Positions 1 to 64,000 of a DNA stretch of 64,000 nt are shown piece after piece (position 1 is the first letter of the stretch; each line of letters opens with the position of its first letter). The notes beneath the pieces were generated by a model that ran no database searches, had not been told where the DNA came from, and worked only from the letters and a program-made list of their open reading frames with translations. Source of the DNA: Fundidesulfovibrio putealis DSM 16056 (GTDB lineage Bacteria > Desulfobacterota > Desulfovibrionia > Desulfovibrionales > Desulfovibrionaceae); contig NZ_AUBQ01000014.1 of NCBI RefSeq assembly GCF_000429325.1, positions 1 through 64,000 on the forward strand, given 5' to 3'. A program made the position numbers and the translations under genes.

Positions 1-107
1 TCTTGCTGAAACCCGCTTGATCCGAAGACCAAGGGGTGTGGCTGTCTTATTCACCCGACTCGCTATTTAATTGTCAAAGACCTTGTTCCGCGCCTTTCGT
101 GCGGCGG
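1..107 (-). other. rRNA operon leader with boxA-like antitermination element
   Basis: Read on the minus strand, positions 82-61 carry GGTCTTTGACAATTAAATAG, which closely resembles the boxA region found before bacterial 16S rRNA genes. It lies directly downstream of a set of strong tandem promoters and no protein gene follows, so the 16S gene should begin beyond the left edge. The rRNA gene itself is not in the window, so this is an inference from leader and promoter structure. Confidence 0.7.
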
Positions 108-113
108 AGGAGT

Positions 114-142
114 TAACTACTCCCGCCCCGCGGCGCCGTCAA
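114..142 (-). promoter_or_regulatory. rRNA promoter, proximal copy
   Basis: On the minus strand there is a -35 TTGACG (142-137), a 17-base GC-rich spacer and a -10 TAGTTA (119-114), giving a start near 107. It is the copy closest to the rRNA leader. Confidence 0.7.
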
Positions 143-218
143 CGATTATTTTCACTCTCGCCGACTTTTCTTCCCGCTGCCGTCGCGGCCCTCAGGGCCT
201 CTTCGTCAGCGGAGGAGC

Positions 219-247
219 TTTCTACTTCCAGGCGGCTCCCGTGTCAA
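219..247 (-). promoter_or_regulatory. rRNA promoter, second copy
   Basis: Minus strand: -35 TTGACA (247-242), 17-base spacer, -10 TAGAAA (224-219). The -35 follows AGTTGT, as in the third copy, and the discriminator is GCTCC-like. It lies in a repeat unit of about 94 bp shared with the third copy. Confidence 0.75.
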
Positions 248-312
248 CAACTTCTTTCGAAGTCCGTCAACTTTTCCCGCCGCCGAAGCAACGCTTCGTC
301 AGCGGGAGGGGA

Positions 313-341
313 CTTCTACGTGCGCGCCCCGTTCCCGTCAA
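313..341 (-). promoter_or_regulatory. rRNA promoter, third copy
   Basis: Minus strand: -35 TTGACG (341-336), 17-base spacer, -10 TAGAAG (318-313), preceded by an A-rich GAAAAAAGTTG stretch that could serve as an UP element. It is offset by exactly 94 bp from the second copy in both hexamers. Confidence 0.75.
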
Positions 342-497
342 CAACTTTTTTCATCGTCGCTGACTTTTCGTCCCCGCCGCATCGCAGCGCGAACACCCGG
401 AGCACCCACCAGAGTGCCGCCTCGTCTCCAAGATCAGTTGTAAAAGAGCTTTCCGTCCCCGCCCGCAGCAACTCGCGTCCCCGCAGGCAGAAGGGGG

Positions 498-526
498 CTT
501 TTAGAGACATGGCGGGCAAAGGTCAA
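498..526 (-). promoter_or_regulatory. rRNA promoter, distal copy
   Basis: Minus strand: -35 TTGACC (526-521), 17-base spacer, -10 TAAAAG (503-498). It has the same 17-base geometry as the three proximal copies and points at the same leader. The stretch 142-498 holds only the promoter repeats and no believable gene. Confidence 0.6.
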
Positions 527-595
527 CACCTTTTCGGAATTTTTCCCAAACTTCTTCCCGCCACAAGCCCCCGACACCCCCCTCTTCCAAGCCTG

Positions 596-690
596 CTAGA
601 ACTCCAAGTGCTTGTACGTCCTGGGGAACGCGATCACGTCGCGGATGTTGGTCACGCCTGATATTACCATAACACGCAGCGCTCCTTTTA
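596..690 (-). pseudogene. 3' remnant of a class II aminoacyl-tRNA synthetase, probably AsnRS
   Basis: The minus strand from about 682 to the TAG at 598-596 encodes a peptide with SGVTNIRDVIAFPRT followed by YKHLEF and stop. NIRDVI-x-FPRT a few residues before the stop is the usual end of asparaginyl-tRNA synthetases and is close to AspRS motif 3 surroundings. Upstream, the expected GFGLG-ER motif 3 is not recoverable in a single frame; ERC-like residues appear only after a frame change near 670-685. I read it as a decayed gene end. The stretch 690-1128 continues GC-rich without any gene I can support. Confidence 0.4.
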
Positions 691-1128
691 TCCACAGCAA
701 TCGCGGGAAAGCCGGGACCGGGAAGCTGAAACTGTTGCCAAAGCCGCGAAGTTCCCACGCGGGCCCCGCTTCATGAACCGGCGAATACGTTTGAAGACCT
801 GGCGTACGATTCAGGCAGCACCGCTCGCGCGTCCGCTCATGCGCTTGCCTGACCGCACTCTCGGCGGCAGGAGCCCCGGGAGCATACCGGAACGCGCGTC
901 TGCGCCACGCAAGGCGAACACCAGTACCTCAGTTGCCTTACGCGCACGCAATCTGAAGTCCCGGACGGCTTGGAGCAGAGCAGCAGCCTCGCCCCCCTTC
1001 GTGTGCATCTGTATGCCAAGCAGCGGCTGTTGCCCGTAGCGTCCTCCTGCACGCGCCCGCGCGCGGCCTGTCCACGCTCTCGCCGCTGAAGAAGATGAAT
1101 CCATACTCGCGCGCGCCCGCGCGCAATC

Positions 1129-1154
1129 AAAAAACTCTTATGCATGGCGCATAA
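1129..1154 (-). terminator. candidate terminator of the SQR-like operon
   Basis: On the minus strand TTATGC (1154-1149) and GCATAA (1143-1138) form a short hairpin followed by GAG and a T6 run (1134-1129). It lies about 105 bp downstream of the response regulator stop. A larger imperfect GC-rich hairpin at 1160-1194 lies just before it. The stem is short, hence modest confidence. Confidence 0.45.
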
Positions 1155-1258
1155 CGGCGAAGGCGCGGACCTCCGTTTCGGGAAGCCCGCGCCTTGCGGT
1201 ATCATCTTGCCGGACGCATCCGACATGTCATCTCTACAGGCCCCTTCAGGCCATCACC

Positions 1259-1615
1259 CTACTCGCCCAGCATTTCCTTGACGAGCTTCAGGGTCTTCTC
1301 GGTGTCCACGGGCTTGGTGAGCACGGGGACGTTCTTGGTGAGCACGGGCGGACGGGGTCCGACGCCGCTGATCACGATGACCGGGATCTCGGCCAGTTGG
1401 GGTTCCTGGCGCAGCTTCACGTAGAACAGGGTGCCGCCTCGGGCGGGCATGTCCATGTCCAGGGTGATGAGGTCCGGCGTGTGGACCTGGGCCATTTCCA
1501 GACCTTCGACGCCGTTCTTGGCGCCGACGGTGGCATAGCCGGCCTCTTCAAAGACGTCCTTGAGATACGAGATGATCTCGGGATCGTCGTCGATGATGAG
1601 GATCTTCTTGGCCAT
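1259..1615 (-). CDS. single-domain response regulator (CheY-like)
   Basis: This is a 118-residue stand-alone receiver domain with no output domain. The acidic pocket (IIDDD, residues 7-11), the phosphorylatable Asp53 in LDMDMP and the LTKP lysine near residue 102 are all present, so it should be phospho-competent. It is the last gene of a three-gene minus-strand set after the DUF1641 protein (37-bp gap), preceded by GAGGTAACT as ribosome binding site. It probably acts by protein contact. The cognate kinase is not in view and its link to sulfide/quinone chemistry is inferred only from context. Confidence 0.9.
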   Translation of the reverse strand: MAKKILIIDDDPEIISYLKDVFEEAGYATVGAKNGVEGLEMAQVHTPDLITLDMDMPARGGTLFYVKLRQEPQLAEIPVIVISGVGPRPPVLTKNVPVLTKPVDTEKTLKLVKEMLGE

Positions 1616-1653
1616 AGTTACCTCGCGTTTTCGCGGCTACGCCGCTTTGTAGA

Positions 1654-2301
1654 TTATTTCAGCTTGCCCAGGGCCTTGACCATTTCCATGGCCACGCCGA
1701 TGCCGTCCTTGACCTCGGAGTTGGACAGAGCGCCAACCACTCCGAACATGCCCACCGGCTTGGCGTTGGCCAGGTCGATGTTCGCGGGCATATCGGTGAG
1801 CTTCTCCAGGAGTTCGAGCATCTTGGGGTCGCTCATCTTCTTCAGCAGACCGATGAGCACCACGAAGCTGTCGCCCATGGCCTCGATGTCCTCGGGGCCG
1901 TAGTGCTGCGCGATCTTTCCGCGCACTTCCAGCATGGCTTCGTAGGTGCGGAACACGCCCTTCTGCTCCAGGGTGCCCAGGTAGCGCACGGTGTTGTGCA
2001 GTGCGCTCTTCATCATCGGCTCCATGGTGTGCCACATGTCGATGATGGTCTCGAGAGCTTCCAGGGCCCAGGTCAGGTTCTTCACGTTGACAAGGAGCTT
2101 CTTGAACAGAGGCATCAGGTCTTCCAGCTGGAAGCTGTCCTCCACGTCCTTGAATTCCTTGATGAGGGCGTAGAGAGCCTGCTTCATGATCGGGTTCAAG
2201 TCCCTGATCAAGTCGTCCATGGGCTCTCTGGCCTCGCGCATCACAGCCAGCTCGGCTTCTATCTTGCCGAGTTTTTCAAGAATAAGGTCCTCTTTGCTCA
2301 T
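1654..2301 (-). CDS. DUF1641 family protein
   Basis: This 215-residue, mostly helical, leucine/methionine-rich protein has no signal peptide or membrane segment. The pattern (LIRDLNPIMKQALYALIKEF, then a repeat of paired helices and a C-terminal GxxGALSNSEVKDGIG) fits DUF1641, a family often found beside sulfide:quinone reductases and formate dehydrogenases. The ATG at 2301 is chosen over a GTG two codons upstream because AGGAG sits 8 bases before it. The upstream flavoprotein ends 11 bp earlier, so the two are probably cotranslated; it may be an accessory or scaffold protein. Its function is unknown. Confidence 0.85.
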   Translation of the reverse strand: MSKEDLILEKLGKIEAELAVMREAREPMDDLIRDLNPIMKQALYALIKEFKDVEDSFQLEDLMPLFKKLLVNVKNLTWALEALETIIDMWHTMEPMMKSALHNTVRYLGTLEQKGVFRTYEAMLEVRGKIAQHYGPEDIEAMGDSFVVLIGLLKKMSDPKMLELLEKLTDMPANIDLANAKPVGMFGVVGALSNSEVKDGIGVAMEMVKALGKLK

Positions 2302-2312
2302 GGTCACTTCTC

Positions 2313-3548
2313 CTAGAAGCCGCCGGGGCGCTTTTTGCCGGCCATGAACATCTGAGGTTCGAGGGGCAGATCCTTACCCTTGAGCATCAGGTTGAAATAC
2401 ACCCACTTGAACATCATCTTGCCCCAGTAGTTCATGTAGGATTCTTCCAGCAGACCGAAGGGTCCGATGCCGGGGAACGGATACTTGCCCGGCAGAGGCT
2501 CGACCTTGTAGTTGAAGTCGATGAGCGCGGCTTTCTCGTAGCCGGTGACGATGAAGCAGTTGGAGTGGCCGTCGAACTCGGGGCGCGGGGCCAGACCTTC
2601 GATGTCGCGATGCAGGTTCTCGGTCAGCACGTCCGCCTCGAAGTGGGTCACGGAACCGGCCTTGGAGGTGGGCACGTTGGTGGCGTCGCCCAGGATGTAC
2701 ATGTTCTCGTAATCCGGGGACTTCAGGGTGTAGTGGTCGGTCTTCATGTAGCCCATGGGATCGCCGATGTCGGAATCGATGATGACCTGGGAACCGAAGT
2801 TGGGCGGGATGGCCACCAGCAGATCGAACTCGACCTCGTCGCCCTTCATGGATTCCATCACGCCGCGCTCGGCGTCGACGGCCGCGATCTCGAAGTTGGG
2901 GACGATCTTGATGTTCTTCTCTTCGCAGATCTTGCCCAGGGCGGCGGCGGCCACAGGCTTGGTGAACGCGCCGGTAAGCGGCGTGACCAGTTCGATCTCG
3001 ATGTTGTGGCGGGTGCCTTCCATCGAGAAGAACCAGTCGGCCAGGAACAGCCACTCCAGGGGAGCGACCGGGCACTTGATGGGCATCTCGGCGATGTTCA
3101 GGCAGATCTTGCCCTTCTCGAAGCGGGCGAGCTTGTGGGCCAGGTCCACCGCGCCGTTGGGGGTGTAGAAATCGTGGATGTTCTTCTTCCAGCCGTCCAT
3201 CATGCCTTCGATCTCGCCGGGCATGATGCTGCAACCAGTGGCCACGACGATCCAGTCGTAGGAAACCTTGCTGTTGGTGGTGGTGACGACCTTGCCAACG
3301 GGGTCGATGTTGGTGATCTCTTCGTTGATGAAGTTCACGCCAGCCGGAATGAAGCTGGACAGAGGACGGATGCAGTCCTTGATGTCATAGATGCCGAAAG
3401 GCACGAAGAGCCAACCGGGCTGATAGTGGTTGACCGTGTTGCGGTCGATGATGGTGATCTGCCACTCTTTCTCATCCAGCTTCTGACGCATTTTGTTGGC
3501 GATTATGCAACCGCCGGCGCCGGCACCAAGAATAACAAGCTTTTTCAT
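2313..3548 (-). CDS. sulfide:quinone oxidoreductase-like FAD flavoprotein
   Basis: This 411-residue protein has an N-terminal FAD-binding GAGAGG motif (residues 8-13), a second dinucleotide region around VVATG, and the C-terminal GDATNVPTSKAGS segment typical of the SQR/FCC flavoprotein family (type III-like). Candidate redox cysteines lie in IKCPVAPLEW (middle) and SNCFIVTG (C-terminal third). The family oxidises sulfide to polysulfur species and reduces quinone at the membrane surface. It is the first gene of the set with DUF1641 and a CheY-like protein and is preceded by a sigma-54 promoter. A persulfide-handling role or another acceptor is possible. Confidence 0.85.
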   Translation of the reverse strand: MKKLVILGAGAGGCIIANKMRQKLDEKEWQITIIDRNTVNHYQPGWLFVPFGIYDIKDCIRPLSSFIPAGVNFINEEITNIDPVGKVVTTTNSKVSYDWIVVATGCSIMPGEIEGMMDGWKKNIHDFYTPNGAVDLAHKLARFEKGKICLNIAEMPIKCPVAPLEWLFLADWFFSMEGTRHNIEIELVTPLTGAFTKPVAAAALGKICEEKNIKIVPNFEIAAVDAERGVMESMKGDEVEFDLLVAIPPNFGSQVIIDSDIGDPMGYMKTDHYTLKSPDYENMYILGDATNVPTSKAGSVTHFEADVLTENLHRDIEGLAPRPEFDGHSNCFIVTGYEKAALIDFNYKVEPLPGKYPFPGIGPFGLLEESYMNYWGKMMFKWVYFNLMLKGKDLPLEPQMFMAGKKRPGGF

Positions 3549-3639
3549 GTCCTAACGGCTCCTCTAGTGGTTTGAAACCTAGGTCGACGTTGTCCTCCAA
3601 GCGTCCTTGGAGAGTCCCCAATCCACGTGACCCCACTAA

Positions 3640-3655
3640 AGCAGACGCCGTGCCA
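3640..3655 (-). promoter_or_regulatory. sigma-54 promoter of the SQR-like operon
   Basis: On the minus strand the sequence TGGCACGGCGTCTGCT has the invariant GG and GC separated by 10 bases. The -24 part is a perfect TGGCACG and the -12 part is CTGCT against TTGCW. Predicted start is near 3629, about 80 bases before the ATG at 3548. The rest of the 455-bp gap up to nuoA (3549-4003) shows no gene; the nuo promoter must lie in it but I cannot place it with confidence. Confidence 0.75.
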
Positions 3656-4003
3656 GAGCCTCACATTCACAATTACATCAACAAATTAAACAGGTTGCAT
3701 TGACAAGGGAGATACTCTACCCAAACCCAGGGCCGCAACATTGGTTGACGAAAGCTCTTTCGGGGGTCGCCTCAACCCACAGCCAGGGCCATCCCGCAGA
3801 GCTCGCAAAATACGTTGCGCCGTCAACTTTCGTTGCAGCAACAGCACATTGCCGACCGAGCGTCGCGAAAAGCAAAACGGCAAATTATCGCGGGCAAGTG
3901 TTCAAACCTTTCTTTTTCTTTACTCTCTCTCCCCGGTTGCGCTATACGTGGGTCATAATCGCCCCAGCTTTACGGCAGGGCGCGCAACCCAAGGACGCTC
4001 CGC

Positions 4004-4417
4004 ATGACACCCATCGACCCATCTATGACCACGGCCTTGTCGCCGTGGGAGCCGGGAGGCTTGGCCCTCACGGTGTTCTTCCTGCTGGTGGCGGGCCTTT
4101 TGGCGGTGATTCTGGTACTGACCCAGCTGGTGAACCCCGCAAAGAGTTCTCTGGAGAAGGACAGACCCTACGAATGCGGCGTGATCCCCACGCCTGAACC
4201 GTCCTTCCGCTACCCAGCGCCCTTCTCGCTGGTGGCCATGGTATTCCTGATCTTCGACGTGGAAACGGCCTTCATCTATACTTGGGCCGTGTCCTTCGAC
4301 GTAATGAGCGCCGCCAGCTTCATCGGCATCTCGGTGTTCATCGGCGTGCTGCTCTTAAGTCTTTGGTATCTTTGGCTCAAGGGAGGGCTCCAATGGGGTT
4401 CGGCCACCAGACCATGA
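4004..4417 (+). CDS. nuoA: NADH-quinone oxidoreductase subunit A
   Basis: This 137-residue membrane subunit of complex I has three hydrophobic segments. The conserved KPYECG-type loop is present as [10 protein letters not shown], followed by [19 protein letters not shown], the hallmark of NuoA. It opens the nuo operon; the next gene overlaps its end by 25 bp, so translation is coupled. The first ~20 residues before the first membrane helix are slightly longer than usual. Confidence 0.97.
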
Positions 4418-6810
4418 ACATGCCCGGATTCACGCCCGGCGCATCATCCACAACCGGCCAGCCCTCCAGCGTGGACCTGGCCCTGGACTGGTGCCGCGCC
4501 AACAGCCTGTGGCCCTTCTTCTTCGGCCTGTCCTGCTGCTTCGTGGAAGAAGCCACGGCCTTCACCGCCCGCTACGACATCGCCCGCTTCGGCTCCGAGG
4601 TGTTTCGCGGCTCCCCCAGGCAGAGCGACGTGCTGATCGTGTCCGGCACCATCTTCAAGAAGGTGGCCCCGGCGGTCCTGCGCCTCTATGAACAGATGAG
4701 CGGCCCCAAATGGGTCATCTCCATGGGGTCGTGCTCCAACACCGGCGGCATGTACGACGTGTACTCCGTGGTCCAGGGCGTGGACCAGATCCTGCCCGTG
4801 GACATCTACGTTCCCGGCTGTCCGCCCAAGCCCGAAGCCCTGCTGCACGGGCTGATGGCGCTTCAGGCGCGCGTGAAGACCGAGCGCCCCCTGCGCCCGA
4901 TTCTGGGACTTCCAGGCGGCAGCCAGGGCGGCAGGACTGAACATCTGGTGGACGGCGTCACCAAAAGCATGGACACGCGCGGCCCAGGCTTCGCAGGCAG
5001 CGCCGTGCGCGGGACTTCAGCGACCCCGCCGGGCTTTGAAGGCAACAGGTCGCGTCTGATGTGGACCCCGCCCGCCGCGCGCATCGAGATTTCAGAACCG
5101 GACAGGAGCCTCGCCGCCGAACTCCAGGAACGTTTCAGCCCGGAAATCGAGCAGGTCGAGCCGGTTTCGGACATGTCCACCCTGCTGGTCCCGGCGGACA
5201 AAGTTCATGCGGTGCTTGAGCACCTGAAGACCCGGCCCTCCTCACCCTTCCAGCGCCTGGAGGACCTGACCGCCATCGACGAGTCCGCGCGCCAGGCTAG
5301 GCAGGGCTACCCGGACTACCATCTGGTGTACACGCTGCTGGAGTTCCGCAAGGCCCGCAGGCTTCGCATCAAGGTGCCGCTCACGGGGAAATCCCCCCAG
5401 GCCGACAGCGTCACCGGGCTGTGGGGCTGCGCCGACTGGTACGAGCGCGAAGTGCGCGACATGTTCGGCATCGGCTTTGCGGGCAACGACGACCCCAAGC
5501 CGCTCATCCTTCCGCCCAACTGGCCGGGACACCCCCTGCGCAAGGACCATCCGCGCCGGGCCACCACCATGGCCCCGTTCACCCGCGCCGACCTCGCGGC
5601 GCTTGAGCCTGTGGACGCTGCCCAAATACTTCGCCGCCCCGTGGACGAGGAGGAGATGCTCCTCAACTTCGGCCCGCACCACTACGGCACCCACGGCGTG
5701 ATGCGCTACGTGCTGGCCCTGCACGGCGAGACCATCCGGGCCATGGACATCGAGATCGGCTACCACCACCGGGGCGTGGAGAAGATCGCCGAGCACCAGT
5801 CCTGGCACCAGTTCATCCCCTACACCGACCGGGTGGACTATCTGGCCGGAGTGGCCAACAACCTCTCCTACGTGCTCTCCGTGGAGAAGCTTGCCGGTAT
5901 CAAGGTGCCCGACCGGGCCGAGTACATCCGGGTGCTGCTGTGCGAGCTGTTCCGTTTGTCCAACCACCTGCTCTGGTACGGAACCCTGGTGCAGGACCTG
6001 GGCATGATGAGTGCCATCTTCTACAGCTTCCGCGAGCGCGAGACCATCCTGGACCTGATCGAGACCATCACCGGCGGCAGGCTGCACCCCTCGTGGCTGC
6101 GCATAGGCGGCGTGGCCCAGGACCTGCCGGAGGGCTGGCGCGAGAAGCTGGACGCCTTCATCAAGGTGTTCCCGGCGGCCATCAAAGAGTACGAGGCCCT
6201 CTTCAACAAGAACCCCATCTTCAAGGCCCGCACCATTGGGGTGACCCCCATGGACCGGCGCGAGGCCATGGAATGGGGCATCACCGGCCCCAACCTGCGC
6301 GCCTGCGGCGTGGACTGGGACCTGCGCAAGAAAATCCCCTACGGGGCCTACCCCGCCTTCAATTTCGACGTGCCCACGGCCCACGGCGGAGACTGCTTCT
6401 CGCGCTACACCGTGCGCATGGAGGAGATGCGCCAGAGCCTGCGCATCATCGAGCAGGCCGCGCGAGACATGCCCGGAGGGCGCGTGATCAGCGAGGATTC
6501 ACGCTACAGCCTGCCCGACAAGAAGGACTCGCTGAAAGACATCGAGAGCCTGATCCACCACTTCGTGAACGTGTCGCGCGGCCCCACCATCCCGCGCGGC
6601 GAGGTGTACCACGCCACGGAATCCCCGCGCGGCGAACAGGGCTACTACGTGGTGTCGGACGGTCTGGCCTCGCCCTACCGGCTGCACATCCGCTCGCCGG
6701 GCTTCGCCAACGTGCAGTCGCTCAGGCACTTCGTGCCGGGGCACACCATTCCGGACCTTGTGGCCACGCTGGCCTCCATCGACTACATCCTGCCCGATAT
6801 CGACCGGTAA
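4393..6810 (+). CDS. nuoBCD: fused NADH-quinone oxidoreductase subunits B, C and D
   Basis: A single open frame of 805 residues joins three complex I subunits. NuoB (about 1-165) has the N2 cluster cysteines Cys48, Cys49, Cys114 and Cys143 in LSCCFVE, GSCSN and [11 protein letters not shown] Gly/Pro/Arg-rich linker (about 165-235) follows. NuoC (about 240-390) has [15 protein letters not shown] and HPLRKDHP. NuoD (about 415-805) keeps the quinone-site His in GTHGV and Tyr in PYTDRVDYL. The ATG at 4393 is preferred because AGGGAGGG lies just upstream and it precedes the NuoB core. nuoCD fusions are common; a BCD triple fusion is rarer. It forms the peripheral arm that passes electrons to quinone. 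Confidence 0.95.
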
Positions 6811-6836
6811 CGGACAGGCAAGGAGATTTCGCGAGT

Positions 6837-7331
6837 ATGCTGCCGGAAGAACTGGAAAAAAGCCTGCACGACATGGTCACCCACACGGACCAGCCCCGCG
6901 AGATGGCCGTGGACGTGCTCTATGCCCTGCAGAACCACTTCGGCTACCTCTGCGACGAAGCCATAGAGGAGGCGGCCAGGCTCCTGGGCATGACCCCCAT
7001 GGAGGTGGACGAGCTGGCCACCTTCTACGATTTTCTCTACCGCGAGCCCGTGGGGCGCTACGTCATCCACGTCTGCGACGGTGTGGTGTGCTGGATGCAC
7101 CGGGTGGACGGCGTGTTCCGGCATTTGCAGGACAGCCTGGGCATCGATGTGGGCCAGACCACGCCCGACGGCATGTTCTCCATCCTGCCCACGGCCTGCA
7201 TCGGCGACTGCCAGAACGCTCCCGGAATGCTGGTCAACGGGAAATACTACGGCAGGCTCACCAACGAAAAAATCGACGCGATCCTCCACCGCCTGCGCGA
7301 GCACGGCGAAGAGATCGTGGTGTGCAGGTAA
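6837..7331 (+). CDS. nuoE: NADH-quinone oxidoreductase subunit E
   Basis: This 164-residue thioredoxin-like [2Fe-2S] subunit of the NADH module has the ligands CDGVVC and CIGDC, both intact. The ATG at 6837 follows AAGGAGAT at a good distance and matches the family N-terminus (helical bundle, then ferredoxin fold). It lies 26 bp after nuoBCD and 3 bp before nuoF. With NuoF and NuoG it forms the NADH-oxidising tip, so this complex I can use NADH, unlike the 11-subunit forms of some anaerobes. Confidence 0.95.
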   Translation: MLPEELEKSLHDMVTHTDQPREMAVDVLYALQNHFGYLCDEAIEEAARLLGMTPMEVDELATFYDFLYREPVGRYVIHVCDGVVCWMHRVDGVFRHLQDSLGIDVGQTTPDGMFSILPTACIGDCQNAPGMLVNGKYYGRLTNEKIDAILHRLREHGEEIVVCR

Positions 7332-7334
7332 GCC

Positions 7335-8729
7335 ATGTCAGAACTCGTTCTGTTTAAAAACCGCGGCAAGCGCCGCCACGTCTCACTGGACGAATACCGG
7401 GCCAACGGCGGCTACGCCGGGCTTGAAAAGGCCGTAAAGACCATGGCCCCGGCGGAGGTCACCAAGGCCGTGCTGGATTCGGGCCTGAAAGGACGCGGCG
7501 GCGCGGGCTTCCCCGCCGGGCGCAAATGGGGCGGCGTGCCCGCCGACAGCCCGCACCCGCGCTACGTGGTGTGCAACGCCGACGAGATGGAGCCGGGAAC
7601 CTTCAAGGACCGCATCATCATAAACGCCGACCCGCACCTCCTGATCGAGGGCATGATCCTGTCCGCCTACTCCATCGGCGGGGACAAGGGCGTCATCTTC
7701 ATCCGCCCCTCCTACGAACTGGAGGCGGAACTGCTGAGCATCGCCCTGGACGAAGCCAGGGGGGCCAACCTCCTGGGCGACAACATCCTGGGCACGGACT
7801 TCAGCTTCGACATCATCGTGCACCGAAGCGGAGGCCGCTACATCTGCGGCGAATCCGGCTCGCAGCAGCGCGCCATCATGGGCGTTCGCCCAAACCCCAT
7901 CGAGACCGGCTACCGCTCCGCCGTGCGCGGCCTGTGGGACAGGCCCACCATCGTCAACAACGTGGAAACCCTGTCCAACGTTCCGGGCATCATCCGAAAC
8001 GGCGTGGAATGGTTCAAAGGGCTCTCGGCCATAGACGGCGGCGACGGCAACAAGCTCTATCCCGTGAGCGGCATGGTGGCCAACCCGGACTGCTTCGAAC
8101 TTCCCTGCGGGGTCACCCTGCGCCAGATAATCTTCGAGCACGCGGGCGGCATGCTCCCCGGAAAGACCTTCAAGGCCGCACTGCCCGGCGGCACCTCCAC
8201 CACCTTCATGCCGGAGCAGTTCCTGGATATCCCCATGGACTTCGATACGCTCAAGAATCACAACCTGCGCCTGGGAACAGGGGCGGTGATCGTCTTCGAC
8301 AAGGACACCTGCCTGGTGGCGGCCACACTCAACATGATGCACTACTTCGCCCGCGAATCCTGCGGCTGGTGCACCCCCTGCCGCGACGGCCTCCCCCTGG
8401 TGCTGGACCTCCTGGAGCGCATCGAGACCGGAACCGGCACGCAAGAGGACGTGGCAACCCTGCGCCGCACGGCGCAAGCCATGGAGTACGCCAACTGCGC
8501 CTTCGCCCCCGGAGCCGCCGCGCCGATCCTGGGACTGCTGGATTATTTCATGGACGAGGTCATGGAGCACATAACTTCCAAGGCCTGCCCCTTCGGGTCC
8601 CACGCCGCCCTGCCCTGGAGCGGGGACCCCTCTGCGGTCATCACCACCTGGCCCGGCGCTCCCGAAGGCAGCTGCCCCGGCGCGCGGCCCAGGCCAAAAC
8701 CGAGGCGGATCGTCTCATGCCCGATCTGA
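7335..8729 (+). CDS. nuoF: NADH-quinone oxidoreductase subunit F (NADH and FMN binding)
   Basis: This 464-residue subunit has the glycine-rich NADH site GRGGAGFPAGRKWGG (near 55-70), the FMN region with ADEMEPGTFKDR, and the N3 [4Fe-4S] motif ESCGWCTPCRDG plus a later NCAFAPGA cysteine. It accepts hydride from NADH and passes electrons through the FeS chain. The last 13 bp overlap nuoG. The extreme C-terminus is a Pro/Arg-rich tail outside the family core. Confidence 0.96.
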   Translation: MSELVLFKNRGKRRHVSLDEYRANGGYAGLEKAVKTMAPAEVTKAVLDSGLKGRGGAGFPAGRKWGGVPADSPHPRYVVCNADEMEPGTFKDRIIINADPHLLIEGMILSAYSIGGDKGVIFIRPSYELEAELLSIALDEARGANLLGDNILGTDFSFDIIVHRSGGRYICGESGSQQRAIMGVRPNPIETGYRSAVRGLWDRPTIVNNVETLSNVPGIIRNGVEWFKGLSAIDGGDGNKLYPVSGMVANPDCFELPCGVTLRQIIFEHAGGMLPGKTFKAALPGGTSTTFMPEQFLDIPMDFDTLKNHNLRLGTGAVIVFDKDTCLVAATLNMMHYFARESCGWCTPCRDGLPLVLDLLERIETGTGTQEDVATLRRTAQAMEYANCAFAPGAAAPILGLLDYFMDEVMEHITSKACPFGSHAALPWSGDPSAVITTWPGAPEGSCPGARPRPKPRRIVSCPI

Positions 8730-11257
8730 TAATCGACGGACTGCGCGTATCCGTGCCCGAGGGAACCACGGTCATCGAGGCCGCGGAAACCCTGGGGATC
8801 ATGATTCCGCGTTTCTGCTTCCACCCGGCGCTCGGCTCGGCGGGATCGTGCCGCATGTGCGCGGTGATGTTCACGGACGGCCCCGTGAAGGGGCTCCAGA
8901 TGAGCTGCATGGTCAAGGCGAAGAACGGCATGGTGGTGGACACCGGCCACCCCGAAGCCCTGGCCTACCGCAAGCACATCGCGGAGCTGCTCATGCTGCA
9001 TCACCCGCACGACTGCCCGGTGTGCGACGAGGGCGGGCACTGCCTGCTCCAGGACACCACCATCTCCTGCGGGCACAGCCTGCGCGGGTTCAAGGGCAAG
9101 AAACGCACCTACAGGAACCAGGACCTCGGCCCGCTGGTGGCCCAGGAAATGAACCGCTGCATCCACTGTTACCGCTGCTCCCGCTACTACCAGGACGTCT
9201 CGGGATACCGCGACTTCGGCCCCATGCGCATCGCGGGCGGCGTGCAGTACGGACGCTACACGGACGGCCCGCTGGAGAGCCCCTTCGCAGGCAACCTGGT
9301 GGAAATCTGCCCCACGGGCGTATTCACGGACAAGCCCTCGCGCCACAAGGCCCGCCACTGGGACCTGGAGCGCGCCCCGTCCGTGTGCCTCTCGTGCAGC
9401 CTGGGCTGCAACACCACGGTCTGCGCCCGCTACCGGGCGGTGGTGAAGCTCGAGGCGCGTGAAAGCGCAGAGGTCAACGGCCACTTCCTGTGCGACCGGG
9501 GGCGCTACGGCTACGAGTACGCCAATCTGCCCGAGCGCCCGCGCACGGCCACCGTTGACGGGACCGAACTCCCCCTGCACGACGCCCTGGCCGAAACCGC
9601 CGCACGCCTGAAACGTATCCGCGAGGCCCACGGCGGGGCCGCCGTGGCCTGCCTGGGCTCCTCGCGCCAATCCATCGAAAGCCAGGGCATGCTTGCCTCC
9701 ATGGCCTCCATGGCCGGATGGCGCAAGCCCGAGTACTCCACGGGCAGCCACCGCAAGCGCAACATCCTGTCCGCCCTGGCGGGCCTGGGACTTGACCTGC
9801 ACGTCTCGCTCGCGGGCATCGGCGCGTCCGACTGCGTCCTGGTTGTCGGGGCCGCGCCCCTGTCCGAAGCCCCCATGCTGACGCTGTCCTTGCGACAGGC
9901 CGCGCGCAACGGGGCGGCGGTGTGCGTCATCGACCCAAGGCCCCTGGTCATGCCCCTGCCCTTCCTGCACATCCCTTCGCGCAAGTACGACATGGAGTCC
10001 TGCCTGGGGGCCATACTGCGCAGAGCCTTTCCCGATCCAGGCCCGGACTCCTCCCCCGAGGAGGCCGCGTTCCTGGAGGCGCTCGCCCCGGAAATGCCTG
10101 AAGCGGCGGCAACTCCCGGCTGGGAGGAATTCGCCGCGAAGCTGGCCTCGGCGCGCATGCCGGTGATCGTCTGCGGCACGGACATCGTCAGCCTGAGCAC
10201 CCCGCCCCTGGCTGCGGGCGTAGCAAAATTCCTGGCGGGCCGCCTGGGCAAGGCCGGGTTCTTCCCGGTGTTCGCCGGGGCCAACGCCCTGGGCGCGGCG
10301 CTCATGAATCCGGACCCGGACACAAGCTTCGACGACATCGTGGAGGGGATCGACCAGGGGAGCGTCAAGGCGCTCATCTGCGTGGAGTCCGACCCGCTGG
10401 CGCGCTTCGCCAACCACTCCAGGGTTCATGAGGCGTTCGAGAAGCTGGAGCTGCTGGTGTGCATCGATCACCTGCCCTCGCGCACCCGGGACAAGGCCCG
10501 CATCTTCCTGCCCTCCCAGACCGTGTTCGAGGCGGGCGGCAGCTTCGTGAACCAGGAGGGCCGCCTGCAATACGCCCATCCGGCCTTCGCCTGCGCCGCG
10601 CCCCTGTCCCAGACCCTGGAGAACGGAGATCCGCCCAGGACCTTCTCGCAGGGCGTCCCCGGCTCCGAGCCGCGCCCCAGCTGGGAGCTGCTCACCCGCC
10701 TGGCCGAACTCTCCGGCATGTCCTGCTGCCCGCCGGGCGAAACGCCGCACCCCTGGAACGGAGTGGCGAGCGCCTCGCCTGTGCTGGCCGCCCTGTCCTC
10801 TGACGCCTGGCCGCATAACGGCGTGCTACTCCTGCCCGAGAAAGGCTGCGGCCCCGGCCTGGCCGCAAGGCCCTCTGCGCCTGTGCCAGATGCCGGAGCG
10901 GACCTCATCATCACCGAGCAGGCCTTCGGCACGGAGGAGCTCTCCAGCTACGGCACGATACTCAGAAGCCTGGCCCCCATACCGCAGGTGATGCTGCACA
11001 GCCTGGACGCCACCACCATCTCGCTGCGCGAGGAAGACTACGTGCACATGGCCTGCGAGATCGGCGCAGTGCGGTGCTACGTCCGCATGGTGGAGAACAT
11101 GGCCCGCTCCACCGTGGTGCTGCCACGGCGCGACGACAGCGGCTGGCAGTACGCCACGGCCAACGGCTACACCGTGGAGCTGTCGCTTCTGCACAAGCAC
11201 GTGGACGGCCCCGGAGAGCACGGGGCGCACGGCAAACCTGAGGAGGGCGACGCATGA
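8717..11257 (+). CDS. nuoG: NADH-quinone oxidoreductase subunit G
   Basis: This 846-residue protein starts at the ATG inside the end of nuoF. The N-terminal [2Fe-2S] domain is followed by the His-Cys cluster region HHPHDCPVCDEGGHC and by CIHCYRC/CPTG cysteines. The extra N7-type motif CLSCSLGC, with a distant FLCDRGRYGYE cysteine, is present. The rest is a molybdopterin-oxidoreductase-like fold that has lost its cofactor in this family. It overlaps nuoH by 4 bp (ATGA). Its length is close to long NuoG proteins such as the enterobacterial one. Confidence 0.95.
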   Translation: MPDLIIDGLRVSVPEGTTVIEAAETLGIMIPRFCFHPALGSAGSCRMCAVMFTDGPVKGLQMSCMVKAKNGMVVDTGHPEALAYRKHIAELLMLHHPHDCPVCDEGGHCLLQDTTISCGHSLRGFKGKKRTYRNQDLGPLVAQEMNRCIHCYRCSRYYQDVSGYRDFGPMRIAGGVQYGRYTDGPLESPFAGNLVEICPTGVFTDKPSRHKARHWDLERAPSVCLSCSLGCNTTVCARYRAVVKLEARESAEVNGHFLCDRGRYGYEYANLPERPRTATVDGTELPLHDALAETAARLKRIREAHGGAAVACLGSSRQSIESQGMLASMASMAGWRKPEYSTGSHRKRNILSALAGLGLDLHVSLAGIGASDCVLVVGAAPLSEAPMLTLSLRQAARNGAAVCVIDPRPLVMPLPFLHIPSRKYDMESCLGAILRRAFPDPGPDSSPEEAAFLEALAPEMPEAAATPGWEEFAAKLASARMPVIVCGTDIVSLSTPPLAAGVAKFLAGRLGKAGFFPVFAGANALGAALMNPDPDTSFDDIVEGIDQGSVKALICVESDPLARFANHSRVHEAFEKLELLVCIDHLPSRTRDKARIFLPSQTVFEAGGSFVNQEGRLQYAHPAFACAAPLSQTLENGDPPRTFSQGVPGSEPRPSWELLTRLAELSGMSCCPPGETPHPWNGVASASPVLAALSSDAWPHNGVLLLPEKGCGPGLAARPSAPVPDAGADLIITEQAFGTEELSSYGTILRSLAPIPQVMLHSLDATTISLREEDYVHMACEIGAVRCYVRMVENMARSTVVLPRRDDSGWQYATANGYTVELSLLHKHVDGPGEHGAHGKPEEGDA

Positions 11258-12246
11258 CCATGTGGCTCGCCGGATTTGCCGTTCTTCTGGTGAAGATGGC
11301 CCTGGTGCTGGGCGTGGCCCTCTTGGGCGCGGCCTACCTGGTGCTGGTGGAACGAAAACTCCTGGGGCGCATGCAGCTGCGCTACGGCCCCAACCGGGTC
11401 GGGCCGTTCGGCCTGCTCCAGCCCCTGGCCGACGGGGTCAAGATGATCCTCAAGGAAGACCTCGTGCCCCAGGGGGCCGACAGGTTTCTGTTCATGATGG
11501 TGCCCGCCGTGCTGCCGCTGACCACGCTGTTGGCCTTCGCGGTGGTGCCCTTCGGCACGGAACTGACCATCATGGGCCAGCAGGTGCCCATGGTCATCAC
11601 CGACCTGGACGTGGGCGTTCTGTTCGTCCTGTCGCTGTCATCCGTGGGCGTGTATTCCCTGGCGCTTGGCGGCTGGGCCTCCAACAGCAAGTACAGCCTG
11701 CTGGGCGCGGTGCGCGGCGTGGGCCAGATGATCAGCTACGAGCTGCCGCTTGGGCTGTCCCTGGTGCCGGTGATCATGCTGGCCGGGTCCATGAGCCTTG
11801 TGGACATCGTAAACGCCCAGGCGGACATGCCGTTTATCGTGTATCAGCCCGTGGCCTACCTGCTGTTCGTCCTCTCCGCCCTGGTGGAGGTCAAGCGCAC
11901 GCCCTTCGACCTGGCCGAGGCCGAGAACGAGCTCCAGGCCGGCTTCCATATGGAATACAGCGGCATGCGCTTCGCGCTGTTTTTTTTGGGCGAATACCTG
12001 AACATGATCTTTCTCGGCGCGTTCGCGGCGCTGCTCTTTCTGGGCGGCTGGCACGGCCCGGTGCTGCCGCCGTTCGCGTGGCTGCTCATAAAAACGGCCA
12101 TCATGCCCATCCTGCTCATCTGGATACGCGCCTCGCTCCCCAGGCTTCGGCCCGACCAGATGATGCGCCTGTGCTGGGTGTGGCTCGCGCCCCTGGCGCT
12201 CCTGAACATTCTGGCCACCGGGGCGGTCATGCTCCTCAAGGGGTAA
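11254..12246 (+). CDS. nuoH: NADH-quinone oxidoreductase subunit H
   Basis: This 330-residue membrane subunit has about eight helices. Family signatures include LVERKLLGRMQLRYGPNRVG near the N-terminus and LAEAENELQAGFHMEYSGM in the middle, the loop that closes the quinone chamber. GAGGAGGG precedes the ATG. It joins the peripheral arm to the proton-pumping arm and is translationally coupled to nuoG. Confidence 0.97.
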   Translation: MTMWLAGFAVLLVKMALVLGVALLGAAYLVLVERKLLGRMQLRYGPNRVGPFGLLQPLADGVKMILKEDLVPQGADRFLFMMVPAVLPLTTLLAFAVVPFGTELTIMGQQVPMVITDLDVGVLFVLSLSSVGVYSLALGGWASNSKYSLLGAVRGVGQMISYELPLGLSLVPVIMLAGSMSLVDIVNAQADMPFIVYQPVAYLLFVLSALVEVKRTPFDLAEAENELQAGFHMEYSGMRFALFFLGEYLNMIFLGAFAALLFLGGWHGPVLPPFAWLLIKTAIMPILLIWIRASLPRLRPDQMMRLCWVWLAPLALLNILATGAVMLLKG

Positions 12247-12249
12247 CGC

Positions 12250-12804
12250 ATGGACGAACGCAAAGGCATTGCGGCCAGTGCCGTGGAGGGAACACGCGGC
12301 ATCCTGGAGCCGTTCTGGGTGACCCTCAGGCAACTGTTCCGCAAACCCATCACCGAAGAGTATCCCGAGTTCAAACGGACTCTGCCCGAGCGCGCACGCG
12401 GGCGCATCGTACTGACCCGCAGCCCCGACGGCGAGGAGCGCTGCGTAGCCTGCCAGCTGTGCTCGGCGGTGTGCCCGGTGAGCTGCATCTCCATGCAGTC
12501 CGCCGTGCGCGAGGACGGCAGACGCTACGCAGAGTGGTTCCGCATCAACTTCGGGCGCTGCATCTTCTGCGGCCTGTGCGAGGAAGCCTGCCCCACCCTG
12601 GCCATCCAGCTCACCAACGACTTCGAGATGAGCGCCGACGCCCCCATGCAGCTGGTCCACGAAAAGGACGCCCTCACCGTGGACCACGGCGGCAGGCACC
12701 CTGACTACGATTTCTACCGCCACGCGGGCGTGGCGGTCGGGCGCGAACCCGGCTCCCACGAGGACGAGGACGCACCGGTGAACCCCAAGAGCAACTTCCC
12801 ATGA
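12250..12804 (+). CDS. nuoI: NADH-quinone oxidoreductase subunit I (2x[4Fe-4S])
   Basis: This 184-residue ferredoxin-like subunit has two [4Fe-4S] motifs: CVACQLCSAVCPVSC, and CIFCGLCEEACP ending in TLAIQLTNDFE. These form clusters N6a and N6b, which connect NuoG to NuoB. The C-terminus has a charged tail (SHEDEDAPVN). It lies 3 bp after nuoH and 25 bp before nuoJ. Confidence 0.97.
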   Translation: MDERKGIAASAVEGTRGILEPFWVTLRQLFRKPITEEYPEFKRTLPERARGRIVLTRSPDGEERCVACQLCSAVCPVSCISMQSAVREDGRRYAEWFRINFGRCIFCGLCEEACPTLAIQLTNDFEMSADAPMQLVHEKDALTVDHGGRHPDYDFYRHAGVAVGREPGSHEDEDAPVNPKSNFP

Positions 12805-12829
12805 GCCGCAACCGTTACGGAGCCTCTTC

Positions 12830-13384
12830 ATGAGCCTGACCCAAGCGCTCTTCTACCTGCTGGCGGGCGTGATCATCCTGTCCACCGGCATGGCCGTCAG
12901 CCGCAGGCAGCCGGTGCACGCCGTGGTGTATCTGGTGGTGTCCTTCTTCGCCACGGCGGTGCTGTTCGCGCTGCTGGGCGCGCCGCTGGTGGCGGTGTTG
13001 CAGATCATGATCCCCGCCGGGGCCGTCATGGTGCTGTTCCTGTTCATCATCATACTGCTCGGGCGCGAAGCCCCAAAACCGCGCGACGATTCGGCCATGC
13101 GCTGGGCCTTGCCCGCGATCCTGGCCATCATCACCGTGGCTGCGGGGCTCATGCTCATCGCCTCGCCCCAGCATCAGGCCATGCCCCTGGCAATGGCCAA
13201 GGCCTCGGCCCGCGAGCTGGGCACGTACCTGTACCGGCACTACTGGCCCGCCGTGGAGGCCGTCTCCGTGCTGTTCTTTGTCGCACTCGCCGGAGCCATG
13301 TTCCTGGTGCGCGATTTCAAGCCCAGTCCCGACGGCGCCCCCGACAACGACCCCGACGGTGGCAATGAGGAGACCAAGCCGTGA
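12830..13384 (+). CDS. nuoJ: NADH-quinone oxidoreductase subunit J
   Basis: This 184-residue protein has five predicted membrane segments. It contains the NuoJ pattern RRQPVHAVVYLVVSFFATAV followed by APLVAVLQIMIPAGAVMVLFLF, whose third helix carries the family's pi-bulge region. The C-terminal tail is acidic (PDNDPDGGNEE). Its stop overlaps the nuoK GTG start by 4 bp. Confidence 0.95.
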   Translation: MSLTQALFYLLAGVIILSTGMAVSRRQPVHAVVYLVVSFFATAVLFALLGAPLVAVLQIMIPAGAVMVLFLFIIILLGREAPKPRDDSAMRWALPAILAIITVAAGLMLIASPQHQAMPLAMAKASARELGTYLYRHYWPAVEAVSVLFFVALAGAMFLVRDFKPSPDGAPDNDPDGGNEETKP

Positions 13385-13686
13385 CCGCCCCCCTGGAACA
13401 CATCCTGGCCCTGGCCCTGGTTCTCTTCGCTTTGGGCGCGTTCTGCGCCCTGGCCCGGCGAAACCTGATCATGATTCTACTTGGCGTTGAGGTCATGCTG
13501 AACGCATGCAGCATCGCCCTGGTGGGCGCGTCTCTCAAGTGGCAGGCCCCGGACGGGCAGGCCTTCACCCTCATCCTCATGGCCCTGGGCGCAGCGGAAG
13601 CAGCTGTGGGCCTTGCCCTCTTCGTCCACGCGCGCAAGCGCACCGGCACCCTGGACGCCGCAAGCTACTCCAGCATGAAGGGTTAG
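13381..13686 (+). CDS. nuoK: NADH-quinone oxidoreductase subunit K
   Basis: This 101-residue, three-helix membrane subunit has the family signature RRNLIMILLGVEVMLNA, containing the conserved Glu of the second helix, and a second Glu in GAAEAAVGL of the third. It starts with GTG overlapping the nuoJ stop. It takes part in the proton channel next to NuoN. Confidence 0.96.
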   Translation: MTAPLEHILALALVLFALGAFCALARRNLIMILLGVEVMLNACSIALVGASLKWQAPDGQAFTLILMALGAAEAAVGLALFVHARKRTGTLDAASYSSMKG

Positions 13687-13689
13687 CAC

Positions 13690-15579
13690 GTGAAAATACT
13701 CGCTTTCCTCATCCTCGCGCCGCCGCTTTTCGGCGGCCTGACCCTGGCACTGACCGGGCGCAACCTCCCCCGGCGCACCTGCGAGGTGCTGGCCAGCCTG
13801 ACCATCCTGGCATCCTTCGTAGCCGCCGTGACCGCATGGTTCACGTTTCCGGGAGGGCGTGAAGTGCTGTCCCTGGCCCGCTGGTTCTCCGCCGGGCCGG
13901 TCACGGCCTCCATGGACGTGCTGCTCGATCCGCTGGCGCTCACCATGGCCGTGATGGTCACCTTCGTGTCCTTCATCATCCACGTGCATTCCATATGGTA
14001 CATGCGCGGCGAGGAAGGCTACGTCCGCTTCTTCTGTTATCTCAACCTGTTCGTGTTCAGCATGCTTGTCATCGTGCTGGCGGACAACCTGCTCTTTCTC
14101 TTCCTGGGCTGGGAGGGCGTGGGGTTCTGCTCGTATGCGCTGATCGGCCACTGGTACCACGAGGAATTCCGGGGCAAGGCCGGGCAGAAGGCCTTCATCC
14201 TGACGCGCATCGGCGACGTGGCCTTCGTGGCCGCCATGGCCGTGCTGGTGTCCACGCTGGGAACGTTGTCCATCGCCCAGATCGACGCCCAGTCCGTGAC
14301 GCTCTCGGCCGGGATGGCCCTGGCCTTGAGCCTGCTGTTCCTGTTCGCCGCGGCGGGCAAATCCGCGCAGTTGCCGCTGCTGGTCTGGCTGCCCGACGCC
14401 ATGGCCGGGCCGACGCCGGTCTCGGCGCTGATCCACGCGGCAACCATGGTCACGGCTGGCGTGTACCTGCTCATGCGTCTGTTCCCGGTGGTGGCCGTCT
14501 CGCCCGACGCCATGCTCATGGTGGCCATGGTGGGCGGGCTGACCGCCTTCATGGGCTGTCTGGCGGCACTCGGCCAGCGCGACATCAAGCGCATCCTGGC
14601 GTGGTCCACCATAAGCCAGGTGGGCTACATGCTGCTGGCCCTGGGCGCTGGCGACGTGACAGGCTCCATGTTCCACCTTCTCTGCCACGCCTTCTTCAAG
14701 TCCCTGCTGTTCTTGGGCGCCGGGTGCATCATCCAGGTGCTGCACGAGGAGCAGGACATCCTGAACATGGGCGGATTCCTGCGCAAGGCGCGCCCGGAGA
14801 TCTTCTGGCTGTTCCTCATCGGCGCGCTCGATCTGGCCTCGCTTCCGCCCACTGCCGGATTCTTCAGCAAGGGCCGGGTGCTGGAAGCTGTGCTGGCCCA
14901 GCCCGGCATGGCCTACCAGGGCCTGTTCATCCTGGCCGCCTGCGGCGCGGTGCTGACCTCCTTCTACACCTTCCGGCTGGTGTTCCTGGCCTTCTGGGGC
15001 GACCCCGTGAAGCCCCTGCACCACGAACCGGCCCAGCTGCCCACGGGGATGGCGCGGGTGCTCTGGCCCCTGGCCGTGCTGGCCCTGGGCGCAGGGATCA
15101 TCAACCTGCCCGGCACCTGGGACGTCAGCGGCTGGCTGGCCAAAACGCTTGATGGCATTCCCGGCGTGGTCCAGCCCCCGCACGGAGAACACGGCGGCAC
15201 AGCGGAGCTCATCGATCTGGCCGCCGGGTTCGGTGGTCTGGCCCTGGCCTGGTTCTTCTACGCGCCCAAGCGACGCCCGGACCCGCAGATCCTCGTCGCC
15301 CGCGAGGACGGCATGCTGGGCGTATTCCGCAGCGGCCTGGGCCTGGACGCCCTGTACAACGCCGTGTTCGCGCGGCCCTACCGGGCGCTCTCCGGCGTTC
15401 TCTGGAAAGGCGTGGACGCGGGCCTGATCGACGGTGCCGTCATGGGCAGCGGCCGAATGTTCGCCTACGCCTCCGAGCTTGTGCGCCCCCTGGCCACGGG
15501 AAGGATATCGCTCTACCTCATCATGCTCGCCGCCGGACTGGCGGCGCTGCTGGCGGCGCTGGCCGCCGGCATCAAATGA
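13690..15579 (+). CDS. nuoL: NADH-quinone oxidoreductase subunit L (antiporter-like)
   Basis: This 629-residue antiporter-like subunit starts with GTG. It has about 14 antiporter-fold helices, with the TM5 glutamate region WEGVGFCSYALIG, the TM7 lysine region AGKSAQLPLLVWLPDAMAGPTPVSALIHAATMV (residues about 215-250), and a C-terminal lateral helix ending in a final membrane anchor. It is the most distal proton pump module of complex I. Confidence 0.96.
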   Translation: MKILAFLILAPPLFGGLTLALTGRNLPRRTCEVLASLTILASFVAAVTAWFTFPGGREVLSLARWFSAGPVTASMDVLLDPLALTMAVMVTFVSFIIHVHSIWYMRGEEGYVRFFCYLNLFVFSMLVIVLADNLLFLFLGWEGVGFCSYALIGHWYHEEFRGKAGQKAFILTRIGDVAFVAAMAVLVSTLGTLSIAQIDAQSVTLSAGMALALSLLFLFAAAGKSAQLPLLVWLPDAMAGPTPVSALIHAATMVTAGVYLLMRLFPVVAVSPDAMLMVAMVGGLTAFMGCLAALGQRDIKRILAWSTISQVGYMLLALGAGDVTGSMFHLLCHAFFKSLLFLGAGCIIQVLHEEQDILNMGGFLRKARPEIFWLFLIGALDLASLPPTAGFFSKGRVLEAVLAQPGMAYQGLFILAACGAVLTSFYTFRLVFLAFWGDPVKPLHHEPAQLPTGMARVLWPLAVLALGAGIINLPGTWDVSGWLAKTLDGIPGVVQPPHGEHGGTAELIDLAAGFGGLALAWFFYAPKRRPDPQILVAREDGMLGVFRSGLGLDALYNAVFARPYRALSGVLWKGVDAGLIDGAVMGSGRMFAYASELVRPLATGRISLYLIMLAAGLAALLAALAAGIK

Positions 15580-15619
15580 CCTGCGACGCCGGGCCTGCAA
15601 CTTCAAGGAAGAACACCGC

Positions 15620-17065
15620 ATGAACGACTTTCCCTTGCTGACCGCCGTCACCTTCCTGCCACTGGCAGGAGCGCTGGGCGCGCTGGCGTTAGGCAAAAGC
15701 CCGGACGCCTGCCGACGCTTCAGCCTGATCGCCGCCCTGGCCCATCTGGCTTTCACGGCCTGGGGCATGAGCCGGGCGCTGCCGCTGACGGAAGACCTGG
15801 CCTGGATTCCGGCACTTGGCGCGCGCTACACCCTGGAGATGGACGCGGTCAGCGGCATCCTCTCGCTCATGACCTCGTTCCTCACCGTGATAGCCGTGCT
15901 GGTTTCCTGGAAGGAGATCGAAGAGAAAGTCGGCGCGTACTACGCCCTGATATTTGGCGTCTCCACCACGGCGCTGGGCGTGTTCCTGGCCCGCGACCTG
16001 CTCCTCTTCCTGGTGTTCTGGGAGGCGCAGCTGGTGCCCATGTTCTTCATCATAGGCATCTGGGGCCACGAGGACCGCAAGCGCGCGGCCTTCAAGTTCT
16101 TCCTGTTTTCCATCGCAGGCGGGCTGTTCATGCTGCTGGCCGCCATCTGGCTGTATCTGGCCCACGGCGGCGCGACCGGCAACTATACCTTCTCGCTCGC
16201 GGCGCTCATGGCCTCTCCGGTGGCTCCCGGCGCGCAGGTCTGGCTGCTGGCGGCGTTCCTGCTGGCTTTTGCCATCAAGACCCCCATCGTGCCGCTGCAC
16301 ACCTGGCTCCCTGACGCCCACACCCAGGCCCCCACGGCGGGCAGCCTGCTCCTGGCCGGGGTGCTCCTGAAGACCGGCTCGTACGCCCTGGCCCGCTGGG
16401 CCATTCCGCTCTTTCCCCAGGCCTTTGCCGAATACTGGTGGGTCCTGGCCGCGCTCGGTTCGGGCGGGCTGGTCTACGCATCCTGGGTGGCTTTCGCCCA
16501 GACCGACGCCAAGCGGCTGGTGGCCTATTCGTCAGTGGGGCACATGGGCCTTGTGGTGCTGGGCTTGGCCGTGTGGAAGACCGCCAGCCTGGAGGGGGCG
16601 GTGCTGCTCATGGTGAACCACGCCCTGACCACGGGCGCGCTGTTCATCATGGTTGGCATGCTCGGCGAGCGCGCCGGAACCCGCGAGATGGCCAAGTTTG
16701 GCGGCCTGTGGAAGACCATGCCCACCTTCAGCGGTTTCTTCCTGCTGTTCGCCATGGCCTCGGCGGGTTTGCCGGGCCTTGGAAACTTCGTGAGCGAGAT
16801 GCTCATCCTGCTGGGCTCCTACCAGAGCGCCCCCGTGCCTGCCGCCCTGGCCTTCGCGGGGCTTGTGCTGACCCTGGCCTACGTGCTTCGCCTGTTGCAG
16901 CAGATGCTGTTTGGCGAGAGCCGCACCGGAAACGTCTATCACGACCTCACCCCCAGGGAATCGCTCATCCTGACCCCGCTGGCTGCGTGCGTGGTGGTTC
17001 TGGGCGTCGCGCCCTGGTCGGTGCTGGACCTCATCAGTATCCCGCTCAAGGCCCTGCTGGCCTGA
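15620..17065 (+). CDS. nuoM: NADH-quinone oxidoreductase subunit M (antiporter-like)
   Basis: This 481-residue antiporter-like subunit starts at the ATG after AAGGAAGAACACC. The TM5 region FWEAQLVPMFFIIG, the TM7 lysine region FAIKTPIVPLHTWLPDAHTQAPTAGS and the TM8 region LLKTGSYAL are all intact. It lies 40 bp after nuoL and 4 bp before nuoN. Confidence 0.96.
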   Translation: MNDFPLLTAVTFLPLAGALGALALGKSPDACRRFSLIAALAHLAFTAWGMSRALPLTEDLAWIPALGARYTLEMDAVSGILSLMTSFLTVIAVLVSWKEIEEKVGAYYALIFGVSTTALGVFLARDLLLFLVFWEAQLVPMFFIIGIWGHEDRKRAAFKFFLFSIAGGLFMLLAAIWLYLAHGGATGNYTFSLAALMASPVAPGAQVWLLAAFLLAFAIKTPIVPLHTWLPDAHTQAPTAGSLLLAGVLLKTGSYALARWAIPLFPQAFAEYWWVLAALGSGGLVYASWVAFAQTDAKRLVAYSSVGHMGLVVLGLAVWKTASLEGAVLLMVNHALTTGALFIMVGMLGERAGTREMAKFGGLWKTMPTFSGFFLLFAMASAGLPGLGNFVSEMLILLGSYQSAPVPAALAFAGLVLTLAYVLRLLQQMLFGESRTGNVYHDLTPRESLILTPLAACVVVLGVAPWSVLDLISIPLKALLA

Positions 17066-17069
17066 GGAC

Positions 17070-18512
17070 ATGAACATGAACTGGCAAATCTCCAGCTATC
17101 TCCCCATGTTGATCCTGTGCGCGGGAGCCCTGGCGGTGTTCGTATGCGGGGCCATATCGCCCGCGCGCGGCCTGCTGTTCCGCTCCATCGCCCTGGTGTC
17201 GTCCGCAGCCGCCTGCGTCTCGGCGCTGGGTCTGGTCCCGGACGCCACCCAGAGTCTGGTGGACGCAGGTCCCTACGCCCGGTTCTTCACCGTGCTGCTG
17301 TGCGCCCTGACCTTCCTGTGCATCCTGTTCGCAGGCGAGTACGCCCGCAGGCGCGGGTTCGAGCGCGACGAATTCCACGCCCTGGTGCTGCTGGCGGGGC
17401 TCGGCATGGTGCTCCTGGCCGTGTCCACCGACTGGGTGATGTTTTCCATCGCCCTGGAGATTTTGTCCCTGGCCCTGTACGTGCTCATCGCCTCGCGGCG
17501 CGACAAGTCCCAGCCCCTGGAAGCCGCCATCAAGTATTTCGTGCTGGGTGCGGTGGCCAGCGCCATGGTCTTCATGGGCATCGCCTTTCTGTACGCGGGA
17601 TCGGGCAGCCTGGACATGGGTGCCAGCCTGAGGGTCAGCGCGTCTCAGGGGACCACGCTTCTGGGCCTGGGCTTCATTCTGATCGGCCTTGGGTTCAAGC
17701 TGTCCCTGGCCCCCATGCACCTCTGGACCCCGGATGTGTACCAGGGCGCTCCGGCACCAGTGGCGGCGTTTCTTTCCGGCGGGGCGAAAGTCGCGGTGTT
17801 CGCGGCGCTCTTGCGTATTGCGCTTGGCGGGTCGGCCGCCTGGGACGCGGTCCTGCCTGCGCTGTGGGTGGTGGCCGCTCTGTCCATGATCGGCGGGACG
17901 CTCGGAGCCCTGACGCAGAAGCGCGTCAAGCGCATGATGGCCTATTCGTCGGTCACGCATGTGGGCTTTCTGGTGCTGGCGCTTCTGTCCGTGAAGACGG
18001 CAGGCCCCGGTCCGGCCATGTTTGCTGCGGCTGCCCTTGGCATCATGGACGTGGCCGTGTTCGGCTGCCTGGGGCTCCTGTCCCCGCGCGGCGAGGACGC
18101 AGACCTGATGGAGAGCCTGTCGGGGCTTGGCCTCTCAAACCCAGGCGTGGGAGCAGTTCTGGCGGCGAGCCTCCTGACCCTGGGCGGCCTGCCCCCCACG
18201 GTGGGCTTCGTGAGCAAGCTGGTGATCTTCAAGGCGTCGCTCGGTGCCGGATACCTCTGGCTGTCTGTTATCGGCATCGGCGCGGCCATCGTGAGCGTCT
18301 TCTACATCCTGCGGGTGCTGGCCGCGATATACGCTCCGGCGGCAGAGGGGCAGGCGGCCCGGCCACTGCCGGAAAACCCCGGTTTCACCGGATGGGTGGC
18401 CGTGACGCTGTCGGCAATCCTCATGATCGGGCTTGGCGTGCTGCCCGCGCCAGTGATGGACGCGGCGGCCTGCACCGCTCGGGTTATCATGGTGGGAGCG
18501 GGAGCGCCGTAG
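17070..18512 (+). CDS. nuoN: NADH-quinone oxidoreductase subunit N (antiporter-like)
   Basis: This 480-residue antiporter-like subunit has the TM5 glutamate region FSIALEILSLALYVLIA, the TM7 lysine region GLGFKLSLAPMHLWTPDVYQGAP and the TM8 region GGAKVAVFAAL. A second ATG two codons later (17076) sits at a better distance from GAGG and may be the real start. It is the last gene of the nuo operon and is followed by a strong hairpin. Confidence 0.96.
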   Translation: MNMNWQISSYLPMLILCAGALAVFVCGAISPARGLLFRSIALVSSAAACVSALGLVPDATQSLVDAGPYARFFTVLLCALTFLCILFAGEYARRRGFERDEFHALVLLAGLGMVLLAVSTDWVMFSIALEILSLALYVLIASRRDKSQPLEAAIKYFVLGAVASAMVFMGIAFLYAGSGSLDMGASLRVSASQGTTLLGLGFILIGLGFKLSLAPMHLWTPDVYQGAPAPVAAFLSGGAKVAVFAALLRIALGGSAAWDAVLPALWVVAALSMIGGTLGALTQKRVKRMMAYSSVTHVGFLVLALLSVKTAGPGPAMFAAAALGIMDVAVFGCLGLLSPRGEDADLMESLSGLGLSNPGVGAVLAASLLTLGGLPPTVGFVSKLVIFKASLGAGYLWLSVIGIGAAIVSVFYILRVLAAIYAPAAEGQAARPLPENPGFTGWVAVTLSAILMIGLGVLPAPVMDAAACTARVIMVGAGAP

Positions 18513-18541
18513 CGGACGGCCCGAGGACAGTGAATCAAAAG

Positions 18542-18572
18542 CAGAAGGCCCGTGTCACCCACGGGCCTTCTG
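18542..18572. terminator. bidirectional terminator between nuoN and the DUF1499 gene
   Basis: A perfect 13-bp stem CAGAAGGCCCGTG (18542-18554) / CACGGGCCTTCTG (18560-18572) has a 5-base loop. On the minus strand it is followed by a T4 run (18540-18537); on the plus side the tail AATTTG is weak. It lies between convergent genes and likely serves both. Confidence 0.85.
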
Positions 18573-18616
18573 AATTTGAGAGCCATTCCCGGCTGGCAGG
18601 GGCGGCAACCCTCCAG

Positions 18617-18991
18617 CTACGATGAATGACCAGCCATCATGGCCTGAAATCTGGCGCTCACGGTCTCCATGCGGGTACGGTTTGCGCCCAGGTCCCAGTA
18701 TCCAACCCGTGACGCCGAGCGAAAATGAATCAGCTTTTCTTCCGGTATCAGCAGAAATTCAACATCGTCCACAAAACCGAACAAACTGCTGGTGAAGGTA
18801 AAACGCATAAGCGGCCCCTCGCGGGAGACGAAAGCCGCGCCCGGCATGTTCTCCGCCACCCATTTGAGGCCGGTGAAAGCGTTCTCGGGATCGCGGGTGA
18901 AGCGTAACGGAGGCAGAACGCGGTCTTTTCCGGCGTTGCCAGGCACGCTGGTCACACAGTTGGGGGAAGACGGGCAGGGAGAGAGTTGCAT
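18617..18991 (-). CDS. DUF1499 family protein
   Basis: This 124-residue protein starts with the typical CPSSPNCVTS motif (residues 6-15). FVDDVEFLLIPEEKLIHFRSASRVGYWDLGANRTRME (about 75-110) is the DUF1499 core with its conserved FVDD and RSASR-G-D-G-NR residues. It has no signal peptide in this frame; many relatives carry an N-terminal membrane anchor. The gene stands alone between two terminators. Its function is unknown. Confidence 0.8.
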   Translation of the reverse strand: MQLSPCPSSPNCVTSVPGNAGKDRVLPPLRFTRDPENAFTGLKWVAENMPGAAFVSREGPLMRFTFTSSLFGFVDDVEFLLIPEEKLIHFRSASRVGYWDLGANRTRMETVSARFQAMMAGHSS

Positions 18992-19162
18992 GGTTTCTTA
19001 TGGCAAAGAAGCGCGCTCTCGTCCAGCGTTTGATCACGACGCGATACGATTCCCAGGTCTGCGCATCGGGGAGATGGCGCGGATGCAGACTCACGCCCAA
19101 AAGAAAGAGCTCAATCATCGCAACACATCCGGCATTTGGCAGACCGCATGCCGGGAGTCCGC

Positions 19163-19199
19163 AAAAAAAGAAGCCCCGGGCGTGAGGCTACCCGGGGCT
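19163..19199 (-). terminator. terminator of hypA-cooF
   Basis: On the minus strand AGCCCCGGG (19199-19191) pairs with CCCGGGGCT (19180-19172), followed by TCT and a T7 run (19169-19163): a textbook intrinsic terminator 130 bp after cooF. A second imperfect hairpin (19281-19291 with 19298-19308, one mismatch, no T run) lies nearer the cooF stop and may be an RNA-stabilising 3' structure. The gap 19000-19160 shows nothing else. Confidence 0.88.
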
Positions 19200-19329
19200 G
19201 CGCACGAGGCGTCGCTGACATGGCATGGGGGGGTGCCGTGGTCTGCGGCTTGTACACAATCTTTCTTCCCTCGCACACGCCGACCCGCACCAATTCCGGT
19301 GCGGGCCGACGGCAGGGATTCACAGGAAA

Positions 19330-19923
19330 CTAGGACTGGGTGGTGGTGGGAGCGTTGGTCGCTTCCAGAATGATCTGGGAGGCGCGCACCAACTCGGCCA
19401 CCTTGGCCTGGGCCTGAGCCTTGCGATATGTATCCAGATCCACGAACTGAAGCGCGTGCTTGGGGCAAGCCTCCACGCAAGCGCAAACTTCCTTGCCGTT
19501 GCTGGCGCGCCAAGCCTGGCAAAGGTCGCATTTCTTGGCGGAACCGTGGTTGGTTCTGCCGCCCTGCTCCGTCTCGCCCTCGACGCCGACCTCGATGGCT
19601 CCGAAGGGGCAAGCCATCACACACATCTTGCAACCGACGCAAAGGGATTCAACCACGTTGACCATGCCGTTCACCTGCTTGATGGCGCCGAACGGGCAGG
19701 CGTGGGCGCAAGGAGCGTCCTCGCAGTGGCGGCACTGGATGGGGAACTTCAGGTTGTCGACCTTCATCACCTTGATGCGGGGGACGACAGGGATGCCGCG
19801 CTTCTTGGCTTCGCGGAAAGGCATATTGATGTGAGCGCTGACGCAAGCAGCTTCGCACTTCTTGCAGCCGACGCACTTCTCGGGAGTTGCGTATACGATG
19901 GAATTTTCACACTGAATGGCCAT
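19330..19923 (-). CDS. cooF: CooF-type polyferredoxin, electron carrier to the Coo hydrogenase
   Basis: This 197-residue protein has four [4Fe-4S] motifs: CVGCKKCEAAC, CRHCEDAPCAHAC, CVGCKMCVMAC, and CDLC plus CACVEAC. This is the HycB/CooF family, which passes electrons from CO dehydrogenase or another donor to a group 4 [NiFe] hydrogenase. The second ATG (19923) is chosen because GGAGG lies 7 bases before it but only 1 base before the first. It overlaps hypA by 17 bp. No CO dehydrogenase gene is in this window. The C-terminal helix and Thr-rich tail are specific to this protein. Confidence 0.88.
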   Translation of the reverse strand: MAIQCENSIVYATPEKCVGCKKCEAACVSAHINMPFREAKKRGIPVVPRIKVMKVDNLKFPIQCRHCEDAPCAHACPFGAIKQVNGMVNVVESLCVGCKMCVMACPFGAIEVGVEGETEQGGRTNHGSAKKCDLCQAWRASNGKEVCACVEACPKHALQFVDLDTYRKAQAQAKVAELVRASQIILEATNAPTTTQS

Positions 19924-20299
19924 GGCCATGCCTCCGTGTTGGGTGTTCGACCTCGATGCTTTTCACGTACAGCTCACGCCCGGTCGAGAGCGTGACGCTG
20001 GATTTTTCGCACACCGGGCAACGCAGGATGCGTCCCTTCCTGGTGGCGGGCGCGGCGCAGACGTCGCAAATGCCGCTGGCCTCTATCTTTTCAACGATCA
20101 GTTTCGCTCCATCCGCCGGGGTCCCAAGGGCGATCATCTCGAAGCAGGCGGCCAGGGTGTTTTCCTCGACGCCCGCGTATTCGCCCACGCACATGTCGAT
20201 CTGGCGCACGGCTCCCGTATAGACATCCCCGGAACCGGCCCCCCGGACCTGTTGCAGGACGATGTCCAGAATGCTCATTGCTAACGACGACTCATGCAT
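19907..20299 (-). CDS. hypA: hydrogenase nickel-insertion accessory protein HypA
   Basis: This 130-residue protein begins MHESS; His2 is the nickel ligand. The zinc site is CDVC followed by CPVC (about residues 77-98). The tail HPTRRHGHGHSV is histidine-rich and could hold nickel. It delivers Ni to hydrogenase large subunits, here presumably CooH. GGAGAACC lies 7 bases before the ATG. In D. vulgaris I recall hypA and cooF directly following cooH; here they form a separate unit behind a PEP-CTERM gene. Confidence 0.93.
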   Translation of the reverse strand: MHESSLAMSILDIVLQQVRGAGSGDVYTGAVRQIDMCVGEYAGVEENTLAACFEMIALGTPADGAKLIVEKIEASGICDVCAAPATRKGRILRCPVCEKSSVTLSTGRELYVKSIEVEHPTRRHGHGHSV

Positions 20300-20363
20300 T
20301 GCGGTTCTCCGGCGAGCTGCTGCTCGTCACGGTTTTTCCTTCTCCCATTTTCCAGGGCGATAC

Positions 20364-20379
20364 TGTCAGCAGGACGACA
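20364..20379 (-). promoter_or_regulatory. CooA-type operator upstream of hypA-cooF
   Basis: The plus strand reads TGTCA-GCAGGA-CGACA, an exact match to the TGTCA-N6-CGACA site known for the CO sensor CooA of Rhodospirillum rubrum. It lies 65 bp before the hypA ATG. No good -10 is visible at the class II distance. The remaining gap to the PEP-CTERM terminator (20380-20657) holds no gene I can support. Confidence 0.75.
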
Positions 20380-20657
20380 AAACTCGAAAAATGTGCGGAA
20401 AAATGAATTTATTTGGCAAGAGAAAACCGCATAAGGCCAACGGTATGAGGCGTCTTGGAATATGCCATAATTACGGGGTGATGGGCATCAGCACAGCGTG
20501 ACCCACGGTTAGAGAATAATCCACGCGGGCGGAGGATCCCGATAGGAACGCTTGAACTGCCGAGCATTTTCTGGGGCGTGAGGGGATGCAGGAGTACGGG
20601 GGGATGCGATGAAAGGGAAGCAGGGAATTGCGCGCACACTGCGTGCTGACACGGTAA

Positions 20658-20687
20658 AGGCCGGAAGGGTATCCCCTCCCGGCCTTC
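20658..20687 (-). terminator. hairpin after the first PEP-CTERM gene
   Basis: On the minus strand AAGGCCGG (20687-20680) pairs with CCGGCCTT (20665-20658), with further partial pairing of the GAGGGG and CCCTT parts of the loop. It starts 35 bp after the stop codon. There is no clear T run, so termination efficiency is uncertain. Confidence 0.6.
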
Positions 20688-20721
20688 ACGCTCTTAACTG
20701 AGTGAGTATGAATCTGGTCGA

Positions 20722-21306
20722 TTAGGCGGCCTTGCGGCGGCGCATCCACGCCAGGCCGGCAGCGCCGACGCCCAGAAGCAGCAGGGTGCCGGGCTCAGGA
20801 ACTGCGCCGGGATTGGGAGGAGGCAGCGTGCCGCCGTCGATGGAGAGGGCGGACTTTGCGAGGGTCACGGCCCAGCCAGCGGCAGTGTTGTCGATTTCAA
20901 TCCACACCTGCAGACCGGTAGCGATGTCATCGAAGAAATTCGCACCGAGGGCGAAATTGGTGAACGCCCAGACATCGTTTCCGCCGGCAAGCGAACCAAG
21001 AAGCGTCTTGACGCCGTTGTCATACGCATAAATGTAATCGACTTCACCTGCAGAGGCGTCAACGTCGAAAGCGCTGATGTTGAGCGCGGCCGTGGTGATG
21101 GTTCCAGCAATGGCAGAGTGGTTCCATCCCCAATCCATGCCCCACCAGCGGTAGTAAGGAGAGTTGTACTTGTTCGCATCGACATCAACAAAATAAGTCG
21201 ATGCAGTCTGCTTTGAGAAATCCTGCACATCTGTAACTGCAGCCATTGACAAACTCGAGAAAAGCAGCACCGCCCCTATACACAGCCCAATTGAACTCCT
21301 AAGCAT
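20722..21306 (-). CDS. PEP-CTERM sorting-domain protein
   Basis: This 194-residue secreted protein starts at the ATG 8 bases after AAGGAGG. A signal peptide (LRSSIGLCIGAVLLFSSLSMAA, about 2-23) precedes a beta-rich, Asp/Tyr/Trp-rich body. The C-terminus is VPEPGTLLLLGVGAAGLAW followed by MRRRKAA, the exosortase sorting signal: PEP motif, membrane helix, basic tail. The exosortase encoded at 47826-48704 would be expected to process it. It sits alone between cooH and hypA. No strong promoter is visible. The body gives no recognisable domain. Confidence 0.9.
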   Translation of the reverse strand: MLRSSIGLCIGAVLLFSSLSMAAVTDVQDFSKQTASTYFVDVDANKYNSPYYRWWGMDWGWNHSAIAGTITTAALNISAFDVDASAGEVDYIYAYDNGVKTLLGSLAGGNDVWAFTNFALGANFFDDIATGLQVWIEIDNTAAGWAVTLAKSALSIDGGTLPPPNPGAVPEPGTLLLLGVGAAGLAWMRRRKAA

Positions 21307-21345
21307 CACCATTCCCTCCTTGTAATATTGCATCATCTCCACCAC

Positions 21346-22194
21346 ATTTTTACACCAAATTTATTCGATCGGGACATTTCACACTTTTAATGGAACAAAT
21401 GGCAACATACAAAAACCGTTCCAAAACGTAACCAGCTAAAAACATGGCACAATACCAAGCTACCCGAAGAATCTTTTGTAAATATGTCCGACAACAGGAA
21501 GCATCGCGAGGCAAAGGAACCAACTCACTCCCTCTCGCCAAGTCGCTTCCCATGCGACGCCCATATCGGCTATTTGAAATAATCGCGATCTTAATACATG
21601 GAGATAAACAACAATCAGTACCCTGACTTACATCTCTTTGGATTCAGACATACACAACAAGCTCCCACGGGAACACCTTGAAACATTATCCCAACATTAC
21701 AGCGTGATACCGCCCGACGAACAACACGCACGCCTATACAAACCATGGCAAATGCGCATTGACCAAACGAATAACCACTCTTGGACGCATGGCAAAAGTT
21801 CTGTAAACAATCCCGACAAACCTCGCAAAGCGAAGCGCAACCATTAATACCACTCAAATACATCGAGAACTTAGCATGCACACAAACATGCATTCTGAAG
21901 CTCCATCACGACCACCAACGACATCAATATATACAAAACAAACAACATGCACATCAATCACCATTGATGCAAAACAAAATATCCACACACCTACCACTCT
22001 CAAACTTAATAGCATTAACAATCTTTGACACTTTCACGACATTTCCACGACACACAAATCAAGATTCGCAACGAATACGTGCACGTAACCTATCAATACA
22101 TTTTCAATACACAAGCCAAACCCATGTCATTCCAGCTATACATCCTTACTCCAGGAAAATTTCTGAATTCTTTGCATGCATTTCCCGAATACAA
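21346..22194. other. A/C-rich, G-poor noncoding segment
   Basis: About 850 bp between the first PEP-CTERM gene and the cooH terminator are strikingly AT-rich, and on the plus strand very poor in G (long A/C-rich runs around 21880-22120). Neighbouring genes are strongly GC-rich. Open frames in it have no ribosome binding site, domain or normal codon use; one plus-strand frame even reads through the cooH terminator. I regard it as noncoding, of unknown role. Confidence 0.6.
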
Positions 22195-22220
22195 CAAAAA
22201 AGCCGCCCCGGAGGGCGGCT
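22195..22220 (-). terminator. terminator of the cooMKLXUH operon
   Basis: On the minus strand AGCCGCCC (22220-22213), loop TCCG, GGGCGGCT (22208-22201) is followed by a run of T (22200-22196). It begins 30 bp after the cooH stop and should end the main hydrogenase transcript before the PEP-CTERM gene. Confidence 0.9.
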
Positions 22221-22250
22221 CGTTGGACTCACAGAGTCTTGGCAGCGCGA

Positions 22251-23336
22251 TCAGCGCTCGGTGCAGGAGATGCAGGGGTCGATGCTGTTGACGATGAGCG
22301 GGATATCCGCCACCTGGCAGCCCGCCATCATCACCTGGAGGGCCTCCCAGTTCATGTAGGTAGGCACGCGCCACTTCAGGCGCTGAGGCATGTCCGTTCC
22401 GTCGGAGCGCACGTAGTAGAACACCTCGCCGCGCGGAGCCTCGGAGCGGGCGATGGCCTCGCCCTCAGGAATCTGCACGAACCCGGCGAGCTGGTTGGGG
22501 CCTTCGGGCATGTGCTCCAGGCACTGCTCCACGAGGGACACGGACTCCACGGCTTCCCGAATCCGCAGCATGGCGCGCGAATGCACGTCGCCTGCGGTGT
22601 CGGTCTGCACCTCGAAGTTCAGCTCGGGATAGACGGCGTAGGGAGCCTTGCGGCGCACGTCGTAGTTCACGCCCGAAGCGCGCGCCACAGGCCCGACCAC
22701 TTCGTATTCGATGGCCTTGTCCAGGGGCAGCACGCCGATGCCCTGGGTGCGGGTCTTGATGAGCGGGTCGGTGTCGTAGACGTTGTGCAGCTCGGCAACC
22801 AGGGGTTTCAGCTTGTTCAGCTGGGCGAGCATGAAGCCCTTGCTCTCTTCGTCGATATCGTAGCGGCAGCCGCCGATGGTCAGCGCGCCCAGGTTCATGC
22901 GGTTGCCGTACACGCCTTCCTTCACGTCCTGCATGATCTCGCGGATTTCCATGGCGTGCATGAACAGCGAGTCGAAGCCCACCAGGTGGGCCATGATGCC
23001 CACGTTGAACAGGTGGGAGGCGATGCGCTTCACCTCGTCGGCGATGACGCGCAGATACTGCGCGCGCTCGGGCACCACGATGCCCGCCAGGTTCTCCAGG
23101 GCCATGCAGTAGGTGGCCGGATGGCTGTTGGAGCACAGGGAGCAGACGCGCTCGGTGAGGGTGATGTTCTGGAACCAGTTGCGGTTCATGGCCAGGGCTT
23201 CCATGCCGCGATGCACGTGCCCGGCGGCCAGTTCCACGGCGCGCACGGTTTCTCCCTCGACCTTGACGTCGAAGTACATGGGCTCTTCGAGCGCCACGTG
23301 CAGAGGGCCGACCGGCAGAGTGTATGTCGAGGACAT
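22251..23336 (-). CDS. cooH: CO-type energy-converting [NiFe] hydrogenase large subunit
   Basis: This 361-residue catalytic subunit has both nickel-binding CxxC motifs: ERVCSLCSNSH (Cys65, Cys68) and DPCISCTER (Cys355, Cys358). The protein ends three residues after the last ligand, so no C-terminal maturation peptide is present, as in CooH. It is related to NuoD. The ATG at 23336 follows AAGGAGG by 7 bases and overlaps the cooU stop (TAATG). The complex reduces protons to H2 and is thought to couple this to ion translocation by CooM/CooK. In Desulfovibrio it may also run in CO or hydrogen cycling. Confidence 0.93.
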   Translation of the reverse strand: MSSTYTLPVGPLHVALEEPMYFDVKVEGETVRAVELAAGHVHRGMEALAMNRNWFQNITLTERVCSLCSNSHPATYCMALENLAGIVVPERAQYLRVIADEVKRIASHLFNVGIMAHLVGFDSLFMHAMEIREIMQDVKEGVYGNRMNLGALTIGGCRYDIDEESKGFMLAQLNKLKPLVAELHNVYDTDPLIKTRTQGIGVLPLDKAIEYEVVGPVARASGVNYDVRRKAPYAVYPELNFEVQTDTAGDVHSRAMLRIREAVESVSLVEQCLEHMPEGPNQLAGFVQIPEGEAIARSEAPRGEVFYYVRSDGTDMPQRLKWRVPTYMNWEALQVMMAGCQVADIPLIVNSIDPCISCTER

Positions 23337-23884
23337 TATTTTGCCTCCTTGGCCCACTTGGGCATGTCCATGCCGGAGAAGACCTTCTCCCAGAGGGTTT
23401 TGGTGCTCGCTCCGTTCATCATGGTGGACAAGGGAATCAGCTTGTCCAACTGGCCCGCGTCCAGGTCCTTGTCGATGAACAGCCTGCGCGGGTTGGGATG
23501 GTTCTCGACCTTGATGCCGTAGAGTTCCATGAACTCGCGCTCGTTCCAGTCGGCGTTGCGGAACCAGCGGGAGATCGAGGGGACCCGGGGCGGGTCCTCG
23601 TCCACGCAGACGCTGACGGTCAGGACAACGCCGTCCAGGTCGAAGTGGTAGGCGATCTCACGGCCGTCCACACGGGCGTACTTGTCGGTGCGGTAGGCGG
23701 TGATGGTCAGGAGCCTGGCTCGCGCCGCAGCAAGCCTGGGGGCCAGCAGTTCCAGCGCGCCGGACTCGCAGAGCTTCACCCAGCCGTAGGAGTTGTTCTT
23801 CAGGTCCTTGGTCCAGTGGACGCTGTCCTCGCCGAGCAGCGTGGTGACGGCGTCGGTCAATATCTTTTGGGCGATTTCATTCAT
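23336..23884 (-). CDS. cooU: Coo hydrogenase 30-kDa subunit (NuoC-like)
   Basis: This 182-residue protein corresponds to NuoC. The signature region reads SISRWFRNADWNEREFMELYGIKVENHPNPRRLFID (about 105-140), where complex I has [14 protein letters not shown] and HPxxR. It joins the large and small hydrogenase subunits and carries no cofactor. ATG 23884 is taken over an in-frame start four codons upstream; it overlaps cooX by 8 bp. Confidence 0.88.
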   Translation of the reverse strand: MNEIAQKILTDAVTTLLGEDSVHWTKDLKNNSYGWVKLCESGALELLAPRLAAARARLLTITAYRTDKYARVDGREIAYHFDLDGVVLTVSVCVDEDPPRVPSISRWFRNADWNEREFMELYGIKVENHPNPRRLFIDKDLDAGQLDKLIPLSTMMNGASTKTLWEKVFSGMDMPKWAKEAK

Positions 23885-24413
23885 CGCTGGTCTCACTTGT
23901 TTCCATGGCGGGTTTCGCGGGAACAGAGCGCTTGGCCAGGCTCTCGCGCTTGCAGGAAGGGCACATCAGGAAACGGTCCGGGTACTTGGTCCCCAGGGCT
24001 TCCACGATCACGGCGGGACGGGGCTGGATGCGTGAGCCGCAGGTGGAGCATTGCCCGTAACGCACGAAGCTGTCCTCGCGCACGGCGAAGCGGTCCTCGC
24101 CGCGATGGGCCATGTGCCAGTCGTCGGTCATGGTCAGGGCCTTGGTGGGGCAGTAGTGGGCGCACAGGCCGCAGAAGACGCAGCTGTTGTGCCAGAGCAC
24201 GTACTCAACGCCAGAGCCGTCCTCGACCACGCGCATCTGGATGGCCCCGGCAGCGCACACGTGTCGGCAGATGCCGCACAGGATGCATTTGCTCTTGTCG
24301 TGGTTGGCCTTGCCGCGAAACCGCGCCGGGGTGTGGGCCGGGGCGAAGGGGAAGGCCTCGGTGCTGGGACCGGCCAGCAGGTTCTTCACCATTATTTTCA
24401 GGAACGGGAGCAT
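23877..24413 (-). CDS. cooX: Coo hydrogenase ferredoxin-like subunit (2x[4Fe-4S] plus zinc-ribbon-like tail)
   Basis: This 178-residue NuoI-like subunit has two ferredoxin motifs: CILCGICRHVC with its partner cysteine, and CVFCGLCAHYCP. After them comes an added C-terminal segment with CSTCGS and CPSCKRE, a zinc-ribbon-like or rubredoxin-like pair not found in NuoI. The ATG at 24413 lies inside the end of cooL (16-bp overlap) and fits the hydrophobic family start LPFLKIMVKNLL. It carries electrons from CooF to the small subunit. Confidence 0.88.
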   Translation of the reverse strand: MLPFLKIMVKNLLAGPSTEAFPFAPAHTPARFRGKANHDKSKCILCGICRHVCAAGAIQMRVVEDGSGVEYVLWHNSCVFCGLCAHYCPTKALTMTDDWHMAHRGEDRFAVREDSFVRYGQCSTCGSRIQPRPAVIVEALGTKYPDRFLMCPSCKRESLAKRSVPAKPAMETSETSDE

Positions 24414-24853
24414 GCGCCCTCCTCCATGCGTTCTTTCCAGACCTCCAGGGCCTTGGCGATGCCTTCGATGATGGCCTGGGGCCTTGGCGGACATCCGGGA
24501 ACGATCACGTCCAGGTTGATGTACTGGTCCAGGGCGGTGTCGCAGGTGTAGCTGTCGCGAAAGGCTCCGCCCGTCACCGGGCAGACGCCCACGGCCACCG
24601 TGACCTTGGGGTGGGGGATTTCGTCGAACACCCTAAGCACCTTGTCGCGCACGCGCAGGGTCAGGGGGCCGGAGATGAGCACGATGTCGGCGTGGCGCGG
24701 GCTGCCGCAGTATTTGCAGCCAAGGCGCTCCACGTCGTAGCGCGGTATGAGGGCCGTGGTGGCCATTTCCACGTCACAGCCGTTACAGGATCCGGCGTTC
24801 AGCCGGTAGATCCACGGGGAGCGCGTGACGAGACTTCCGAGGGACTTGAACAT
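24398..24853 (-). CDS. cooL: Coo hydrogenase small subunit (NuoB-like)
   Basis: This 151-residue subunit holds the proximal [4Fe-4S] cluster. Its cysteines are in GSCNGCDVEM (Cys23, Cys26), VGVCPVTGG (Cys91) and PGCPPRPQ (Cys121). An extra CKYC pair lies at about 46-49. It is homologous to NuoB and EchC. The gene starts 10 bp after cooK and overlaps cooX. Confidence 0.92.
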   Translation of the reverse strand: MFKSLGSLVTRSPWIYRLNAGSCNGCDVEMATTALIPRYDVERLGCKYCGSPRHADIVLISGPLTLRVRDKVLRVFDEIPHPKVTVAVGVCPVTGGAFRDSYTCDTALDQYINLDVIVPGCPPRPQAIIEGIAKALEVWKERMEEGACSRS

Positions 24854-24863
24854 GATATCCTCG

Positions 24864-25823
24864 CTAACGCAGGATTGAAGCCAAGCCCAGGCTCACCAGA
24901 GCCAGCGGGGCGGCGTATTTGACGAACACGGTGAACCCCTGCTCCAGGCGCAGGCGGCCCGTGGAGACCCTGAAGCAGGTCACCGTGACCAGCATCAGGG
25001 TCAGGCACTTGGCCACGTGCCAGATGAGGTTCACGAGCACGTTGGAACCCAGGGGATTGGGCCAGAACAGGGCGACGACCAGCTCCAGCACGATCACCAG
25101 CTTTACGGCGGACATCAGGTTGAAGGCCGCAAGCAGCGGGCCGGAGTATTCCAGCAGGGGGCCTTCGATGACCTCGGGCTCGGCCTCGGGGATGTCGAAC
25201 AGGCCCACGCTCATGGTGCCGGGGATGAAGATAATCATCGCGGCCAGGGCGGGAAGCATCACCGGGTCAAAAAGCAGCGGCCCGTTGGCATACTGATAGT
25301 TCATGATGGTCTGAAGGGACATGGCCGCCTCGCCCACGCCTCCGGCGCGAGCGCCGCAGGCCAGGAAAGCTGCGATGAGCGGCATCTCGTAGGCGAACAT
25401 GATGGCCATCTCGCGCGAGAAGCCAAGCGCGCCGTAAGGCGAGCTGGAGGCCGAACCGGCCACCATGAAGGCCATGGCCGGGATGGGCAGCAGGTACAGG
25501 AGCAGCAAGAGGTCCCCAAGGCCGGTGACGCCGGACCACACGCCGCCGATGGGCATGAGCGCCGCCGTGACCAGCACTCCGGCCAGTCCCAGCACCGGGG
25601 CCAGGATGAAGGCCGCCTCGTTGGCCGAGGTGGGGATCAGGGTTTCCTTGGTGCACAGCTTCAGGATGTCCAGCGCGGGCTGGATGAGCGGCGGGCCGAC
25701 CCGGCGCTGCAGACGTGCCGCCACGCGGCGGTCGATGCCCTTGAGGAACAGCCCCAGGGCCAGTGCTGCCGCTCCGCCAGGGAAGACAAGCAGGGCGAAG
25801 GTCGCTTCCAGTATATTACTCAT
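24864..25823 (-). CDS. cooK: Coo hydrogenase membrane subunit (NuoH-like)
   Basis: This 319-residue membrane protein has about eight helices. RRVGPPLIQPALDILKLCTKE near the N-terminus and LLEYSGPLLAAFNLMSAVKL in the middle match the NuoH/EchB/CooK family, but the quinone-loop ERKxxGRxQxRxGPN of complex I is absent, as expected for a hydrogenase. It overlaps cooM by 8 bp. It links the hydrogenase module to the CooM antiporter module. Confidence 0.92.
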   Translation of the reverse strand: MSNILEATFALLVFPGGAAALALGLFLKGIDRRVAARLQRRVGPPLIQPALDILKLCTKETLIPTSANEAAFILAPVLGLAGVLVTAALMPIGGVWSGVTGLGDLLLLLYLLPIPAMAFMVAGSASSSPYGALGFSREMAIMFAYEMPLIAAFLACGARAGGVGEAAMSLQTIMNYQYANGPLLFDPVMLPALAAMIIFIPGTMSVGLFDIPEAEPEVIEGPLLEYSGPLLAAFNLMSAVKLVIVLELVVALFWPNPLGSNVLVNLIWHVAKCLTLMLVTVTCFRVSTGRLRLEQGFTVFVKYAAPLALVSLGLASILR

Positions 25824-28800
25824 TGTGGCCTCCGGCGCGCTTGACCTGGAAGTAGCCTCTGGTCATGCGCGACAAGAGTTGCAGAGGTGTGGCGAAGATG
25901 TCCGAGGGGCCGAGGTGGGTCTGATGGATATCCACCGCCTCGCCGCAGGTGTGGATGGCGGTGCGCCGCGCCGTGCGGATGAGCTTCATCGCGCCGAACC
26001 ACAGGCCGCCGCCGGTCACCAGGATCATGAAGCCAAGCAGCGTGATGTCCAGGGTGCCGGGGCCGGAGAGCACGCCCGACAGCCCGACCACCGGAGGAGT
26101 AAGCCCGAAGCTTGTCTCGATGGCCGCAATGGGCATGAGCCCCAGACCCGGGAACAGGCCGGTCAGCAGGCACAGCCCGGAGAGGATCAGGATGGGCAGG
26201 CGCATGAACAGGCCGGGCTCCTTGGCGTGGGCCGCCGCAGGCGAGAGCTGCCCGAAGAACGCGGAGTGCATGAACTTCAGGAAGTAGGCCAGGGTGATGA
26301 CGCTGGTCAGGATGGCGATGATGGCCAGCAGCACCTCACCCTGTTCGATCAGCGCGTAGTACAGGATGAACTTGGAGCTGAAGCCGTTGAAGGGGGGCAT
26401 GCCCGCAGCCGAGAACAGTGCGGCCGCGAAGGCCAGCAGCGTCAGCGGCATCTTGCGGCCGATTCCGCCCAGCTCGTGCAGCGAATGCGCGTGGGTACTG
26501 AACATCAGCGCCCCCGCGCAGAGGAAGGCCAGGTTCTTGAAGATCATGTGGTTGAACAGGTGCAGCAGGCCGCCCGCCACGCCAAGCGGCGTGGCCAGGC
26601 ACACGCCCAGCACGATGTACCCGAGCTGGCTGACCGTCGAGTAGATCAGCATTTCCTTGATTCCGGTCTGCACCAGGGCCTGGATGCCCGCGTACAGGAT
26701 GGTGATGCCGCCGATCCAGGCTCCCACGTACAGGAGTGAATCAAGCGCCTGGGCGGACTCCGGGGACACGTCGCGCGCCAGCACGAAGCGCACCAGCACG
26801 ATGCCGAAGGGCGCGCATTTAAGCAGCATGGCCGAGATGTAGCCGCTCACGGGCGTAGGCGCGGTGGGCGGGTGCATCTGCCAGTCGATGCGAACAGGCA
26901 GCATGGCCGCCTTCATGAGCATGCCAAGGACGATGAGTCCCACGGCGAACAGCCACTGCGAGGAGGGCTGCGCGGCCAGGGCGCGGGTCACGTCCTCGAA
27001 GCCGTAGCCGCCGGACGAGGTCCCCAGCAGCAGGACGCCCAGGAACAGGAAGGAGGCCCCGGCCAGGTTGAACAGGAAGTACTTGGTGCCTTCCTTGCGG
27101 GCCGCAGGGCTCTCCTCGTGGATGATGGCGAAGAACAGCGGCCAGCTGCTCATCACTTCCCAGAAGCAGAAGAAGGCCACCAGCGACGTGGCCGAGGCCA
27201 TGCCCACGAGGCCTGCGATCATGGTCAGGAACACGGCGATGAAGCGCCAGCCGGTGTGGCTGTGGGTCATGTAGCCGGTGGAGTAGGCGATGTTGCACGC
27301 GCCGGTCAGCAGCACCAGCGCGGCGAAGGCCAGCTGGTAGCCGCCCCAGGAGCCGGACTCGGCGACCAGGGCGACAAGGGCCAGGATGAGGCTCGCGGTG
27401 GCGATGACACCGGCCTTCTTGAGATCCGCGCGGAACCAGATGGCTGCGGCAGCGCCGATGATGGGCAGCAGCGCGGACACGGTCCAGGTCACGGAGAGTG
27501 AGGCCAGCACGTGCTCGCCTGCGGGGACCAGGGCGTCGGCAGCCGGAATGACCAGACCGGCCCAGGCCTGCGGGAACACGCCGGAGGCCAGGGCGGCGGC
27601 GGCGAACACGCCAAGGGCCGCGCGCATGCTCACAGGGAGCTCCTGCACGGGCTTGCCGGTGTAGGCGTTGAAGAACAGCACCTTGATGATCTTGCCGTAG
27701 TACACGCAGCCGATCAGGCTTCCCGCCAGGATGAGGGCGGCGGTCCAGGCGTGCCCGGCGGTCACGGCGGCGTGCAGCATCAGGAACTTGCTGAAGAACC
27801 CGCCGGTGAGCGGCAGGCCCATGATGGACACCAGGCCGATGGCCATGCACACGCCGGTGAAGGGCATGGCCTTGCCAAGGCCCTTCAGGCCGTCGAGCTG
27901 CTGGGTTCCGGCCCGCATGATCAGCCCGCCAGCCGCGAGGAACAGCAGGTCCTTCATCACGGCGTGGTTCACCACGTGGGTCAACGCGCCGGTGGTGGCC
28001 GCCCAGGTGCCGATGGACAGGATCAGGGTCACTTCGCCGATCTGGGCCAGGGTGGAATAGGCCAGCATGCGCTTGATGTCGCTCTGGCGAAGGGCCATCA
28101 CCTCGCCCAGGACGAAGGTCACGGCGGCGGCGAAGGACAGAAGCGAGGACAGGCTCTGCCCGCCTCCCGAGAGCGACCCGGCGGCCATGAGGGGCGCGAG
28201 AACGGCGAGGCCGAGAACGCCCGCCTTGGTCAGCAGGCCCGACAGAGGCGCGGAGATGGACGAGGGAGCCACGGGGTGGGCTGCAGGAAGCCAGGAGTGC
28301 AGCGGGAACAGACCGGCCTTGACGCCGAATCCCGCCAGCATCAGCAGGGCTATGCCCAGGGCGGCCACGGGGCCGAAGGCCTGGAAGGCCGTGGCGGCCT
28401 GGACCAGCCCGGCGTGGGGCTCAGCGGCTTGCAGTGCGAACAGGCCCACCTGCATGGCGTATGCGCCGCCGGCGCACATCACGAAGTACAGCTTGCCCGC
28501 GTCCAGGGCCTCGCGGGAGCGCTTGTGCACCACCAGCATGTAGGAGCTGAAGGTCATGATCTCCCAGAAGGCAAACAGGCCGCCCTGCGTCGGGGCGGTG
28601 GCCAGGCCGATCAGGGACGCGATCATCAGGAACAGGAAGAAGAAGTAGTGGTTGCCGCCCTTCTCGTGCTCCATGTAGCCGATGGAGTAGACCGCTATCA
28701 GCGCTCCGGCCAGGGCGAATAGCCCGCCGAACAGCTGCTGGAGCGGCGCGAGCCCGGACTCGGCCCAGAAGGCCGCCACCATGGCGGCGGCGAACACGCC

Positions 28801-29577
28801 CACCAGGATGTTGCGCACCGAAGGCATGGAACGCCCGGCCAGGTACAGCACGAACGCGCCCAGGTAGGGGATGAGCACCGGCAAGGGCCAGCCGCCCTCG
28901 AGCTCCGGCAGCGCGGCTGCGGCCTTGCCGGTCAGCGACGCGGCAAAGCCCTGGGCCATGTGCACCAGGGGCTCGGGGAACAGACAGGCCAGCATGAGCG
29001 CCCCGGCCAGTCCCGCCAGCAACGGGAAGGAGGACGCCCCGCGTCCCGCCTGGGGTTCCTGGACGTCGGACTTCTCCAGACACGCGGCCTGGACGATGCG
29101 GATGGTGTAGAGCGCCGCGCACAGGCTCGCGGCAGCCATGGCCAGGGCGGTCAGCCAGTGGCCGCCTTCCACGGCGGCGAACAGGATGAGCCCCTTGCCG
29201 CCGGGAGCCTTGAAAGGTCCGAGCCCGATGGCCGCGAACACCGCGAAACCCAGAAGAAGCGCCACGAAGGGCTGGCGCGCTCCCGCGCCGCGAAGCCCGT
29301 CGAGGGTCAGATCGTTATGGCCCGAGCCGGACGAAAGCCGCGTCAGGCTCAGGTACCACAGGGCGCGCGCCCCGGCCTGGAACATGAAATGCGCCGCCGC
29401 GCCCGTGAGGCCCGACAGCGTTCCAAGGCTTATGCCTATGACTATATACCCGACCTGAGCCAGGGCGGAGAACGCCATGAGGCGCTGCATCCGGCCCAAA
29501 GACTTCAGGGCGCGTATTTCTCCAAGGACCGCGATCGCCGATCCGGCAAGCAGTCCCAGTTGCGTGGACAGTTCCAT
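25816..29577 (-). CDS. cooM: Coo hydrogenase giant antiporter-like membrane subunit
   Basis: This 1253-residue, almost wholly hydrophobic protein matches the size of R. rubrum CooM as I recall it. It contains a partial antiporter unit (about 1-200, with SLGRMQRLMAFSALAQVGY), a complete MrpD/NuoM-like unit (about 230-680, with FWEIMTFSSYMLVV, GVKAGLFPLHSWLPAAHP and DIKRMLAYSTLAQIG), and a second complete unit (about 700-1180, with FWEVMSSWPLFFAI, MLPVRIDWQMHPPTAPTPVS and GIKEMLIYSTVSQLGY). A soluble tail follows. Each complete unit keeps a TM5 Glu; in the third the usual TM7 Lys is in LMKAAMLP. It probably pumps H+ or Na+. AGGAGG lies 5 bases before the ATG and within a hairpin. Confidence 0.93.
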   Translation of the reverse strand: MELSTQLGLLAGSAIAVLGEIRALKSLGRMQRLMAFSALAQVGYIVIGISLGTLSGLTGAAAHFMFQAGARALWYLSLTRLSSGSGHNDLTLDGLRGAGARQPFVALLLGFAVFAAIGLGPFKAPGGKGLILFAAVEGGHWLTALAMAAASLCAALYTIRIVQAACLEKSDVQEPQAGRGASSFPLLAGLAGALMLACLFPEPLVHMAQGFAASLTGKAAAALPELEGGWPLPVLIPYLGAFVLYLAGRSMPSVRNILVGVFAAAMVAAFWAESGLAPLQQLFGGLFALAGALIAVYSIGYMEHEKGGNHYFFFLFLMIASLIGLATAPTQGGLFAFWEIMTFSSYMLVVHKRSREALDAGKLYFVMCAGGAYAMQVGLFALQAAEPHAGLVQAATAFQAFGPVAALGIALLMLAGFGVKAGLFPLHSWLPAAHPVAPSSISAPLSGLLTKAGVLGLAVLAPLMAAGSLSGGGQSLSSLLSFAAAVTFVLGEVMALRQSDIKRMLAYSTLAQIGEVTLILSIGTWAATTGALTHVVNHAVMKDLLFLAAGGLIMRAGTQQLDGLKGLGKAMPFTGVCMAIGLVSIMGLPLTGGFFSKFLMLHAAVTAGHAWTAALILAGSLIGCVYYGKIIKVLFFNAYTGKPVQELPVSMRAALGVFAAAALASGVFPQAWAGLVIPAADALVPAGEHVLASLSVTWTVSALLPIIGAAAAIWFRADLKKAGVIATASLILALVALVAESGSWGGYQLAFAALVLLTGACNIAYSTGYMTHSHTGWRFIAVFLTMIAGLVGMASATSLVAFFCFWEVMSSWPLFFAIIHEESPAARKEGTKYFLFNLAGASFLFLGVLLLGTSSGGYGFEDVTRALAAQPSSQWLFAVGLIVLGMLMKAAMLPVRIDWQMHPPTAPTPVSGYISAMLLKCAPFGIVLVRFVLARDVSPESAQALDSLLYVGAWIGGITILYAGIQALVQTGIKEMLIYSTVSQLGYIVLGVCLATPLGVAGGLLHLFNHMIFKNLAFLCAGALMFSTHAHSLHELGGIGRKMPLTLLAFAAALFSAAGMPPFNGFSSKFILYYALIEQGEVLLAIIAILTSVITLAYFLKFMHSAFFGQLSPAAAHAKEPGLFMRLPILILSGLCLLTGLFPGLGLMPIAAIETSFGLTPPVVGLSGVLSGPGTLDITLLGFMILVTGGGLWFGAMKLIRTARRTAIHTCGEAVDIHQTHLGPSDIFATPLQLLSRMTRGYFQVKRAGGHNE

Positions 29578-29580
29578 GAG

Positions 29581-29599
29581 AGCCTCCTTTCCGGAGGCT
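29581..29599 (-). promoter_or_regulatory. hairpin that covers the cooM ribosome binding site
   Basis: On the minus strand AGCCTCC (29599-29593), loop GGAAA, GGAGGCT (29587-29581) forms a perfect 7-bp stem whose right arm contains the cooM Shine-Dalgarno, ending 3 bases before the ATG. It could lower or regulate cooM translation. No T run follows, so it is not a standard terminator. Confidence 0.55.
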
Positions 29600-29623
29600 T
29601 TACCTCAGCCCACGAACGATTTC

Positions 29624-29639
29624 TGTCCGCCAGCCGACG
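29624..29639 (-). promoter_or_regulatory. degenerate CooA-type operator upstream of cooM
   Basis: The plus strand reads TGTCC-GCCAGC-CGACG, keeping four of five bases in each half of TGTCA-N6-CGACA. It lies between the regulator gene and cooM, about 47-62 bp before the cooM ATG. On its own it is weak, but the exact site before hypA makes it more credible. Confidence 0.4.
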
Positions 29640-29651
29640 CTTTTTCAGGAA

Positions 29652-30323
29652 TTATTCAGGACACGGATGCGCAAGATACTTCAGCTCATCCATATTCTTC
29701 ACAAGATATTCCCCTCGCGCAACCTTTTTCAGGATGCCGTCCTTCTCCATGCCGGATATCAGCGAGGACACAGTCTGCCTGGATGACCCGACAATGGTGG
29801 CGATATTGTCCACGGTGAGCCCCACGTGGACCAGCAGTCCCTCGTCGGTCTCGTCGCCGTGCACCAGCGCCTCCTCGTAGAAGTAGGCGGCCACGCGCTT
29901 GTCGATGTCGTAGAAGTACAGGTTCTCGATAAGCGAGATGGACCCGGACAGCAGCTTGCCCAGGGACATGAACAGCGGCAGGCTGAATCCCTGGTTTTTC
30001 GTAGCCAGTGTATAGAACTTGAAAACCGGGCAGGTGAGCACCGCCGAGTCTTCCATGGCCACAACGTAGGCCCGCGTGTGCGAGGTGTAGATGTCGCCAG
30101 GCCCGAGAAGGACCAGGGAGAGTTCCTTGCCGTCCAGCCCCAGATAGACCCGGAGTTTGCCTTCCTTGACTATGAAGACCAGATCCTCCTTGCTGTGAGG
30201 CATGAACAGGATGTGGCGTTTTTTATAGCGGCGTTCGTTCAGTTGGGACAAAAGGTCGCTGTTCTCGGGCCTGTAGAGCGTTTCGAGAAGGCCTTGGCCG
30301 AATTTTTGATTTTTTAAAGACAT
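29652..30323 (-). CDS. Crp/Fnr-family regulator, CooA-like
   Basis: This 223-residue protein has an N-terminal cyclic-nucleotide-like beta roll (about 25-125), a dimer helix (about 125-150) and a C-terminal winged helix with GSSRQTVSSLISGM as recognition helix, near-identical to the CooA GSSRQTTSTAL helix. KEGKLRVYLGLDGKELSLVLLG (about 53-74) also follows CooA. The heme-side segment reads GDIYTSHTRAY: His82 matches the CO-sensor heme ligand (His77 in R. rubrum), but the neighbouring redox-active Cys is Thr80. It lies 74 bp before cooM on the same strand. A heme CO/redox sensor is inferred; other effectors are possible. Confidence 0.75.
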   Translation of the reverse strand: MSLKNQKFGQGLLETLYRPENSDLLSQLNERRYKKRHILFMPHSKEDLVFIVKEGKLRVYLGLDGKELSLVLLGPGDIYTSHTRAYVVAMEDSAVLTCPVFKFYTLATKNQGFSLPLFMSLGKLLSGSISLIENLYFYDIDKRVAAYFYEEALVHGDETDEGLLVHVGLTVDNIATIVGSSRQTVSSLISGMEKDGILKKVARGEYLVKNMDELKYLAHPCPE

Positions 30324-30824
30324 TTGAGATCACCATGCAGAGAGCTTTTGCACGGCTCGATCAAGTCGCTGACTTCCAAACAATCCGTAAATCTGGAGGG
30401 TTGGTCCGAGTTCGGCAGGAGAGTCAGATCGGGGAATCAAGCAGCGTCGAGATGGCCCCTGACATACGCCAGCACGTCCGGTGAGTCCAGCATGTAAAGC
30501 TTGAAAAATGGCAATTTTAACACATCCCGAAGTGGCCGGCCTCCCAGAGCATGGCGGCAGCGGTGGGCGGCATCGCCGACAGGCCTGAAACCTCAGCATA
30601 ATTTGGCGGCTCGAAGCTTGACATCGAGCAGGCTTACAAACAAAAGGGACTGGTTGAGATATGGTTACGGAGATGGCTCCATTCTCGCGCATCGGATATC
30701 TTGGGAAAGTTCGTCCTGTTCTGGCAGCTCATGACGAGTTTTGACCGACCTGCGGGCATATCGCTTCACCCTCCTGGGATGTACTTATGCCGTACCGTCT
30801 TATGTGAAACGAAAGGCGAAAAAC
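30324..30824. other. divergent intergenic region, no gene seen
   Basis: This 500-bp stretch separates the leftward CooA-like gene from the rightward response regulator. It contains no believable frame. TTGACA at 30618-30623 has no matching -10. I find no Crp-type dyad or -24/-12 element in it. Confidence 0.4.
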
Positions 30825-31679
30825 ATGGACGCTTACTCCAATAAGATCCTTTTGATTGATGACGACAAGTTCGTCCGCAAATCCATCGAATGCCTCCTGG
30901 AAGACATGGGCTATGCCGTTCTTCCCGCCGAGGACGGATTCCAGGGCCTGAACCTCCTGAAGCAGCACCCGGACGCGGACCTCGTCCTCGTGGATCTGAT
31001 CATGCCGCTGATGGACGGCTTCTCCTTCATTCAGAAGGCGCGGGAGTTCTCGCAGGAAATACCCATCGTGGTCATCTCGGGTGTGGGCATCCTGGAACAG
31101 GCCGTGGAGGCCATCCGCCTTGGCGCGTGGGATTTCATCAACAAGCCGATCACCAACAAGGACCTGCTTGAGATCATAATCAACCGCAACATTGAAAAAT
31201 ATATGGCCCTCAAGGCCAGCAAGGAATACCAGGCGTTCCTGGAGAACCTGGCCAAGATGCGCTCCAACCAGCTGGACGAAGCCATCGCCAGGCAGAAGTC
31301 CATCGTTGAATGCGCCAAGATCGACGTTTCCATCTATGCCAGCGTGTTCAGGCTGCTGCCGATCCCCACCCTGCTGGTGCAGTCCAAGAGCCTGAGGATC
31401 TTCGACGCCAACGACGCGTTTCTGAAGCTGACCGGAAGGACCTCCGAACACGCACTGGGCGTGACTCTGGACGAACTGGGCTTCGTCCTGCCCGATTGCA
31501 GCCAGACCGTGCAGACGGCGGCCCAGCTCGCAGAGCTGCCTGAATCCGGCGCGCCCATTGCCTGCAAGACCCCGGACGGGAAAACGATCCAGGCGACGCT
31601 CAAGATCATCCCCTTCAACGAGGACGGCATCGATCACCTGCTCATGATGTTGTTCGAGGCACGCCAGGAAAGCGCCTGA
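30825..31679 (+). CDS. response regulator with receiver and PAS-like domain
   Basis: This 284-residue protein has a receiver domain (about 8-125) with IDDDK, phospho-acceptor Asp in LVDLIMP, VVISG and INKPIT lysine. A helical linker (about 125-170, KASKEYQAFLENLAKM) is followed by a PAS-like domain (about 175-280, LLPIPTLLVQSKSLRIFDANDAFLKLTGRT). No DNA-binding or enzymatic output is visible. The ATG at 30825 follows AAAGGCG and starts right before the receiver. It stands alone. The partner kinase is unknown. Confidence 0.85.
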   Translation: MDAYSNKILLIDDDKFVRKSIECLLEDMGYAVLPAEDGFQGLNLLKQHPDADLVLVDLIMPLMDGFSFIQKAREFSQEIPIVVISGVGILEQAVEAIRLGAWDFINKPITNKDLLEIIINRNIEKYMALKASKEYQAFLENLAKMRSNQLDEAIARQKSIVECAKIDVSIYASVFRLLPIPTLLVQSKSLRIFDANDAFLKLTGRTSEHALGVTLDELGFVLPDCSQTVQTAAQLAELPESGAPIACKTPDGKTIQATLKIIPFNEDGIDHLLMMLFEARQESA

Positions 31680-31956
31680 TCCGTCCGCAATCCCCGGTGC
31701 GCCAGATCACCCGCCTCTCCCGCGCATGCCGGGCGACGGTGCGATGTTCGGTGATCAGGCGGGAGCAGAAGCCCGCTCTCCGCCAATGCGCGCTGCCCCT
31801 GCCGGAGTTCTTCCGGGCTGCGCCCTCTTCCCACTCTCCCGCGCATAACCCCCTCTGCTCCGGCGCATGGCGGCGTCCCGCCAGCCGATTCAAGGACCGG
31901 CCTGAGAGCCCCTTTCCCGCTTCCACTGCTTGCGCCCGGATTAGCTGGCCGCGCCG

Positions 31957-32991
31957 TCAGTGGGGCACAGGCCCGGAACCGACCCGGTTAAGAGGCTGGT
32001 TCTCCGGCGCGAGAAACCACTCCATGTAGGCGTGAGCCGCAAGCGTTCCCGTCTCGAAAAGCGTGCGGATGCCTGCGTCGGAGATTTTGAAATCCGTGGC
32101 GCGCACGCCGTTGGCCTCGATGAAGATGGTGCGCTGCCAGTCCGGCAGGTTCAGGAAATTGCTGGCCGTGACATCGGTCATCAGGCCGATCATGGACCGC
32201 AGGTAGCTCGGGAATGATTCCTTCTCGCGCGCCTCTTCGACAGGCTGCCCATTCTGGGGCCGCACCACCGAGCGCGTCTCCACCATCAGGCCCAGCGTCT
32301 CCTTGTTGTAGAAGCGTTGCGCGTTGCGCTCGGACGGGTGCTGCAACAGGGAGAAGAGGCTTTCGTCATCCGAGCGGGAAAGCCAGACCCGGTCATCGTA
32401 ATAATTCAACGGATAATTCCAGGTCAGCCCACCGTCCACGCAGAGTTCCCCGGTCTTGAGCCTCGCGGCGCTGAACAGGAAGGGGATGCTCATGGAGGCC
32501 CGCAGGGCTTCCCATATGCGCACGTCAGGCGTGTTTTGCGCGTTGAAAATGAATGGGCACTGGTGCGTCACATTGGTGGCGACCACCGTAAGGTCCCGGA
32601 AGCGTTTCGGGGACTGTGCGGCCAGGGCGGCGAGCGTGGCAAAGCTCAGGTCGGCATCTCCCGCCAGGTCGTGCACGTGCCGCCTAAGCCACATGGCCAG
32701 ACGCCTGCCGTGGAACCACCCATACTCCTTGATGAGACGCGTGAAGTCCCGGACAGGCCACACCGAACCATCCAGGAGCCCACCCAGGAAACGGCTGGTC
32801 ATCATCTCGCCCAACTGCTCGGCCTTCCCGCCCAAAGCCAGATGCGCGGCCATTATGGCTCCGGAGGATGTGCCGCATACGCGCAGAACGCCGTCGAGAA
32901 CTCCAAGCTTCTCCAGCGCCGAAATCGCGCCAATGTAGGCGATGCCTTTGACGCCGCCCCCCTTGAAGACAAGATTCCTGAATTGCGACAT
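31957..32991 (-). CDS. patatin-like phospholipase family protein
   Basis: This 344-residue protein carries the patatin signatures: oxyanion hole FKGGGVKGIAYIG (about 9-21), nucleophile elbow GTSSG (about 41-45) and the catalytic Asp in VDGGLTWNYP (about 207). It is expected to hydrolyse acyl lipids. There is no signal peptide. ATG 32991 is chosen because AGGAGG lies 7 bases before it. It is a single gene; the 277 bp between the preceding response regulator and its stop show no gene. Confidence 0.88.
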   Translation of the reverse strand: MSQFRNLVFKGGGVKGIAYIGAISALEKLGVLDGVLRVCGTSSGAIMAAHLALGGKAEQLGEMMTSRFLGGLLDGSVWPVRDFTRLIKEYGWFHGRRLAMWLRRHVHDLAGDADLSFATLAALAAQSPKRFRDLTVVATNVTHQCPFIFNAQNTPDVRIWEALRASMSIPFLFSAARLKTGELCVDGGLTWNYPLNYYDDRVWLSRSDDESLFSLLQHPSERNAQRFYNKETLGLMVETRSVVRPQNGQPVEEAREKESFPSYLRSMIGLMTDVTASNFLNLPDWQRTIFIEANGVRATDFKISDAGIRTLFETGTLAAHAYMEWFLAPENQPLNRVGSGPVPH

Positions 32992-33198
32992 GCACGGCCT
33001 CCTCTTGGGCGGCTTGCAAGAATGGTTCAAATTGCTGGCGTATTTATACGAGCAATTAAAAGAGACCAGGCCGGAACGGCCTTTGCGACAAGACTGTCTT
33101 GAATTTTAAGACTAAGAACAGGTCCGGAAATACAGGATTCACTCTCGCTTCAGCCCCTCCCAGACAATGAAACGATGCAATTACAGATACTTAACATA

Positions 33199-33214
33199 TG
33201 GCACAACAAATGCT
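33199..33214 (+). promoter_or_regulatory. sigma-54 promoter of the second PEP-CTERM gene
   Basis: TGGCACAACAAATGCT has GG and GC 10 bases apart, with TGGCAC perfect and ATGCT against TTGCW. The predicted start is near 33225, 34 bases before the ATG at 33259. Upstream at about 33092-33104 lies a short odd dyad CAAGA-CTG-TCTTG. Confidence 0.78.
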
Positions 33215-33258
33215 TACAGGAAGCAGATCAAGAAGAATAACGCGCAGGAGCCCGCCAC

Positions 33259-34176
33259 ATGAAAAGAACCCTGTCGATGCTCATCGCCTGTTTCACAGTA
33301 ATCTCAGCAGTTTGTGCGCAGGCATCGACCTATGAATTCAAGGACAGCGATCCCACGGTCATTTTTTGGCCAGACTTCCAGGCCTCAGCCGCCAACAACC
33401 GACACAATCAGAACAGTACGGATGTGATTGGCGATCCACAGATCACAGGCGGCACGTTTAACTTTTCCGGCCATTCGCTCCAATCCGTCGCCTTGAACTA
33501 CACCTCCACCAGCAACGTCCTTGTCCCAGCAGATTGGTTCTTCGACTTCAATAACGACAGCCAGTGGGATTATGTCTTCCACAACAGCAATACCAACTAC
33601 AAAAATGCCGACAACTACAGAATCTATGACATCTCCGGCCTGCATATGTCCATAGACGGGACCACTGTCTTCACGGTGAACGGTGCGTCCATCGAAAAAA
33701 TCGTCGCCGCCCCGAGCGACGGAACGGACACCATGGGGAAGTCGACGGTCCACGGTGGCTATGACTACTCCCAGTGGCCCGGCGGCTATTACGGACGTTA
33801 CGACCACCCCGTCCGCATCGACGACAGGCTCCTCGACCCGCGCAACGCCATCGCCATAAAGGACCAGGCCGTAACAACCAGCCTCATAAACCCCGTCCAG
33901 CTCATTGGCAGCATCTCCTTCAATGGCTGGGACGACGCAATCAACAAGTCCACCGGCTTCAATACCGCCATATGGGACCTTGGCATGCCTGGCCTGAACC
34001 TGGATCAGTACAGCGGCAAGACCTTCACCTACGCCTATGCCATGCTGTGCGCCAACGACGTGGTCTACGGCACGGCTCCGGTGCCGTCTCCCGAACCTGG
34101 GACAATGCTTCTCATGGCTGCCGGAGGACTTGGCGTGATCCTCCTGAACCGCAGGGCCAAAAGAACCAGGCTGTAA
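33259..34176 (+). CDS. PEP-CTERM sorting-domain protein
   Basis: This 305-residue secreted protein has a signal peptide (KRTLSMLIACFTVISAVCAQA, about 2-22) and a long beta-rich, Asn/Asp/Tyr-rich body without a family I recognise. The C-terminus is VPSPEPGTMLLMAAGGLGV, then ILLNRRAKRTRL, an exosortase signal. It is preceded by a sigma-54 promoter and closed by a strong terminator, so it is a single-gene unit. Probable role: cell-surface or matrix protein released after sorting. Confidence 0.9.
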   Translation: MKRTLSMLIACFTVISAVCAQASTYEFKDSDPTVIFWPDFQASAANNRHNQNSTDVIGDPQITGGTFNFSGHSLQSVALNYTSTSNVLVPADWFFDFNNDSQWDYVFHNSNTNYKNADNYRIYDISGLHMSIDGTTVFTVNGASIEKIVAAPSDGTDTMGKSTVHGGYDYSQWPGGYYGRYDHPVRIDDRLLDPRNAIAIKDQAVTTSLINPVQLIGSISFNGWDDAINKSTGFNTAIWDLGMPGLNLDQYSGKTFTYAYAMLCANDVVYGTAPVPSPEPGTMLLMAAGGLGVILLNRRAKRTRL

Positions 34177-34207
34177 AGGCCTTCGACAAATCGTCGAGTT
34201 TATTTAC

Positions 34208-34237
34208 AAACCCGGAGGTAAACACGCCTCCGGGTTT
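34208..34237 (+). terminator. terminator of the second PEP-CTERM gene
   Basis: AAACCCGGAGG (34208-34218) and CCTCCGGGTTT (34227-34237) form an 11-bp stem with an 8-base loop, followed by a T-rich tail (TCTCTTTTC). Confidence 0.88.
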
Positions 34238-34362
34238 TCTCTTTTCCCTCCACTGACACTTCCAGCATTCCCATCTCTTCCCATTGTCTGCACTGGACGA
34301 AGCCGCAAAAGTATTGCTAGGGATTTCCCACCCTTTTGCAACTCCGGAACTGAAGGCACACA

Positions 34363-35181
34363 ATGATTCAGGAATGGTTCTGGGCGCGAACCGCGCAAGC
34401 CGCACCACTCGCACGGAGACTCGGGTATGTCCGGGAACATCTCCGGCAAAAAGCCCGCTGGATGCGAAACGTCCAGGCGTGGCTGCCTCATCTGGAAAAA
34501 TCCAAGGCTTTCATCCGGAATACAATCCAACAGTGCTCCGGAAACGACATGGTGGTCGTCGCCGGCTCAGGCATGTGTCTGGACATCCCCCTGGAAGAGT
34601 TGTCGGCGACATTCAAGAAGGTCCTGCTGGTGGACCTCGTGCACCCGCGCGAGGTTGTGCTTCTTGCCGGAAAACTCGGGAACGTTCATCTCTGTCTGCA
34701 TGACCTGACCGGCATCCTGCCCGCTGTAGCCGGAGCCCTGGACGGCGGCGGCCGCATGCCGCTCGAATCGATGGGGCGGGCAGGCCCCGAAGCGCTCGCC
34801 AGGGAGTTCCCGAAGCTGGCTGACGCCGACCTCGTCATCTCAGCGAACACCCTGGCCCAACTCCCCCTCATCCCGATGGAACGCCTGTGGGCCACGGGCA
34901 TATACAACGACTGCGAACTTGAAACGCTCGCATCAAATCTTGTGGCCGGCCACATTGCATGGCTCCGGTCGTTCGCATGCCCGACCGCCCTGCTCACGGA
35001 CCTGTTCTGGATCAGCCTCAGCGAGGAGATCGCCCAGACCACCTCTCCCCTTTACGGAGCGCCCCTGGGAGAACCCCAGGAACGCTGGGAGTGGCGGATC
35101 GCCCCAAGGCCGGAAGCGCATCCCGACCGTGACATCCTGCATATTGTCGGTGCGTTCCTCTTCCCTTCCCAGGCACGCTAG
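34363..35181 (+). CDS. uncharacterised protein with a Rossmann methyltransferase-like core
   Basis: This 272-residue soluble protein has MVVVAGSGMCLDIPLEEL (about 63-80), which looks like the glycine-rich motif I of class I SAM-dependent folds, followed by VLLVDLVHPRE as the second strand with acidic end. ADLVISANTLAQLPL (about 155-170) could be motif IV. I do not recognise a named family or a substrate. It begins about 125 bp after the terminator and has GAAGG before the ATG. No promoter is evident. Confidence 0.6.
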   Translation: MIQEWFWARTAQAAPLARRLGYVREHLRQKARWMRNVQAWLPHLEKSKAFIRNTIQQCSGNDMVVVAGSGMCLDIPLEELSATFKKVLLVDLVHPREVVLLAGKLGNVHLCLHDLTGILPAVAGALDGGGRMPLESMGRAGPEALAREFPKLADADLVISANTLAQLPLIPMERLWATGIYNDCELETLASNLVAGHIAWLRSFACPTALLTDLFWISLSEEIAQTTSPLYGAPLGEPQERWEWRIAPRPEAHPDRDILHIVGAFLFPSQAR

Positions 35182-35229
35182 ACCGCGCCACTCCTCGGAT
35201 TGAAACTCTGGAAAGGAATCCGACATCCT

Positions 35230-35247
35230 GTTGTAACTTCTTACAAC
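35230..35247. repeat. inverted repeat abutting the PilZ-gene sigma-54 promoter
   Basis: GTTGTAA (35230-35236), 4-base spacer, TTACAAC (35241-35247) is a perfect dyad that ends directly before the -24 element. It contains TGTAA-N4-TTACA. Its position would suit a repressor more than a distant activator site. Confidence 0.5.
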
Positions 35248-35264
35248 TTGGCCGGATGTTTGCA
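35248..35264 (+). promoter_or_regulatory. sigma-54 promoter of the PilZ gene
   Basis: TTGGCCGGATGTTTGCA has correct GG-N10-GC spacing, a perfect TTGCA at -12 and two mismatches in the -24 half (CGG for ACG). The predicted start near 35275 leaves an 80-base leader to the ATG at 35355. Confidence 0.7.
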
Positions 35265-35354
35265 AATTCACGGGACGCCAGAGGCCTGGGAAGGCGCATT
35301 CCCTGCCAAACCCATCCATTTCGCGCATGGCATGTTTCTTGAAAACAATTGTTC

Positions 35355-35918
35355 ATGCTTAGGGAAGAACTTTTAATACAAAACTCCATGGTTCCAACTC
35401 ACCAGCCAAAATCCAAACTGGATAAGATCACAATCTGTTTTGATCTATCCACCCAATTGGCGCTCAGGCTTAGACAGCACTCACAGCAAACAAAAAAAGC
35501 TCAGAATTCTCTCCTCAATTCGATCATCGAGTCCTATTTTGCGAATATCGACAATGAACACAATCATCAGAACGCCAGAGACTTCCGGAAATTCATACGC
35601 AAGGACATCTCAATACCTGCTGTCATTGAACTCAAACTCACGACAAACGAAACGCAGTACAAGCCTGTGCATATATTCAACATATCAAATGGTGGCCTTG
35701 GCATCAGAATGGAAGAAAAGAGCACTCGTGTTCTTGAAAACATAAACAAGCAGACGCCGTTTCTGATCATTTTTTGCATTCCTACACCAGAACAGATCGT
35801 TCAGATTTTATGCCGCCCTGTTCACGTCACACTCAATGCCGTCACTGAAATAGGAGCGGCATTCCTCAAAATCCCCGAGTCTCTGCGCACGACGCTCAGT
35901 CGCCAGTTCGAATTTTAA
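35355..35918 (+). CDS. PilZ domain protein (c-di-GMP receptor candidate)
   Basis: This 187-residue protein has an N-terminal helical part (LDKITICFDLSTQLALRLRQ, then an NSIIESYF helix resembling a ribbon-helix-helix-like segment) and a C-terminal PilZ domain. The PilZ part has RKFIRKD as the RxxxR loop and NISNGG as the N-x-S-x-x-G strand, so c-di-GMP binding is plausible. Coding GC is lower than in the neighbours. The start is uncertain: ATG 35355 or ATG 35388, neither with a strong ribosome site. Confidence 0.75.
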   Translation: MLREELLIQNSMVPTHQPKSKLDKITICFDLSTQLALRLRQHSQQTKKAQNSLLNSIIESYFANIDNEHNHQNARDFRKFIRKDISIPAVIELKLTTNETQYKPVHIFNISNGGLGIRMEEKSTRVLENINKQTPFLIIFCIPTPEQIVQILCRPVHVTLNAVTEIGAAFLKIPESLRTTLSRQFEF

Positions 35919-36000
35919 GCCGTCTCGTTTTTTCAGACTGACACCCCTATTTTCGTGTTTCTTGCATTGACCGATTCTAAATGCACACGTAAATTGAGCC

Positions 36001-36029
36001 TTGACTAGAACAGCGCCCCGCGCAGGATA
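36001..36029 (+). promoter_or_regulatory. candidate sigma-70 promoter of the sigma-54 activator gene
   Basis: TTGACT (36001-36006), 17-base spacer and AGGATA (36024-36029) is the best sigma-70-like pair in the 177-bp gap between the PilZ gene and the activator gene. The -10 match is poor. Confidence 0.35.
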
Positions 36030-36053
36030 AGAGATGTTCAATATATAGCATCT

Positions 36054-36083
36054 TTCGGACCATGCATGATTCCATGGTCCGAA
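36054..36083 (+). promoter_or_regulatory. 11-bp inverted repeat in the leader of the sigma-54 activator gene
   Basis: TTCGGACCATG (36054-36064) and CATGGTCCGAA (36073-36083) are perfect inverted copies with an 8-base spacer. The right arm runs into GAAGAGG (36081-36087), the ribosome binding site of the gene. It can act as an operator for autoregulation or as an RNA hairpin that hides the ribosome site. Confidence 0.65.
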
Positions 36084-36095
36084 GAGGTTTCTCCG

Positions 36096-37526
36096 ATGGC
36101 CAATGTCGTTGTATTCGAAAAAAGCCCTGATCTTTTTCACGACATACTCGACATCTCTCGAGGACTGCCGCATTCCATTACACGTATCACGAATTTCAAT
36201 GAGATTATCGACGACGACCACAGTCTAAAAACAGACCTGCTTGTCCTCAACAAGACAGGGAACATACCGCTTGCCAAGTTGTACCCGCGCATCACCGGGA
36301 TGCACACCCCACCGAAAGTCCTTGTAGTTGTTGACAAACCTGACATCACGGAACTGGAATTCGTTCTCCGCGAAGGTGCGCTGGACTACATCCAGCGTGA
36401 CAACGCCATTGAGCATCTTCAGGCCCTGCTGACCAGGCTCGACGGGGTGCTTTTCGAGGAGGAACTGTCCTGGGCGGACGTCGGGGAGCGATTCCATATC
36501 TTCGGCTCCTGCTCAGAAATGCGCAAATGCCTGAAAACAGTAGCAAAAGCCAGCAAGAGCGACGTCTCCGTCCTGATCCACGGAGACACCGGAACGGGCA
36601 AGGAACTCTTTGCCCGGGCCATCCACGGCCTGAGCGAGCGCCGCAACGAGAACCTCATCGTGGTAGACTGCGCTTCGCTTCCCGCGACACTCGTGGAGTC
36701 CATCCTCTTCGGTTATTCCAAGGGCGCCTTCACCGGAGCGGACTCCAAAAGCGAAGGCCTGGTCATGCGAGCCCACAAGGGCACACTCTTCCTGGACGAG
36801 GTTTCCGAGCTCCCCATTGACCTTCAAAAGAACTTCCTGCGCGTTTTGCAGGAGCGCCGCTTCCGCCCTGTGGGAGCAAAAAGCGAAGTCGAGAGCGATT
36901 TCCGGCTTGTCGCAGCCACCAACAAAGACTTGTCACAAATGGTCAAGGAAGGCCTCTTTCGTGCCGACCTGCTCTATCGCATCCAGTCGCTCAAGCTCAA
37001 TCTGCCGCCGCTGCGCGAACGACGCGAAGACCTGATCGGCCTGGCCAACCAGCTGCTGCTGAAATCCTGCGAGAAAAACCGGGTCCCCATGAAGAGTTTC
37101 TCCAAGGAATTCCTGGAAATCCTGCGCAGGCACGATTGGCCCGGCAACGTTCGCGAGCTTGAGAACGTGCTCGATTCCGTGGTGGCGATCTCGCACAACC
37201 AGCCGATCATCTACCCGGAGCAGTTACCTTTTTATATTCGGGTCAAAGCCGCCAAACGCTCGCTGGGGCAAGAGGGGACCCCTGCGCCACGGGTTGACCC
37301 CATGCAGGAACCCACCCGGGAATGGTCCGGCCGCCCCCTGCCCAGCTACAAGGCTTACCGCAACGAGCTCCTGGAATCCATGGAGCGCCAGTACTTCCGG
37401 GAGCTTCAGCGCTCCAGCCGGGGGGACATCGCAAAAGCCATGAAGATGGCCAACCTGTCCAGGGCGCGCTTGTACGAGTTCTACAAAAAATACAATCTGA
37501 CCGGAGCGAACAAGGACGAGCACTGA
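36096..37526 (+). CDS. sigma-54-dependent activator with degenerate receiver domain
   Basis: This 476-residue protein has a receiver-like domain (about 1-125) lacking key residues: the acidic pair is replaced (VVVFEKSP) and the phospho-Asp position reads LLVLNKTG. The AAA+ domain (about 135-375) is intact with Walker A GDTGTGKE, the sigma-54 contact loop GAFTGA, and FLDEVSELP. A Fis-type helix-turn-helix lies at the C-terminus (IAKAMKMANLSRARLYEF). It should activate sigma-54 promoters without phosphorylation. ATG 36096 is chosen for the GAAGAGG 9 bases upstream. A -24/-12 promoter lies 15 bp after its stop. Confidence 0.9.
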   Translation: MANVVVFEKSPDLFHDILDISRGLPHSITRITNFNEIIDDDHSLKTDLLVLNKTGNIPLAKLYPRITGMHTPPKVLVVVDKPDITELEFVLREGALDYIQRDNAIEHLQALLTRLDGVLFEEELSWADVGERFHIFGSCSEMRKCLKTVAKASKSDVSVLIHGDTGTGKELFARAIHGLSERRNENLIVVDCASLPATLVESILFGYSKGAFTGADSKSEGLVMRAHKGTLFLDEVSELPIDLQKNFLRVLQERRFRPVGAKSEVESDFRLVAATNKDLSQMVKEGLFRADLLYRIQSLKLNLPPLRERREDLIGLANQLLLKSCEKNRVPMKSFSKEFLEILRRHDWPGNVRELENVLDSVVAISHNQPIIYPEQLPFYIRVKAAKRSLGQEGTPAPRVDPMQEPTREWSGRPLPSYKAYRNELLESMERQYFRELQRSSRGDIAKAMKMANLSRARLYEFYKKYNLTGANKDEH

Positions 37527-37540
37527 TCACACGGATTAAA

Positions 37541-37557
37541 TTGGCATGATTTTGGCT
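37541..37557 (+). promoter_or_regulatory. sigma-54 promoter of the FeeM-like gene
   Basis: TTGGCATGATTTTGGCT has exact GG-N10-GC spacing with two mismatches to TTGGCACG-N4-TTGCW. The predicted start near 37568 makes the ATG at 37546 untranscribed, so translation should begin at 37594. It sits just after the gene for a sigma-54 activator, the likely regulator. Confidence 0.75.
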
Positions 37558-37593
37558 GGTGGTATTATTTTTACCACAACCCAGGTGTACGGA

Positions 37594-38523
37594 ATGCAAC
37601 AAATCATGATCTCAAATCCATCCCCCCCTCCCCCGCCTCCGCCCTCGCCCAGCGTATTCTCTGGCGGGGTTGAACGTCGGCGAACAATCCGCATACGCCG
37701 ATCGGCCCTGCTTGATGCAAAGCTCGAAACACTTGACCGCCCCAGCATCAAAATTGCCGAAACTCTTGACGAGTACATTCAGGCGTTCACCGTACTTCAC
37801 GACGTCTACCTCGCTTCCGGCTACATCAGCGCGCCTGCGCCGTACGGATTCAGTTTCGGACTGCACCACCTGTTGCCCAAGAGCTGTGTCTTTGTCTTCA
37901 AGTCGTATCTTACCGTGCTGTCGACCATGAGCTACATCCCTGACACCCATCGCTTCGGCCTGCCCATGGACGACCTCTACAAGCCAGAGCTCGACTCACT
38001 GCGCGATGCAGGACGCAAGGTGGTGGAACTTGGCTCCCTGGCCACGCTCCCGCAGCGCCGCATGCAGAATCTCATTGTGTTTCTTGCCAAAGCAATCTTT
38101 CGATATGCCCTTTCCACAAAAGCAGACGACTTGTGCATAATGGTTAATCCAAAGCACGTCAGATTTTATGAATCAATTTTCCTATTTGAACCATTTGGTG
38201 AAGAGCGACACTACGAAAAAGTGAACGCTCCGGCGGTTGCACTTCGCGTCAATATGCAAAAAATTGAGCCCTCACTCTACGAGGCCTACGGGAATGCGGA
38301 CTTCGAGACAGATTTACACTCGTTCTTCGTCAAGATGAATTCGCATGTCATTGATGAAGACATCAGGGTGGAAAATGCGGAGAAGAACATGCCGCTCGAA
38401 TCCGAGATCGCAAGAAAGCTGTTCACCTCCAAGCCAGACCTGTTGAAATCTCTTCCCGACGAACAGCGTATTGCCCTAGAATCCCTCTACCATAAGGCAT
38501 TGTACGCAGGACAACGTTCATAA
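37594..38523 (+). CDS. N-acyl amino acid synthase (FeeM-like) GNAT-fold protein
   Basis: This 309-residue protein begins with a Pro-rich stretch (SPPPPPPPSPS) and a basic segment (RRRTIRIRR). The core (about 50-230) has DEYIQAFTVLHDVYLASGYI, the substrate region SYIPDTHRFGLPMDDLYKPELD, VVELGSLATLP, and a late MVNPKHVRFYESIFLFEPFG. This is the pattern of FeeM-type N-acyl amino acid synthases and exosortase-associated acyltransferases, relatives of acyl-homoserine lactone synthases, which use acyl-ACP. The start at 37594 is set by the sigma-54 promoter and AGGTG. The C-terminal 80 residues are not part of the core. The amino acid substrate cannot be read from sequence. Confidence 0.78.
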   Translation: MQQIMISNPSPPPPPPPSPSVFSGGVERRRTIRIRRSALLDAKLETLDRPSIKIAETLDEYIQAFTVLHDVYLASGYISAPAPYGFSFGLHHLLPKSCVFVFKSYLTVLSTMSYIPDTHRFGLPMDDLYKPELDSLRDAGRKVVELGSLATLPQRRMQNLIVFLAKAIFRYALSTKADDLCIMVNPKHVRFYESIFLFEPFGEERHYEKVNAPAVALRVNMQKIEPSLYEAYGNADFETDLHSFFVKMNSHVIDEDIRVENAEKNMPLESEIARKLFTSKPDLLKSLPDEQRIALESLYHKALYAGQRS

Positions 38524-38599
38524 CCAGCCCACCGGAGGCAACGAGGACCTGGATGTTCAAAAGGATAATTGTGACTCCTCCAAGAAGTGCCTGCTAGCC

Positions 38600-40150
38600 A
38601 TGGCTGACATCATGGACATTGATGCTTTCGTCAGTAAGGCCGCCGCAATCGTTGGCCCTGATTCCCTTTTCACGGACAACAGACACCTCGAACAACTGAC
38701 GGACAACAGCCTTGCGACGCCAAGAAGTCTGGCCTGCCACGTCCGCCCCAGGACGTCGGCCCAGGTGAAGGCATTGGTGGATCTGGCCCGCGAAACCGGC
38801 GTGCCGCTCTACCCGATCAGCCGAGGGCATAACCTGGGCTATGGGGACCGTTCTCCCGTCACGGATGGGAATGTGCTCCTGGATTTGTCCATGATGCGTG
38901 CAATCCGGAACTATGACGCAGAGCTGGGCCACGTGGAGATTGAGCCGGGCGTGTCCCAGCAAGACCTGTACGAGTTCCTGCAGGCCCAGAAACAGCCCCT
39001 CTGGATGGACACCACCGGAGCAGGCAAGAACGCAAGCATCATCGGAAACACCCTGGAAGGCGGATTTGGCCACACCCCCCTTGGCAATCACCGGGAGGAG
39101 TTTGCCGACGCCGAGGTCGTACTTGGAACGGGCGATATAATCCGGACCGGGATATTCCCCAACCTCGGTCCGGACGTAAAAGGAATTTTCGTCCAATCGA
39201 ACTTTGGCATCGTCACGGCAATGCGCATTCCGCTCATGCCTGTTCCCGAACACTTCGAATCGTTCGTCATCAAGGCGCACTCAAAAGACTCGCTCCCCGA
39301 CATAGTCAATGTGCTCCGCAGAATGCGCCTTGAAGGGATCGTGCGCAGCTGCGTCCATATCGCGAACCCGATGCGCTATCTCATTTCCTCAAAACTCTGC
39401 CCGGCAGAATACGCCAACACACTCCTCGACGACGACGACGCGATTCGCATCATGTCCTCCCCGCTGCTCTCAGTGGGCCAATGGAGCGCCGCAGGCGGGT
39501 TCTATGGCCTGCGCAAGACCGTAAAAGCCCACAAGTCCACTTTGAAGCGCGCCTTCAAGGGGATCGCCACCGTACAATTCTTCAGCCGTAAGACGATAGA
39601 CCGTTTGTCCGCCATCTTCCAGACCATGTCGGTGGTTCCGATTCCTTTCTTCAGGAAGGTCTCCGAGTCCCTGGATTCCTTCAGGAGCATCCTCGACATG
39701 ATGATGGGGATTCCCACAGACGAGGCATATAAAAACATACTATGGAGGGTCTCGAGCCTCAAGGACTTCGGGCTCATCTGGTTCGCTCCCGTTGTGGACG
39801 CCAAAGGGGACAAGGCCAGGCGGATCGTCGAAATCGCCGCGCCGCTGTATCGCGCGCATGGCTTTGAGATGCCCCTCACCTTGACGCTGGTGTCGCCGAG
39901 CAGGCTTGTGGGCATCCTGAGCATCACCTTCAACAAGAATAATCAGGAAGAGAAGGACCGGGCACATTCGCTGTACAAAGCCCTCTATGCGGCGTTTTCA
40001 GCCGATGGCATTCACACATACAGGACCAGCATCATGCAGATGGCGGACCAGGACCTCATGCCTCCCTGGAAACGGGACTTCCACAACGTCCTGAAGCACG
40101 CTCTGGACCCCCAGGGAATCATAGCCCCTGGGCGATACGGCATGAAATAA
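38600..40150 (+). CDS. FAD-dependent oxidase of the vanillyl-alcohol oxidase / p-cresol methylhydroxylase type
   Basis: This 516-residue flavoprotein has an N-terminal FAD-binding PCMH domain (about 40-220; ISRGHNLGYGDRSP, MDTTGAGKNASIIGNTLEGGFGHTPLGNH). Its substrate domain ends in HALDPQGIIAPGRYGMK, a tail typical of VAO/PCMH enzymes. The family oxidises para-substituted phenols. It has no signal peptide. The gene lies 76 bp after the FeeM-like gene on the same strand, with no terminator between them. Taken with that neighbour, a phenolic N-acyl amino acid such as N-acyl-tyrosine is a reasonable guess for the substrate, but this is inference. Confidence 0.85.
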   Translation: MADIMDIDAFVSKAAAIVGPDSLFTDNRHLEQLTDNSLATPRSLACHVRPRTSAQVKALVDLARETGVPLYPISRGHNLGYGDRSPVTDGNVLLDLSMMRAIRNYDAELGHVEIEPGVSQQDLYEFLQAQKQPLWMDTTGAGKNASIIGNTLEGGFGHTPLGNHREEFADAEVVLGTGDIIRTGIFPNLGPDVKGIFVQSNFGIVTAMRIPLMPVPEHFESFVIKAHSKDSLPDIVNVLRRMRLEGIVRSCVHIANPMRYLISSKLCPAEYANTLLDDDDAIRIMSSPLLSVGQWSAAGGFYGLRKTVKAHKSTLKRAFKGIATVQFFSRKTIDRLSAIFQTMSVVPIPFFRKVSESLDSFRSILDMMMGIPTDEAYKNILWRVSSLKDFGLIWFAPVVDAKGDKARRIVEIAAPLYRAHGFEMPLTLTLVSPSRLVGILSITFNKNNQEEKDRAHSLYKALYAAFSADGIHTYRTSIMQMADQDLMPPWKRDFHNVLKHALDPQGIIAPGRYGMK

Positions 40151-40259
40151 TGCCGACGATACATATCCATGCGAATTGTCTTCCGTCATGGCGACCCGCA
40201 ATGAACAAGCTACGCTGCCCTATGATTTCATCCCCGTACAACCGGACTGGAGTAGATGA

Positions 40260-40937
40260 ATGACATTCATCGTCGACAAGCTCAAAGGTGTCGTATCACA
40301 CTACGAGGCGGACGGAATGCGCGGCATTCTTGATGCCGTCCGGACCAATATTTGGGAACGTAGGACATTCTTATTGTTTGCAATGAACATAGCAGACCAA
40401 CACTGGGACATTGATGGGAAATGTGGGAATCTGACTCTCCGAAAAGGCAATACTGGCGACATTGGAATGATAGTAGACTCTTGGCCTCGTGAATTTGAGC
40501 GTGTTTATAAAACAAGGAAAATTCTTGAAAATGAAATTACAAAGAGATTCAATGACAACATTCCATGCTTTGTAGCCACAGACAACGGATCTCTAGTCTC
40601 AGCCATATGGGGCACACCATGGAACTATACTTTCGATAAACTTAAAAACGTTACATCAGAGAACGCTACAGAACTCATCAATCTTTTCGTCAACCCCAAC
40701 TACCGGAAACTCGGAATAGGTTCGCAACTCATAAAATTCTCGATAATGCAAATGGCAAAAATTAACTACACATATGCCATGGGTAGAGTCCTACCGCACC
40801 GTACAGTGATACAGAAAGCACTCTACAACATTGGCTACTCCTGCCTTGGGCGTATGACGTACACCACCGTCTTTGGGAGTCGCTCCTGCCGCTTCGAGGA
40901 GGCGCAGCAGCAATCCGTACCGTCTTCATCCGCATAA
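40260..40937 (+). CDS. GNAT family N-acetyltransferase
   Basis: This 225-residue protein has a GNAT domain (about 55-210) with the acetyl-CoA loop YRKLGIGSQLI after LINLFVNP and a C-terminal LYNIGYSCLGR. The N-terminal 50 residues form a helical extension. Base composition is clearly more AT-rich than the flavin oxidase gene upstream (110-bp gap), suggesting separate acquisition. It may acylate a product of the neighbouring enzymes, but this rests only on position. Confidence 0.8.
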   Translation: MTFIVDKLKGVVSHYEADGMRGILDAVRTNIWERRTFLLFAMNIADQHWDIDGKCGNLTLRKGNTGDIGMIVDSWPREFERVYKTRKILENEITKRFNDNIPCFVATDNGSLVSAIWGTPWNYTFDKLKNVTSENATELINLFVNPNYRKLGIGSQLIKFSIMQMAKINYTYAMGRVLPHRTVIQKALYNIGYSCLGRMTYTTVFGSRSCRFEEAQQQSVPSSSA

Positions 40938-41312
40938 GGGGCTCCCCACGCCTTGGCCTCCACCTGGGAGCGCGCCCGCTCCAAGGACTGGCATCCATCC
41001 CTACGCTCACCCTTCAAGCTTTCCGACCATCGCACGCAGCCAGGGCTTGATCGGCGTGATCAAGGCGCGCACCAGCGCCTTCTTCCTGACAGCCATTTCC
41101 CAGGCAATCTCTTTCCCGCTTTGCCTCAGCGCTGCCACGTCGTTCATGGCAGACAATGTGCCTCACCAGGAAATGCGTCTGTGCCTCAATTGCGCCGGAC
41201 AGACGCACAGCGAAGCCACCAGGAATGACCGCACGGACAAGACGACTGACAATGCGGGCCAACCCCGCTCGAACCCATCGTGGAGGAAGACGTACTCCAC
41301 CGGTCGACGAAC
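40938..41312. other. intergenic stretch with a possible 46-residue minus-strand frame
   Basis: These 375 bp separate the GNAT gene and the terminator of the third PEP-CTERM gene. A small minus-strand frame (41147-41007) encodes a basic, helical 46-residue peptide with a C-terminal ALVRALITPIKPWLRAM. An adjacent frame upstream (RLSGAIEAQTHFLVRHIV) could belong to the same decayed gene. I cannot assign either. Confidence 0.25.
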
Positions 41313-41343
41313 AAAAAAAAACGGGGTTGCCGAAGCAACCCCG
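41313..41343 (-). terminator. terminator of the third PEP-CTERM gene
   Basis: On the minus strand CGGGGTTGC (41343-41335), loop TTCG, GCAACCCCG (41330-41322) is followed by a T9 run (41321-41313). It is a very strong intrinsic terminator 20 bp after the stop. Confidence 0.93.
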
Positions 41344-41363
41344 CTTTGCCTTGCAGTGCTACT

Positions 41364-42170
41364 CTAGTTGGAGCGGCGGCTGCGCCTGCGCAGGAAGGCC
41401 GCGCCCAGAGCGCCGATGCCCAGCAGGGTCATGGTCGCGGGCTCAGGGGTAGCGTAGATGGTCATGTCGCCGGAGGACTTGACGGTCTGCTTGAAGGAGG
41501 CGCCGGACACATCGAAGGCCTTATCCAGGTTGATGCTGCCGTCCAGGGTGGACATGGCCACGACCAGGGGGGACAGTTCGTCGAAGAGGTCCTTGCCGTT
41601 GTAGAAGAACACGTTGTCAACCAGGACTTCCATCTGACCGAGCAGGTTGAAGGTACCGGTCGAGTAGCCGATCTTGTCAGCCTGGGGGATCAGGTTGATG
41701 CCGCCGCCGTCGGTCATGGTGACCTTGGCGATCTCGACAGCTCCGCCGCCGTTGTCGTACCACATGCTGACAACTTCGCCGGCCACGTACTTGTATTCGA
41801 ATCCGAGGGGGTTAACGCCGGCAGTGATCAGGCTGGTCACCACGCCGTCCAGGATGCCGTCATCGACCTTGAGGCCGATCACGTCGGTGCCAAGCATGTT
41901 GTGGTAGTCACCATTCTTGAAGTACTTGGCGGATTCGGCAACGTAGGTGTTAACGGTGGTCTGCTGGAACACATCGCCGATCTGAACGTCACCCGGGATT
42001 CCGGAAGCGGTGAACTGCTGCACGGTCGAGCCGCCAGCCATCAGCACGGTTTCAATGTCAGTGTAAACATTTCCACCCAGAGAGGAAAAGTCCAGGGTGT
42101 AAAACGCTTGAGCTTGAGTGCTCACGGCCAGGAAACAAACACACAGGAATAATCTGACAGCCTTTTGCAT
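41364..42170 (-). CDS. PEP-CTERM sorting-domain protein
   Basis: This 268-residue secreted protein has a signal peptide (QKAVRLFLCVCFLAVSTQAQA, about 2-22) and a beta-rich body with many Gly, Asp and Val. The end is ATPEPATMTLLGIGALGAA followed by FLRRRSRRSN, an exosortase sorting signal. ATG 42170 has GGAGG upstream. A sigma-54 promoter lies 31 bp upstream and a strong terminator follows, so it is a single-gene unit. No domain in the body is recognised. Confidence 0.92.
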   Translation of the reverse strand: MQKAVRLFLCVCFLAVSTQAQAFYTLDFSSLGGNVYTDIETVLMAGGSTVQQFTASGIPGDVQIGDVFQQTTVNTYVAESAKYFKNGDYHNMLGTDVIGLKVDDGILDGVVTSLITAGVNPLGFEYKYVAGEVVSMWYDNGGGAVEIAKVTMTDGGGINLIPQADKIGYSTGTFNLLGQMEVLVDNVFFYNGKDLFDELSPLVVAMSTLDGSINLDKAFDVSGASFKQTVKSSGDMTIYATPEPATMTLLGIGALGAAFLRRRSRRSN

Positions 42171-42200
42171 GGCGCAACCTCCATTTGTTTTCACTCATTA

Positions 42201-42217
42201 AGCAGGTTCCATGCCAA
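42201..42217 (-). promoter_or_regulatory. sigma-54 promoter of the third PEP-CTERM gene
   Basis: On the minus strand TTGGCATGGAACCTGCT has GG-N10-GC spacing; -24 is TTGGCATG and -12 is CTGCT. The predicted start is near 42190, 20 bases before the ATG. The gap 42218-42649 otherwise holds the dyad at 42278-42316 and no gene. Confidence 0.75.
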
Positions 42218-42277
42218 ATACCAACCGCCCGATATCACGTGCATTTATCACGAAACACCCCCCAAAACCGCGGCCCT

Positions 42278-42316
42278 TGTAAGGATTTCCACTTGCCTGA
42301 GTTGGAATTTTTTACA
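42278..42316. promoter_or_regulatory. symmetric dyad, candidate PrsR enhancer site
   Basis: TGTAA-N4-TTCCA (42278-42291) and TGGAA-N4-TTACA (42303-42316) are mirror halves around an 11-base centre. The centre (42297) lies about 107 bp upstream of the predicted sigma-54 start, the usual distance for an enhancer-binding activator. The PilZ-gene dyad contains a related TGTAA-N4-TTACA. Confidence 0.55.
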
Positions 42317-42649
42317 GTCGCCTTATTTCACGCAGGACCGTGCGCGGCCGAGCGATCCTACCTGGCAGAATCCCCGGACTCCCGAATCGACACAAGACGG
42401 TGAGCACGAGCACGGAAACGTCGCCCATGAAGAGTGTGCGGCCCGAAGCCATGTGCAGCGGGGACCCGCTGAGACAGGCTGAACCAAACGGTCAGTCGGA
42501 AGAGGAGGCGAGAGACAATCCGGGGGAGGCTGATTGAAACGGGCAGGGAGAGATGACCGTGTTGCGCTTGATGGACATGCCGGCATTTCACGCCGACAGC
42601 GAACGATGATCGACAAGAAAGCCCCAGGCGGTTAGCCGGGCGGCCATGG

Positions 42650-43477
42650 TCAGGAATTGGCCGGCACGGGCTTCGAGCGCGGCTGGACCCCCAGGGTGCC
42701 GAGCAGTTTCGCCGTGGCCCTATCCGATATCCACTTGTGCGGCACGGAAATCAGCATCGTCAAGACTACACTGGCCAAAGGGGTGAGGACATAATCCACG
42801 GGAAACAACTTCACTGCCACGACGAGTACAGCGCCATGGACGAGGAAAAACGAGTAACAAAAAGACTGTATTCCGAACAACGCACTCGCAACCGGCGCAT
42901 GCCAGCACCACCTATTGGCGACACTATCCAAGCGGGTTGGGAAGGTAATGCGAACCGCATATCCCGCCACAAACGACAAAAAAAGCACATCGTCCATCCT
43001 GAAGCAGTAATGCAAAACAGCAAAGCACGCGAAGTACGGGAGAACCCTGTAGTACCCGCCTAAAACAGCAGACAGATACACCGTGAGATACAAGAACAGA
43101 ATCAATGTTATGAACCAGGATATCACATAGACAGGATTATCCAGGAACATGCTGCCCCCAAGGAATATGGCAACATATTCCCATGGAAGCGCCGGTTTGT
43201 ACTTGTACAGATAATTAGCACACAAAACTGGAACAATGACGACCCAATACGGAACAAGTATTCCGACCACACGGCGGAGCAGCCATTTGTGAGGCGACCC
43301 TTTCGACATTATTGAATAATATCCAGAAATAAAAAGAAACAACGCGCATATATTATAACCATTCCGGTCCAAAGTCGGATAGCTTTTCAACTTCCCCACC
43401 AACGACAGGTAATGATAGATAAATACCAGAAGCGTAGCTACGATCCTGACTGCACTCGGCCAAATAGCAATAGTCAT
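42650..43477 (-). CDS. acyltransferase-3 / OafA-like membrane protein
   Basis: This 275-residue protein has about eight to nine membrane segments. FIYHYLSLVGKL near the N-terminus carries the catalytic-type His region and ALFLFISGYYS the second family motif; SYSFFLVHGAVLV near the C-terminus matches the late acyltransferase-3 motif. It is shorter than typical members (about 350), missing part of the middle. The family O-acetylates sugars. Composition is AT-rich next to its neighbours. It stands alone, 249 bp from the end of prsR, with no gene between. Confidence 0.75.
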   Translation of the reverse strand: MTIAIWPSAVRIVATLLVFIYHYLSLVGKLKSYPTLDRNGYNICALFLFISGYYSIMSKGSPHKWLLRRVVGILVPYWVVIVPVLCANYLYKYKPALPWEYVAIFLGGSMFLDNPVYVISWFITLILFLYLTVYLSAVLGGYYRVLPYFACFAVLHYCFRMDDVLFLSFVAGYAVRITFPTRLDSVANRWCWHAPVASALFGIQSFCYSFFLVHGAVLVVAVKLFPVDYVLTPLASVVLTMLISVPHKWISDRATAKLLGTLGVQPRSKPVPANS

Positions 43478-43726
43478 ATCTAACTCCGGAATTCAAAAAC
43501 CCGGCACACCGAGCACCAGCACATCCACCCAGCCATCATGACGTGCCAGTAATACGCCATCGTCCACAAAGGCAAGTTCTCAACAAAGACATGAACATTC
43601 AAGACATGATACCACTGCAGTATCTGCAGGGCCTACCTGATGCCGGGATCGATACGGAGCCATCTCCCAACAGGACACCTGGAGTACGGACGCGCCATCC
43701 TAAGACATTCACAGCCAGGACCGACG

Positions 43727-45100
43727 TTACTGATCGATCCCATGTTTTCTCAACAGGTCGTAAAATGTCGGCCGACTGATACCCAAGGTTTCTGCTGCTT
43801 TCACAATATTTCCGCCAGACCTGCTCAGGGCGGCCTCGACCAACTGTTTCTCAACCATGGACCTGGCTTCCTTCAGTGTGGTCACGGTTGGTATTGCCGA
43901 AACCGAATCACCGGCAAATACAGGCTCAAAACCGAAATCCGCCGAAGTGATCGAAGAACTCGTCGACATGACCACTGCCCGCCGGACCGAGTTTTCCAAC
44001 TCGCGAACGTTTCCAGGCCAGGAATGCCGAACAAGGGCGTCCAATGCGTCCTTGGAGAATGTCTTGTTCTTCACACCAAGACCTTCGCCGTGTTTGCGCA
44101 GGAAGTGCTCGGCCAGCAGCAGCACGTCCTGCCCTCTTTCGCGCAAGGGCGGCAACTTCAGGGTGACGACGCCAATCCTGTAGAACAGGTCCTCCCGAAA
44201 GGTTCCCGCACGCATGGCTTCCTGAATATCAATATTGGTCGCGGCAACGACACGGACGTTGACTTCAAGATTTTTGCGCCCGCCGACCCGCTGAAAGACC
44301 ATCTCCTGGAGAAACCGCAGCAGCTTGACCTGGAGGTTCGTCGGCAGTTCGCCGATTTCATCCAGGAACAGCAACCCTTTGTCTGCGTATTCCACCTTGC
44401 CGCGCACGGTGGAGACCGCGCCGGTGAAAGCGCCCCGTTCATGCCCGAAAAATTCGGATTCAATCAGGTTCTCAGGCACGGCTCCACAGTTTATGCACAC
44501 CATGGGCCCAGCCTTCCTTGGCGAAAGCTCGTGGATGGCCCTGGCGATAAGCTCCTTGCCCGTGCCTGACTCGCCCTGGATGAGCACCGGCACATCCGAG
44601 GCCGCGACCTTGCTGACGTTCTCCATCACCTCGCGCATCTGCTCGGATTCACCTACAATACCCGCTGGAGTCGCCTTCCTGCCGACGACCGGCTTGGGCG
44701 ACGTGCTCTCCTGTTCGATGTCGTAGAGGTGAAACGCCCTGCGCACCATGACCTTGAGTTCGTCAAGGTCGATGGGCTTCAGGAAAAAGTCGTACGCCCC
44801 CATGTCCACAGCCCTTCGGGCGTATTCCCGGGATTCGAAACCGGTGATGACGATGATCTTCGACGCCGGAGCTCTCTTGCGCAACTCTTCCAGGCAGGCA
44901 AACCCCTGCGACGCGTCCTCGGTTCGAGGGGGCAACCCCAGGTCGAGAGTGACCACTTGAGGGGAGGCTTGACGAAATTTCTCAAGAGCGTCCGCAACGT
45001 CCTGGGCAAACACCAATTGATACGGCTCGGAAGAGAGCCCCCATTTCAACTGCTGGCGGATATCCTCATTGTCATCAACTATGAGCAAGGTGCGATTCAT
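43727..45100 (-). CDS. prsR: PEP-CTERM system response regulator, sigma-54 activator
   Basis: This 457-residue protein has a complete receiver (IVDDNED, phospho-Asp in TLDLGLP, FLKPID), an AAA+ domain with GESGTGKE, GAFTGA and FLDEIGELP, and a Fis helix-turn-helix (IVKAAETLGISRPTFYDLL). The layout and context match PrsR of exosortase systems. It overlaps prsK by 4 bp. It is the last gene of the long operon. Expected targets are sigma-54 promoters of PEP-CTERM genes, two of which are in this window. Confidence 0.93.
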   Translation of the reverse strand: MNRTLLIVDDNEDIRQQLKWGLSSEPYQLVFAQDVADALEKFRQASPQVVTLDLGLPPRTEDASQGFACLEELRKRAPASKIIVITGFESREYARRAVDMGAYDFFLKPIDLDELKVMVRRAFHLYDIEQESTSPKPVVGRKATPAGIVGESEQMREVMENVSKVAASDVPVLIQGESGTGKELIARAIHELSPRKAGPMVCINCGAVPENLIESEFFGHERGAFTGAVSTVRGKVEYADKGLLFLDEIGELPTNLQVKLLRFLQEMVFQRVGGRKNLEVNVRVVAATNIDIQEAMRAGTFREDLFYRIGVVTLKLPPLRERGQDVLLLAEHFLRKHGEGLGVKNKTFSKDALDALVRHSWPGNVRELENSVRRAVVMSTSSSITSADFGFEPVFAGDSVSAIPTVTTLKEARSMVEKQLVEAALSRSGGNIVKAAETLGISRPTFYDLLRKHGIDQ

Positions 45101-47187
45101 GCGGCCTCCTTACCATCCAACGAAGCAGGCGCAGGCAGACGTACCGTGAACACGGACCCTTCCCCAGGGGTGCTGACGACTTCTATAGTCCCGCCATGAG
45201 CTTCAACTATCTGTTTGCACTGATACAACCCGATTCCCATTCCTTTGGCCTTTGTCGTCTTGAACGGTTTGAACAGGTTCTCGGTGATGAACTGGCTGGT
45301 CATCCCGGCGCCATTGTCCGTGATCCGGAAATACGGCGTGGTGTCTTCCCCGGTTTCAATCGTGATGGATGATCCCGCAGCGCTGGCTTCCCGGGCATTC
45401 AGGACCAGATTCAGTATGACCTTGTGAATCTGCGCCTTGTCCACGACTGCCTCGACAGAGGAGCTGACGATGCGCAGCCCTTCCATGGGAAGGTGCTTGC
45501 ACGTGTCTTCAACCAGCTGGCCGATATCGGCAGTTTCCAGGTTCAGGTTCTCCCTCGTCGGGAGTTGCCGCAATTGGGAGATCAACATGTGCATTTTTGC
45601 CACGGTGTTCTCCAGACTCTTCAGCATGTCGCGCTGGAATTCCGGCTCCTGAATGTAACGCTTGGCATTTTCGGTCATGAGCGTGAGTGTGTAAATCAGA
45701 TTCTTCAGGTCATGAACGATGAACGTGGAAACCTTGCCCATCACCTCCATGTCGCGCGCCTGGGACAGCAGGTCTGCCAGACGCAGATTCAGGAGCGCCG
45801 AACAGGCTTGCGTGGCCAGCGCCTGCATCAGGTCGTAATCCTCCTGGCTGAAGTCCTCTTTTTCATCCATGGGCTGGACAAGGAGCACAACGCCATCCAG
45901 CCGGTCCTCCTTCATCAGGGGCACGGCGAACATGGCCTTCGACTCGCTAAAGAACAATGCAACGTCCTCGTCAACGTTCTCCAATCCCTGCCGCAAATCG
46001 ATGGCGCAAGAGGATTCAGCTTCGTTTTGAGCGAATACCTGGGCTATTCCCAGCCTGGGCGGCTCCTGGTGAACCTCCCACCTGCTGACCGGAATCAGCG
46101 GCGCATTTTCGGACTCTTTCAGGTAGAGAACCGCCCCCCCCATCCCGAAGGTTTCGCAGAACCCCAACAGGACGGCCTGATGAAGATCTTCACGTGTGCG
46201 GGCATTGGCGAGGCGCTTGGTAAAGACCAGCCACTGAACGCGATAGTCATATTTTTCTTTATAAAAGTAGCGCTGGAGAACCCTGGTGAAACGGCGTCGG
46301 AAGCTGTCGGAGAGCAACAGCCCCAGTATGCCGACCCCGCCGACGAGTCCGAGCGCCAGCAGCATGGCCTTGGAGGTTGCCCCTCCCGTGAGGGTCATGG
46401 ACAAACCGAGCCCCCCCAGAAAGAGCAGGTACGCCCCAGCGCCAAACAGCACCAGCGACGTGCGCGCCAGACGCTTGGACACGGTCACCGGGCTCTCTCC
46501 GCCCCGGTACACCACCGAATACAGCATCAACGCCATGCCCACGCAGAAACCGATCTGCCGGGCGGGAGCCAGGCTGAAATCGATTGCACGATACAGCAGG
46601 CCAAGGCTCAAGGTGAAAATGTGCGCGGCCAGGATGGCAAACGCGCCGAGAATCGCATACTTGATGCGCCACCGCTGGCCATGGACCGCGTTGACCAGGG
46701 TTGCTTCCAGGCTGGTCAGGCACATGATCATTATCGCAAGGCTGACGGTCCGCAGGGCAAAACCGACCGTTGACAAGACAAACCCACCAACCACGTGCGG
46801 CGACGCCGGTGATACGAATAATGATGGATAGACGACGCTGAGCCCAAGGAGTCCCCCCAGCACGATGCTCACGACGATGACCGTCGGCCAGCCCAGCGTT
46901 TCTGTTTGCACGGAATCCGAGCGGCGTGCGTAACGCCTGCTGAACATAAGCCAGGCCAAGGCCCCCAGAAGCTCAAGAACCACGAACAAGCCCGTCAGGA
47001 CAACCCCGCGTTCATTGCTTGAAGCGAGGACCCCCAGCCAATCCACTCCGATAGACAGAAAAACGCCTGCTATCACGTAGCCCCGCACGCCTTTCCAGCC
47101 TGGCCTGAAGAACAGAGACAGGGACAGAGCGGCAGCAAGGCTTACGCAAAGTAACAACAGAATGCTTTGAACAGGGCCTGACGTCAC
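45097..47187 (-). CDS. prsK: PEP-CTERM system histidine kinase
   Basis: This 696-residue membrane kinase has about eight to ten N-terminal helices (1-300), a GAF-like region (about 320-460), then a histidine kinase core. The phospho-acceptor lies in FIVHDLKNLIYTL (His at about 497) and the ATPase part has NLVLNAREA, DNGAGM and GMGIGLYQCK. This matches PrsK, partner of PrsR. It lies 9 bp after the EpsI gene. Confidence 0.93.
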   Translation of the reverse strand: MTSGPVQSILLLLCVSLAAALSLSLFFRPGWKGVRGYVIAGVFLSIGVDWLGVLASSNERGVVLTGLFVVLELLGALAWLMFSRRYARRSDSVQTETLGWPTVIVVSIVLGGLLGLSVVYPSLFVSPASPHVVGGFVLSTVGFALRTVSLAIMIMCLTSLEATLVNAVHGQRWRIKYAILGAFAILAAHIFTLSLGLLYRAIDFSLAPARQIGFCVGMALMLYSVVYRGGESPVTVSKRLARTSLVLFGAGAYLLFLGGLGLSMTLTGGATSKAMLLALGLVGGVGILGLLLSDSFRRRFTRVLQRYFYKEKYDYRVQWLVFTKRLANARTREDLHQAVLLGFCETFGMGGAVLYLKESENAPLIPVSRWEVHQEPPRLGIAQVFAQNEAESSCAIDLRQGLENVDEDVALFFSESKAMFAVPLMKEDRLDGVVLLVQPMDEKEDFSQEDYDLMQALATQACSALLNLRLADLLSQARDMEVMGKVSTFIVHDLKNLIYTLTLMTENAKRYIQEPEFQRDMLKSLENTVAKMHMLISQLRQLPTRENLNLETADIGQLVEDTCKHLPMEGLRIVSSSVEAVVDKAQIHKVILNLVLNAREASAAGSSITIETGEDTTPYFRITDNGAGMTSQFITENLFKPFKTTKAKGMGIGLYQCKQIVEAHGGTIEVVSTPGEGSVFTVRLPAPASLDGKEAA

Positions 47188-47196
47188 ATTGATACC

Positions 47197-47829
47197 CTAC
47201 GAGGGGAGGTATTTCACAAGTACCGGCTGGATCGAACGCAGAAAATCCGTAGCGCTATCCGCAGCCGAGGCTTTATCGCCCGGCATGGCAACCGATATCC
47301 TGATGAAACTCGTGTCCCGTTTGCTGTTCTTGATGGAGTTCAACACCTCGCTGATCTTGAGGTCGTATTCATTGGAGACGACCTTCCCGCCGACCTGAAA
47401 CCAATAAATAAACAGATCGGCCACTTCCCCGTGCTGGTACACGGCCATCACTGCGTCCAGGTCCTTGCCGGCAATGGGAATGCTCTTCTTTTCGGAGGAC
47501 ACCTCGACCCAGCCTGACCCAGGAAGGCAATTGCGAGGGGAATGCAGAGGCCCGGCCTTGCTCGCCCCATCGTGGTAACCGACGTAGATGTCCGCGACCG
47601 TGCCGTCCGCCTTCTTGTATCGTCTCGCCATGTAGTCTGTAGGACGCAATATCTTCAAGGTTTCCGCATCGAACTGGGCGTCTCCAACCATGCGCCACTC
47701 TCCGATCACGGTGGGGAAATCCTCCAGGGGGATAGCCAACGGAGTCGGGCTGTCCTTGTGCGTCGCCATGAAGAAAGCAGCAGCGGCCAACAGCACATAG
47801 AGCGTCATGAATTTTAAGCTGCTGATCAT
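47197..47829 (-). CDS. epsI: exosortase-associated protein EpsI
   Basis: This 210-residue protein has an N-terminal membrane anchor (about 5-22) and a periplasmic domain with the EpsI pattern: VIGEWRM, then DIYVGYHDGASKAGPLHSPRNCLPGSGWV and LFIYWFQVGG. A conserved Cys is in RNCLPG. It is found beside, or fused to, exosortases. It overlaps the exosortase stop by 4 bp. Its biochemical role is not known to me. Confidence 0.92.
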   Translation of the reverse strand: MISSLKFMTLYVLLAAAAFFMATHKDSPTPLAIPLEDFPTVIGEWRMVGDAQFDAETLKILRPTDYMARRYKKADGTVADIYVGYHDGASKAGPLHSPRNCLPGSGWVEVSSEKKSIPIAGKDLDAVMAVYQHGEVADLFIYWFQVGGKVVSNEYDLKISEVLNSIKNSKRDTSFIRISVAMPGDKASAADSATDFLRSIQPVLVKYLPS

Positions 47830-48704
47830 ACGTTTATCTTCCTGAGCAAGAGATGGATCGCGAACAGCAAGACAATACCAGCTGCGAAAAAGGTCATTCC
47901 CGTAAACTCATGAAAGAAGCCCTCTGCGGCTGAGACTCCGATGTGCTGCGCCAACACGCCAGTCACGAACACACGCATGGCGTTCACGAAGATGGCCACG
48001 GGAACCGCCAGGACAGCCAGAAGAACGATATTCAGCGTCTTCTTTTCGAAAAGCAGTCCGATTGCGACGGCCAGCGCCAGCATGCTCACCAGAGACCGCA
48101 AACCGCTGCATGCGTCCACGACCTCCAGCGTTATATTGGGGAAAAGCAGCTGGTTGCCTTCCCGAAGAACCATCACGTTCACGAAATGCAGTGCCGCCAC
48201 GGCGGCCTTGGTCATGAACAGTTTGAGCGGCATCGACAGCGTGTCGTATATGATTGCCGGCACGGGCACCATGAACACCAGATACAGCAGCGCGGTGGAC
48301 AGCCCCTTCAGGACCTTGGTCCCGAAAAGCAGCAGGCAGGCGCCGAACAGCACCACCACGAGCGACATGCGGGTGGTGAAATACTCAGTTGCCAGCCAGC
48401 CCAGCAGCAACTGAGCCAGCCCCAGGCCCAGCAAGAACACTCCGGCCCAGGCCGGAGAGACTTCCAGTTCCGCGAGGGACTTGCGTCGCGTGTAGATGAT
48501 GTAGGCGGAAATGAACGGGACAATGAACCCGTGAGACGAGTTGTCGTCTATGCTCCAGACTTTGACCATGCCGCTCACCACGGGCGCGTAGGTGTACCCG
48601 CACAGCAGGGCTGCGAACAGCAGTTGAAACTTGTAGCGATGCAACGCCTGGACCAACGTCAGCCCCACGTTGGGCAGAATAGGAGACTGCTCAGTCGCTT
48701 CCAC
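47826..48704 (-). CDS. exosortase (EpsH/XrtA-type transpeptidase)
   Basis: This 292-residue membrane protein has about eight helices and the exosortase catalytic residues: Cys in VVDACSGLRSL, Arg in NAMRVF and His in FFHEFTG. It recognises PEP-CTERM signals at the membrane. The start is a GTG at 48704, 4 bp after the preceding stop and behind GGGAGGG; longer in-frame starts fall inside the upstream gene. The three PEP-CTERM proteins in the window are its likely local substrates. Confidence 0.94.
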   Translation of the reverse strand: MEATEQSPILPNVGLTLVQALHRYKFQLLFAALLCGYTYAPVVSGMVKVWSIDDNSSHGFIVPFISAYIIYTRRKSLAELEVSPAWAGVFLLGLGLAQLLLGWLATEYFTTRMSLVVVLFGACLLLFGTKVLKGLSTALLYLVFMVPVPAIIYDTLSMPLKLFMTKAAVAALHFVNVMVLREGNQLLFPNITLEVVDACSGLRSLVSMLALAVAIGLLFEKKTLNIVLLAVLAVPVAIFVNAMRVFVTGVLAQHIGVSAAEGFFHEFTGMTFFAAGIVLLFAIHLLLRKINV

Positions 48705-48708
48705 GACG

Positions 48709-49695
48709 CTACCCTCCCTGCCCGACAAACCAGGCAACGGTTCTGGCCAGACCATCCTCAAGCCCGACCATTGGCTTCCATCCAAGGACACGCCGCGCTT
48801 TCGAGGTGTCCGCATAGTTTCGCAGCATATCTCCCTGGCGGATTTCCCCATGCGCGACGCTCACATCCGGCACGCCCGCGGCAGCCAGCGCATCGCGCAA
48901 CAACTTTGCCAGGTGGAGCACTGTGGTTTCCTCTCCGGTGGCTATCTGAAAAGTCTCTCCGGCTGCCTGATCCTTCGTGGCGGACTGCCTTACCGCCTCG
49001 ACCAGGTCGTCAATGTACAGGAAGTCCCTGGTCTGGCCGCCGTCGCCGAACACTTCCATGGGCTGCCCTTTGAGCGCCCTGGAGAGGAAACTGGCCACAA
49101 CGCTGGACTTATGCCCTGAGTACGGCCCATACACATTGCTGAAACGCAAGCAGACGGTCGGCACGGCAAAACAGTTATGGTAGGCGCAGCAATAGCCTTC
49201 ACCGGCCATTTTGCTGGCGCCGTAGGGCGAAATCGGTCGGGGGACCACCGCCTCGTGAATTGGCGGCTGAGCCTCCCCGGCCGGAGCGCCGCTGGAGGCG
49301 AAGACAAAACGCCTCACGCCCGCGTGGCGCGCTCCCTCCAGACAGTTCACGGTGCCCACCACGTTTGCCTGACAGTCCCACTTGGGGTTCTTCACGGATG
49401 GCCCCACTCCGGTGTTGGCGGCCAGATGAACGACGCAGTCCGCGTTGGCGAAGGCGCGTTCCACTGCGGTTTCGTCCAGAATGTCGCCGGGAATGAGCTC
49501 CACCTCTCCCGAAGCCGGAAAAGCGGATACGTCTGCAGGGCCTGTCTCCGAGAAACGGCAGACCTTGGCCAGGTCATCACGGGTTCCCGTGGTCAGATTG
49601 TCCAGGACCCGCACGGCGTGGCCGCCTTCATGCAACAAGGAAGCTATGAGGTTGCGACCGATAAATCCCGCGCCCCCTGTAACGAGCCAGTTCAT
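48709..49695 (-). CDS. NAD-dependent nucleotide-sugar epimerase/dehydratase
   Basis: This 328-residue extended SDR protein has TGGAGFIG (NAD motif), SSGAPAGE as the catalytic Ser region, YGASK as the catalytic Tyr/Lys, and SNVYGPYSG with GDGGQTRDFLYIDD further on. This is the GalE/UDP-glucuronate-epimerase type. It overlaps the preceding gene by ATGA, which fixes the start at 49695. It probably makes an activated sugar for the polysaccharide. The exact reaction is not readable. Confidence 0.88.
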   Translation of the reverse strand: MNWLVTGGAGFIGRNLIASLLHEGGHAVRVLDNLTTGTRDDLAKVCRFSETGPADVSAFPASGEVELIPGDILDETAVERAFANADCVVHLAANTGVGPSVKNPKWDCQANVVGTVNCLEGARHAGVRRFVFASSGAPAGEAQPPIHEAVVPRPISPYGASKMAGEGYCCAYHNCFAVPTVCLRFSNVYGPYSGHKSSVVASFLSRALKGQPMEVFGDGGQTRDFLYIDDLVEAVRQSATKDQAAGETFQIATGEETTVLHLAKLLRDALAAAGVPDVSVAHGEIRQGDMLRNYADTSKARRVLGWKPMVGLEDGLARTVAWFVGQGG

Positions 49696-50840
49696 GCCCA
49701 CTTGACCCCCCGGAAAATGGTTTCACGGCGGATGTTGCCCTTATGCCTGAGCGCCAGCGCCATCATGGATTGCAGGATCTCGCCGGTGAGGAGCGTCGGC
49801 TCCAGCCCCAAGTCCTTGAGCCCGGTATAGGTCGGATTATAGTAATGCTCCTCGGCTTCCTTACGGGGATTGACAATGTTCTCGATACGAACATTCAACC
49901 CCATGCCCGCGCCCGCCTCCTGCACCATGCGGGCGAGTTGCTTGACGCTGAAGGTCTCAGTCAACTGGTTGAATATGCGCAACTCCCCAGGACTTGCAGG
50001 ATTTTCCAATGCAAGACGAACGCATTTGAGCGTATCAATAATGTTCAAATATCCGCGTATCTGGCCACCTGAACCGTAAACGGTCAGAGGGATGTCCGCA
50101 ACAGCCTGCACAACGAATCGGTTCAACACCGTTCCGAAGAGTTCGTCGTAGTTAAAGAAAGGCATCAACCGTTCGTCATCTCCGGACTCCGGCGTGGTGG
50201 CTCCGTATACCGGCCCCTGCATCAGGTCAGTCACCGCCAAACCCCAGGTGCGGACGTAAAACCAGAGCATGTCCGTATCCATGACCTTGGTCGTATGGTA
50301 GAGGCTGCCAGCTTGCCGGGGATACAGGAAACGCTGGGTGCGCCCTTTGTGCTCCACGTTCAGCCAGCCTTCCTCGATGTCGATGTCCGGGGTCCCGTAT
50401 TCGCCCATGGTCCCAAGTTTGACGATATGCGCCTTAGGACAGAACTCACGGACCGCAAACACGCAATTGGCCGTGGTGTTCAGATTGTTGTTCAGCGTCT
50501 GGCTGGCAGCCCTGCGACTGAGCATGGAGTACGGCGCAGACGGTTGTTCCGCGTAATGAACGATCGCGTCAGGTTTGAAACCGCCGAAAACTTCGCTTAC
50601 AAAGTCCCATTGCGTCAGATCTCCGATGAAGACCTTGACGTCGTTACCCGATACGGACTTCCAGCGTGCGGCCCGCTCCGGCAGTGAAGGAGTGGGAAAC
50701 AACGGGGACACATCCTCGTTCAGGCAGACAGTGCGTCGCAAATAGTTGTCGGCACAGGCAACTTCGTGCCCGTTCTCAGACAAATGCATCGCCGTTGGCC
50801 ATCCAAGATAGCCGTCGCCGCCAAGTATAAGTATCTTCAT
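49692..50840 (-). CDS. UDP-sulfoquinovose synthase homologue (SQD1/SqdB/Agl3-like)
   Basis: This 382-residue extended SDR has the N-terminal GGDGYLGWPTAMHLS and ADNYLRR of SQD1-type enzymes, the catalytic region KLGTMGEYGTPDIDIEEG, and SLYHTTKVMD providing Tyr and Lys. The NN-LNTTANCVF region and RQAGSLYH also follow SQD1. Known members add sulfite to UDP-glucose. Here the gene sits within a polysaccharide operon rather than with a sulfolipid transferase, so the product may enter the exopolysaccharide. Confidence 0.85.
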   Translation of the reverse strand: MKILILGGDGYLGWPTAMHLSENGHEVACADNYLRRTVCLNEDVSPLFPTPSLPERAARWKSVSGNDVKVFIGDLTQWDFVSEVFGGFKPDAIVHYAEQPSAPYSMLSRRAASQTLNNNLNTTANCVFAVREFCPKAHIVKLGTMGEYGTPDIDIEEGWLNVEHKGRTQRFLYPRQAGSLYHTTKVMDTDMLWFYVRTWGLAVTDLMQGPVYGATTPESGDDERLMPFFNYDELFGTVLNRFVVQAVADIPLTVYGSGGQIRGYLNIIDTLKCVRLALENPASPGELRIFNQLTETFSVKQLARMVQEAGAGMGLNVRIENIVNPRKEAEEHYYNPTYTGLKDLGLEPTLLTGEILQSMMALALRHKGNIRRETIFRGVKWA

Positions 50841-50867
50841 CAGAATGCTCCTGATGTTATTGTTGCA

Positions 50868-51947
50868 TCACGGCCAGTGGCGCTCAGTGGGATGCGCAAA
50901 GCCACCTGTTTCCTCAAGCAGGTTGTTGTCTTTAAGGAAGCGGTTCAGCTCATCCTGCGTCATGGATGGTTCGTTGCAGGAGTTATACGGGTTGCTGACA
51001 TTCTTCGACACCAAGCCTTCGAAATCATACTCTGTCGGCCTATAGATGCTTTGAAACGCCGGCAATACAGCAAAATACAAGTCCAGTTCGACTGCCCTGC
51101 GTGTCTCCTCGAGGCTCATAAGCTCCTCGTACATTTTCTCGCCCGGCTTGGAGCCGATAATCTTGATAGGAATATCGGCTGGATCTCGTTCGTACTGCGG
51201 GGCAAGTTCCCTGATCATGACTTCGGCAAGGTCCTTGATGCGAATCACCGGCATCTTCGTAATGAAAACCTCTCCGCCGCGAGCGATCGCCGCAGAATCA
51301 AGCACAAGCCGCGCGGCCTGGCTGATGCTCATGATGAAGCGCGTCATGTCGGAATCGGTCAGGGTAACAGGCTTTCCGGCGCGAATCTGCTCGCGGAAAA
51401 TGGGGATGACAGACCCTCGCGATCCCAGCACGTTCCCGAAACGAGTGGAGGCGAACACTGTCCCGTCGCGACGGTGGTTGCAATTGGCGGCAGTCATCAG
51501 ACGCTCGCCCATCAGTTTCGAGGTGCCCATCACGTTGGTGGGGTTCACCGCCTTGTCCGAGCTTGTAAAAATCACCCGCTTCACACCATTGGCGACTGCC
51601 GACTCAATGACGTTCTGCACACCGAGGATGTTGTTCTCCACGGCCTCCATGGGCGATCGTTCGCACAAACCAACATGCTTATACGCAGCCGCGTGAAAAA
51701 CGATGTCCACGCCATCCATCAGCTGCTCAAGTCGCTTGACGTTACGCATGTCACCCATGAAAAAGTGACTATTCTGATGCGCAAGCCACTCCTGTTCCAG
51801 AAAAAACATTGCGCTTTCATTATTGTCAACACCGATCAATTCGCCGACATTGTACTTAGTAATCAGTTGCGTGACCAGTTCCTTGCCAACCGTGCCGCAA
51901 CATCCAGTCACCAACACCCTGCTACCACTAAAGAAGGCGTTATTCAT
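50868..51947 (-). CDS. UDP-N-acetylglucosamine 4,6-dehydratase-type SDR (FlaA1/CapD-like)
   Basis: This 359-residue protein has TGCCGTVGKEL as the NAD motif, HAAAYKHVGLCE, and TSSDKAVNPTNVMGTSK. Met replaces the usual catalytic Tyr before the TSK, which is typical of the inverting 4,6-dehydratase group. RFGNVLGSRGSVIPIF and TRFIMSI follow the family. It makes a 4-keto-6-deoxy amino sugar precursor. Neighbour gaps are 27 and 18 bp. Confidence 0.9.
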   Translation of the reverse strand: MNNAFFSGSRVLVTGCCGTVGKELVTQLITKYNVGELIGVDNNESAMFFLEQEWLAHQNSHFFMGDMRNVKRLEQLMDGVDIVFHAAAYKHVGLCERSPMEAVENNILGVQNVIESAVANGVKRVIFTSSDKAVNPTNVMGTSKLMGERLMTAANCNHRRDGTVFASTRFGNVLGSRGSVIPIFREQIRAGKPVTLTDSDMTRFIMSISQAARLVLDSAAIARGGEVFITKMPVIRIKDLAEVMIRELAPQYERDPADIPIKIIGSKPGEKMYEELMSLEETRRAVELDLYFAVLPAFQSIYRPTEYDFEGLVSKNVSNPYNSCNEPSMTQDELNRFLKDNNLLEETGGFAHPTERHWP

Positions 51948-51965
51948 CGCATGCGCTCCTTGAGA

Positions 51966-52571
51966 TCAACCAAGCCTGCTTCTAATAAGTCTCGCAGGGT
52001 TTCCGGCTACGACAGAATACTCAGGAAAAGTCTTGTTATGCACGCAACCGGCACCAACCACAGAATGCGCGTTAACATCCGACATAATGATCGCGCCATT
52101 TCCTATCCAACAGTCATCTCCGATTGAAACGGATATCTTGTTGGACCCTTGAAGCCTTATCAACGACTCACAGTCATCGATCGAGTGAGTGGCCTTGCCA
52201 GACGTAACACTCACACCACTTCCGATTATTACGTCATCTCCAATCTTACAGTTTGAAACAATACAACGGGACCCAATATACACGTTGGACCCTAAAGCCA
52301 CCTTGTCAGTCGTAAAGAACGTACCAAACCCTACCCAGATGTTCTCCGGACACTTATCAATAGCAAGCCGGTAAAATCCCATTCGCAAGTAGACACCAAG
52401 GAAACCAGGCACGAGGCTGTACGCCTGGGAAAACGAACAGAAAACACGTTCATCCCGAACCACACACCTTGACACCCTGTACAAAATATACACAGGGAGA
52501 GACACTGCCACAAACACCCAAGACACCATCCGTTTGGACATGCGCTTAAGCGACTCCCGTAACCCTTTCAT
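51966..52571 (-). CDS. left-handed beta-helix acyltransferase
   Basis: This 201-residue protein has an N-terminal helix or membrane anchor (VSWVFVAVSLPVYILY) and hexapeptide repeats from about 85: LGSNVYIGSRCIVSNCKIGDD, VIIGSGVSVTSG, and IGDDCWIGNGAIIMSDV. It ends with VVAGNPARLIRSR. It is a CoA-dependent O- or N-acetyltransferase, likely on a sugar. It overlaps the ATP-grasp gene by ATGA. Composition is more AT-rich than the sugar epimerase genes downstream. Confidence 0.88.
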   Translation of the reverse strand: MKGLRESLKRMSKRMVSWVFVAVSLPVYILYRVSRCVVRDERVFCSFSQAYSLVPGFLGVYLRMGFYRLAIDKCPENIWVGFGTFFTTDKVALGSNVYIGSRCIVSNCKIGDDVIIGSGVSVTSGKATHSIDDCESLIRLQGSNKISVSIGDDCWIGNGAIIMSDVNAHSVVGAGCVHNKTFPEYSVVAGNPARLIRSRLG

Positions 52572-53767
52572 TGTCCTCCCCTCCCTTTGCGCGAAAGGAG
52601 ACGATGCATTTTTACAGACACAGTACGCAAAGCATAACGAGCAAATGGAACTGGGTCCCGCAGGAAAAACAAGGCAAGATAAACCCTGCCGCGAAGGAAC
52701 GCAGAAAGAATAACCTTGAGATTTCTTAAGCGCATGGGGTCTGACCTCATGCTCATGAAAAATGAGAACTCATCAAGATAATACGATCCGGGCGCAGGAA
52801 CAACATTGCTCACGACAGACGAATCAAGATAATCATACCACGCTTTTACGACATTCGCCCCTGAAACGAGTGAAATCCCATGAATGCCTTCACAGCGTGC
52901 ATTGAACTCAATAAAGTACAACTCGCCATTGTTGCGCTTCAACTCGACACCGCCCGAACCCCAGAAACCGAACAGTCCGACAATATCCCTGGAAATGCGC
53001 ACGACCTCATCGTCGTCCACAGTAACTCCAAGTGACATTATCCCTGCCCCAACCGGACTCTGAGACAATTTTCTGACCACTGCATCAGAAAAAAAACCCC
53101 CTTCTTTTGTCCGGTTAAAGAGGTATATATACACATCACTGTCATCGCCGCCAATATACTCCTGAGCAACACAGGACACACCCTTCTCGACAAGGTGCGA
53201 CAGTACTTCAACAGCTGACTCTGAATCGTTGGCAATGCAAACCTTGAACCCAAAGCTGTTTACGTAACCGACAGGCTTCACAACAATTGGGAATTGCAAC
53301 GACTGTAATTTTTCACTAATACGCAAAGAACTATCAAAATACATCGACTTTGGACACCTATACCCACCCGCAGATACGATATCCATGCATTTCGACTTAT
53401 CAATAATATTGTATATTATTTCATCAATTTGCGTCGCCAAAACAAAATGCCGTTCAAGAACTGATCTGTATGCAAGCAATTGGTCAATCAACATGTCCGA
53501 CAACAGATACAACTGAGGGCGACCACTGAACCCACTACGCGCAACCCAGTTACAAATCTGGTCGACGCGCGCCCCAAGGTCCTGCGAATCAAACACAACA
53601 CAACCGGCGCACGACAGACTCCCTCGAAGATAGCTGAGAGCCTCTGCTTCTCCAGCGACATAGACAGGAACCCCGCACCCCTGGAACGATTTCAGGAAGC
53701 CCATGATATTGGGCCACGCCCAACTGTTCACCCAGATGACGACGGGAGACTTGCCAGACTCATGCAT
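52568..53767 (-). CDS. ATP-grasp domain protein
   Basis: This 399-residue protein has the ATP-grasp pattern FPIVVKPVGYVNSFGFKVC (lysine strand), CVAQEYIGGDDSDVYIY (adenine loop), GGVELKRNNGELYFIEFNARCEG (metal-binding E and N-x-R) and a C-terminal helical tail. Such enzymes form amide or ester bonds through acyl phosphates. The start (ATG 53767) has GAGGAGG 7 bases upstream and overlaps the deacetylase stop. Its place in a glycan operon suggests it attaches an amino acid or other carboxylate, but the substrate is unknown. The sequence is comparatively AT-rich. Confidence 0.85.
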   Translation of the reverse strand: MHESGKSPVVIWVNSWAWPNIMGFLKSFQGCGVPVYVAGEAEALSYLRGSLSCAGCVVFDSQDLGARVDQICNWVARSGFSGRPQLYLLSDMLIDQLLAYRSVLERHFVLATQIDEIIYNIIDKSKCMDIVSAGGYRCPKSMYFDSSLRISEKLQSLQFPIVVKPVGYVNSFGFKVCIANDSESAVEVLSHLVEKGVSCVAQEYIGGDDSDVYIYLFNRTKEGGFFSDAVVRKLSQSPVGAGIMSLGVTVDDDEVVRISRDIVGLFGFWGSGGVELKRNNGELYFIEFNARCEGIHGISLVSGANVVKAWYDYLDSSVVSNVVPAPGSYYLDEFSFFMSMRSDPMRLRNLKVILSAFLRGRVYLALFFLRDPVPFARYALRTVSVKMHRLLSRKGRGGQ

Positions 53768-54785
53768 GCAGCAACCTCCTCGCCTTCGTGCATAGTTTGG
53801 CGAACTCCAGCCACGCGGCCGAAGAGAACTCGTTCGCGTACTGGCCATCGAGACGAACTCCGTCGGCGGAGAAGTAGTCCATGGTCACATCGATGCGCGG
53901 CAGCTCATAAGGCGAATCGACAGTATGAACCACGCCTTGCGTCGTGGTATACGCAGCACAACTCCCGGAGGCCGCTACCAGGCCGAGCACCTCTTCAGTA
54001 TAGTCCTGCGGTCTTCCGTTCGGGTATGCAAAGGCGACACTCTCAGCCCCGACAACCGACGACACCATTTCAAGGGACACCTCTATCTCTTCCCTGGCCT
54101 CCGACAAGCCGACCTTTGAAAGTATGGGGTGCGTCATGGTATGAGCTCCAATTGTAAGGACGCCGCAACGAACCATTTCCAGCAACTGGTCCCATGTGGC
54201 GAGATATCGTGCCGACGGCTCCCCCAGGACCTCCTGAAGTTCACCGAAGAAGGCTTTTCTCACCTCATGCGGAGCAGACTTGATGGCATCCTTCATCAGC
54301 CGCGTCCTATCCCAGAGACCGCGACCACAAACGCGCGTCTCATAGTATCTCTCGAACACTGCATCGACCTGCCTTCTTTCCCCTTGAGCATCTCCGTGGT
54401 GCAGCAAATCCCAATCTATATATCCCGAGCCGATGGCAGCCGGACATACGAATACGGTCGCTTTGACCTCGTTCTCCTTCAAGACGTCAGCCACGCATTC
54501 ATACAAATCAATATATCCGTCATCAAAAGTTATTACAGCATACTTGTTTCTTTTGGCCAATCCAGAACTGACCACACTGCACACGTCTTCTGCCCCTACA
54601 ACTGTATAATTCTTGGCAACATACTTAATGAATCTCTCAAAGTTCTCCGCGTCCAGCGAAGGCCAATACGGCGTACGCTCGCACACCCGGTGCAACATGA
54701 ACACCTTGACGCCATGGCGCCCGAGCATGGAGTCAAGAGTCGAGAACACTCGACTCTTTGCCAGAAAACTTCGAAGCGCACTCAT
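53760..54785 (-). CDS. polysaccharide deacetylase family protein (NodB domain)
   Basis: This 341-residue protein has the NodB motifs: MLHRV near the N-terminus, ITFDDGYIDLYE with the metal/catalytic Asp pair (about 87-98), and IGAHTMTHPIL as the HxxxH metal site (about 215). FAYPNGRPQDY lies toward the C-terminus. This is the exosortase-linked deacetylase type. It has no signal peptide. Start ATG 54785 follows GGAGG. It probably deacetylates an amino sugar of the exopolysaccharide. Confidence 0.9.
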   Translation of the reverse strand: MSALRSFLAKSRVFSTLDSMLGRHGVKVFMLHRVCERTPYWPSLDAENFERFIKYVAKNYTVVGAEDVCSVVSSGLAKRNKYAVITFDDGYIDLYECVADVLKENEVKATVFVCPAAIGSGYIDWDLLHHGDAQGERRQVDAVFERYYETRVCGRGLWDRTRLMKDAIKSAPHEVRKAFFGELQEVLGEPSARYLATWDQLLEMVRCGVLTIGAHTMTHPILSKVGLSEAREEIEVSLEMVSSVVGAESVAFAYPNGRPQDYTEEVLGLVAASGSCAAYTTTQGVVHTVDSPYELPRIDVTMDYFSADGVRLDGQYANEFSSAAWLEFAKLCTKARRLLHA

Positions 54786-54884
54786 CAAGCCCTCCAGACG
54801 TGCAACAGCACGCCGGAAACATCACATTGCCAATATATGCCAACTCGGCAGGTTTCTCATCTCTATACCGACCAACATGCCATA

Positions 54885-57554
54885 TCATTTCGAGTTTTTC
54901 ACGTATTCCAGATTCAGGTACATCTGGGAGCCACGCCCTATCCATCCCATCACTTTCGGCATCACAGGCAACCATGGCCACTTCGATTCACCGATCTTGC
55001 CGCGATCAAGAAAATCCTCCTTGGTGACCTTCTGGACGGACCCGTAGAACATGACATCCTCGAACAACCTGCGTGCCAGTTCGAAGTACTCCCTGGCCTT
55101 TGCAGGGTCGTTCTTCAGCAAGTTCGCGGACGCGTAGGCGAACGGTCCGGACATCAGAATGTTGTGATGCAGTTGGCCACCCATATTTATCGATGGATTG
55201 TCTGGATCCGTGCCATAGGAAATCGAAAGCACTGAATACTTTCCGCCCTTGCTCTCACCGCCGACAATAGCCGTTGTCTTCAGGAAATTGAGGCATCGCA
55301 GGATATACGCCTCAAGTTCCGACACATCCATGCCGGTACGGGATGCTTCAAGGTGCAGTTCGCAAAGCGGTTCCAGGGGGTAGGTCTGATACGTGGCTAC
55401 CGCCCTCCCTCTGTTCGGGCCAGTGCTGTTTTCTTCCTCCGTTATATACCCGCGCCCTGCGCTTCCCGGCTTGTTGGGGAGCTGTTCAGTGTAGAGCAGG
55501 CTGCCCGTAAATATCCGCAACGCCTTCTCCAGCAATGCCTTGTCGCCTGTCACGCGGTACAGGTTGACCAGTGTCAGGATGCTCCAACCCTGGTGGCGGG
55601 TCTGGTTCATCTTCATGACGCCGCCGTCCAGCACCTTGCTGAAGACCCGTTGTGCCGCAGAAGCGCTCTGCGTGGCAGATTCCAGTGCCCTCTGGTTTCC
55701 CGTCATCAGGTATTCCAGCACATAGCCGCCGTTCCACGTATGGGAAAGCATGGCTCCGGCATTCTGGGTGGACTTGTGATGCCAGCAGAGAAACTCCGGC
55801 CCCTGCTTCTCCCAATGCCGGGTTCCGTCGGTGCGGCCACCATGGATCTGATCCAGATCCATGCTGTGGGCGCTCATCTCCATGGCCTTGTCCCGGAATC
55901 TCTCGTCGCCGGACCTGGCATATTGCAGCCACATGATGAACGGCCAGTCGTAGATGAGCGAAGAGAACAGTCCGCCGTGCGCAAGGCATCCGAAGTTATC
56001 CCAGCCGTACCATGTCCTGTCCTGGGAACGGGACTCGCGCATAAGCTCAAGATCCTTGCCTTGCGCACTCTTGGTCTTGTCGATCGGCATGGACACCATG
56101 CGTTCATAGATGCCGAGGGCCTTGTCCGCCGCCGGATCCTTGACATGGAACCCGGCGGGCGCGACCTTGCTCCAGGCCTCGGTCTGCGCGAACCAGCGCG
56201 GTTCGCAGAGCGCAAACAGCGGCGCGGCAAAACATGCGGCCTGGTTTTCCGGATTGAGCTTTCCCGAGCCAGCCCTGAAGTCCAACCAGATCCCATCGGT
56301 CATGTGCCACCCGGCGCTGAAGTAATGCCGCCCGGTGGAATAATGGTTCGTGTATTCGCAGACTTCGTCGGCAATGGCCGGGTTGTCAGGCAACAGGCCG
56401 AACACCAGCGACTTGGGCGTGACTGCTAGGGATTTGGGGAAGCGCTCCCAGAAATCCTTCACGAACCCCATCACCTCCCCCCCCTGGGCGGAAGCGACCG
56501 TCCAACCGGGATAGCGGCCCAGGTGCTCTGAGCTTTTCCCTCCAAAAGCCTCCAGGATCTTGAAATTCTTCGCTTCATCCGTTTTGTCCGCCAGCTTATA
56601 GAGCTGAAGGACAGACCCGGCATCGACAGTCTTCTTCTGGCCACTGAACAGAGCCTTGCGCTCCCCGGCCGGCAGCGGTTGCACCGCGCTGAACCCGTCC
56701 AGATAGACGTCGTTGACGGGAAAGAACGTGTGGATGGTGTTCCCCGTGTTTTCCAAAGTCGTCTCGACCTTGACGAAGCTCTGGCCCTTGAAGGCCGTGA
56801 TGCGCGCCGTATAACGGATCGGCTGGTTCTCGCTGCTTGGCTCACCATTGGGATGAAGCGGCTTGGGCCGTGCATCGCCGCCGGTGAAGACGTTGCCCTG
56901 CGCGTCCTTGAAATTGCCCCGCACGCGAATGACCGCCCGGAGGGGACCATCCTCCTCCAGCACTGCCTCGCTGTCGCCCAGGGAAGAGAGGTAGTTCGAG
57001 CCTTTGCGGGCGATCACCAGTCCGCCATCCTGGCCACCGGACAGATTCAGCGCTCCGGCCCGCACGTCCTCCAGCATCCGGAATCCCTTCCTGGAGATCT
57101 TGAAGCTCAAGGCGCCGGTGTTCACCTCAATCCCCTGCGGACCGCTTTGGACCATGTGCCCGCCCGCCTCCGGACCGCCGCCATCAGTGCGCAAGGTGAA
57201 GGATGCTTTTCCCCGGGGCTCCAGGTCGGCCTGGAAGTCGACGAGGACCCAGCGAACAGGCGCATTGAGGTCATCCAGACGCCCCCACCGGGAGAGGACC
57301 CGGAACTGGGCCGGAACCGCTTTGCCGCGAGAGTCGAGAACCGCCATCCGGCTCGCGTCCTTCACGCCAAGGTCTTGCGACAGAGGCACTCCGGAGGTCA
57401 CCGGAAACGAGGCGTACTTCGCCTGACCGGGATTGGTGACGGTGAGCTTCACGTCCGCCGCCACCGCGTGCTCCAGCCCTGACACCAACATCAGTGTGAG
57501 CGCCGCAAAGGCTGCACGTGCCAAGAGCGCAACGATCGTATCATGTCTTTTCAT
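54885..57554 (-). CDS. secreted PcRGLX/YetA-like (RIFT-barrel) glycan-active protein
   Basis: This 889-residue protein has a signal peptide (about 1-33, cleavage near AVAA/DVK). The N-terminal beta domain with FPVTSGVPLSQDLGVKDASRMAVLDSRGKAVPAQFRV (about 50-85) resembles the N-terminal barrel of exo-rhamnogalacturonan-lyase (PcRGLX/YetA) proteins. The C-terminal half is rich in Trp/His/Tyr and likely an alpha/alpha barrel (WYGWDNFGCLAHGG, YDWPFIMWLQYARSG). It could trim or lyse the exported polysaccharide. It overlaps the methyltransferase gene by 4 bp. Family assignment is from memory of the N-terminal pattern. Confidence 0.7.
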   Translation of the reverse strand: MKRHDTIVALLARAAFAALTLMLVSGLEHAVAADVKLTVTNPGQAKYASFPVTSGVPLSQDLGVKDASRMAVLDSRGKAVPAQFRVLSRWGRLDDLNAPVRWVLVDFQADLEPRGKASFTLRTDGGGPEAGGHMVQSGPQGIEVNTGALSFKISRKGFRMLEDVRAGALNLSGGQDGGLVIARKGSNYLSSLGDSEAVLEEDGPLRAVIRVRGNFKDAQGNVFTGGDARPKPLHPNGEPSSENQPIRYTARITAFKGQSFVKVETTLENTGNTIHTFFPVNDVYLDGFSAVQPLPAGERKALFSGQKKTVDAGSVLQLYKLADKTDEAKNFKILEAFGGKSSEHLGRYPGWTVASAQGGEVMGFVKDFWERFPKSLAVTPKSLVFGLLPDNPAIADEVCEYTNHYSTGRHYFSAGWHMTDGIWLDFRAGSGKLNPENQAACFAAPLFALCEPRWFAQTEAWSKVAPAGFHVKDPAADKALGIYERMVSMPIDKTKSAQGKDLELMRESRSQDRTWYGWDNFGCLAHGGLFSSLIYDWPFIMWLQYARSGDERFRDKAMEMSAHSMDLDQIHGGRTDGTRHWEKQGPEFLCWHHKSTQNAGAMLSHTWNGGYVLEYLMTGNQRALESATQSASAAQRVFSKVLDGGVMKMNQTRHQGWSILTLVNLYRVTGDKALLEKALRIFTGSLLYTEQLPNKPGSAGRGYITEEENSTGPNRGRAVATYQTYPLEPLCELHLEASRTGMDVSELEAYILRCLNFLKTTAIVGGESKGGKYSVLSISYGTDPDNPSINMGGQLHHNILMSGPFAYASANLLKNDPAKAREYFELARRLFEDVMFYGSVQKVTKEDFLDRGKIGESKWPWLPVMPKVMGWIGRGSQMYLNLEYVKNSK

Positions 57555-58324
57555 AACGGCCTGCCGTTCTTGCGGGCTTTGACCATGTAGCCTTCGCCCA
57601 GCCAGTGAAACACGCGCGAATTGCTGAACGCGTCGTGGCCGATTTTCATAATCCGCAGGGCCGCGCCCGGAAAAAACTTTTCGAGGAACGGTAGCCTGAA
57701 GGCATAGCTGCGCGCCTCAAGCGGTTCCAGTCCGGCGCGGTGCACCAACTCCAGGAAAGCCGCCCTCGAATGCGCAGCCATGCGGAAGCCGTAGGCGGGC
57801 TTTTCCCGCAGGCCGAGCGCCTGCAGCGCCTTGTCCTTGAGCTTGACCAACCGGGGAGCCGGGGCCAGCGTGTTGGAACACTGGGTGATGAGCGTGCCGC
57901 CGGGCTTGAGGACCCTGGCCAGCTCGGTGAGGGCGGACAACGTATCGGACGCGTAAGCCAGCACGCCAATGGCCAGGACGTTGTCAAAGGAGGCGTCCCG
58001 GAACGGCAGCTTCTCGACCTCGCTATTGGCCCACGATGCGCCGGGCAGAGGGCCTGCCAGGGTCCTGGCGTGCTTGAGCATCTCGATGGACAGGTCCGCG
58101 CTGACGGGACGATGCCCCAGCTCCGAGAGGGAGCGGGTATAGATGGCCGGACCGCAGCCTACGTCCAGAGTCCTGCCGGAAGTGCCCTGCAACATTTCCA
58201 GGGCGATGCCCGTGCGGCTGCGATAGGAGAACTGCTCGCAGCCTTCGCCGTCGTAGCGGTCGTCCCGGTAGCGTTTCGAGTCTTTATCGTAAAACGAACG
58301 TACGTTTTGAGTCTGTGATTTCAA
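57551..58324 (-). CDS. class I SAM-dependent methyltransferase
   Basis: This 257-residue protein has TLDVGCGPAIYT (motif I, about 52-63), VSADLSIEM (motif II), EKLPFRDASFDNVLAIGVLAY (about 104-124), and LKPGGTLITQ (motif VI). The start is a TTG at 58324, the only one available that covers the conserved N-terminal part, with GAGGCGGG upstream. It lies 22 bp after a glycosyltransferase. It likely methylates a sugar or lipid carrier intermediate. Confidence 0.88.
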   Translation of the reverse strand: MKSQTQNVRSFYDKDSKRYRDDRYDGEGCEQFSYRSRTGIALEMLQGTSGRTLDVGCGPAIYTRSLSELGHRPVSADLSIEMLKHARTLAGPLPGASWANSEVEKLPFRDASFDNVLAIGVLAYASDTLSALTELARVLKPGGTLITQCSNTLAPAPRLVKLKDKALQALGLREKPAYGFRMAAHSRAAFLELVHRAGLEPLEARSYAFRLPFLEKFFPGAALRIMKIGHDAFSNSRVFHWLGEGYMVKARKNGRPL

Positions 58325-58346
58325 GGCAATACCCGCCTCAGATTAT

Positions 58347-59435
58347 TCAGATTGTATCGTAGATTTCCCTGTAACTCTGGACCATGGCATTGGCCCCGTA
58401 CTTGCCGCTTACCAGCCTGAATCCTTCCGCACCCATTGCGCGAGCCAGTCCGGCGTCGCTCAGGACCCGCTCCAGCGCGTCGGCAAGGGCTTGGACGTCG
58501 CCTGCAGGAACCAGCATTCCGGTCTCGAGATCCCGCACAACCGAGGGAATGCCGCCCACCGCGCTGGCCACCACCGGCAGCCCCGCGCCCATGGCCTCGA
58601 GGATGGACACCGGCAGCCCCTCCTCAAGGGAGGAGAGCGCCATCACGTCCATGGCGGCCAGAAGCTGCGGCACATCCCGGCGTATCCCAAGGAAACGGAC
58701 TCGCCGGGAGATTCCAAGGCTCTCCGCCAGCCGTTCCAGTTCCTGGCGGCGGGAGCCTTCCCCCACCACGAGCAGTACGGCATCGGGAATATTTTCAAGC
58801 ACCCGGGCGAACGCCGTGAGCAACACGTCATGCCCCTTCACGGGTTCCAGGCGCGCCACGATGCCGACCACCCTATCCTGCTCGGAAAGCCCAAGGGGCG
58901 CCCTGTCCGGGCGCGCTTCCCCGAACGCCTGGAGATCAATGCCGTTGACTATGGTGGCCACCCGGCCCTTGGGCCAGCCCAGAAGGTTTTCGAGGTAGGA
59001 GGCAGTCTCCCGGTTCACAGCCGTAATGCGCTTGCACAGGCGGGAAAGCACGCGGATGAAGAACCTCGCCTTGCCGTTCTCCAGGGAGAAATACTCGTGC
59101 TCGGTGTGAACGATCCCTGCTCCGCAGAGGAGTGCCCCAGGCCAGGCATAAAAGAGTTCGTACAGGTGATGGGTGTGGACCACGTCAGGCCTGAACGCGC
59201 GGATCGCCTGATGGAGCTTGAACATCGTCCCCAACACTCCGGTCTTGCGGCCCGAGACGAAGGTCTCGACGCCGGCCTGCTCAAGCTCGGGCTGCAACGC
59301 TCCGCCCCGCTCCAGCGCGCAGACCGCGTTCGCCCACCCGAGGCCCTTGAGCCCCAGCGCAATGTCGCGGGCCACCATCTCGGAGCCGCCCACGCCCAGC
59401 GAGTAGACGATCTGCATTATTCTTTTGCCAGCCAT
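58347..59435 (-). CDS. glycosyltransferase family 4, exosortase-system type
   Basis: This 362-residue GT-B glycosyltransferase begins IMQIVYSLGVGGSEMVARDI, typical of the exosortase-associated GT4 group. The donor-site region reads SSLEEGLPVSILEAMGAGLPVVAS (about 270-295), with the E-x7-E motif. AIVNGIDLQAF lies in the middle. It transfers a sugar to the growing repeat unit in the cytoplasm. It is the first of four glycosyltransferases met when going upstream in the operon. Confidence 0.92.
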   Translation of the reverse strand: MAGKRIMQIVYSLGVGGSEMVARDIALGLKGLGWANAVCALERGGALQPELEQAGVETFVSGRKTGVLGTMFKLHQAIRAFRPDVVHTHHLYELFYAWPGALLCGAGIVHTEHEYFSLENGKARFFIRVLSRLCKRITAVNRETASYLENLLGWPKGRVATIVNGIDLQAFGEARPDRAPLGLSEQDRVVGIVARLEPVKGHDVLLTAFARVLENIPDAVLLVVGEGSRRQELERLAESLGISRRVRFLGIRRDVPQLLAAMDVMALSSLEEGLPVSILEAMGAGLPVVASAVGGIPSVVRDLETGMLVPAGDVQALADALERVLSDAGLARAMGAEGFRLVSGKYGANAMVQSYREIYDTI

Positions 59436-59448
59436 TACCGACTCTCTC

Positions 59449-60558
59449 CTAGCCCAGCGAATCCAGGAATTTGCGGTAGATGTTCACGTAATTTTCAGGG
59501 GAGAAGCAGGACGCGGCCCTGGCCGCCCCGGCCTCGCCCATTTTCGTGCGCGCATCAGGGTCGTTCAGCAGCGTGAGCATCTTGTCGGCCAGGTCTGCGT
59601 CGTTTTCGGGTTCGAACAGCAGCCCGGTGACGCCTTCTTCGATCACTTCCGGAATGCCTCCCGCCCTGGTGCCGATCACCGCCTTGGCGCAGGTCATGGC
59701 TTCGATGATCACGCGGGGAATGCCTTCCGTGCGGGACGCGCACACGTAAAAGAGACAGTTTGCGAATTCCGAGACGACCTGTACGTGCGGCATGCCTTCA
59801 TGAAACACGATGTTGGGATTTCCGGCCGCCAGATCCTTGTAAGGCTGGATGTCTGGGCAGTGCCCGATGATCTTCACCGTGATGTCGGGATACCGGGGGC
59901 TGATGCGCTGGAACGCCTTGATCAGTATGTCCACGCCTTTGATGTCGAACGGGTGCCCCACCAGCAGGATGTAGGGGTCATGCCGGTCGGTCCTGGTCAA
60001 CATCTGGGTGGCTATGTAGGAATAGAACGTAATCTGCTTGGGAGTATTTTCGGACAGCCCGAATTTTTCCCGATAGCTCTTGGCGATGGGCTGGTTGATG
60101 AACTTGATCCCGTCCGCCTTGGGCAGGGTGAAGCGCATCAGCGCGATCTTGACGGCCTCGGCGATGCGCGTGGACAGCCCCTGCCTGACCTCTTTGCGCT
60201 TGAACAGGTGGTCGGTGTTCACTTCTATGACAAGCTTGCCGCCCGCGACGGCGCGCACCAGGAGGCCTATCAGGCCGCATATGCCCGGATCGTAGGCGAT
60301 GATGTAATCCAGCGGCTTCACCTTCCAGGCTGCCTTGAGGCAATGCACCACGTATCCCAACTGCCTGCGGATGATGTTGCTGTGATACTTGTACGAGAAG
60401 AACCGGAAATCCCCGGCCTGGACCTCTGCGATCCTTGAGGCCAGATGCATCATCGTGCCGCTGTACCAGCGGGAGAACAGCTCGTATTTGTATCTATAGC
60501 TGGGAGTACCCGGCGTCCATACGAGATAGTTGATGAAAAACAGCTTCTTCTTATCCAT
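59449..60558 (-). CDS. glycosyltransferase (GT4-like)
   Basis: This 369-residue protein has a GT-B layout with a degenerate N-terminal domain (TPSYRYKYELFSRW) and a clear GT4 C-terminal domain: YILLVGHPFDIKGVDILI (about 170-187), ASRTEGIPRVIIEAMTCAKAVIGT (about 275-298) containing E-x7-E. The upstream glycosyltransferase overlaps its start by 8 bp. Confidence 0.88.
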   Translation of the reverse strand: MDKKKLFFINYLVWTPGTPSYRYKYELFSRWYSGTMMHLASRIAEVQAGDFRFFSYKYHSNIIRRQLGYVVHCLKAAWKVKPLDYIIAYDPGICGLIGLLVRAVAGGKLVIEVNTDHLFKRKEVRQGLSTRIAEAVKIALMRFTLPKADGIKFINQPIAKSYREKFGLSENTPKQITFYSYIATQMLTRTDRHDPYILLVGHPFDIKGVDILIKAFQRISPRYPDITVKIIGHCPDIQPYKDLAAGNPNIVFHEGMPHVQVVSEFANCLFYVCASRTEGIPRVIIEAMTCAKAVIGTRAGGIPEVIEEGVTGLLFEPENDADLADKMLTLLNDPDARTKMGEAGAARAASCFSPENYVNIYRKFLDSLG

Positions 60559-61696
60559 GATGCAGCGTCCCCCTGCCTCTTTCGTTCATGGCGGCCGTGT
60601 GCACCGCATCCACCCGCCTGGCCCGGACTCCGGGGGAGAACATCTCCCGCAGGCGCTCAAGCCCTGCTTCCCCCCAGGCCCTGGCCTTTTCCGGCGACTC
60701 CGCCAACTCCAGAACCGCGTCAGCCAGCGCGCGAGGCGCCCCGGCCGGGACAAGACGTCCCGTGACACCGTCCGCGACCGTTTCCGGCACGCCGCCCACC
60801 GCCGAGGCGATCACCGGCAATCCGGCGGCCATGCCCTCAAGCGCGACGTTGGGCATGCCCTCGCTGAACGAGGGGATCACCAGGACATCCATGAGCCGGT
60901 AGAACGGAGCGACATCCTTCTGGTATCCCGCGAAGACAACGCTGTCCGACAGGTCGTTCGCGGCGCAGAAGTCGCGCAGGGCCGCCTCCTCCTGCCCGTC
61001 TCCGACCAGGAGCGCCTTGATGCCCGCGCGCCGATCCCTCACAAGGCGCAGCGCTTCCAGAAATACTGCGTGCCCCTTTTCCGGGCTGAACCGTCCCACC
61101 ACGCCAAGAACCGTGTCGGATGCGCCCAACCCGAAAGTCTCACGGGACAGGCCCGGCTGGTCGCCCTCCCCGGGCTTGATTTCCAGGGCGTTGGGCACGG
61201 CCACGGTCCGGTTTTCCGGGAAGCCGCCCCCCACGAGCCGCTTCTTCATGGCCTCGCATACGGCCACTATCCGGTCGGCACGCCGGGCGAAGAAGCGCTC
61301 CATCTTGAAATAGAAGCGGACCTTGGCGTTCTCGTTGGTGTCTCCGTGAATGAAGGCCACCCAGGGGGTGCCGGTCAGCCTGCTCAGGAAAAGCCCGAGC
61401 ACGTTGGGCTTGTATCCGTGAGTCTGGAGAACTGATGCTCCCGTCTCGCGGAGCAGCCGCACGGTCTGGGACACAAGCATCGGATCAAAGGCGAAGCGCT
61501 GGGACAGGACGTGCACCTCATGCCCCTGGCCGCGCAACTCGTCGAACAGCGGCGGGTGGCCGACACCCCGGGGCCAGGTGCAGGCGAAGATGATGCGGCG
61601 GCCCTCCAGCCTGCGGAACTGTCCGGCCAGTTGGACCAGTTGGTTCACAGGACCGGTCGCCCTGTCCGCCGCGATCATGGCCAGGACAGTTCTCAT
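60551..61696 (-). CDS. glycosyltransferase family 4
   Basis: This 381-residue GT-B enzyme starts at ATG 61696, which overlaps the previous stop (ATGA). It has VFIPSFSEGMPNVALEGMAAGLPVIAS-type donor motif (the protein reads VLVIPSFSEGMPNVALEG, then MAAGLPVIASAVGG) and VVGRFSPEKGHAVFLEAL. The C-terminal 30 residues are Arg-rich. It adds one sugar in the assembly of the exopolysaccharide. Confidence 0.9.
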   Translation of the reverse strand: MRTVLAMIAADRATGPVNQLVQLAGQFRRLEGRRIIFACTWPRGVGHPPLFDELRGQGHEVHVLSQRFAFDPMLVSQTVRLLRETGASVLQTHGYKPNVLGLFLSRLTGTPWVAFIHGDTNENAKVRFYFKMERFFARRADRIVAVCEAMKKRLVGGGFPENRTVAVPNALEIKPGEGDQPGLSRETFGLGASDTVLGVVGRFSPEKGHAVFLEALRLVRDRRAGIKALLVGDGQEEAALRDFCAANDLSDSVVFAGYQKDVAPFYRLMDVLVIPSFSEGMPNVALEGMAAGLPVIASAVGGVPETVADGVTGRLVPAGAPRALADAVLELAESPEKARAWGEAGLERLREMFSPGVRARRVDAVHTAAMNERGRGTLHHG

Positions 61697-62913
61697 GCCC
61701 GTCCCCTCGCGCCGTCGTGAACACGGCCTGACATGAAGCTTGTCAGGCAACGGTCCAGGGTCCCCCCGACCACATCCCAGTCGTAACGCTTGGAAACCAT
61801 GTCCCTGGCGGCTGCCCCCATCCGCATGCGCGCTCCGGGATCGCCCAGCAACCTCGCCACCTCTGCCGCGAAATCACTCGGAGAATCCATCAGCGAGATT
61901 TCCTCTCCCTCCACCGCCTCGATCCCTTCCGCGCCGATGCGCGTGGACACGACCGCCTTGCCTGCGGCCATGGCCTCCAGGATTTTCAGGCGCGTCCCAC
62001 CGCCGACCAGCAACGGCACAACCACCACGGCAGCCCTGGCCAAGTACGGAGCGACCTCCGGCACGTCAGCGTAAACCGCCACGTTGGGTCCTTCCATGGC
62101 GCGAATTGCCGGGCCGGGATTCTTGCCCACGATGGAAAGGCGCACTCCCGGACAGGACTTGAGCAGGTGGGGGAGAATCTCATCCACCAGGAAATGCGCG
62201 CCGGAGACGTTGGCGTGATAGTCCATACGCCCGACGAACACGATTTCGTTGTCCTGGGCCGCTGCCTGGCCGGAATCGTAGGCGTCGCACCAGACGCCGT
62301 TGGGGATGACCTCCATGGAGGCGGTGACGCCCATGCTCATCAAAAGCGCCTTGTCCTGCTCCGAACAGACCGTGACCAGATCGAAAAACCGGGTGACGTC
62401 GCGCTCGTAACGCTCCAACTTGGCGGCGGTGATCCTGGCATAGAGCGATTTCGCGGGGGAACGCTCCTGGCGGGCGAACCGGGCCATGAGGCTGGACTCC
62501 ACGTTATGCATGTCCAGCACCTTCAAGGGGAACGGCAGGTTGAGGACGTACTGGGCCATCACCACGTCTTCGACCTGTACGGCGTCGTACTCATGCTGCG
62601 CCGCCATGGCCTCGATCTCACGGGCGAAATCGTCCTGGCGGTAGTTGAACACCGGGAAAGGCTCGGGGAGAATCAAGCCGCGCAAGAGATCCACCGGCGA
62701 ATAGGCCTTGCTCCGACGCACGGACCTGACCGTCCGCAATACGCCCGAAAGGGCGTCCAGGTCCGCATCATCGGCGTCACTGCCCGAATACGACAACAAG
62801 TCCACATGGTTGCCGCGAGACGCGAGCGCCCGGATGAGGGCGGAGGTGCGCATCTTCCATCCGTCGTCAGGAGGAACAGGCACTCTGGCGGTTATGACGA
62901 GGATATTCTTCAT
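61693..62913 (-). CDS. glycosyltransferase family 4, exosortase-system type
   Basis: This 406-residue protein begins KNILVITARVPVPPDDGWKMR, a start shared by the exosortase-linked transferases (TIGR03087-like, from memory). It contains VLDMHNVESSLMARFA, IVFVGRMDYHANVSGAHFLV and a donor site LLVGGGTRLKILEAMAAGKAVVST. ATG 62913 lies 2 bp after the preceding gene. It has no membrane segment. Confidence 0.91.
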   Translation of the reverse strand: MKNILVITARVPVPPDDGWKMRTSALIRALASRGNHVDLLSYSGSDADDADLDALSGVLRTVRSVRRSKAYSPVDLLRGLILPEPFPVFNYRQDDFAREIEAMAAQHEYDAVQVEDVVMAQYVLNLPFPLKVLDMHNVESSLMARFARQERSPAKSLYARITAAKLERYERDVTRFFDLVTVCSEQDKALLMSMGVTASMEVIPNGVWCDAYDSGQAAAQDNEIVFVGRMDYHANVSGAHFLVDEILPHLLKSCPGVRLSIVGKNPGPAIRAMEGPNVAVYADVPEVAPYLARAAVVVVPLLVGGGTRLKILEAMAAGKAVVSTRIGAEGIEAVEGEEISLMDSPSDFAAEVARLLGDPGARMRMGAAARDMVSKRYDWDVVGGTLDRCLTSFMSGRVHDGARGRA

Positions 62914-62914
62914 A

Positions 62915-63535
62915 TCACCCCTGGCCCGCAATGCAGGGCCGGGTTTTAAAATTAAACGGGCCAACGGAATGCAACGTCATGAGGGGCCGCATTCCAGCCT
63001 TGGCCAAAGCCCTGCAGGAAGCCACGTTCTCCGAGTGGACCACGGAATAGACCCGCTCTACCCCTTCATCGAACAGCTGCCGCAGAGTGAGCCGTATCGC
63101 CTTGGCGCACAGCCCCTTTCCGCGTTGCCCGGGCATGGTGACGATATGGTTTATTTCCGCATCCGCGTCGCCAAGTTTCAGGAATCTGCTGTGATCCTCG
63201 CCCTGGTGAACCCAGTGGATGTGACAGGGCGTCCCGTCTTCCCATACGCCGAAGCAGCGCCTGGACCAGCCCATTTCGTCCACATGGTACTCCCTGGGAA
63301 GCTGTTTTCCTTGCCTGTAGCTATCCAGCAACTTCAGGCTGATCTCTTTCCAGTCCAGTTCCGGAAACATGTCTGCGTATCCTGCCAGCGAATTCTTGTC
63401 GGCGAACATCACGACGAAAGTATTAATCCGAAATATGCTGTAATACAGAAACTTCACGTATTTCTGCACACCCGTCCCGTAGGATGATTCAAGACTACTC
63501 GATAAGGTCTTGAGCGAGCACAGCCTCTTCAGCAT
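62915..63535 (-). CDS. GNAT family N-acetyltransferase
   Basis: This 206-residue protein has a GNAT-like C-terminal half with the acetyl-CoA loop PGQRGKGLCAKAIR (about 138-151) and a downstream NVASCRALAKAGM motif. The N-terminal half is not recognised. ATG 63535 follows AAGGAG. It overlaps the O-antigen-ligase-like gene by 7 bp, so it belongs to the polysaccharide operon and may acylate an amino sugar or aminoacyl group. Confidence 0.82.
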   Translation of the reverse strand: MLKRLCSLKTLSSSLESSYGTGVQKYVKFLYYSIFRINTFVVMFADKNSLAGYADMFPELDWKEISLKLLDSYRQGKQLPREYHVDEMGWSRRCFGVWEDGTPCHIHWVHQGEDHSRFLKLGDADAEINHIVTMPGQRGKGLCAKAIRLTLRQLFDEGVERVYSVVHSENVASCRALAKAGMRPLMTLHSVGPFNFKTRPCIAGQG

Positions 63536-64000
63536 GCATTCTCCTTGCAATACCCTGTACGAAGTGAAGAAATACGCTGAAGAATGACCAATTGTGCGGC
63601 AAGGAACAGCATGACGCCAGAGTAGGCATGCGACAAAAACATTGCCGTCACAATAAAACCATAAAATGCACCTTCCAGACCAACAACCACATCGACCACA
63701 CGGGACGACAGCTGGTATGCGCTTGTTTGCAATCGCCGCACGTCACGAATGCAGACATACAAAAGAGACAGCAGGAGGATGAGGCCTCCGAAACCAAGTT
63801 CGGCCGCCATCTGGATCAGGAAGTTATGGGCTGCCTTCCATGCTCCGAGATCATGCTGTTGCCCTTCTGCCGCGACGAATCCTTGTACTCCGACACCAAG
63901 GAAAGGGTTCTTGATTGCGATGGAAATCCCATTCTTCCACACCTCTATCCGTCCAGCCTGGTGCGTGTAGTTATAGTCTTTCTCAGGATTAAGTATGGTG
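63529..64000 (-). CDS. O-antigen ligase / Wzy-like membrane protein (5' part beyond the window)
   Basis: The frame stays open to the window edge, continuing upstream of the first start-like codon as PEKDYNYTHQAGRIEVWKNG. NPFLGVGVQGF and AHNFLIQMAAELGFGG are the late-loop motifs of the O-antigen ligase/polymerase (Wzy_C) family, and at least three membrane helices follow. It is thus the C-terminal part of a longer protein that polymerises or ligates glycan repeat units. The gene begins outside the window to the right. Confidence 0.85.
   Translation of the reverse strand, partial: TILNPEKDYNYTHQAGRIEVWKNGISIAIKNPFLGVGVQGFVAAEGQQHDLGAWKAAHNFLIQMAAELGFGGLILLLSLLYVCIRDVRRLQTSAYQLSSRVVDVVVGLEGAFYGFIVTAMFLSHAYSGVMLFLAAQLVILQRISSLRTGYCKENAC

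Follow-up and report, generated by a model that had tools for sequence, protein, structure and literature searches.

On the plus strand of the window (the whole 64-kb stretch of DNA analysed here), an atypical sigma-54 activator gene is followed by a -24/-12 element and then by genes for a FeeM-family N-acyl amino acid synthase (NAS), a VAO/PCMH-type flavoenzyme and a GNAT acetyltransferase, with a PEP-CTERM/exosortase region beside them. The individual features are as follows.

33259..34176, plus strand: PEP-CTERM protein (profile matches)
35349..35918, plus strand: PilZ-domain protein (PF07238, 25 bits), next to the FeeM locus, with 94.7% identity to the copy in congener G006
36096..37526, plus strand: sigma-54 activator whose receiver is degenerate (213 bits for the sigma-54 interaction domain), 96.0% identical to its G006 neighbour
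37542..37556, plus strand: -24/-12 type promoter element TGGCATGATTTTGGC, 15 bp 3' of the activator stop
37594..38523, plus strand: N-acyl amino acid synthase of the FeeM family, N-terminus rich in proline (PF21926, 153 bits)
38600..40150, plus strand: VAO/PCMH-type flavoenzyme of an uncharacterised clade (PF01565, 88 bits), in the position of the congeners' ThiF-nitroreductase
40260..40937, plus strand: GNAT acetyltransferase of low GC content, 45.1% (PF00583, 37 bits)
41318..41347, both strands: terminator-like hairpin 3' of the GNAT gene (terminator scan)
41364..42194, minus strand: PEP-CTERM protein (profile matches)
43727..45100, minus strand: PrsR, PEP-CTERM system response regulator (TIGR02915, 604 bits)
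45097..47187, minus strand: PrsK, PEP-CTERM system histidine kinase (TIGR02916, 459 bits)
47197..47829, minus strand: EpsI family protein (TIGR02914, 138 bits)
47826..48851, minus strand: exosortase (TIGR02602, 193 bits, cut-off 105.6)

All of the genes and elements that a first-pass annotation had placed at 36096-40937 are present, in the order it gave. A plus-strand scan for terminators reveals no strong site before the hairpin near 41318-41347, and one weak terminator-like site at 39628, within the oxidase gene. Co-transcription at the locus is presumed. Rfam and tRNA scans of the 64-kb window returned no matches. With an exosortase approximately 10 kb away, PrsK and PrsR, EpsI and two PEP-CTERM proteins, this is a PEP-CTERM/exosortase-linked NAS locus.

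The N-terminal region of the activator has no match to Pfam Response_reg and reads LLVLNKTGN, with asparagine (its position judged by eye) where the phosphoryl-accepting aspartate is expected, which agrees with the earlier view that this receiver is non-phosphorylatable. The promoter element is a weak motif, with two mismatches to the consensus, and motifs with up to three mismatches are no commoner than chance (561 found versus 647 expected from shuffled sequences), so the motif was dropped as stand-alone statistical evidence. The promoter call is made instead because of the position of the element and because equivalents exist in each of the congeners compared: G006, G005 and, with a differing sequence and an offset of one base in the alignment, G002. 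In the window and in these three congeners, a conserved GG-N10-GC element adjoins the activator gene, the arrangement of a sigma-54-dependent promoter. Sigma-54 control had been proposed as part of the unusual gene combination, a proposal that finds no support, because congeners in which FeeM has the other partner also carry the activator and promoter beside it. Probably, the resident activator and promoter, inherited with FeeM, set the expression of the locus.

FeeM proteins carry out the ACP-dependent acylation of an amino acid, which was tyrosine in the original case. The protein encoded in the window matches PF21926 at 153.4 bits (cut-off 27) over positions 1-158 of 158, the FeeM structure 2g0b in the PDB (E 5e-13), and the N-terminal part of PRK14852 (297 bits). 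The first ATG of its open reading frame (37546) falls within the promoter, and thus the start at 37594 is likelier. This enzyme would join an acyl chain from acyl-ACP to an amino acid, most likely tyrosine. A search of 288 genomes of the family yields 28 FeeM matches in 27 genomes; 27 clear FeeM places are counted below, and a weak match in G294 is left out. An exosortase is present in 26 of the 27 FeeM-positive genomes, and in G285 the FeeM-oxidase pair lies far from the exosortase. FeeM genes near exosortases have already been described (Craig, Cherry and Brady 2011, as cited in PMC7293339), and to the extent of that account the present case is similar, with FeeM in a genome and region that carry an exosortase.

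The solved structures nearest to the flavoenzyme are those of vanillyl alcohol oxidase (VAO) and p-cresol methylhydroxylase (PCMH). Its predicted model (pLDDT 81.8, pTM 0.83; pLDDT below 50 at residues 78-82 and 188-191) matches 9ffk at Z 41.0 over 478 residues and has the VAO fold, complete with FAD and cap domains. Fold comparison gives a Z of 41 for nsVAO and of 40 for PCMH, and values of 36-41 across VAO, EUGO, PCMH, M. flavus VAD and nsVAO, all of which share the phenol-site Tyr and Tyr-Arg. These residues, Y81, Y474 and R475, are invariant in 85 of 85 clade members. On the basis of an alignment to nsVAO and VAD and of the VAO numbering, we take them to be the equivalents of VAO Tyr108, Tyr503 and Arg504. 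Phenolate-binding roles for the three VAO residues come from the literature on that enzyme.

Unlike the known VAO/PCMH 4-phenol enzymes, the flavoenzyme lacks a His or Tyr link to FAD, belongs to a separate clade and has acyltransferase neighbours. The histidine for covalent FAD attachment is found in 0 of 85 clade members and the tyrosine in 1 of 85. In this respect the window's enzyme resembles nsVAO, which binds FAD non-covalently, and for this reason the missing link does not bar membership in the wider family. Where an acidic residue would lie by flavin N5, the window's enzyme has glycine, as do 82 of the 85 members (Ala in 2, Asp in 1); the N5 pair is Gly-Ala/Ser here, whereas in known VAO/PCMH enzymes it is either Leu plus Asp/Glu or Pro/Ile plus a small residue. 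Lacking the residues for covalent FAD as well as the Asp base, the enzyme may have low or altered activity. The window holds no ATG-started reading frame of at least 70 amino acids with CxxCH that could encode a PCMH-type cytochrome c subunit, and no oxidase relatives were found in the viral contigs searched.

Within the family, the flavoenzyme displaces a different second enzyme. Twenty-two of the 27 clear FeeM places have a ThiF-nitroreductase (OxzB/TrzS-like) directly behind FeeM or fused to it, four have the VAO-type enzyme, one is solitary and none has both. Four of the 288 genomes carry the oxidase (E 1e-40), each of them together with FeeM (hypergeometric 6e-5 for 27 FeeM genomes, a statistic that ignores relatedness), and the two genes adjoin in all four, in differing orientations. 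G055 has both an oxidase and a ThiF-nitroreductase, on separate contigs. Searches of G000, G285, G243, G015 and G038 found no full-length ThiF-nitroreductase, and the source genome gives matches to the ThiF part only, with no nitroreductase part, which places it outside the Oxz/Tyz/Trz group.

In congener G006 the same PilZ gene, activator and promoter precede a FeeM of 88.6% identity, and a ThiF-nitroreductase takes the place of the window's oxidase and GNAT. DNA identity is 83.8% over 33996-38411, the codon match runs to a few codons before the FeeM stop, and homology ends at the end of FeeM, the left-hand side of the swap. In the FeeM tree the window is sister to G006, a ThiF-nitroreductase carrier, and a clade of the window and G285 is rejected (p-AU 0.014, tested after the tree was seen and with G285 as a long branch); when the tree is redone minus four long-branch rows, neither the window's position nor the three changes are affected. 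In the clade tree the oxidases of the window and G285 are sisters (SH-aLRT 96). The idea that FeeM and the oxidase always travel together is rejected, as the two genes have different sisters.

The same pairing recurs outside the family. Among 80 oxidase relatives picked irrespective of their neighbours, FeeM or exosort_acyl (exosortase-associated acyltransferase) directly adjoins the oxidase in 30 loci, 29 of them on the same strand, and pairing with FeeM-superfamily genes spans Pseudomonadota, Cyanobacteriota, Planctomycetota, Thermodesulfobacteriota and Bacteroidota. For other FAD_binding_4 enzymes, such an acyltransferase adjoins in 0 of 26 loci (flanks of up to 1.5 kb). Adjacency that recurs across five phyla and in all four oxidase-positive family genomes argues against an oxidase that is independent of FeeM, such as a phenol-degrading enzyme acquired from elsewhere that ended up next to FeeM and broke the old pathway. 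A cytochrome c gene within 1 kb, which accompanies 3 of 6 plasmid-borne reference relatives but 1 of 80 clade loci, argues the same way. Independence draws some support from the six congeners searched, in which neither oxidase nor GNAT was found, and from the 38 of 80 oxidase loci (some on short contigs) with no recognised acyltransferase in their flanks; we regard it as distinctly improbable.

Ten proteins from 9 of these 38 loci were profiled as neighbours. They include MMPL transporters (L068, L053), MoaF (L116) and a sub-threshold FeeM/Acetyltransf_5 match (L055); neighbours in L049, L058 and L066 have no profile match, and the others match DUFs weakly or are an AAA ATPase. A general linkage of the oxidase to exosortases is not claimed, as phmmer finds the window's exosortase in 2 of 80 loci only. 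PEP-CTERM tails in the vicinity of oxidase loci were also counted by regular expression, a result set aside for lack of a control.

On balance, we lean towards a pathway in which FeeM would make N-acyl-tyrosine from acyl-ACP and the flavoenzyme would dehydrogenate it, replacing the usual second-step desaturase; the chemistry is inferred. Tyr81, Tyr474 and Arg475 would hold the phenolate of the N-acyl-tyrosine, a hydride would leave the benzylic carbon to yield a p-quinone methide, and this intermediate would settle to N-acyl-2,3-dehydrotyrosine, the presumed product. A presumed electron acceptor completes the scheme. The ThiF-nitroreductase in the same position in relatives would be expected to turn the FeeM product into an oxazolone by cyclisation and desaturation, such that the swap would keep the latter and lose the former. 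A nitroreductase-type partner desaturates N-acyl-Tyr in one studied system. The earlier suggestion that a phenol-type oxidase acts on the FeeM product is stronger in light of the multi-phylum pairing, the invariant phenol site and the ThiF-nitroreductase position. The first-pass annotation also put forward a signal or matrix molecule as the candidate product.

The quinone methide of 4-phenol oxidases and dehydrogenases is known from the literature to rearrange or to take up water. The pairing and the phenol site would also fit with hydration to N-acyl-beta-hydroxytyrosine, or with cleavage of the latter to 4-hydroxybenzaldehyde and N-acylglycine, and the product would then be of another kind than the one the nitroreductase route makes. 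This outcome seems unlikely, given that the VAO aspartate used for base catalysis and enantioselective hydroxylation is the residue so widely replaced by glycine (82 of 85), and that desaturation is what the displaced type of enzyme carries out. The order of the genes need not be that of the reactions, and small phenols are substrates of characterised relatives, such that the oxidase might first oxidise free tyrosine or some other phenol and FeeM then acylate the resulting amine. However, in studied systems acylation precedes the step of the displaced ThiF-nitroreductase type, and we give oxidation before acylation very little credence.

Dehydrogenation of N-acyl-tyrosine, the reading we prefer, invites comparison with the OxzAB, TyzACB and TrzAS acyl-oxazolone pathways, which comprise an N-acyltransferase, a ThiF cyclase and a nitroreductase-superfamily flavin oxidase. 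Here too, a FeeM-type N-acyltransferase precedes a flavin-dependent oxidative enzyme, in the position of the congeners' ThiF-nitroreductase, but the second enzyme is of the VAO/PCMH fold and no full-length ThiF-nitroreductase was found in the genome. The N-acyl (dehydro)tyrosine clusters for stieleriacine, thalassotalic acid and kyonggic acid share with the window a NAS and the proposed product class, and the NAS of Stieleria maiorica lies near PEP-CTERM genes, as here. These clusters differ in that ThiF and nitroreductase proteins are proposed for the 2,3-double bond, and the portions of the reports consulted mention no VAO-type enzyme.

We found no published description of a FeeM-VAO pairing. 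The displaced partner at a fixed FeeM locus suggests a second route to fatty-acid-tagged amino acid lipids, and so clean a swap names a candidate second enzyme family for the desaturation step. It also points to a phenolic substrate for the exosortase-associated acyltransferases, a family for which the NCBIfam name specifies no substrate. A broader and more tentative possibility, which we would not call probable, is that this VAO/PCMH-fold clade of several phyla is dedicated to dehydrogenating N-acyl-tyrosine, in partnership with FeeM and exosortase-associated acyltransferases, and that in sulfate reducers it has repeatedly replaced the O2-using ThiF-nitroreductase, so that N-acyl-dehydrotyrosine lipids would form independently of O2, together with the PEP-CTERM surface system. 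The strongest counter-evidence is a report, matched to our locus L065 by species, that Pseudoduganella (Massilia) umbonata makes only saturated kyonggic acids (PMC12479983); the genome of this species has a FeeM-oxidase pair (L065) and three FeeM genes.

In the first-pass annotation, the GNAT had tentatively been given a third step, further modification of the oxidised N-acyl amino acid. A gap of 109 bp, a shared strand and the lack of a strong terminator between the genes favour such a role, but at E 1e-12 the GNAT has no match in the 287 other family genomes (1 of 288) and none in the 80 oxidase loci. The neighbourhood in relatives thus leaves the FeeM-oxidase pair standing and counts against the three-gene unit. 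We consider a part for the GNAT in the pathway highly improbable; it is probably an incidental passenger, with a GC content of 45.1% versus 57.5% for the oxidase.

The FeeM acyltransferase gene of this locus is followed on the same strand by a VAO/PCMH-type flavoenzyme and a GNAT, in the arrangement listed here.

35349-35918, plus strand: PilZ protein
36096-37526, plus strand: sigma-54 activator
37542-37556, plus strand: -24/-12-type element
37546-38523, plus strand: FeeM (open reading frame from 37546, likely start at 37594)
38600-40150, plus strand: VAO/PCMH-type flavoenzyme
40260-40937, plus strand: GNAT

Intergenic gaps of 76 bp (FeeM to flavoenzyme) and 109 bp (flavoenzyme to GNAT) separate these genes. 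The sole terminator-like site detected between the plus-strand genes in a scan of that strand is weak and lies within the oxidase gene. A strong one appears first as a hairpin near 41318-41347. The locus is surrounded by genes for two PEP-CTERM proteins, PrsR, PrsK, EpsI and an exosortase, and then by sugar and glycosyltransferase genes. This exosortase-side sugar cluster includes a UDP-sulfoquinovose synthase-like protein (49692-50840, minus strand; 426 bits, under the cut-off of 575). Near the FeeM region lies a patatin-like phospholipase gene (31957-33030, minus strand; PF01734, 108 bits); it is conserved, with 93% identity in the syntenic locus of G006, a genome of the same genus that is 66% complete.

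Comparison with this G006 locus (L128) places a sharp break at the end of FeeM. Upstream gene order is kept, with identities of 94.7% for PilZ, 96.0% for the activator and 88.6% for FeeM, and positions 33996-38411 of the window share 83.8% DNA identity with G006. The codon match extends to the last codons of FeeM and then stops. Past this point G006 carries a 669-aa ThiF-nitroreductase protein (PF00899 plus PF00881), and the window carries the flavoenzyme and GNAT; two further genomes of the genus, G002 and G005, also have ThiF-nitroreductase at the same place. The 6966 bp of G006 at and past the break have no match in the window's genome, except for one 163-bp match on another contig. This stretch (G000:C28:488587-488748) is 97% identical to G006 sequence about 4.8 kb past the break. 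Searches of the window's genome returned no full ThiF-nitroreductase, the matches being generic ThiF-like parts only.

The receiver-like region of the activator gives no Response_reg match in a domain scan of the window, and Asn occupies the expected phosphorylated-Asp position, as judged by eye. The -24/-12 motif by itself is not above chance frequency. The element is nearly unchanged in G006 and G005, and G002 carries an equivalent element of different sequence, offset by one base.

Among 288 Desulfovibrionaceae genomes, FeeM occurs at 28 places in 27 genomes (PF21926, E up to 1e-10). A weak match in G294 (45 bits, missed by our own FeeM profile) was left out of the partner count, leaving 27 places. 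At 22 of these, ThiF-nitroreductase comes immediately after FeeM in the same orientation or is fused with it (19, including three fusions, from one comparison and 3 from a further one). The three functions FeeM, ThiF and nitroreductase form one protein of about 970-1100 aa in G071, G074 and G077 (L131-L133). Four places adjoin the VAO-type enzyme (the window, G285, G243 and G015), one is solitary, and none of the 27 has both partners. The solitary gene is the second FeeM of the window's genome (L125 6676-7593, contig C4), whose fetched 14 kb contain neither ThiF-nitroreductase nor oxidase; a MurJ-like gene lies close to it. The oxidase is found in 4 of the 288 genomes (E up to 1e-40), every one FeeM-positive, and an exosortase (TIGR02602) is present in 26 of the 27 FeeM genomes, the exception being G015. 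Because the FeeM-oxidase pair is convergent, not co-directional, in G285, G243 and G015, adjacency accompanies differing arrangements. In the wider order, the two genes are about 5 kb apart in G038 and 2-2.6 kb apart in G055, which also has ThiF-nitroreductase on another contig and is thus an exception to strict partner exclusion.

The FeeM tree makes the window sister to G006 (100/99), with the G285 FeeM inside the same genus-level clade, and requires at least three partner changes, as it does without four long-branch rows. A clade of window and G285 FeeM is rejected (p-AU 0.014), in a test picked after the tree was seen and with a G285 row that is itself long. Contrary to this tree, the window and G285 oxidases are sisters (SH-aLRT 96). 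Since the FeeM tree parts what the oxidase tree unites, the oxidase was probably acquired beside FeeM at least twice, or else transferred from one FeeM locus to another.

Pairing also extends beyond the family. A search of 84,980 species genomes gave 554 candidate oxidase relatives, of which the 80 best were taken with neighbours ignored. A FeeM-superfamily acyltransferase is in the flanks of 42 of these 80 loci, and a recognised one was not found in the flanks of the other 38. It is directly adjacent (<600 bp or overlapping, on stop-to-stop frames) in 30 of the 80, 29 on the same strand. By record titles, the 30 comprise Pseudomonadota (17), Cyanobacteriota (3), Myxococcota (3, titled only Deltaproteobacteria), Thermodesulfobacteriota (2), Planctomycetota (2), Bacteroidota (1), Candidatus Altimarinota (1) and one unplaced. 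Loci of other FAD_binding_4 enzymes, examined as a control, contained such an acyltransferase in 0 of 26 cases (flanks up to 1.5 kb). PF21926 matched 33 of 36 acyltransferases scanned, PRK14852 18 and TIGR03694 (exosortase-associated acyltransferase) 16; the 36 are the window's plus 35 of the 54 frames listed at the loci, a small number of which lie as far as 7 kb away from the oxidase. ThiF-nitroreductase similarity (E up to 1e-10) occurs in the flanks of only 2 of the best 80 loci, both Desulfacinum. In three Acidobacteriota loci (L049 9034-9894, L058 914-1714, L066 9074-9925), FeeM-sized proteins (267-287 aa) without a Pfam match lie just upstream of the oxidase. Members of this oxidase clade from Desulfacinum and Desulfobacter have MMPL-family transporters as neighbours (L068 7611-9965, L053 2744-5008), in flanks where no recognised acyltransferase was found, a possible second lipid context.

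The solved structures nearest to the predicted flavoenzyme model (pLDDT 81.8) are nsVAO (9ffk, Z 41.0, 478 residues) and p-cresol methylhydroxylase (1dii, Z 40.0). Across 85 distinct members of its clade, Tyr81, Tyr474 and Arg475, the phenol-binding residues, do not vary. Gly takes the place of the acid beside flavin N5 in 82 of 85 members, and the adjoining position is Ala or Ser in 81. In lacking this acid, the window's enzyme is closer to the dehydrogenase branch than to the oxidase branch, as these are set out in PMC7617285, which also reports that nsVAO binds FAD non-covalently. A His link to FAD is found in none of the 85 and a Tyr link in one. The roles of the counterparts of these residues are described in PMC5646868 and PMC7617285. 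The clade is set apart from five of six plasmid-borne reference relatives (SH-aLRT 100); the sixth, from Megaera, is nested within it, yet has just one of the three phenol residues. A cytochrome c gene lies within 1 kb in three of the six references versus one of the best 80 clade loci.

An N-acyl amino acid locus is known in itself; its VAO-type partner appears undescribed as far as open full-text searches reach. These found no text that mentions vanillyl alcohol oxidase alongside N-acyl amino acid synthase, or exosortase alongside vanillyl, and no N-acyl-tyrosine term together with a VAO/PCMH term among the matches listed; two open papers name N-acyl amino acid synthase together with Desulfovibrio.

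For TyzACB and TrzAS, PMC10404671 and PMC12856293 describe two activities on the N-acyl amino acid: O2-dependent desaturation by a nitroreductase-superfamily oxidase and cyclisation by ThiF. The same ThiF and nitroreductase gene pair marks dehydrotyrosine producers according to PMC12479983. On the simplest reading, a phenol-type flavoenzyme in the ThiF-nitroreductase slot would desaturate N-acyl-tyrosine via a p-quinone methide; we infer both tyrosine as the substrate and an alkene, rather than an alcohol, as the product. Pseudoduganella (Massilia) umbonata carries the FeeM-oxidase pair (L065) but is reported in PMC12479983 to produce only saturated kyonggic acids, which counts against desaturation. 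In Oxalobacteraceae (Pseudoduganella, Duganella, Massilia), FeeM lies immediately upstream of the oxidase with the frames overlapping or almost so (L065 8974-11584; L069, L078, L085, L088, L089, L096, L109, L112), and these carriers are possible hosts for testing the pair.
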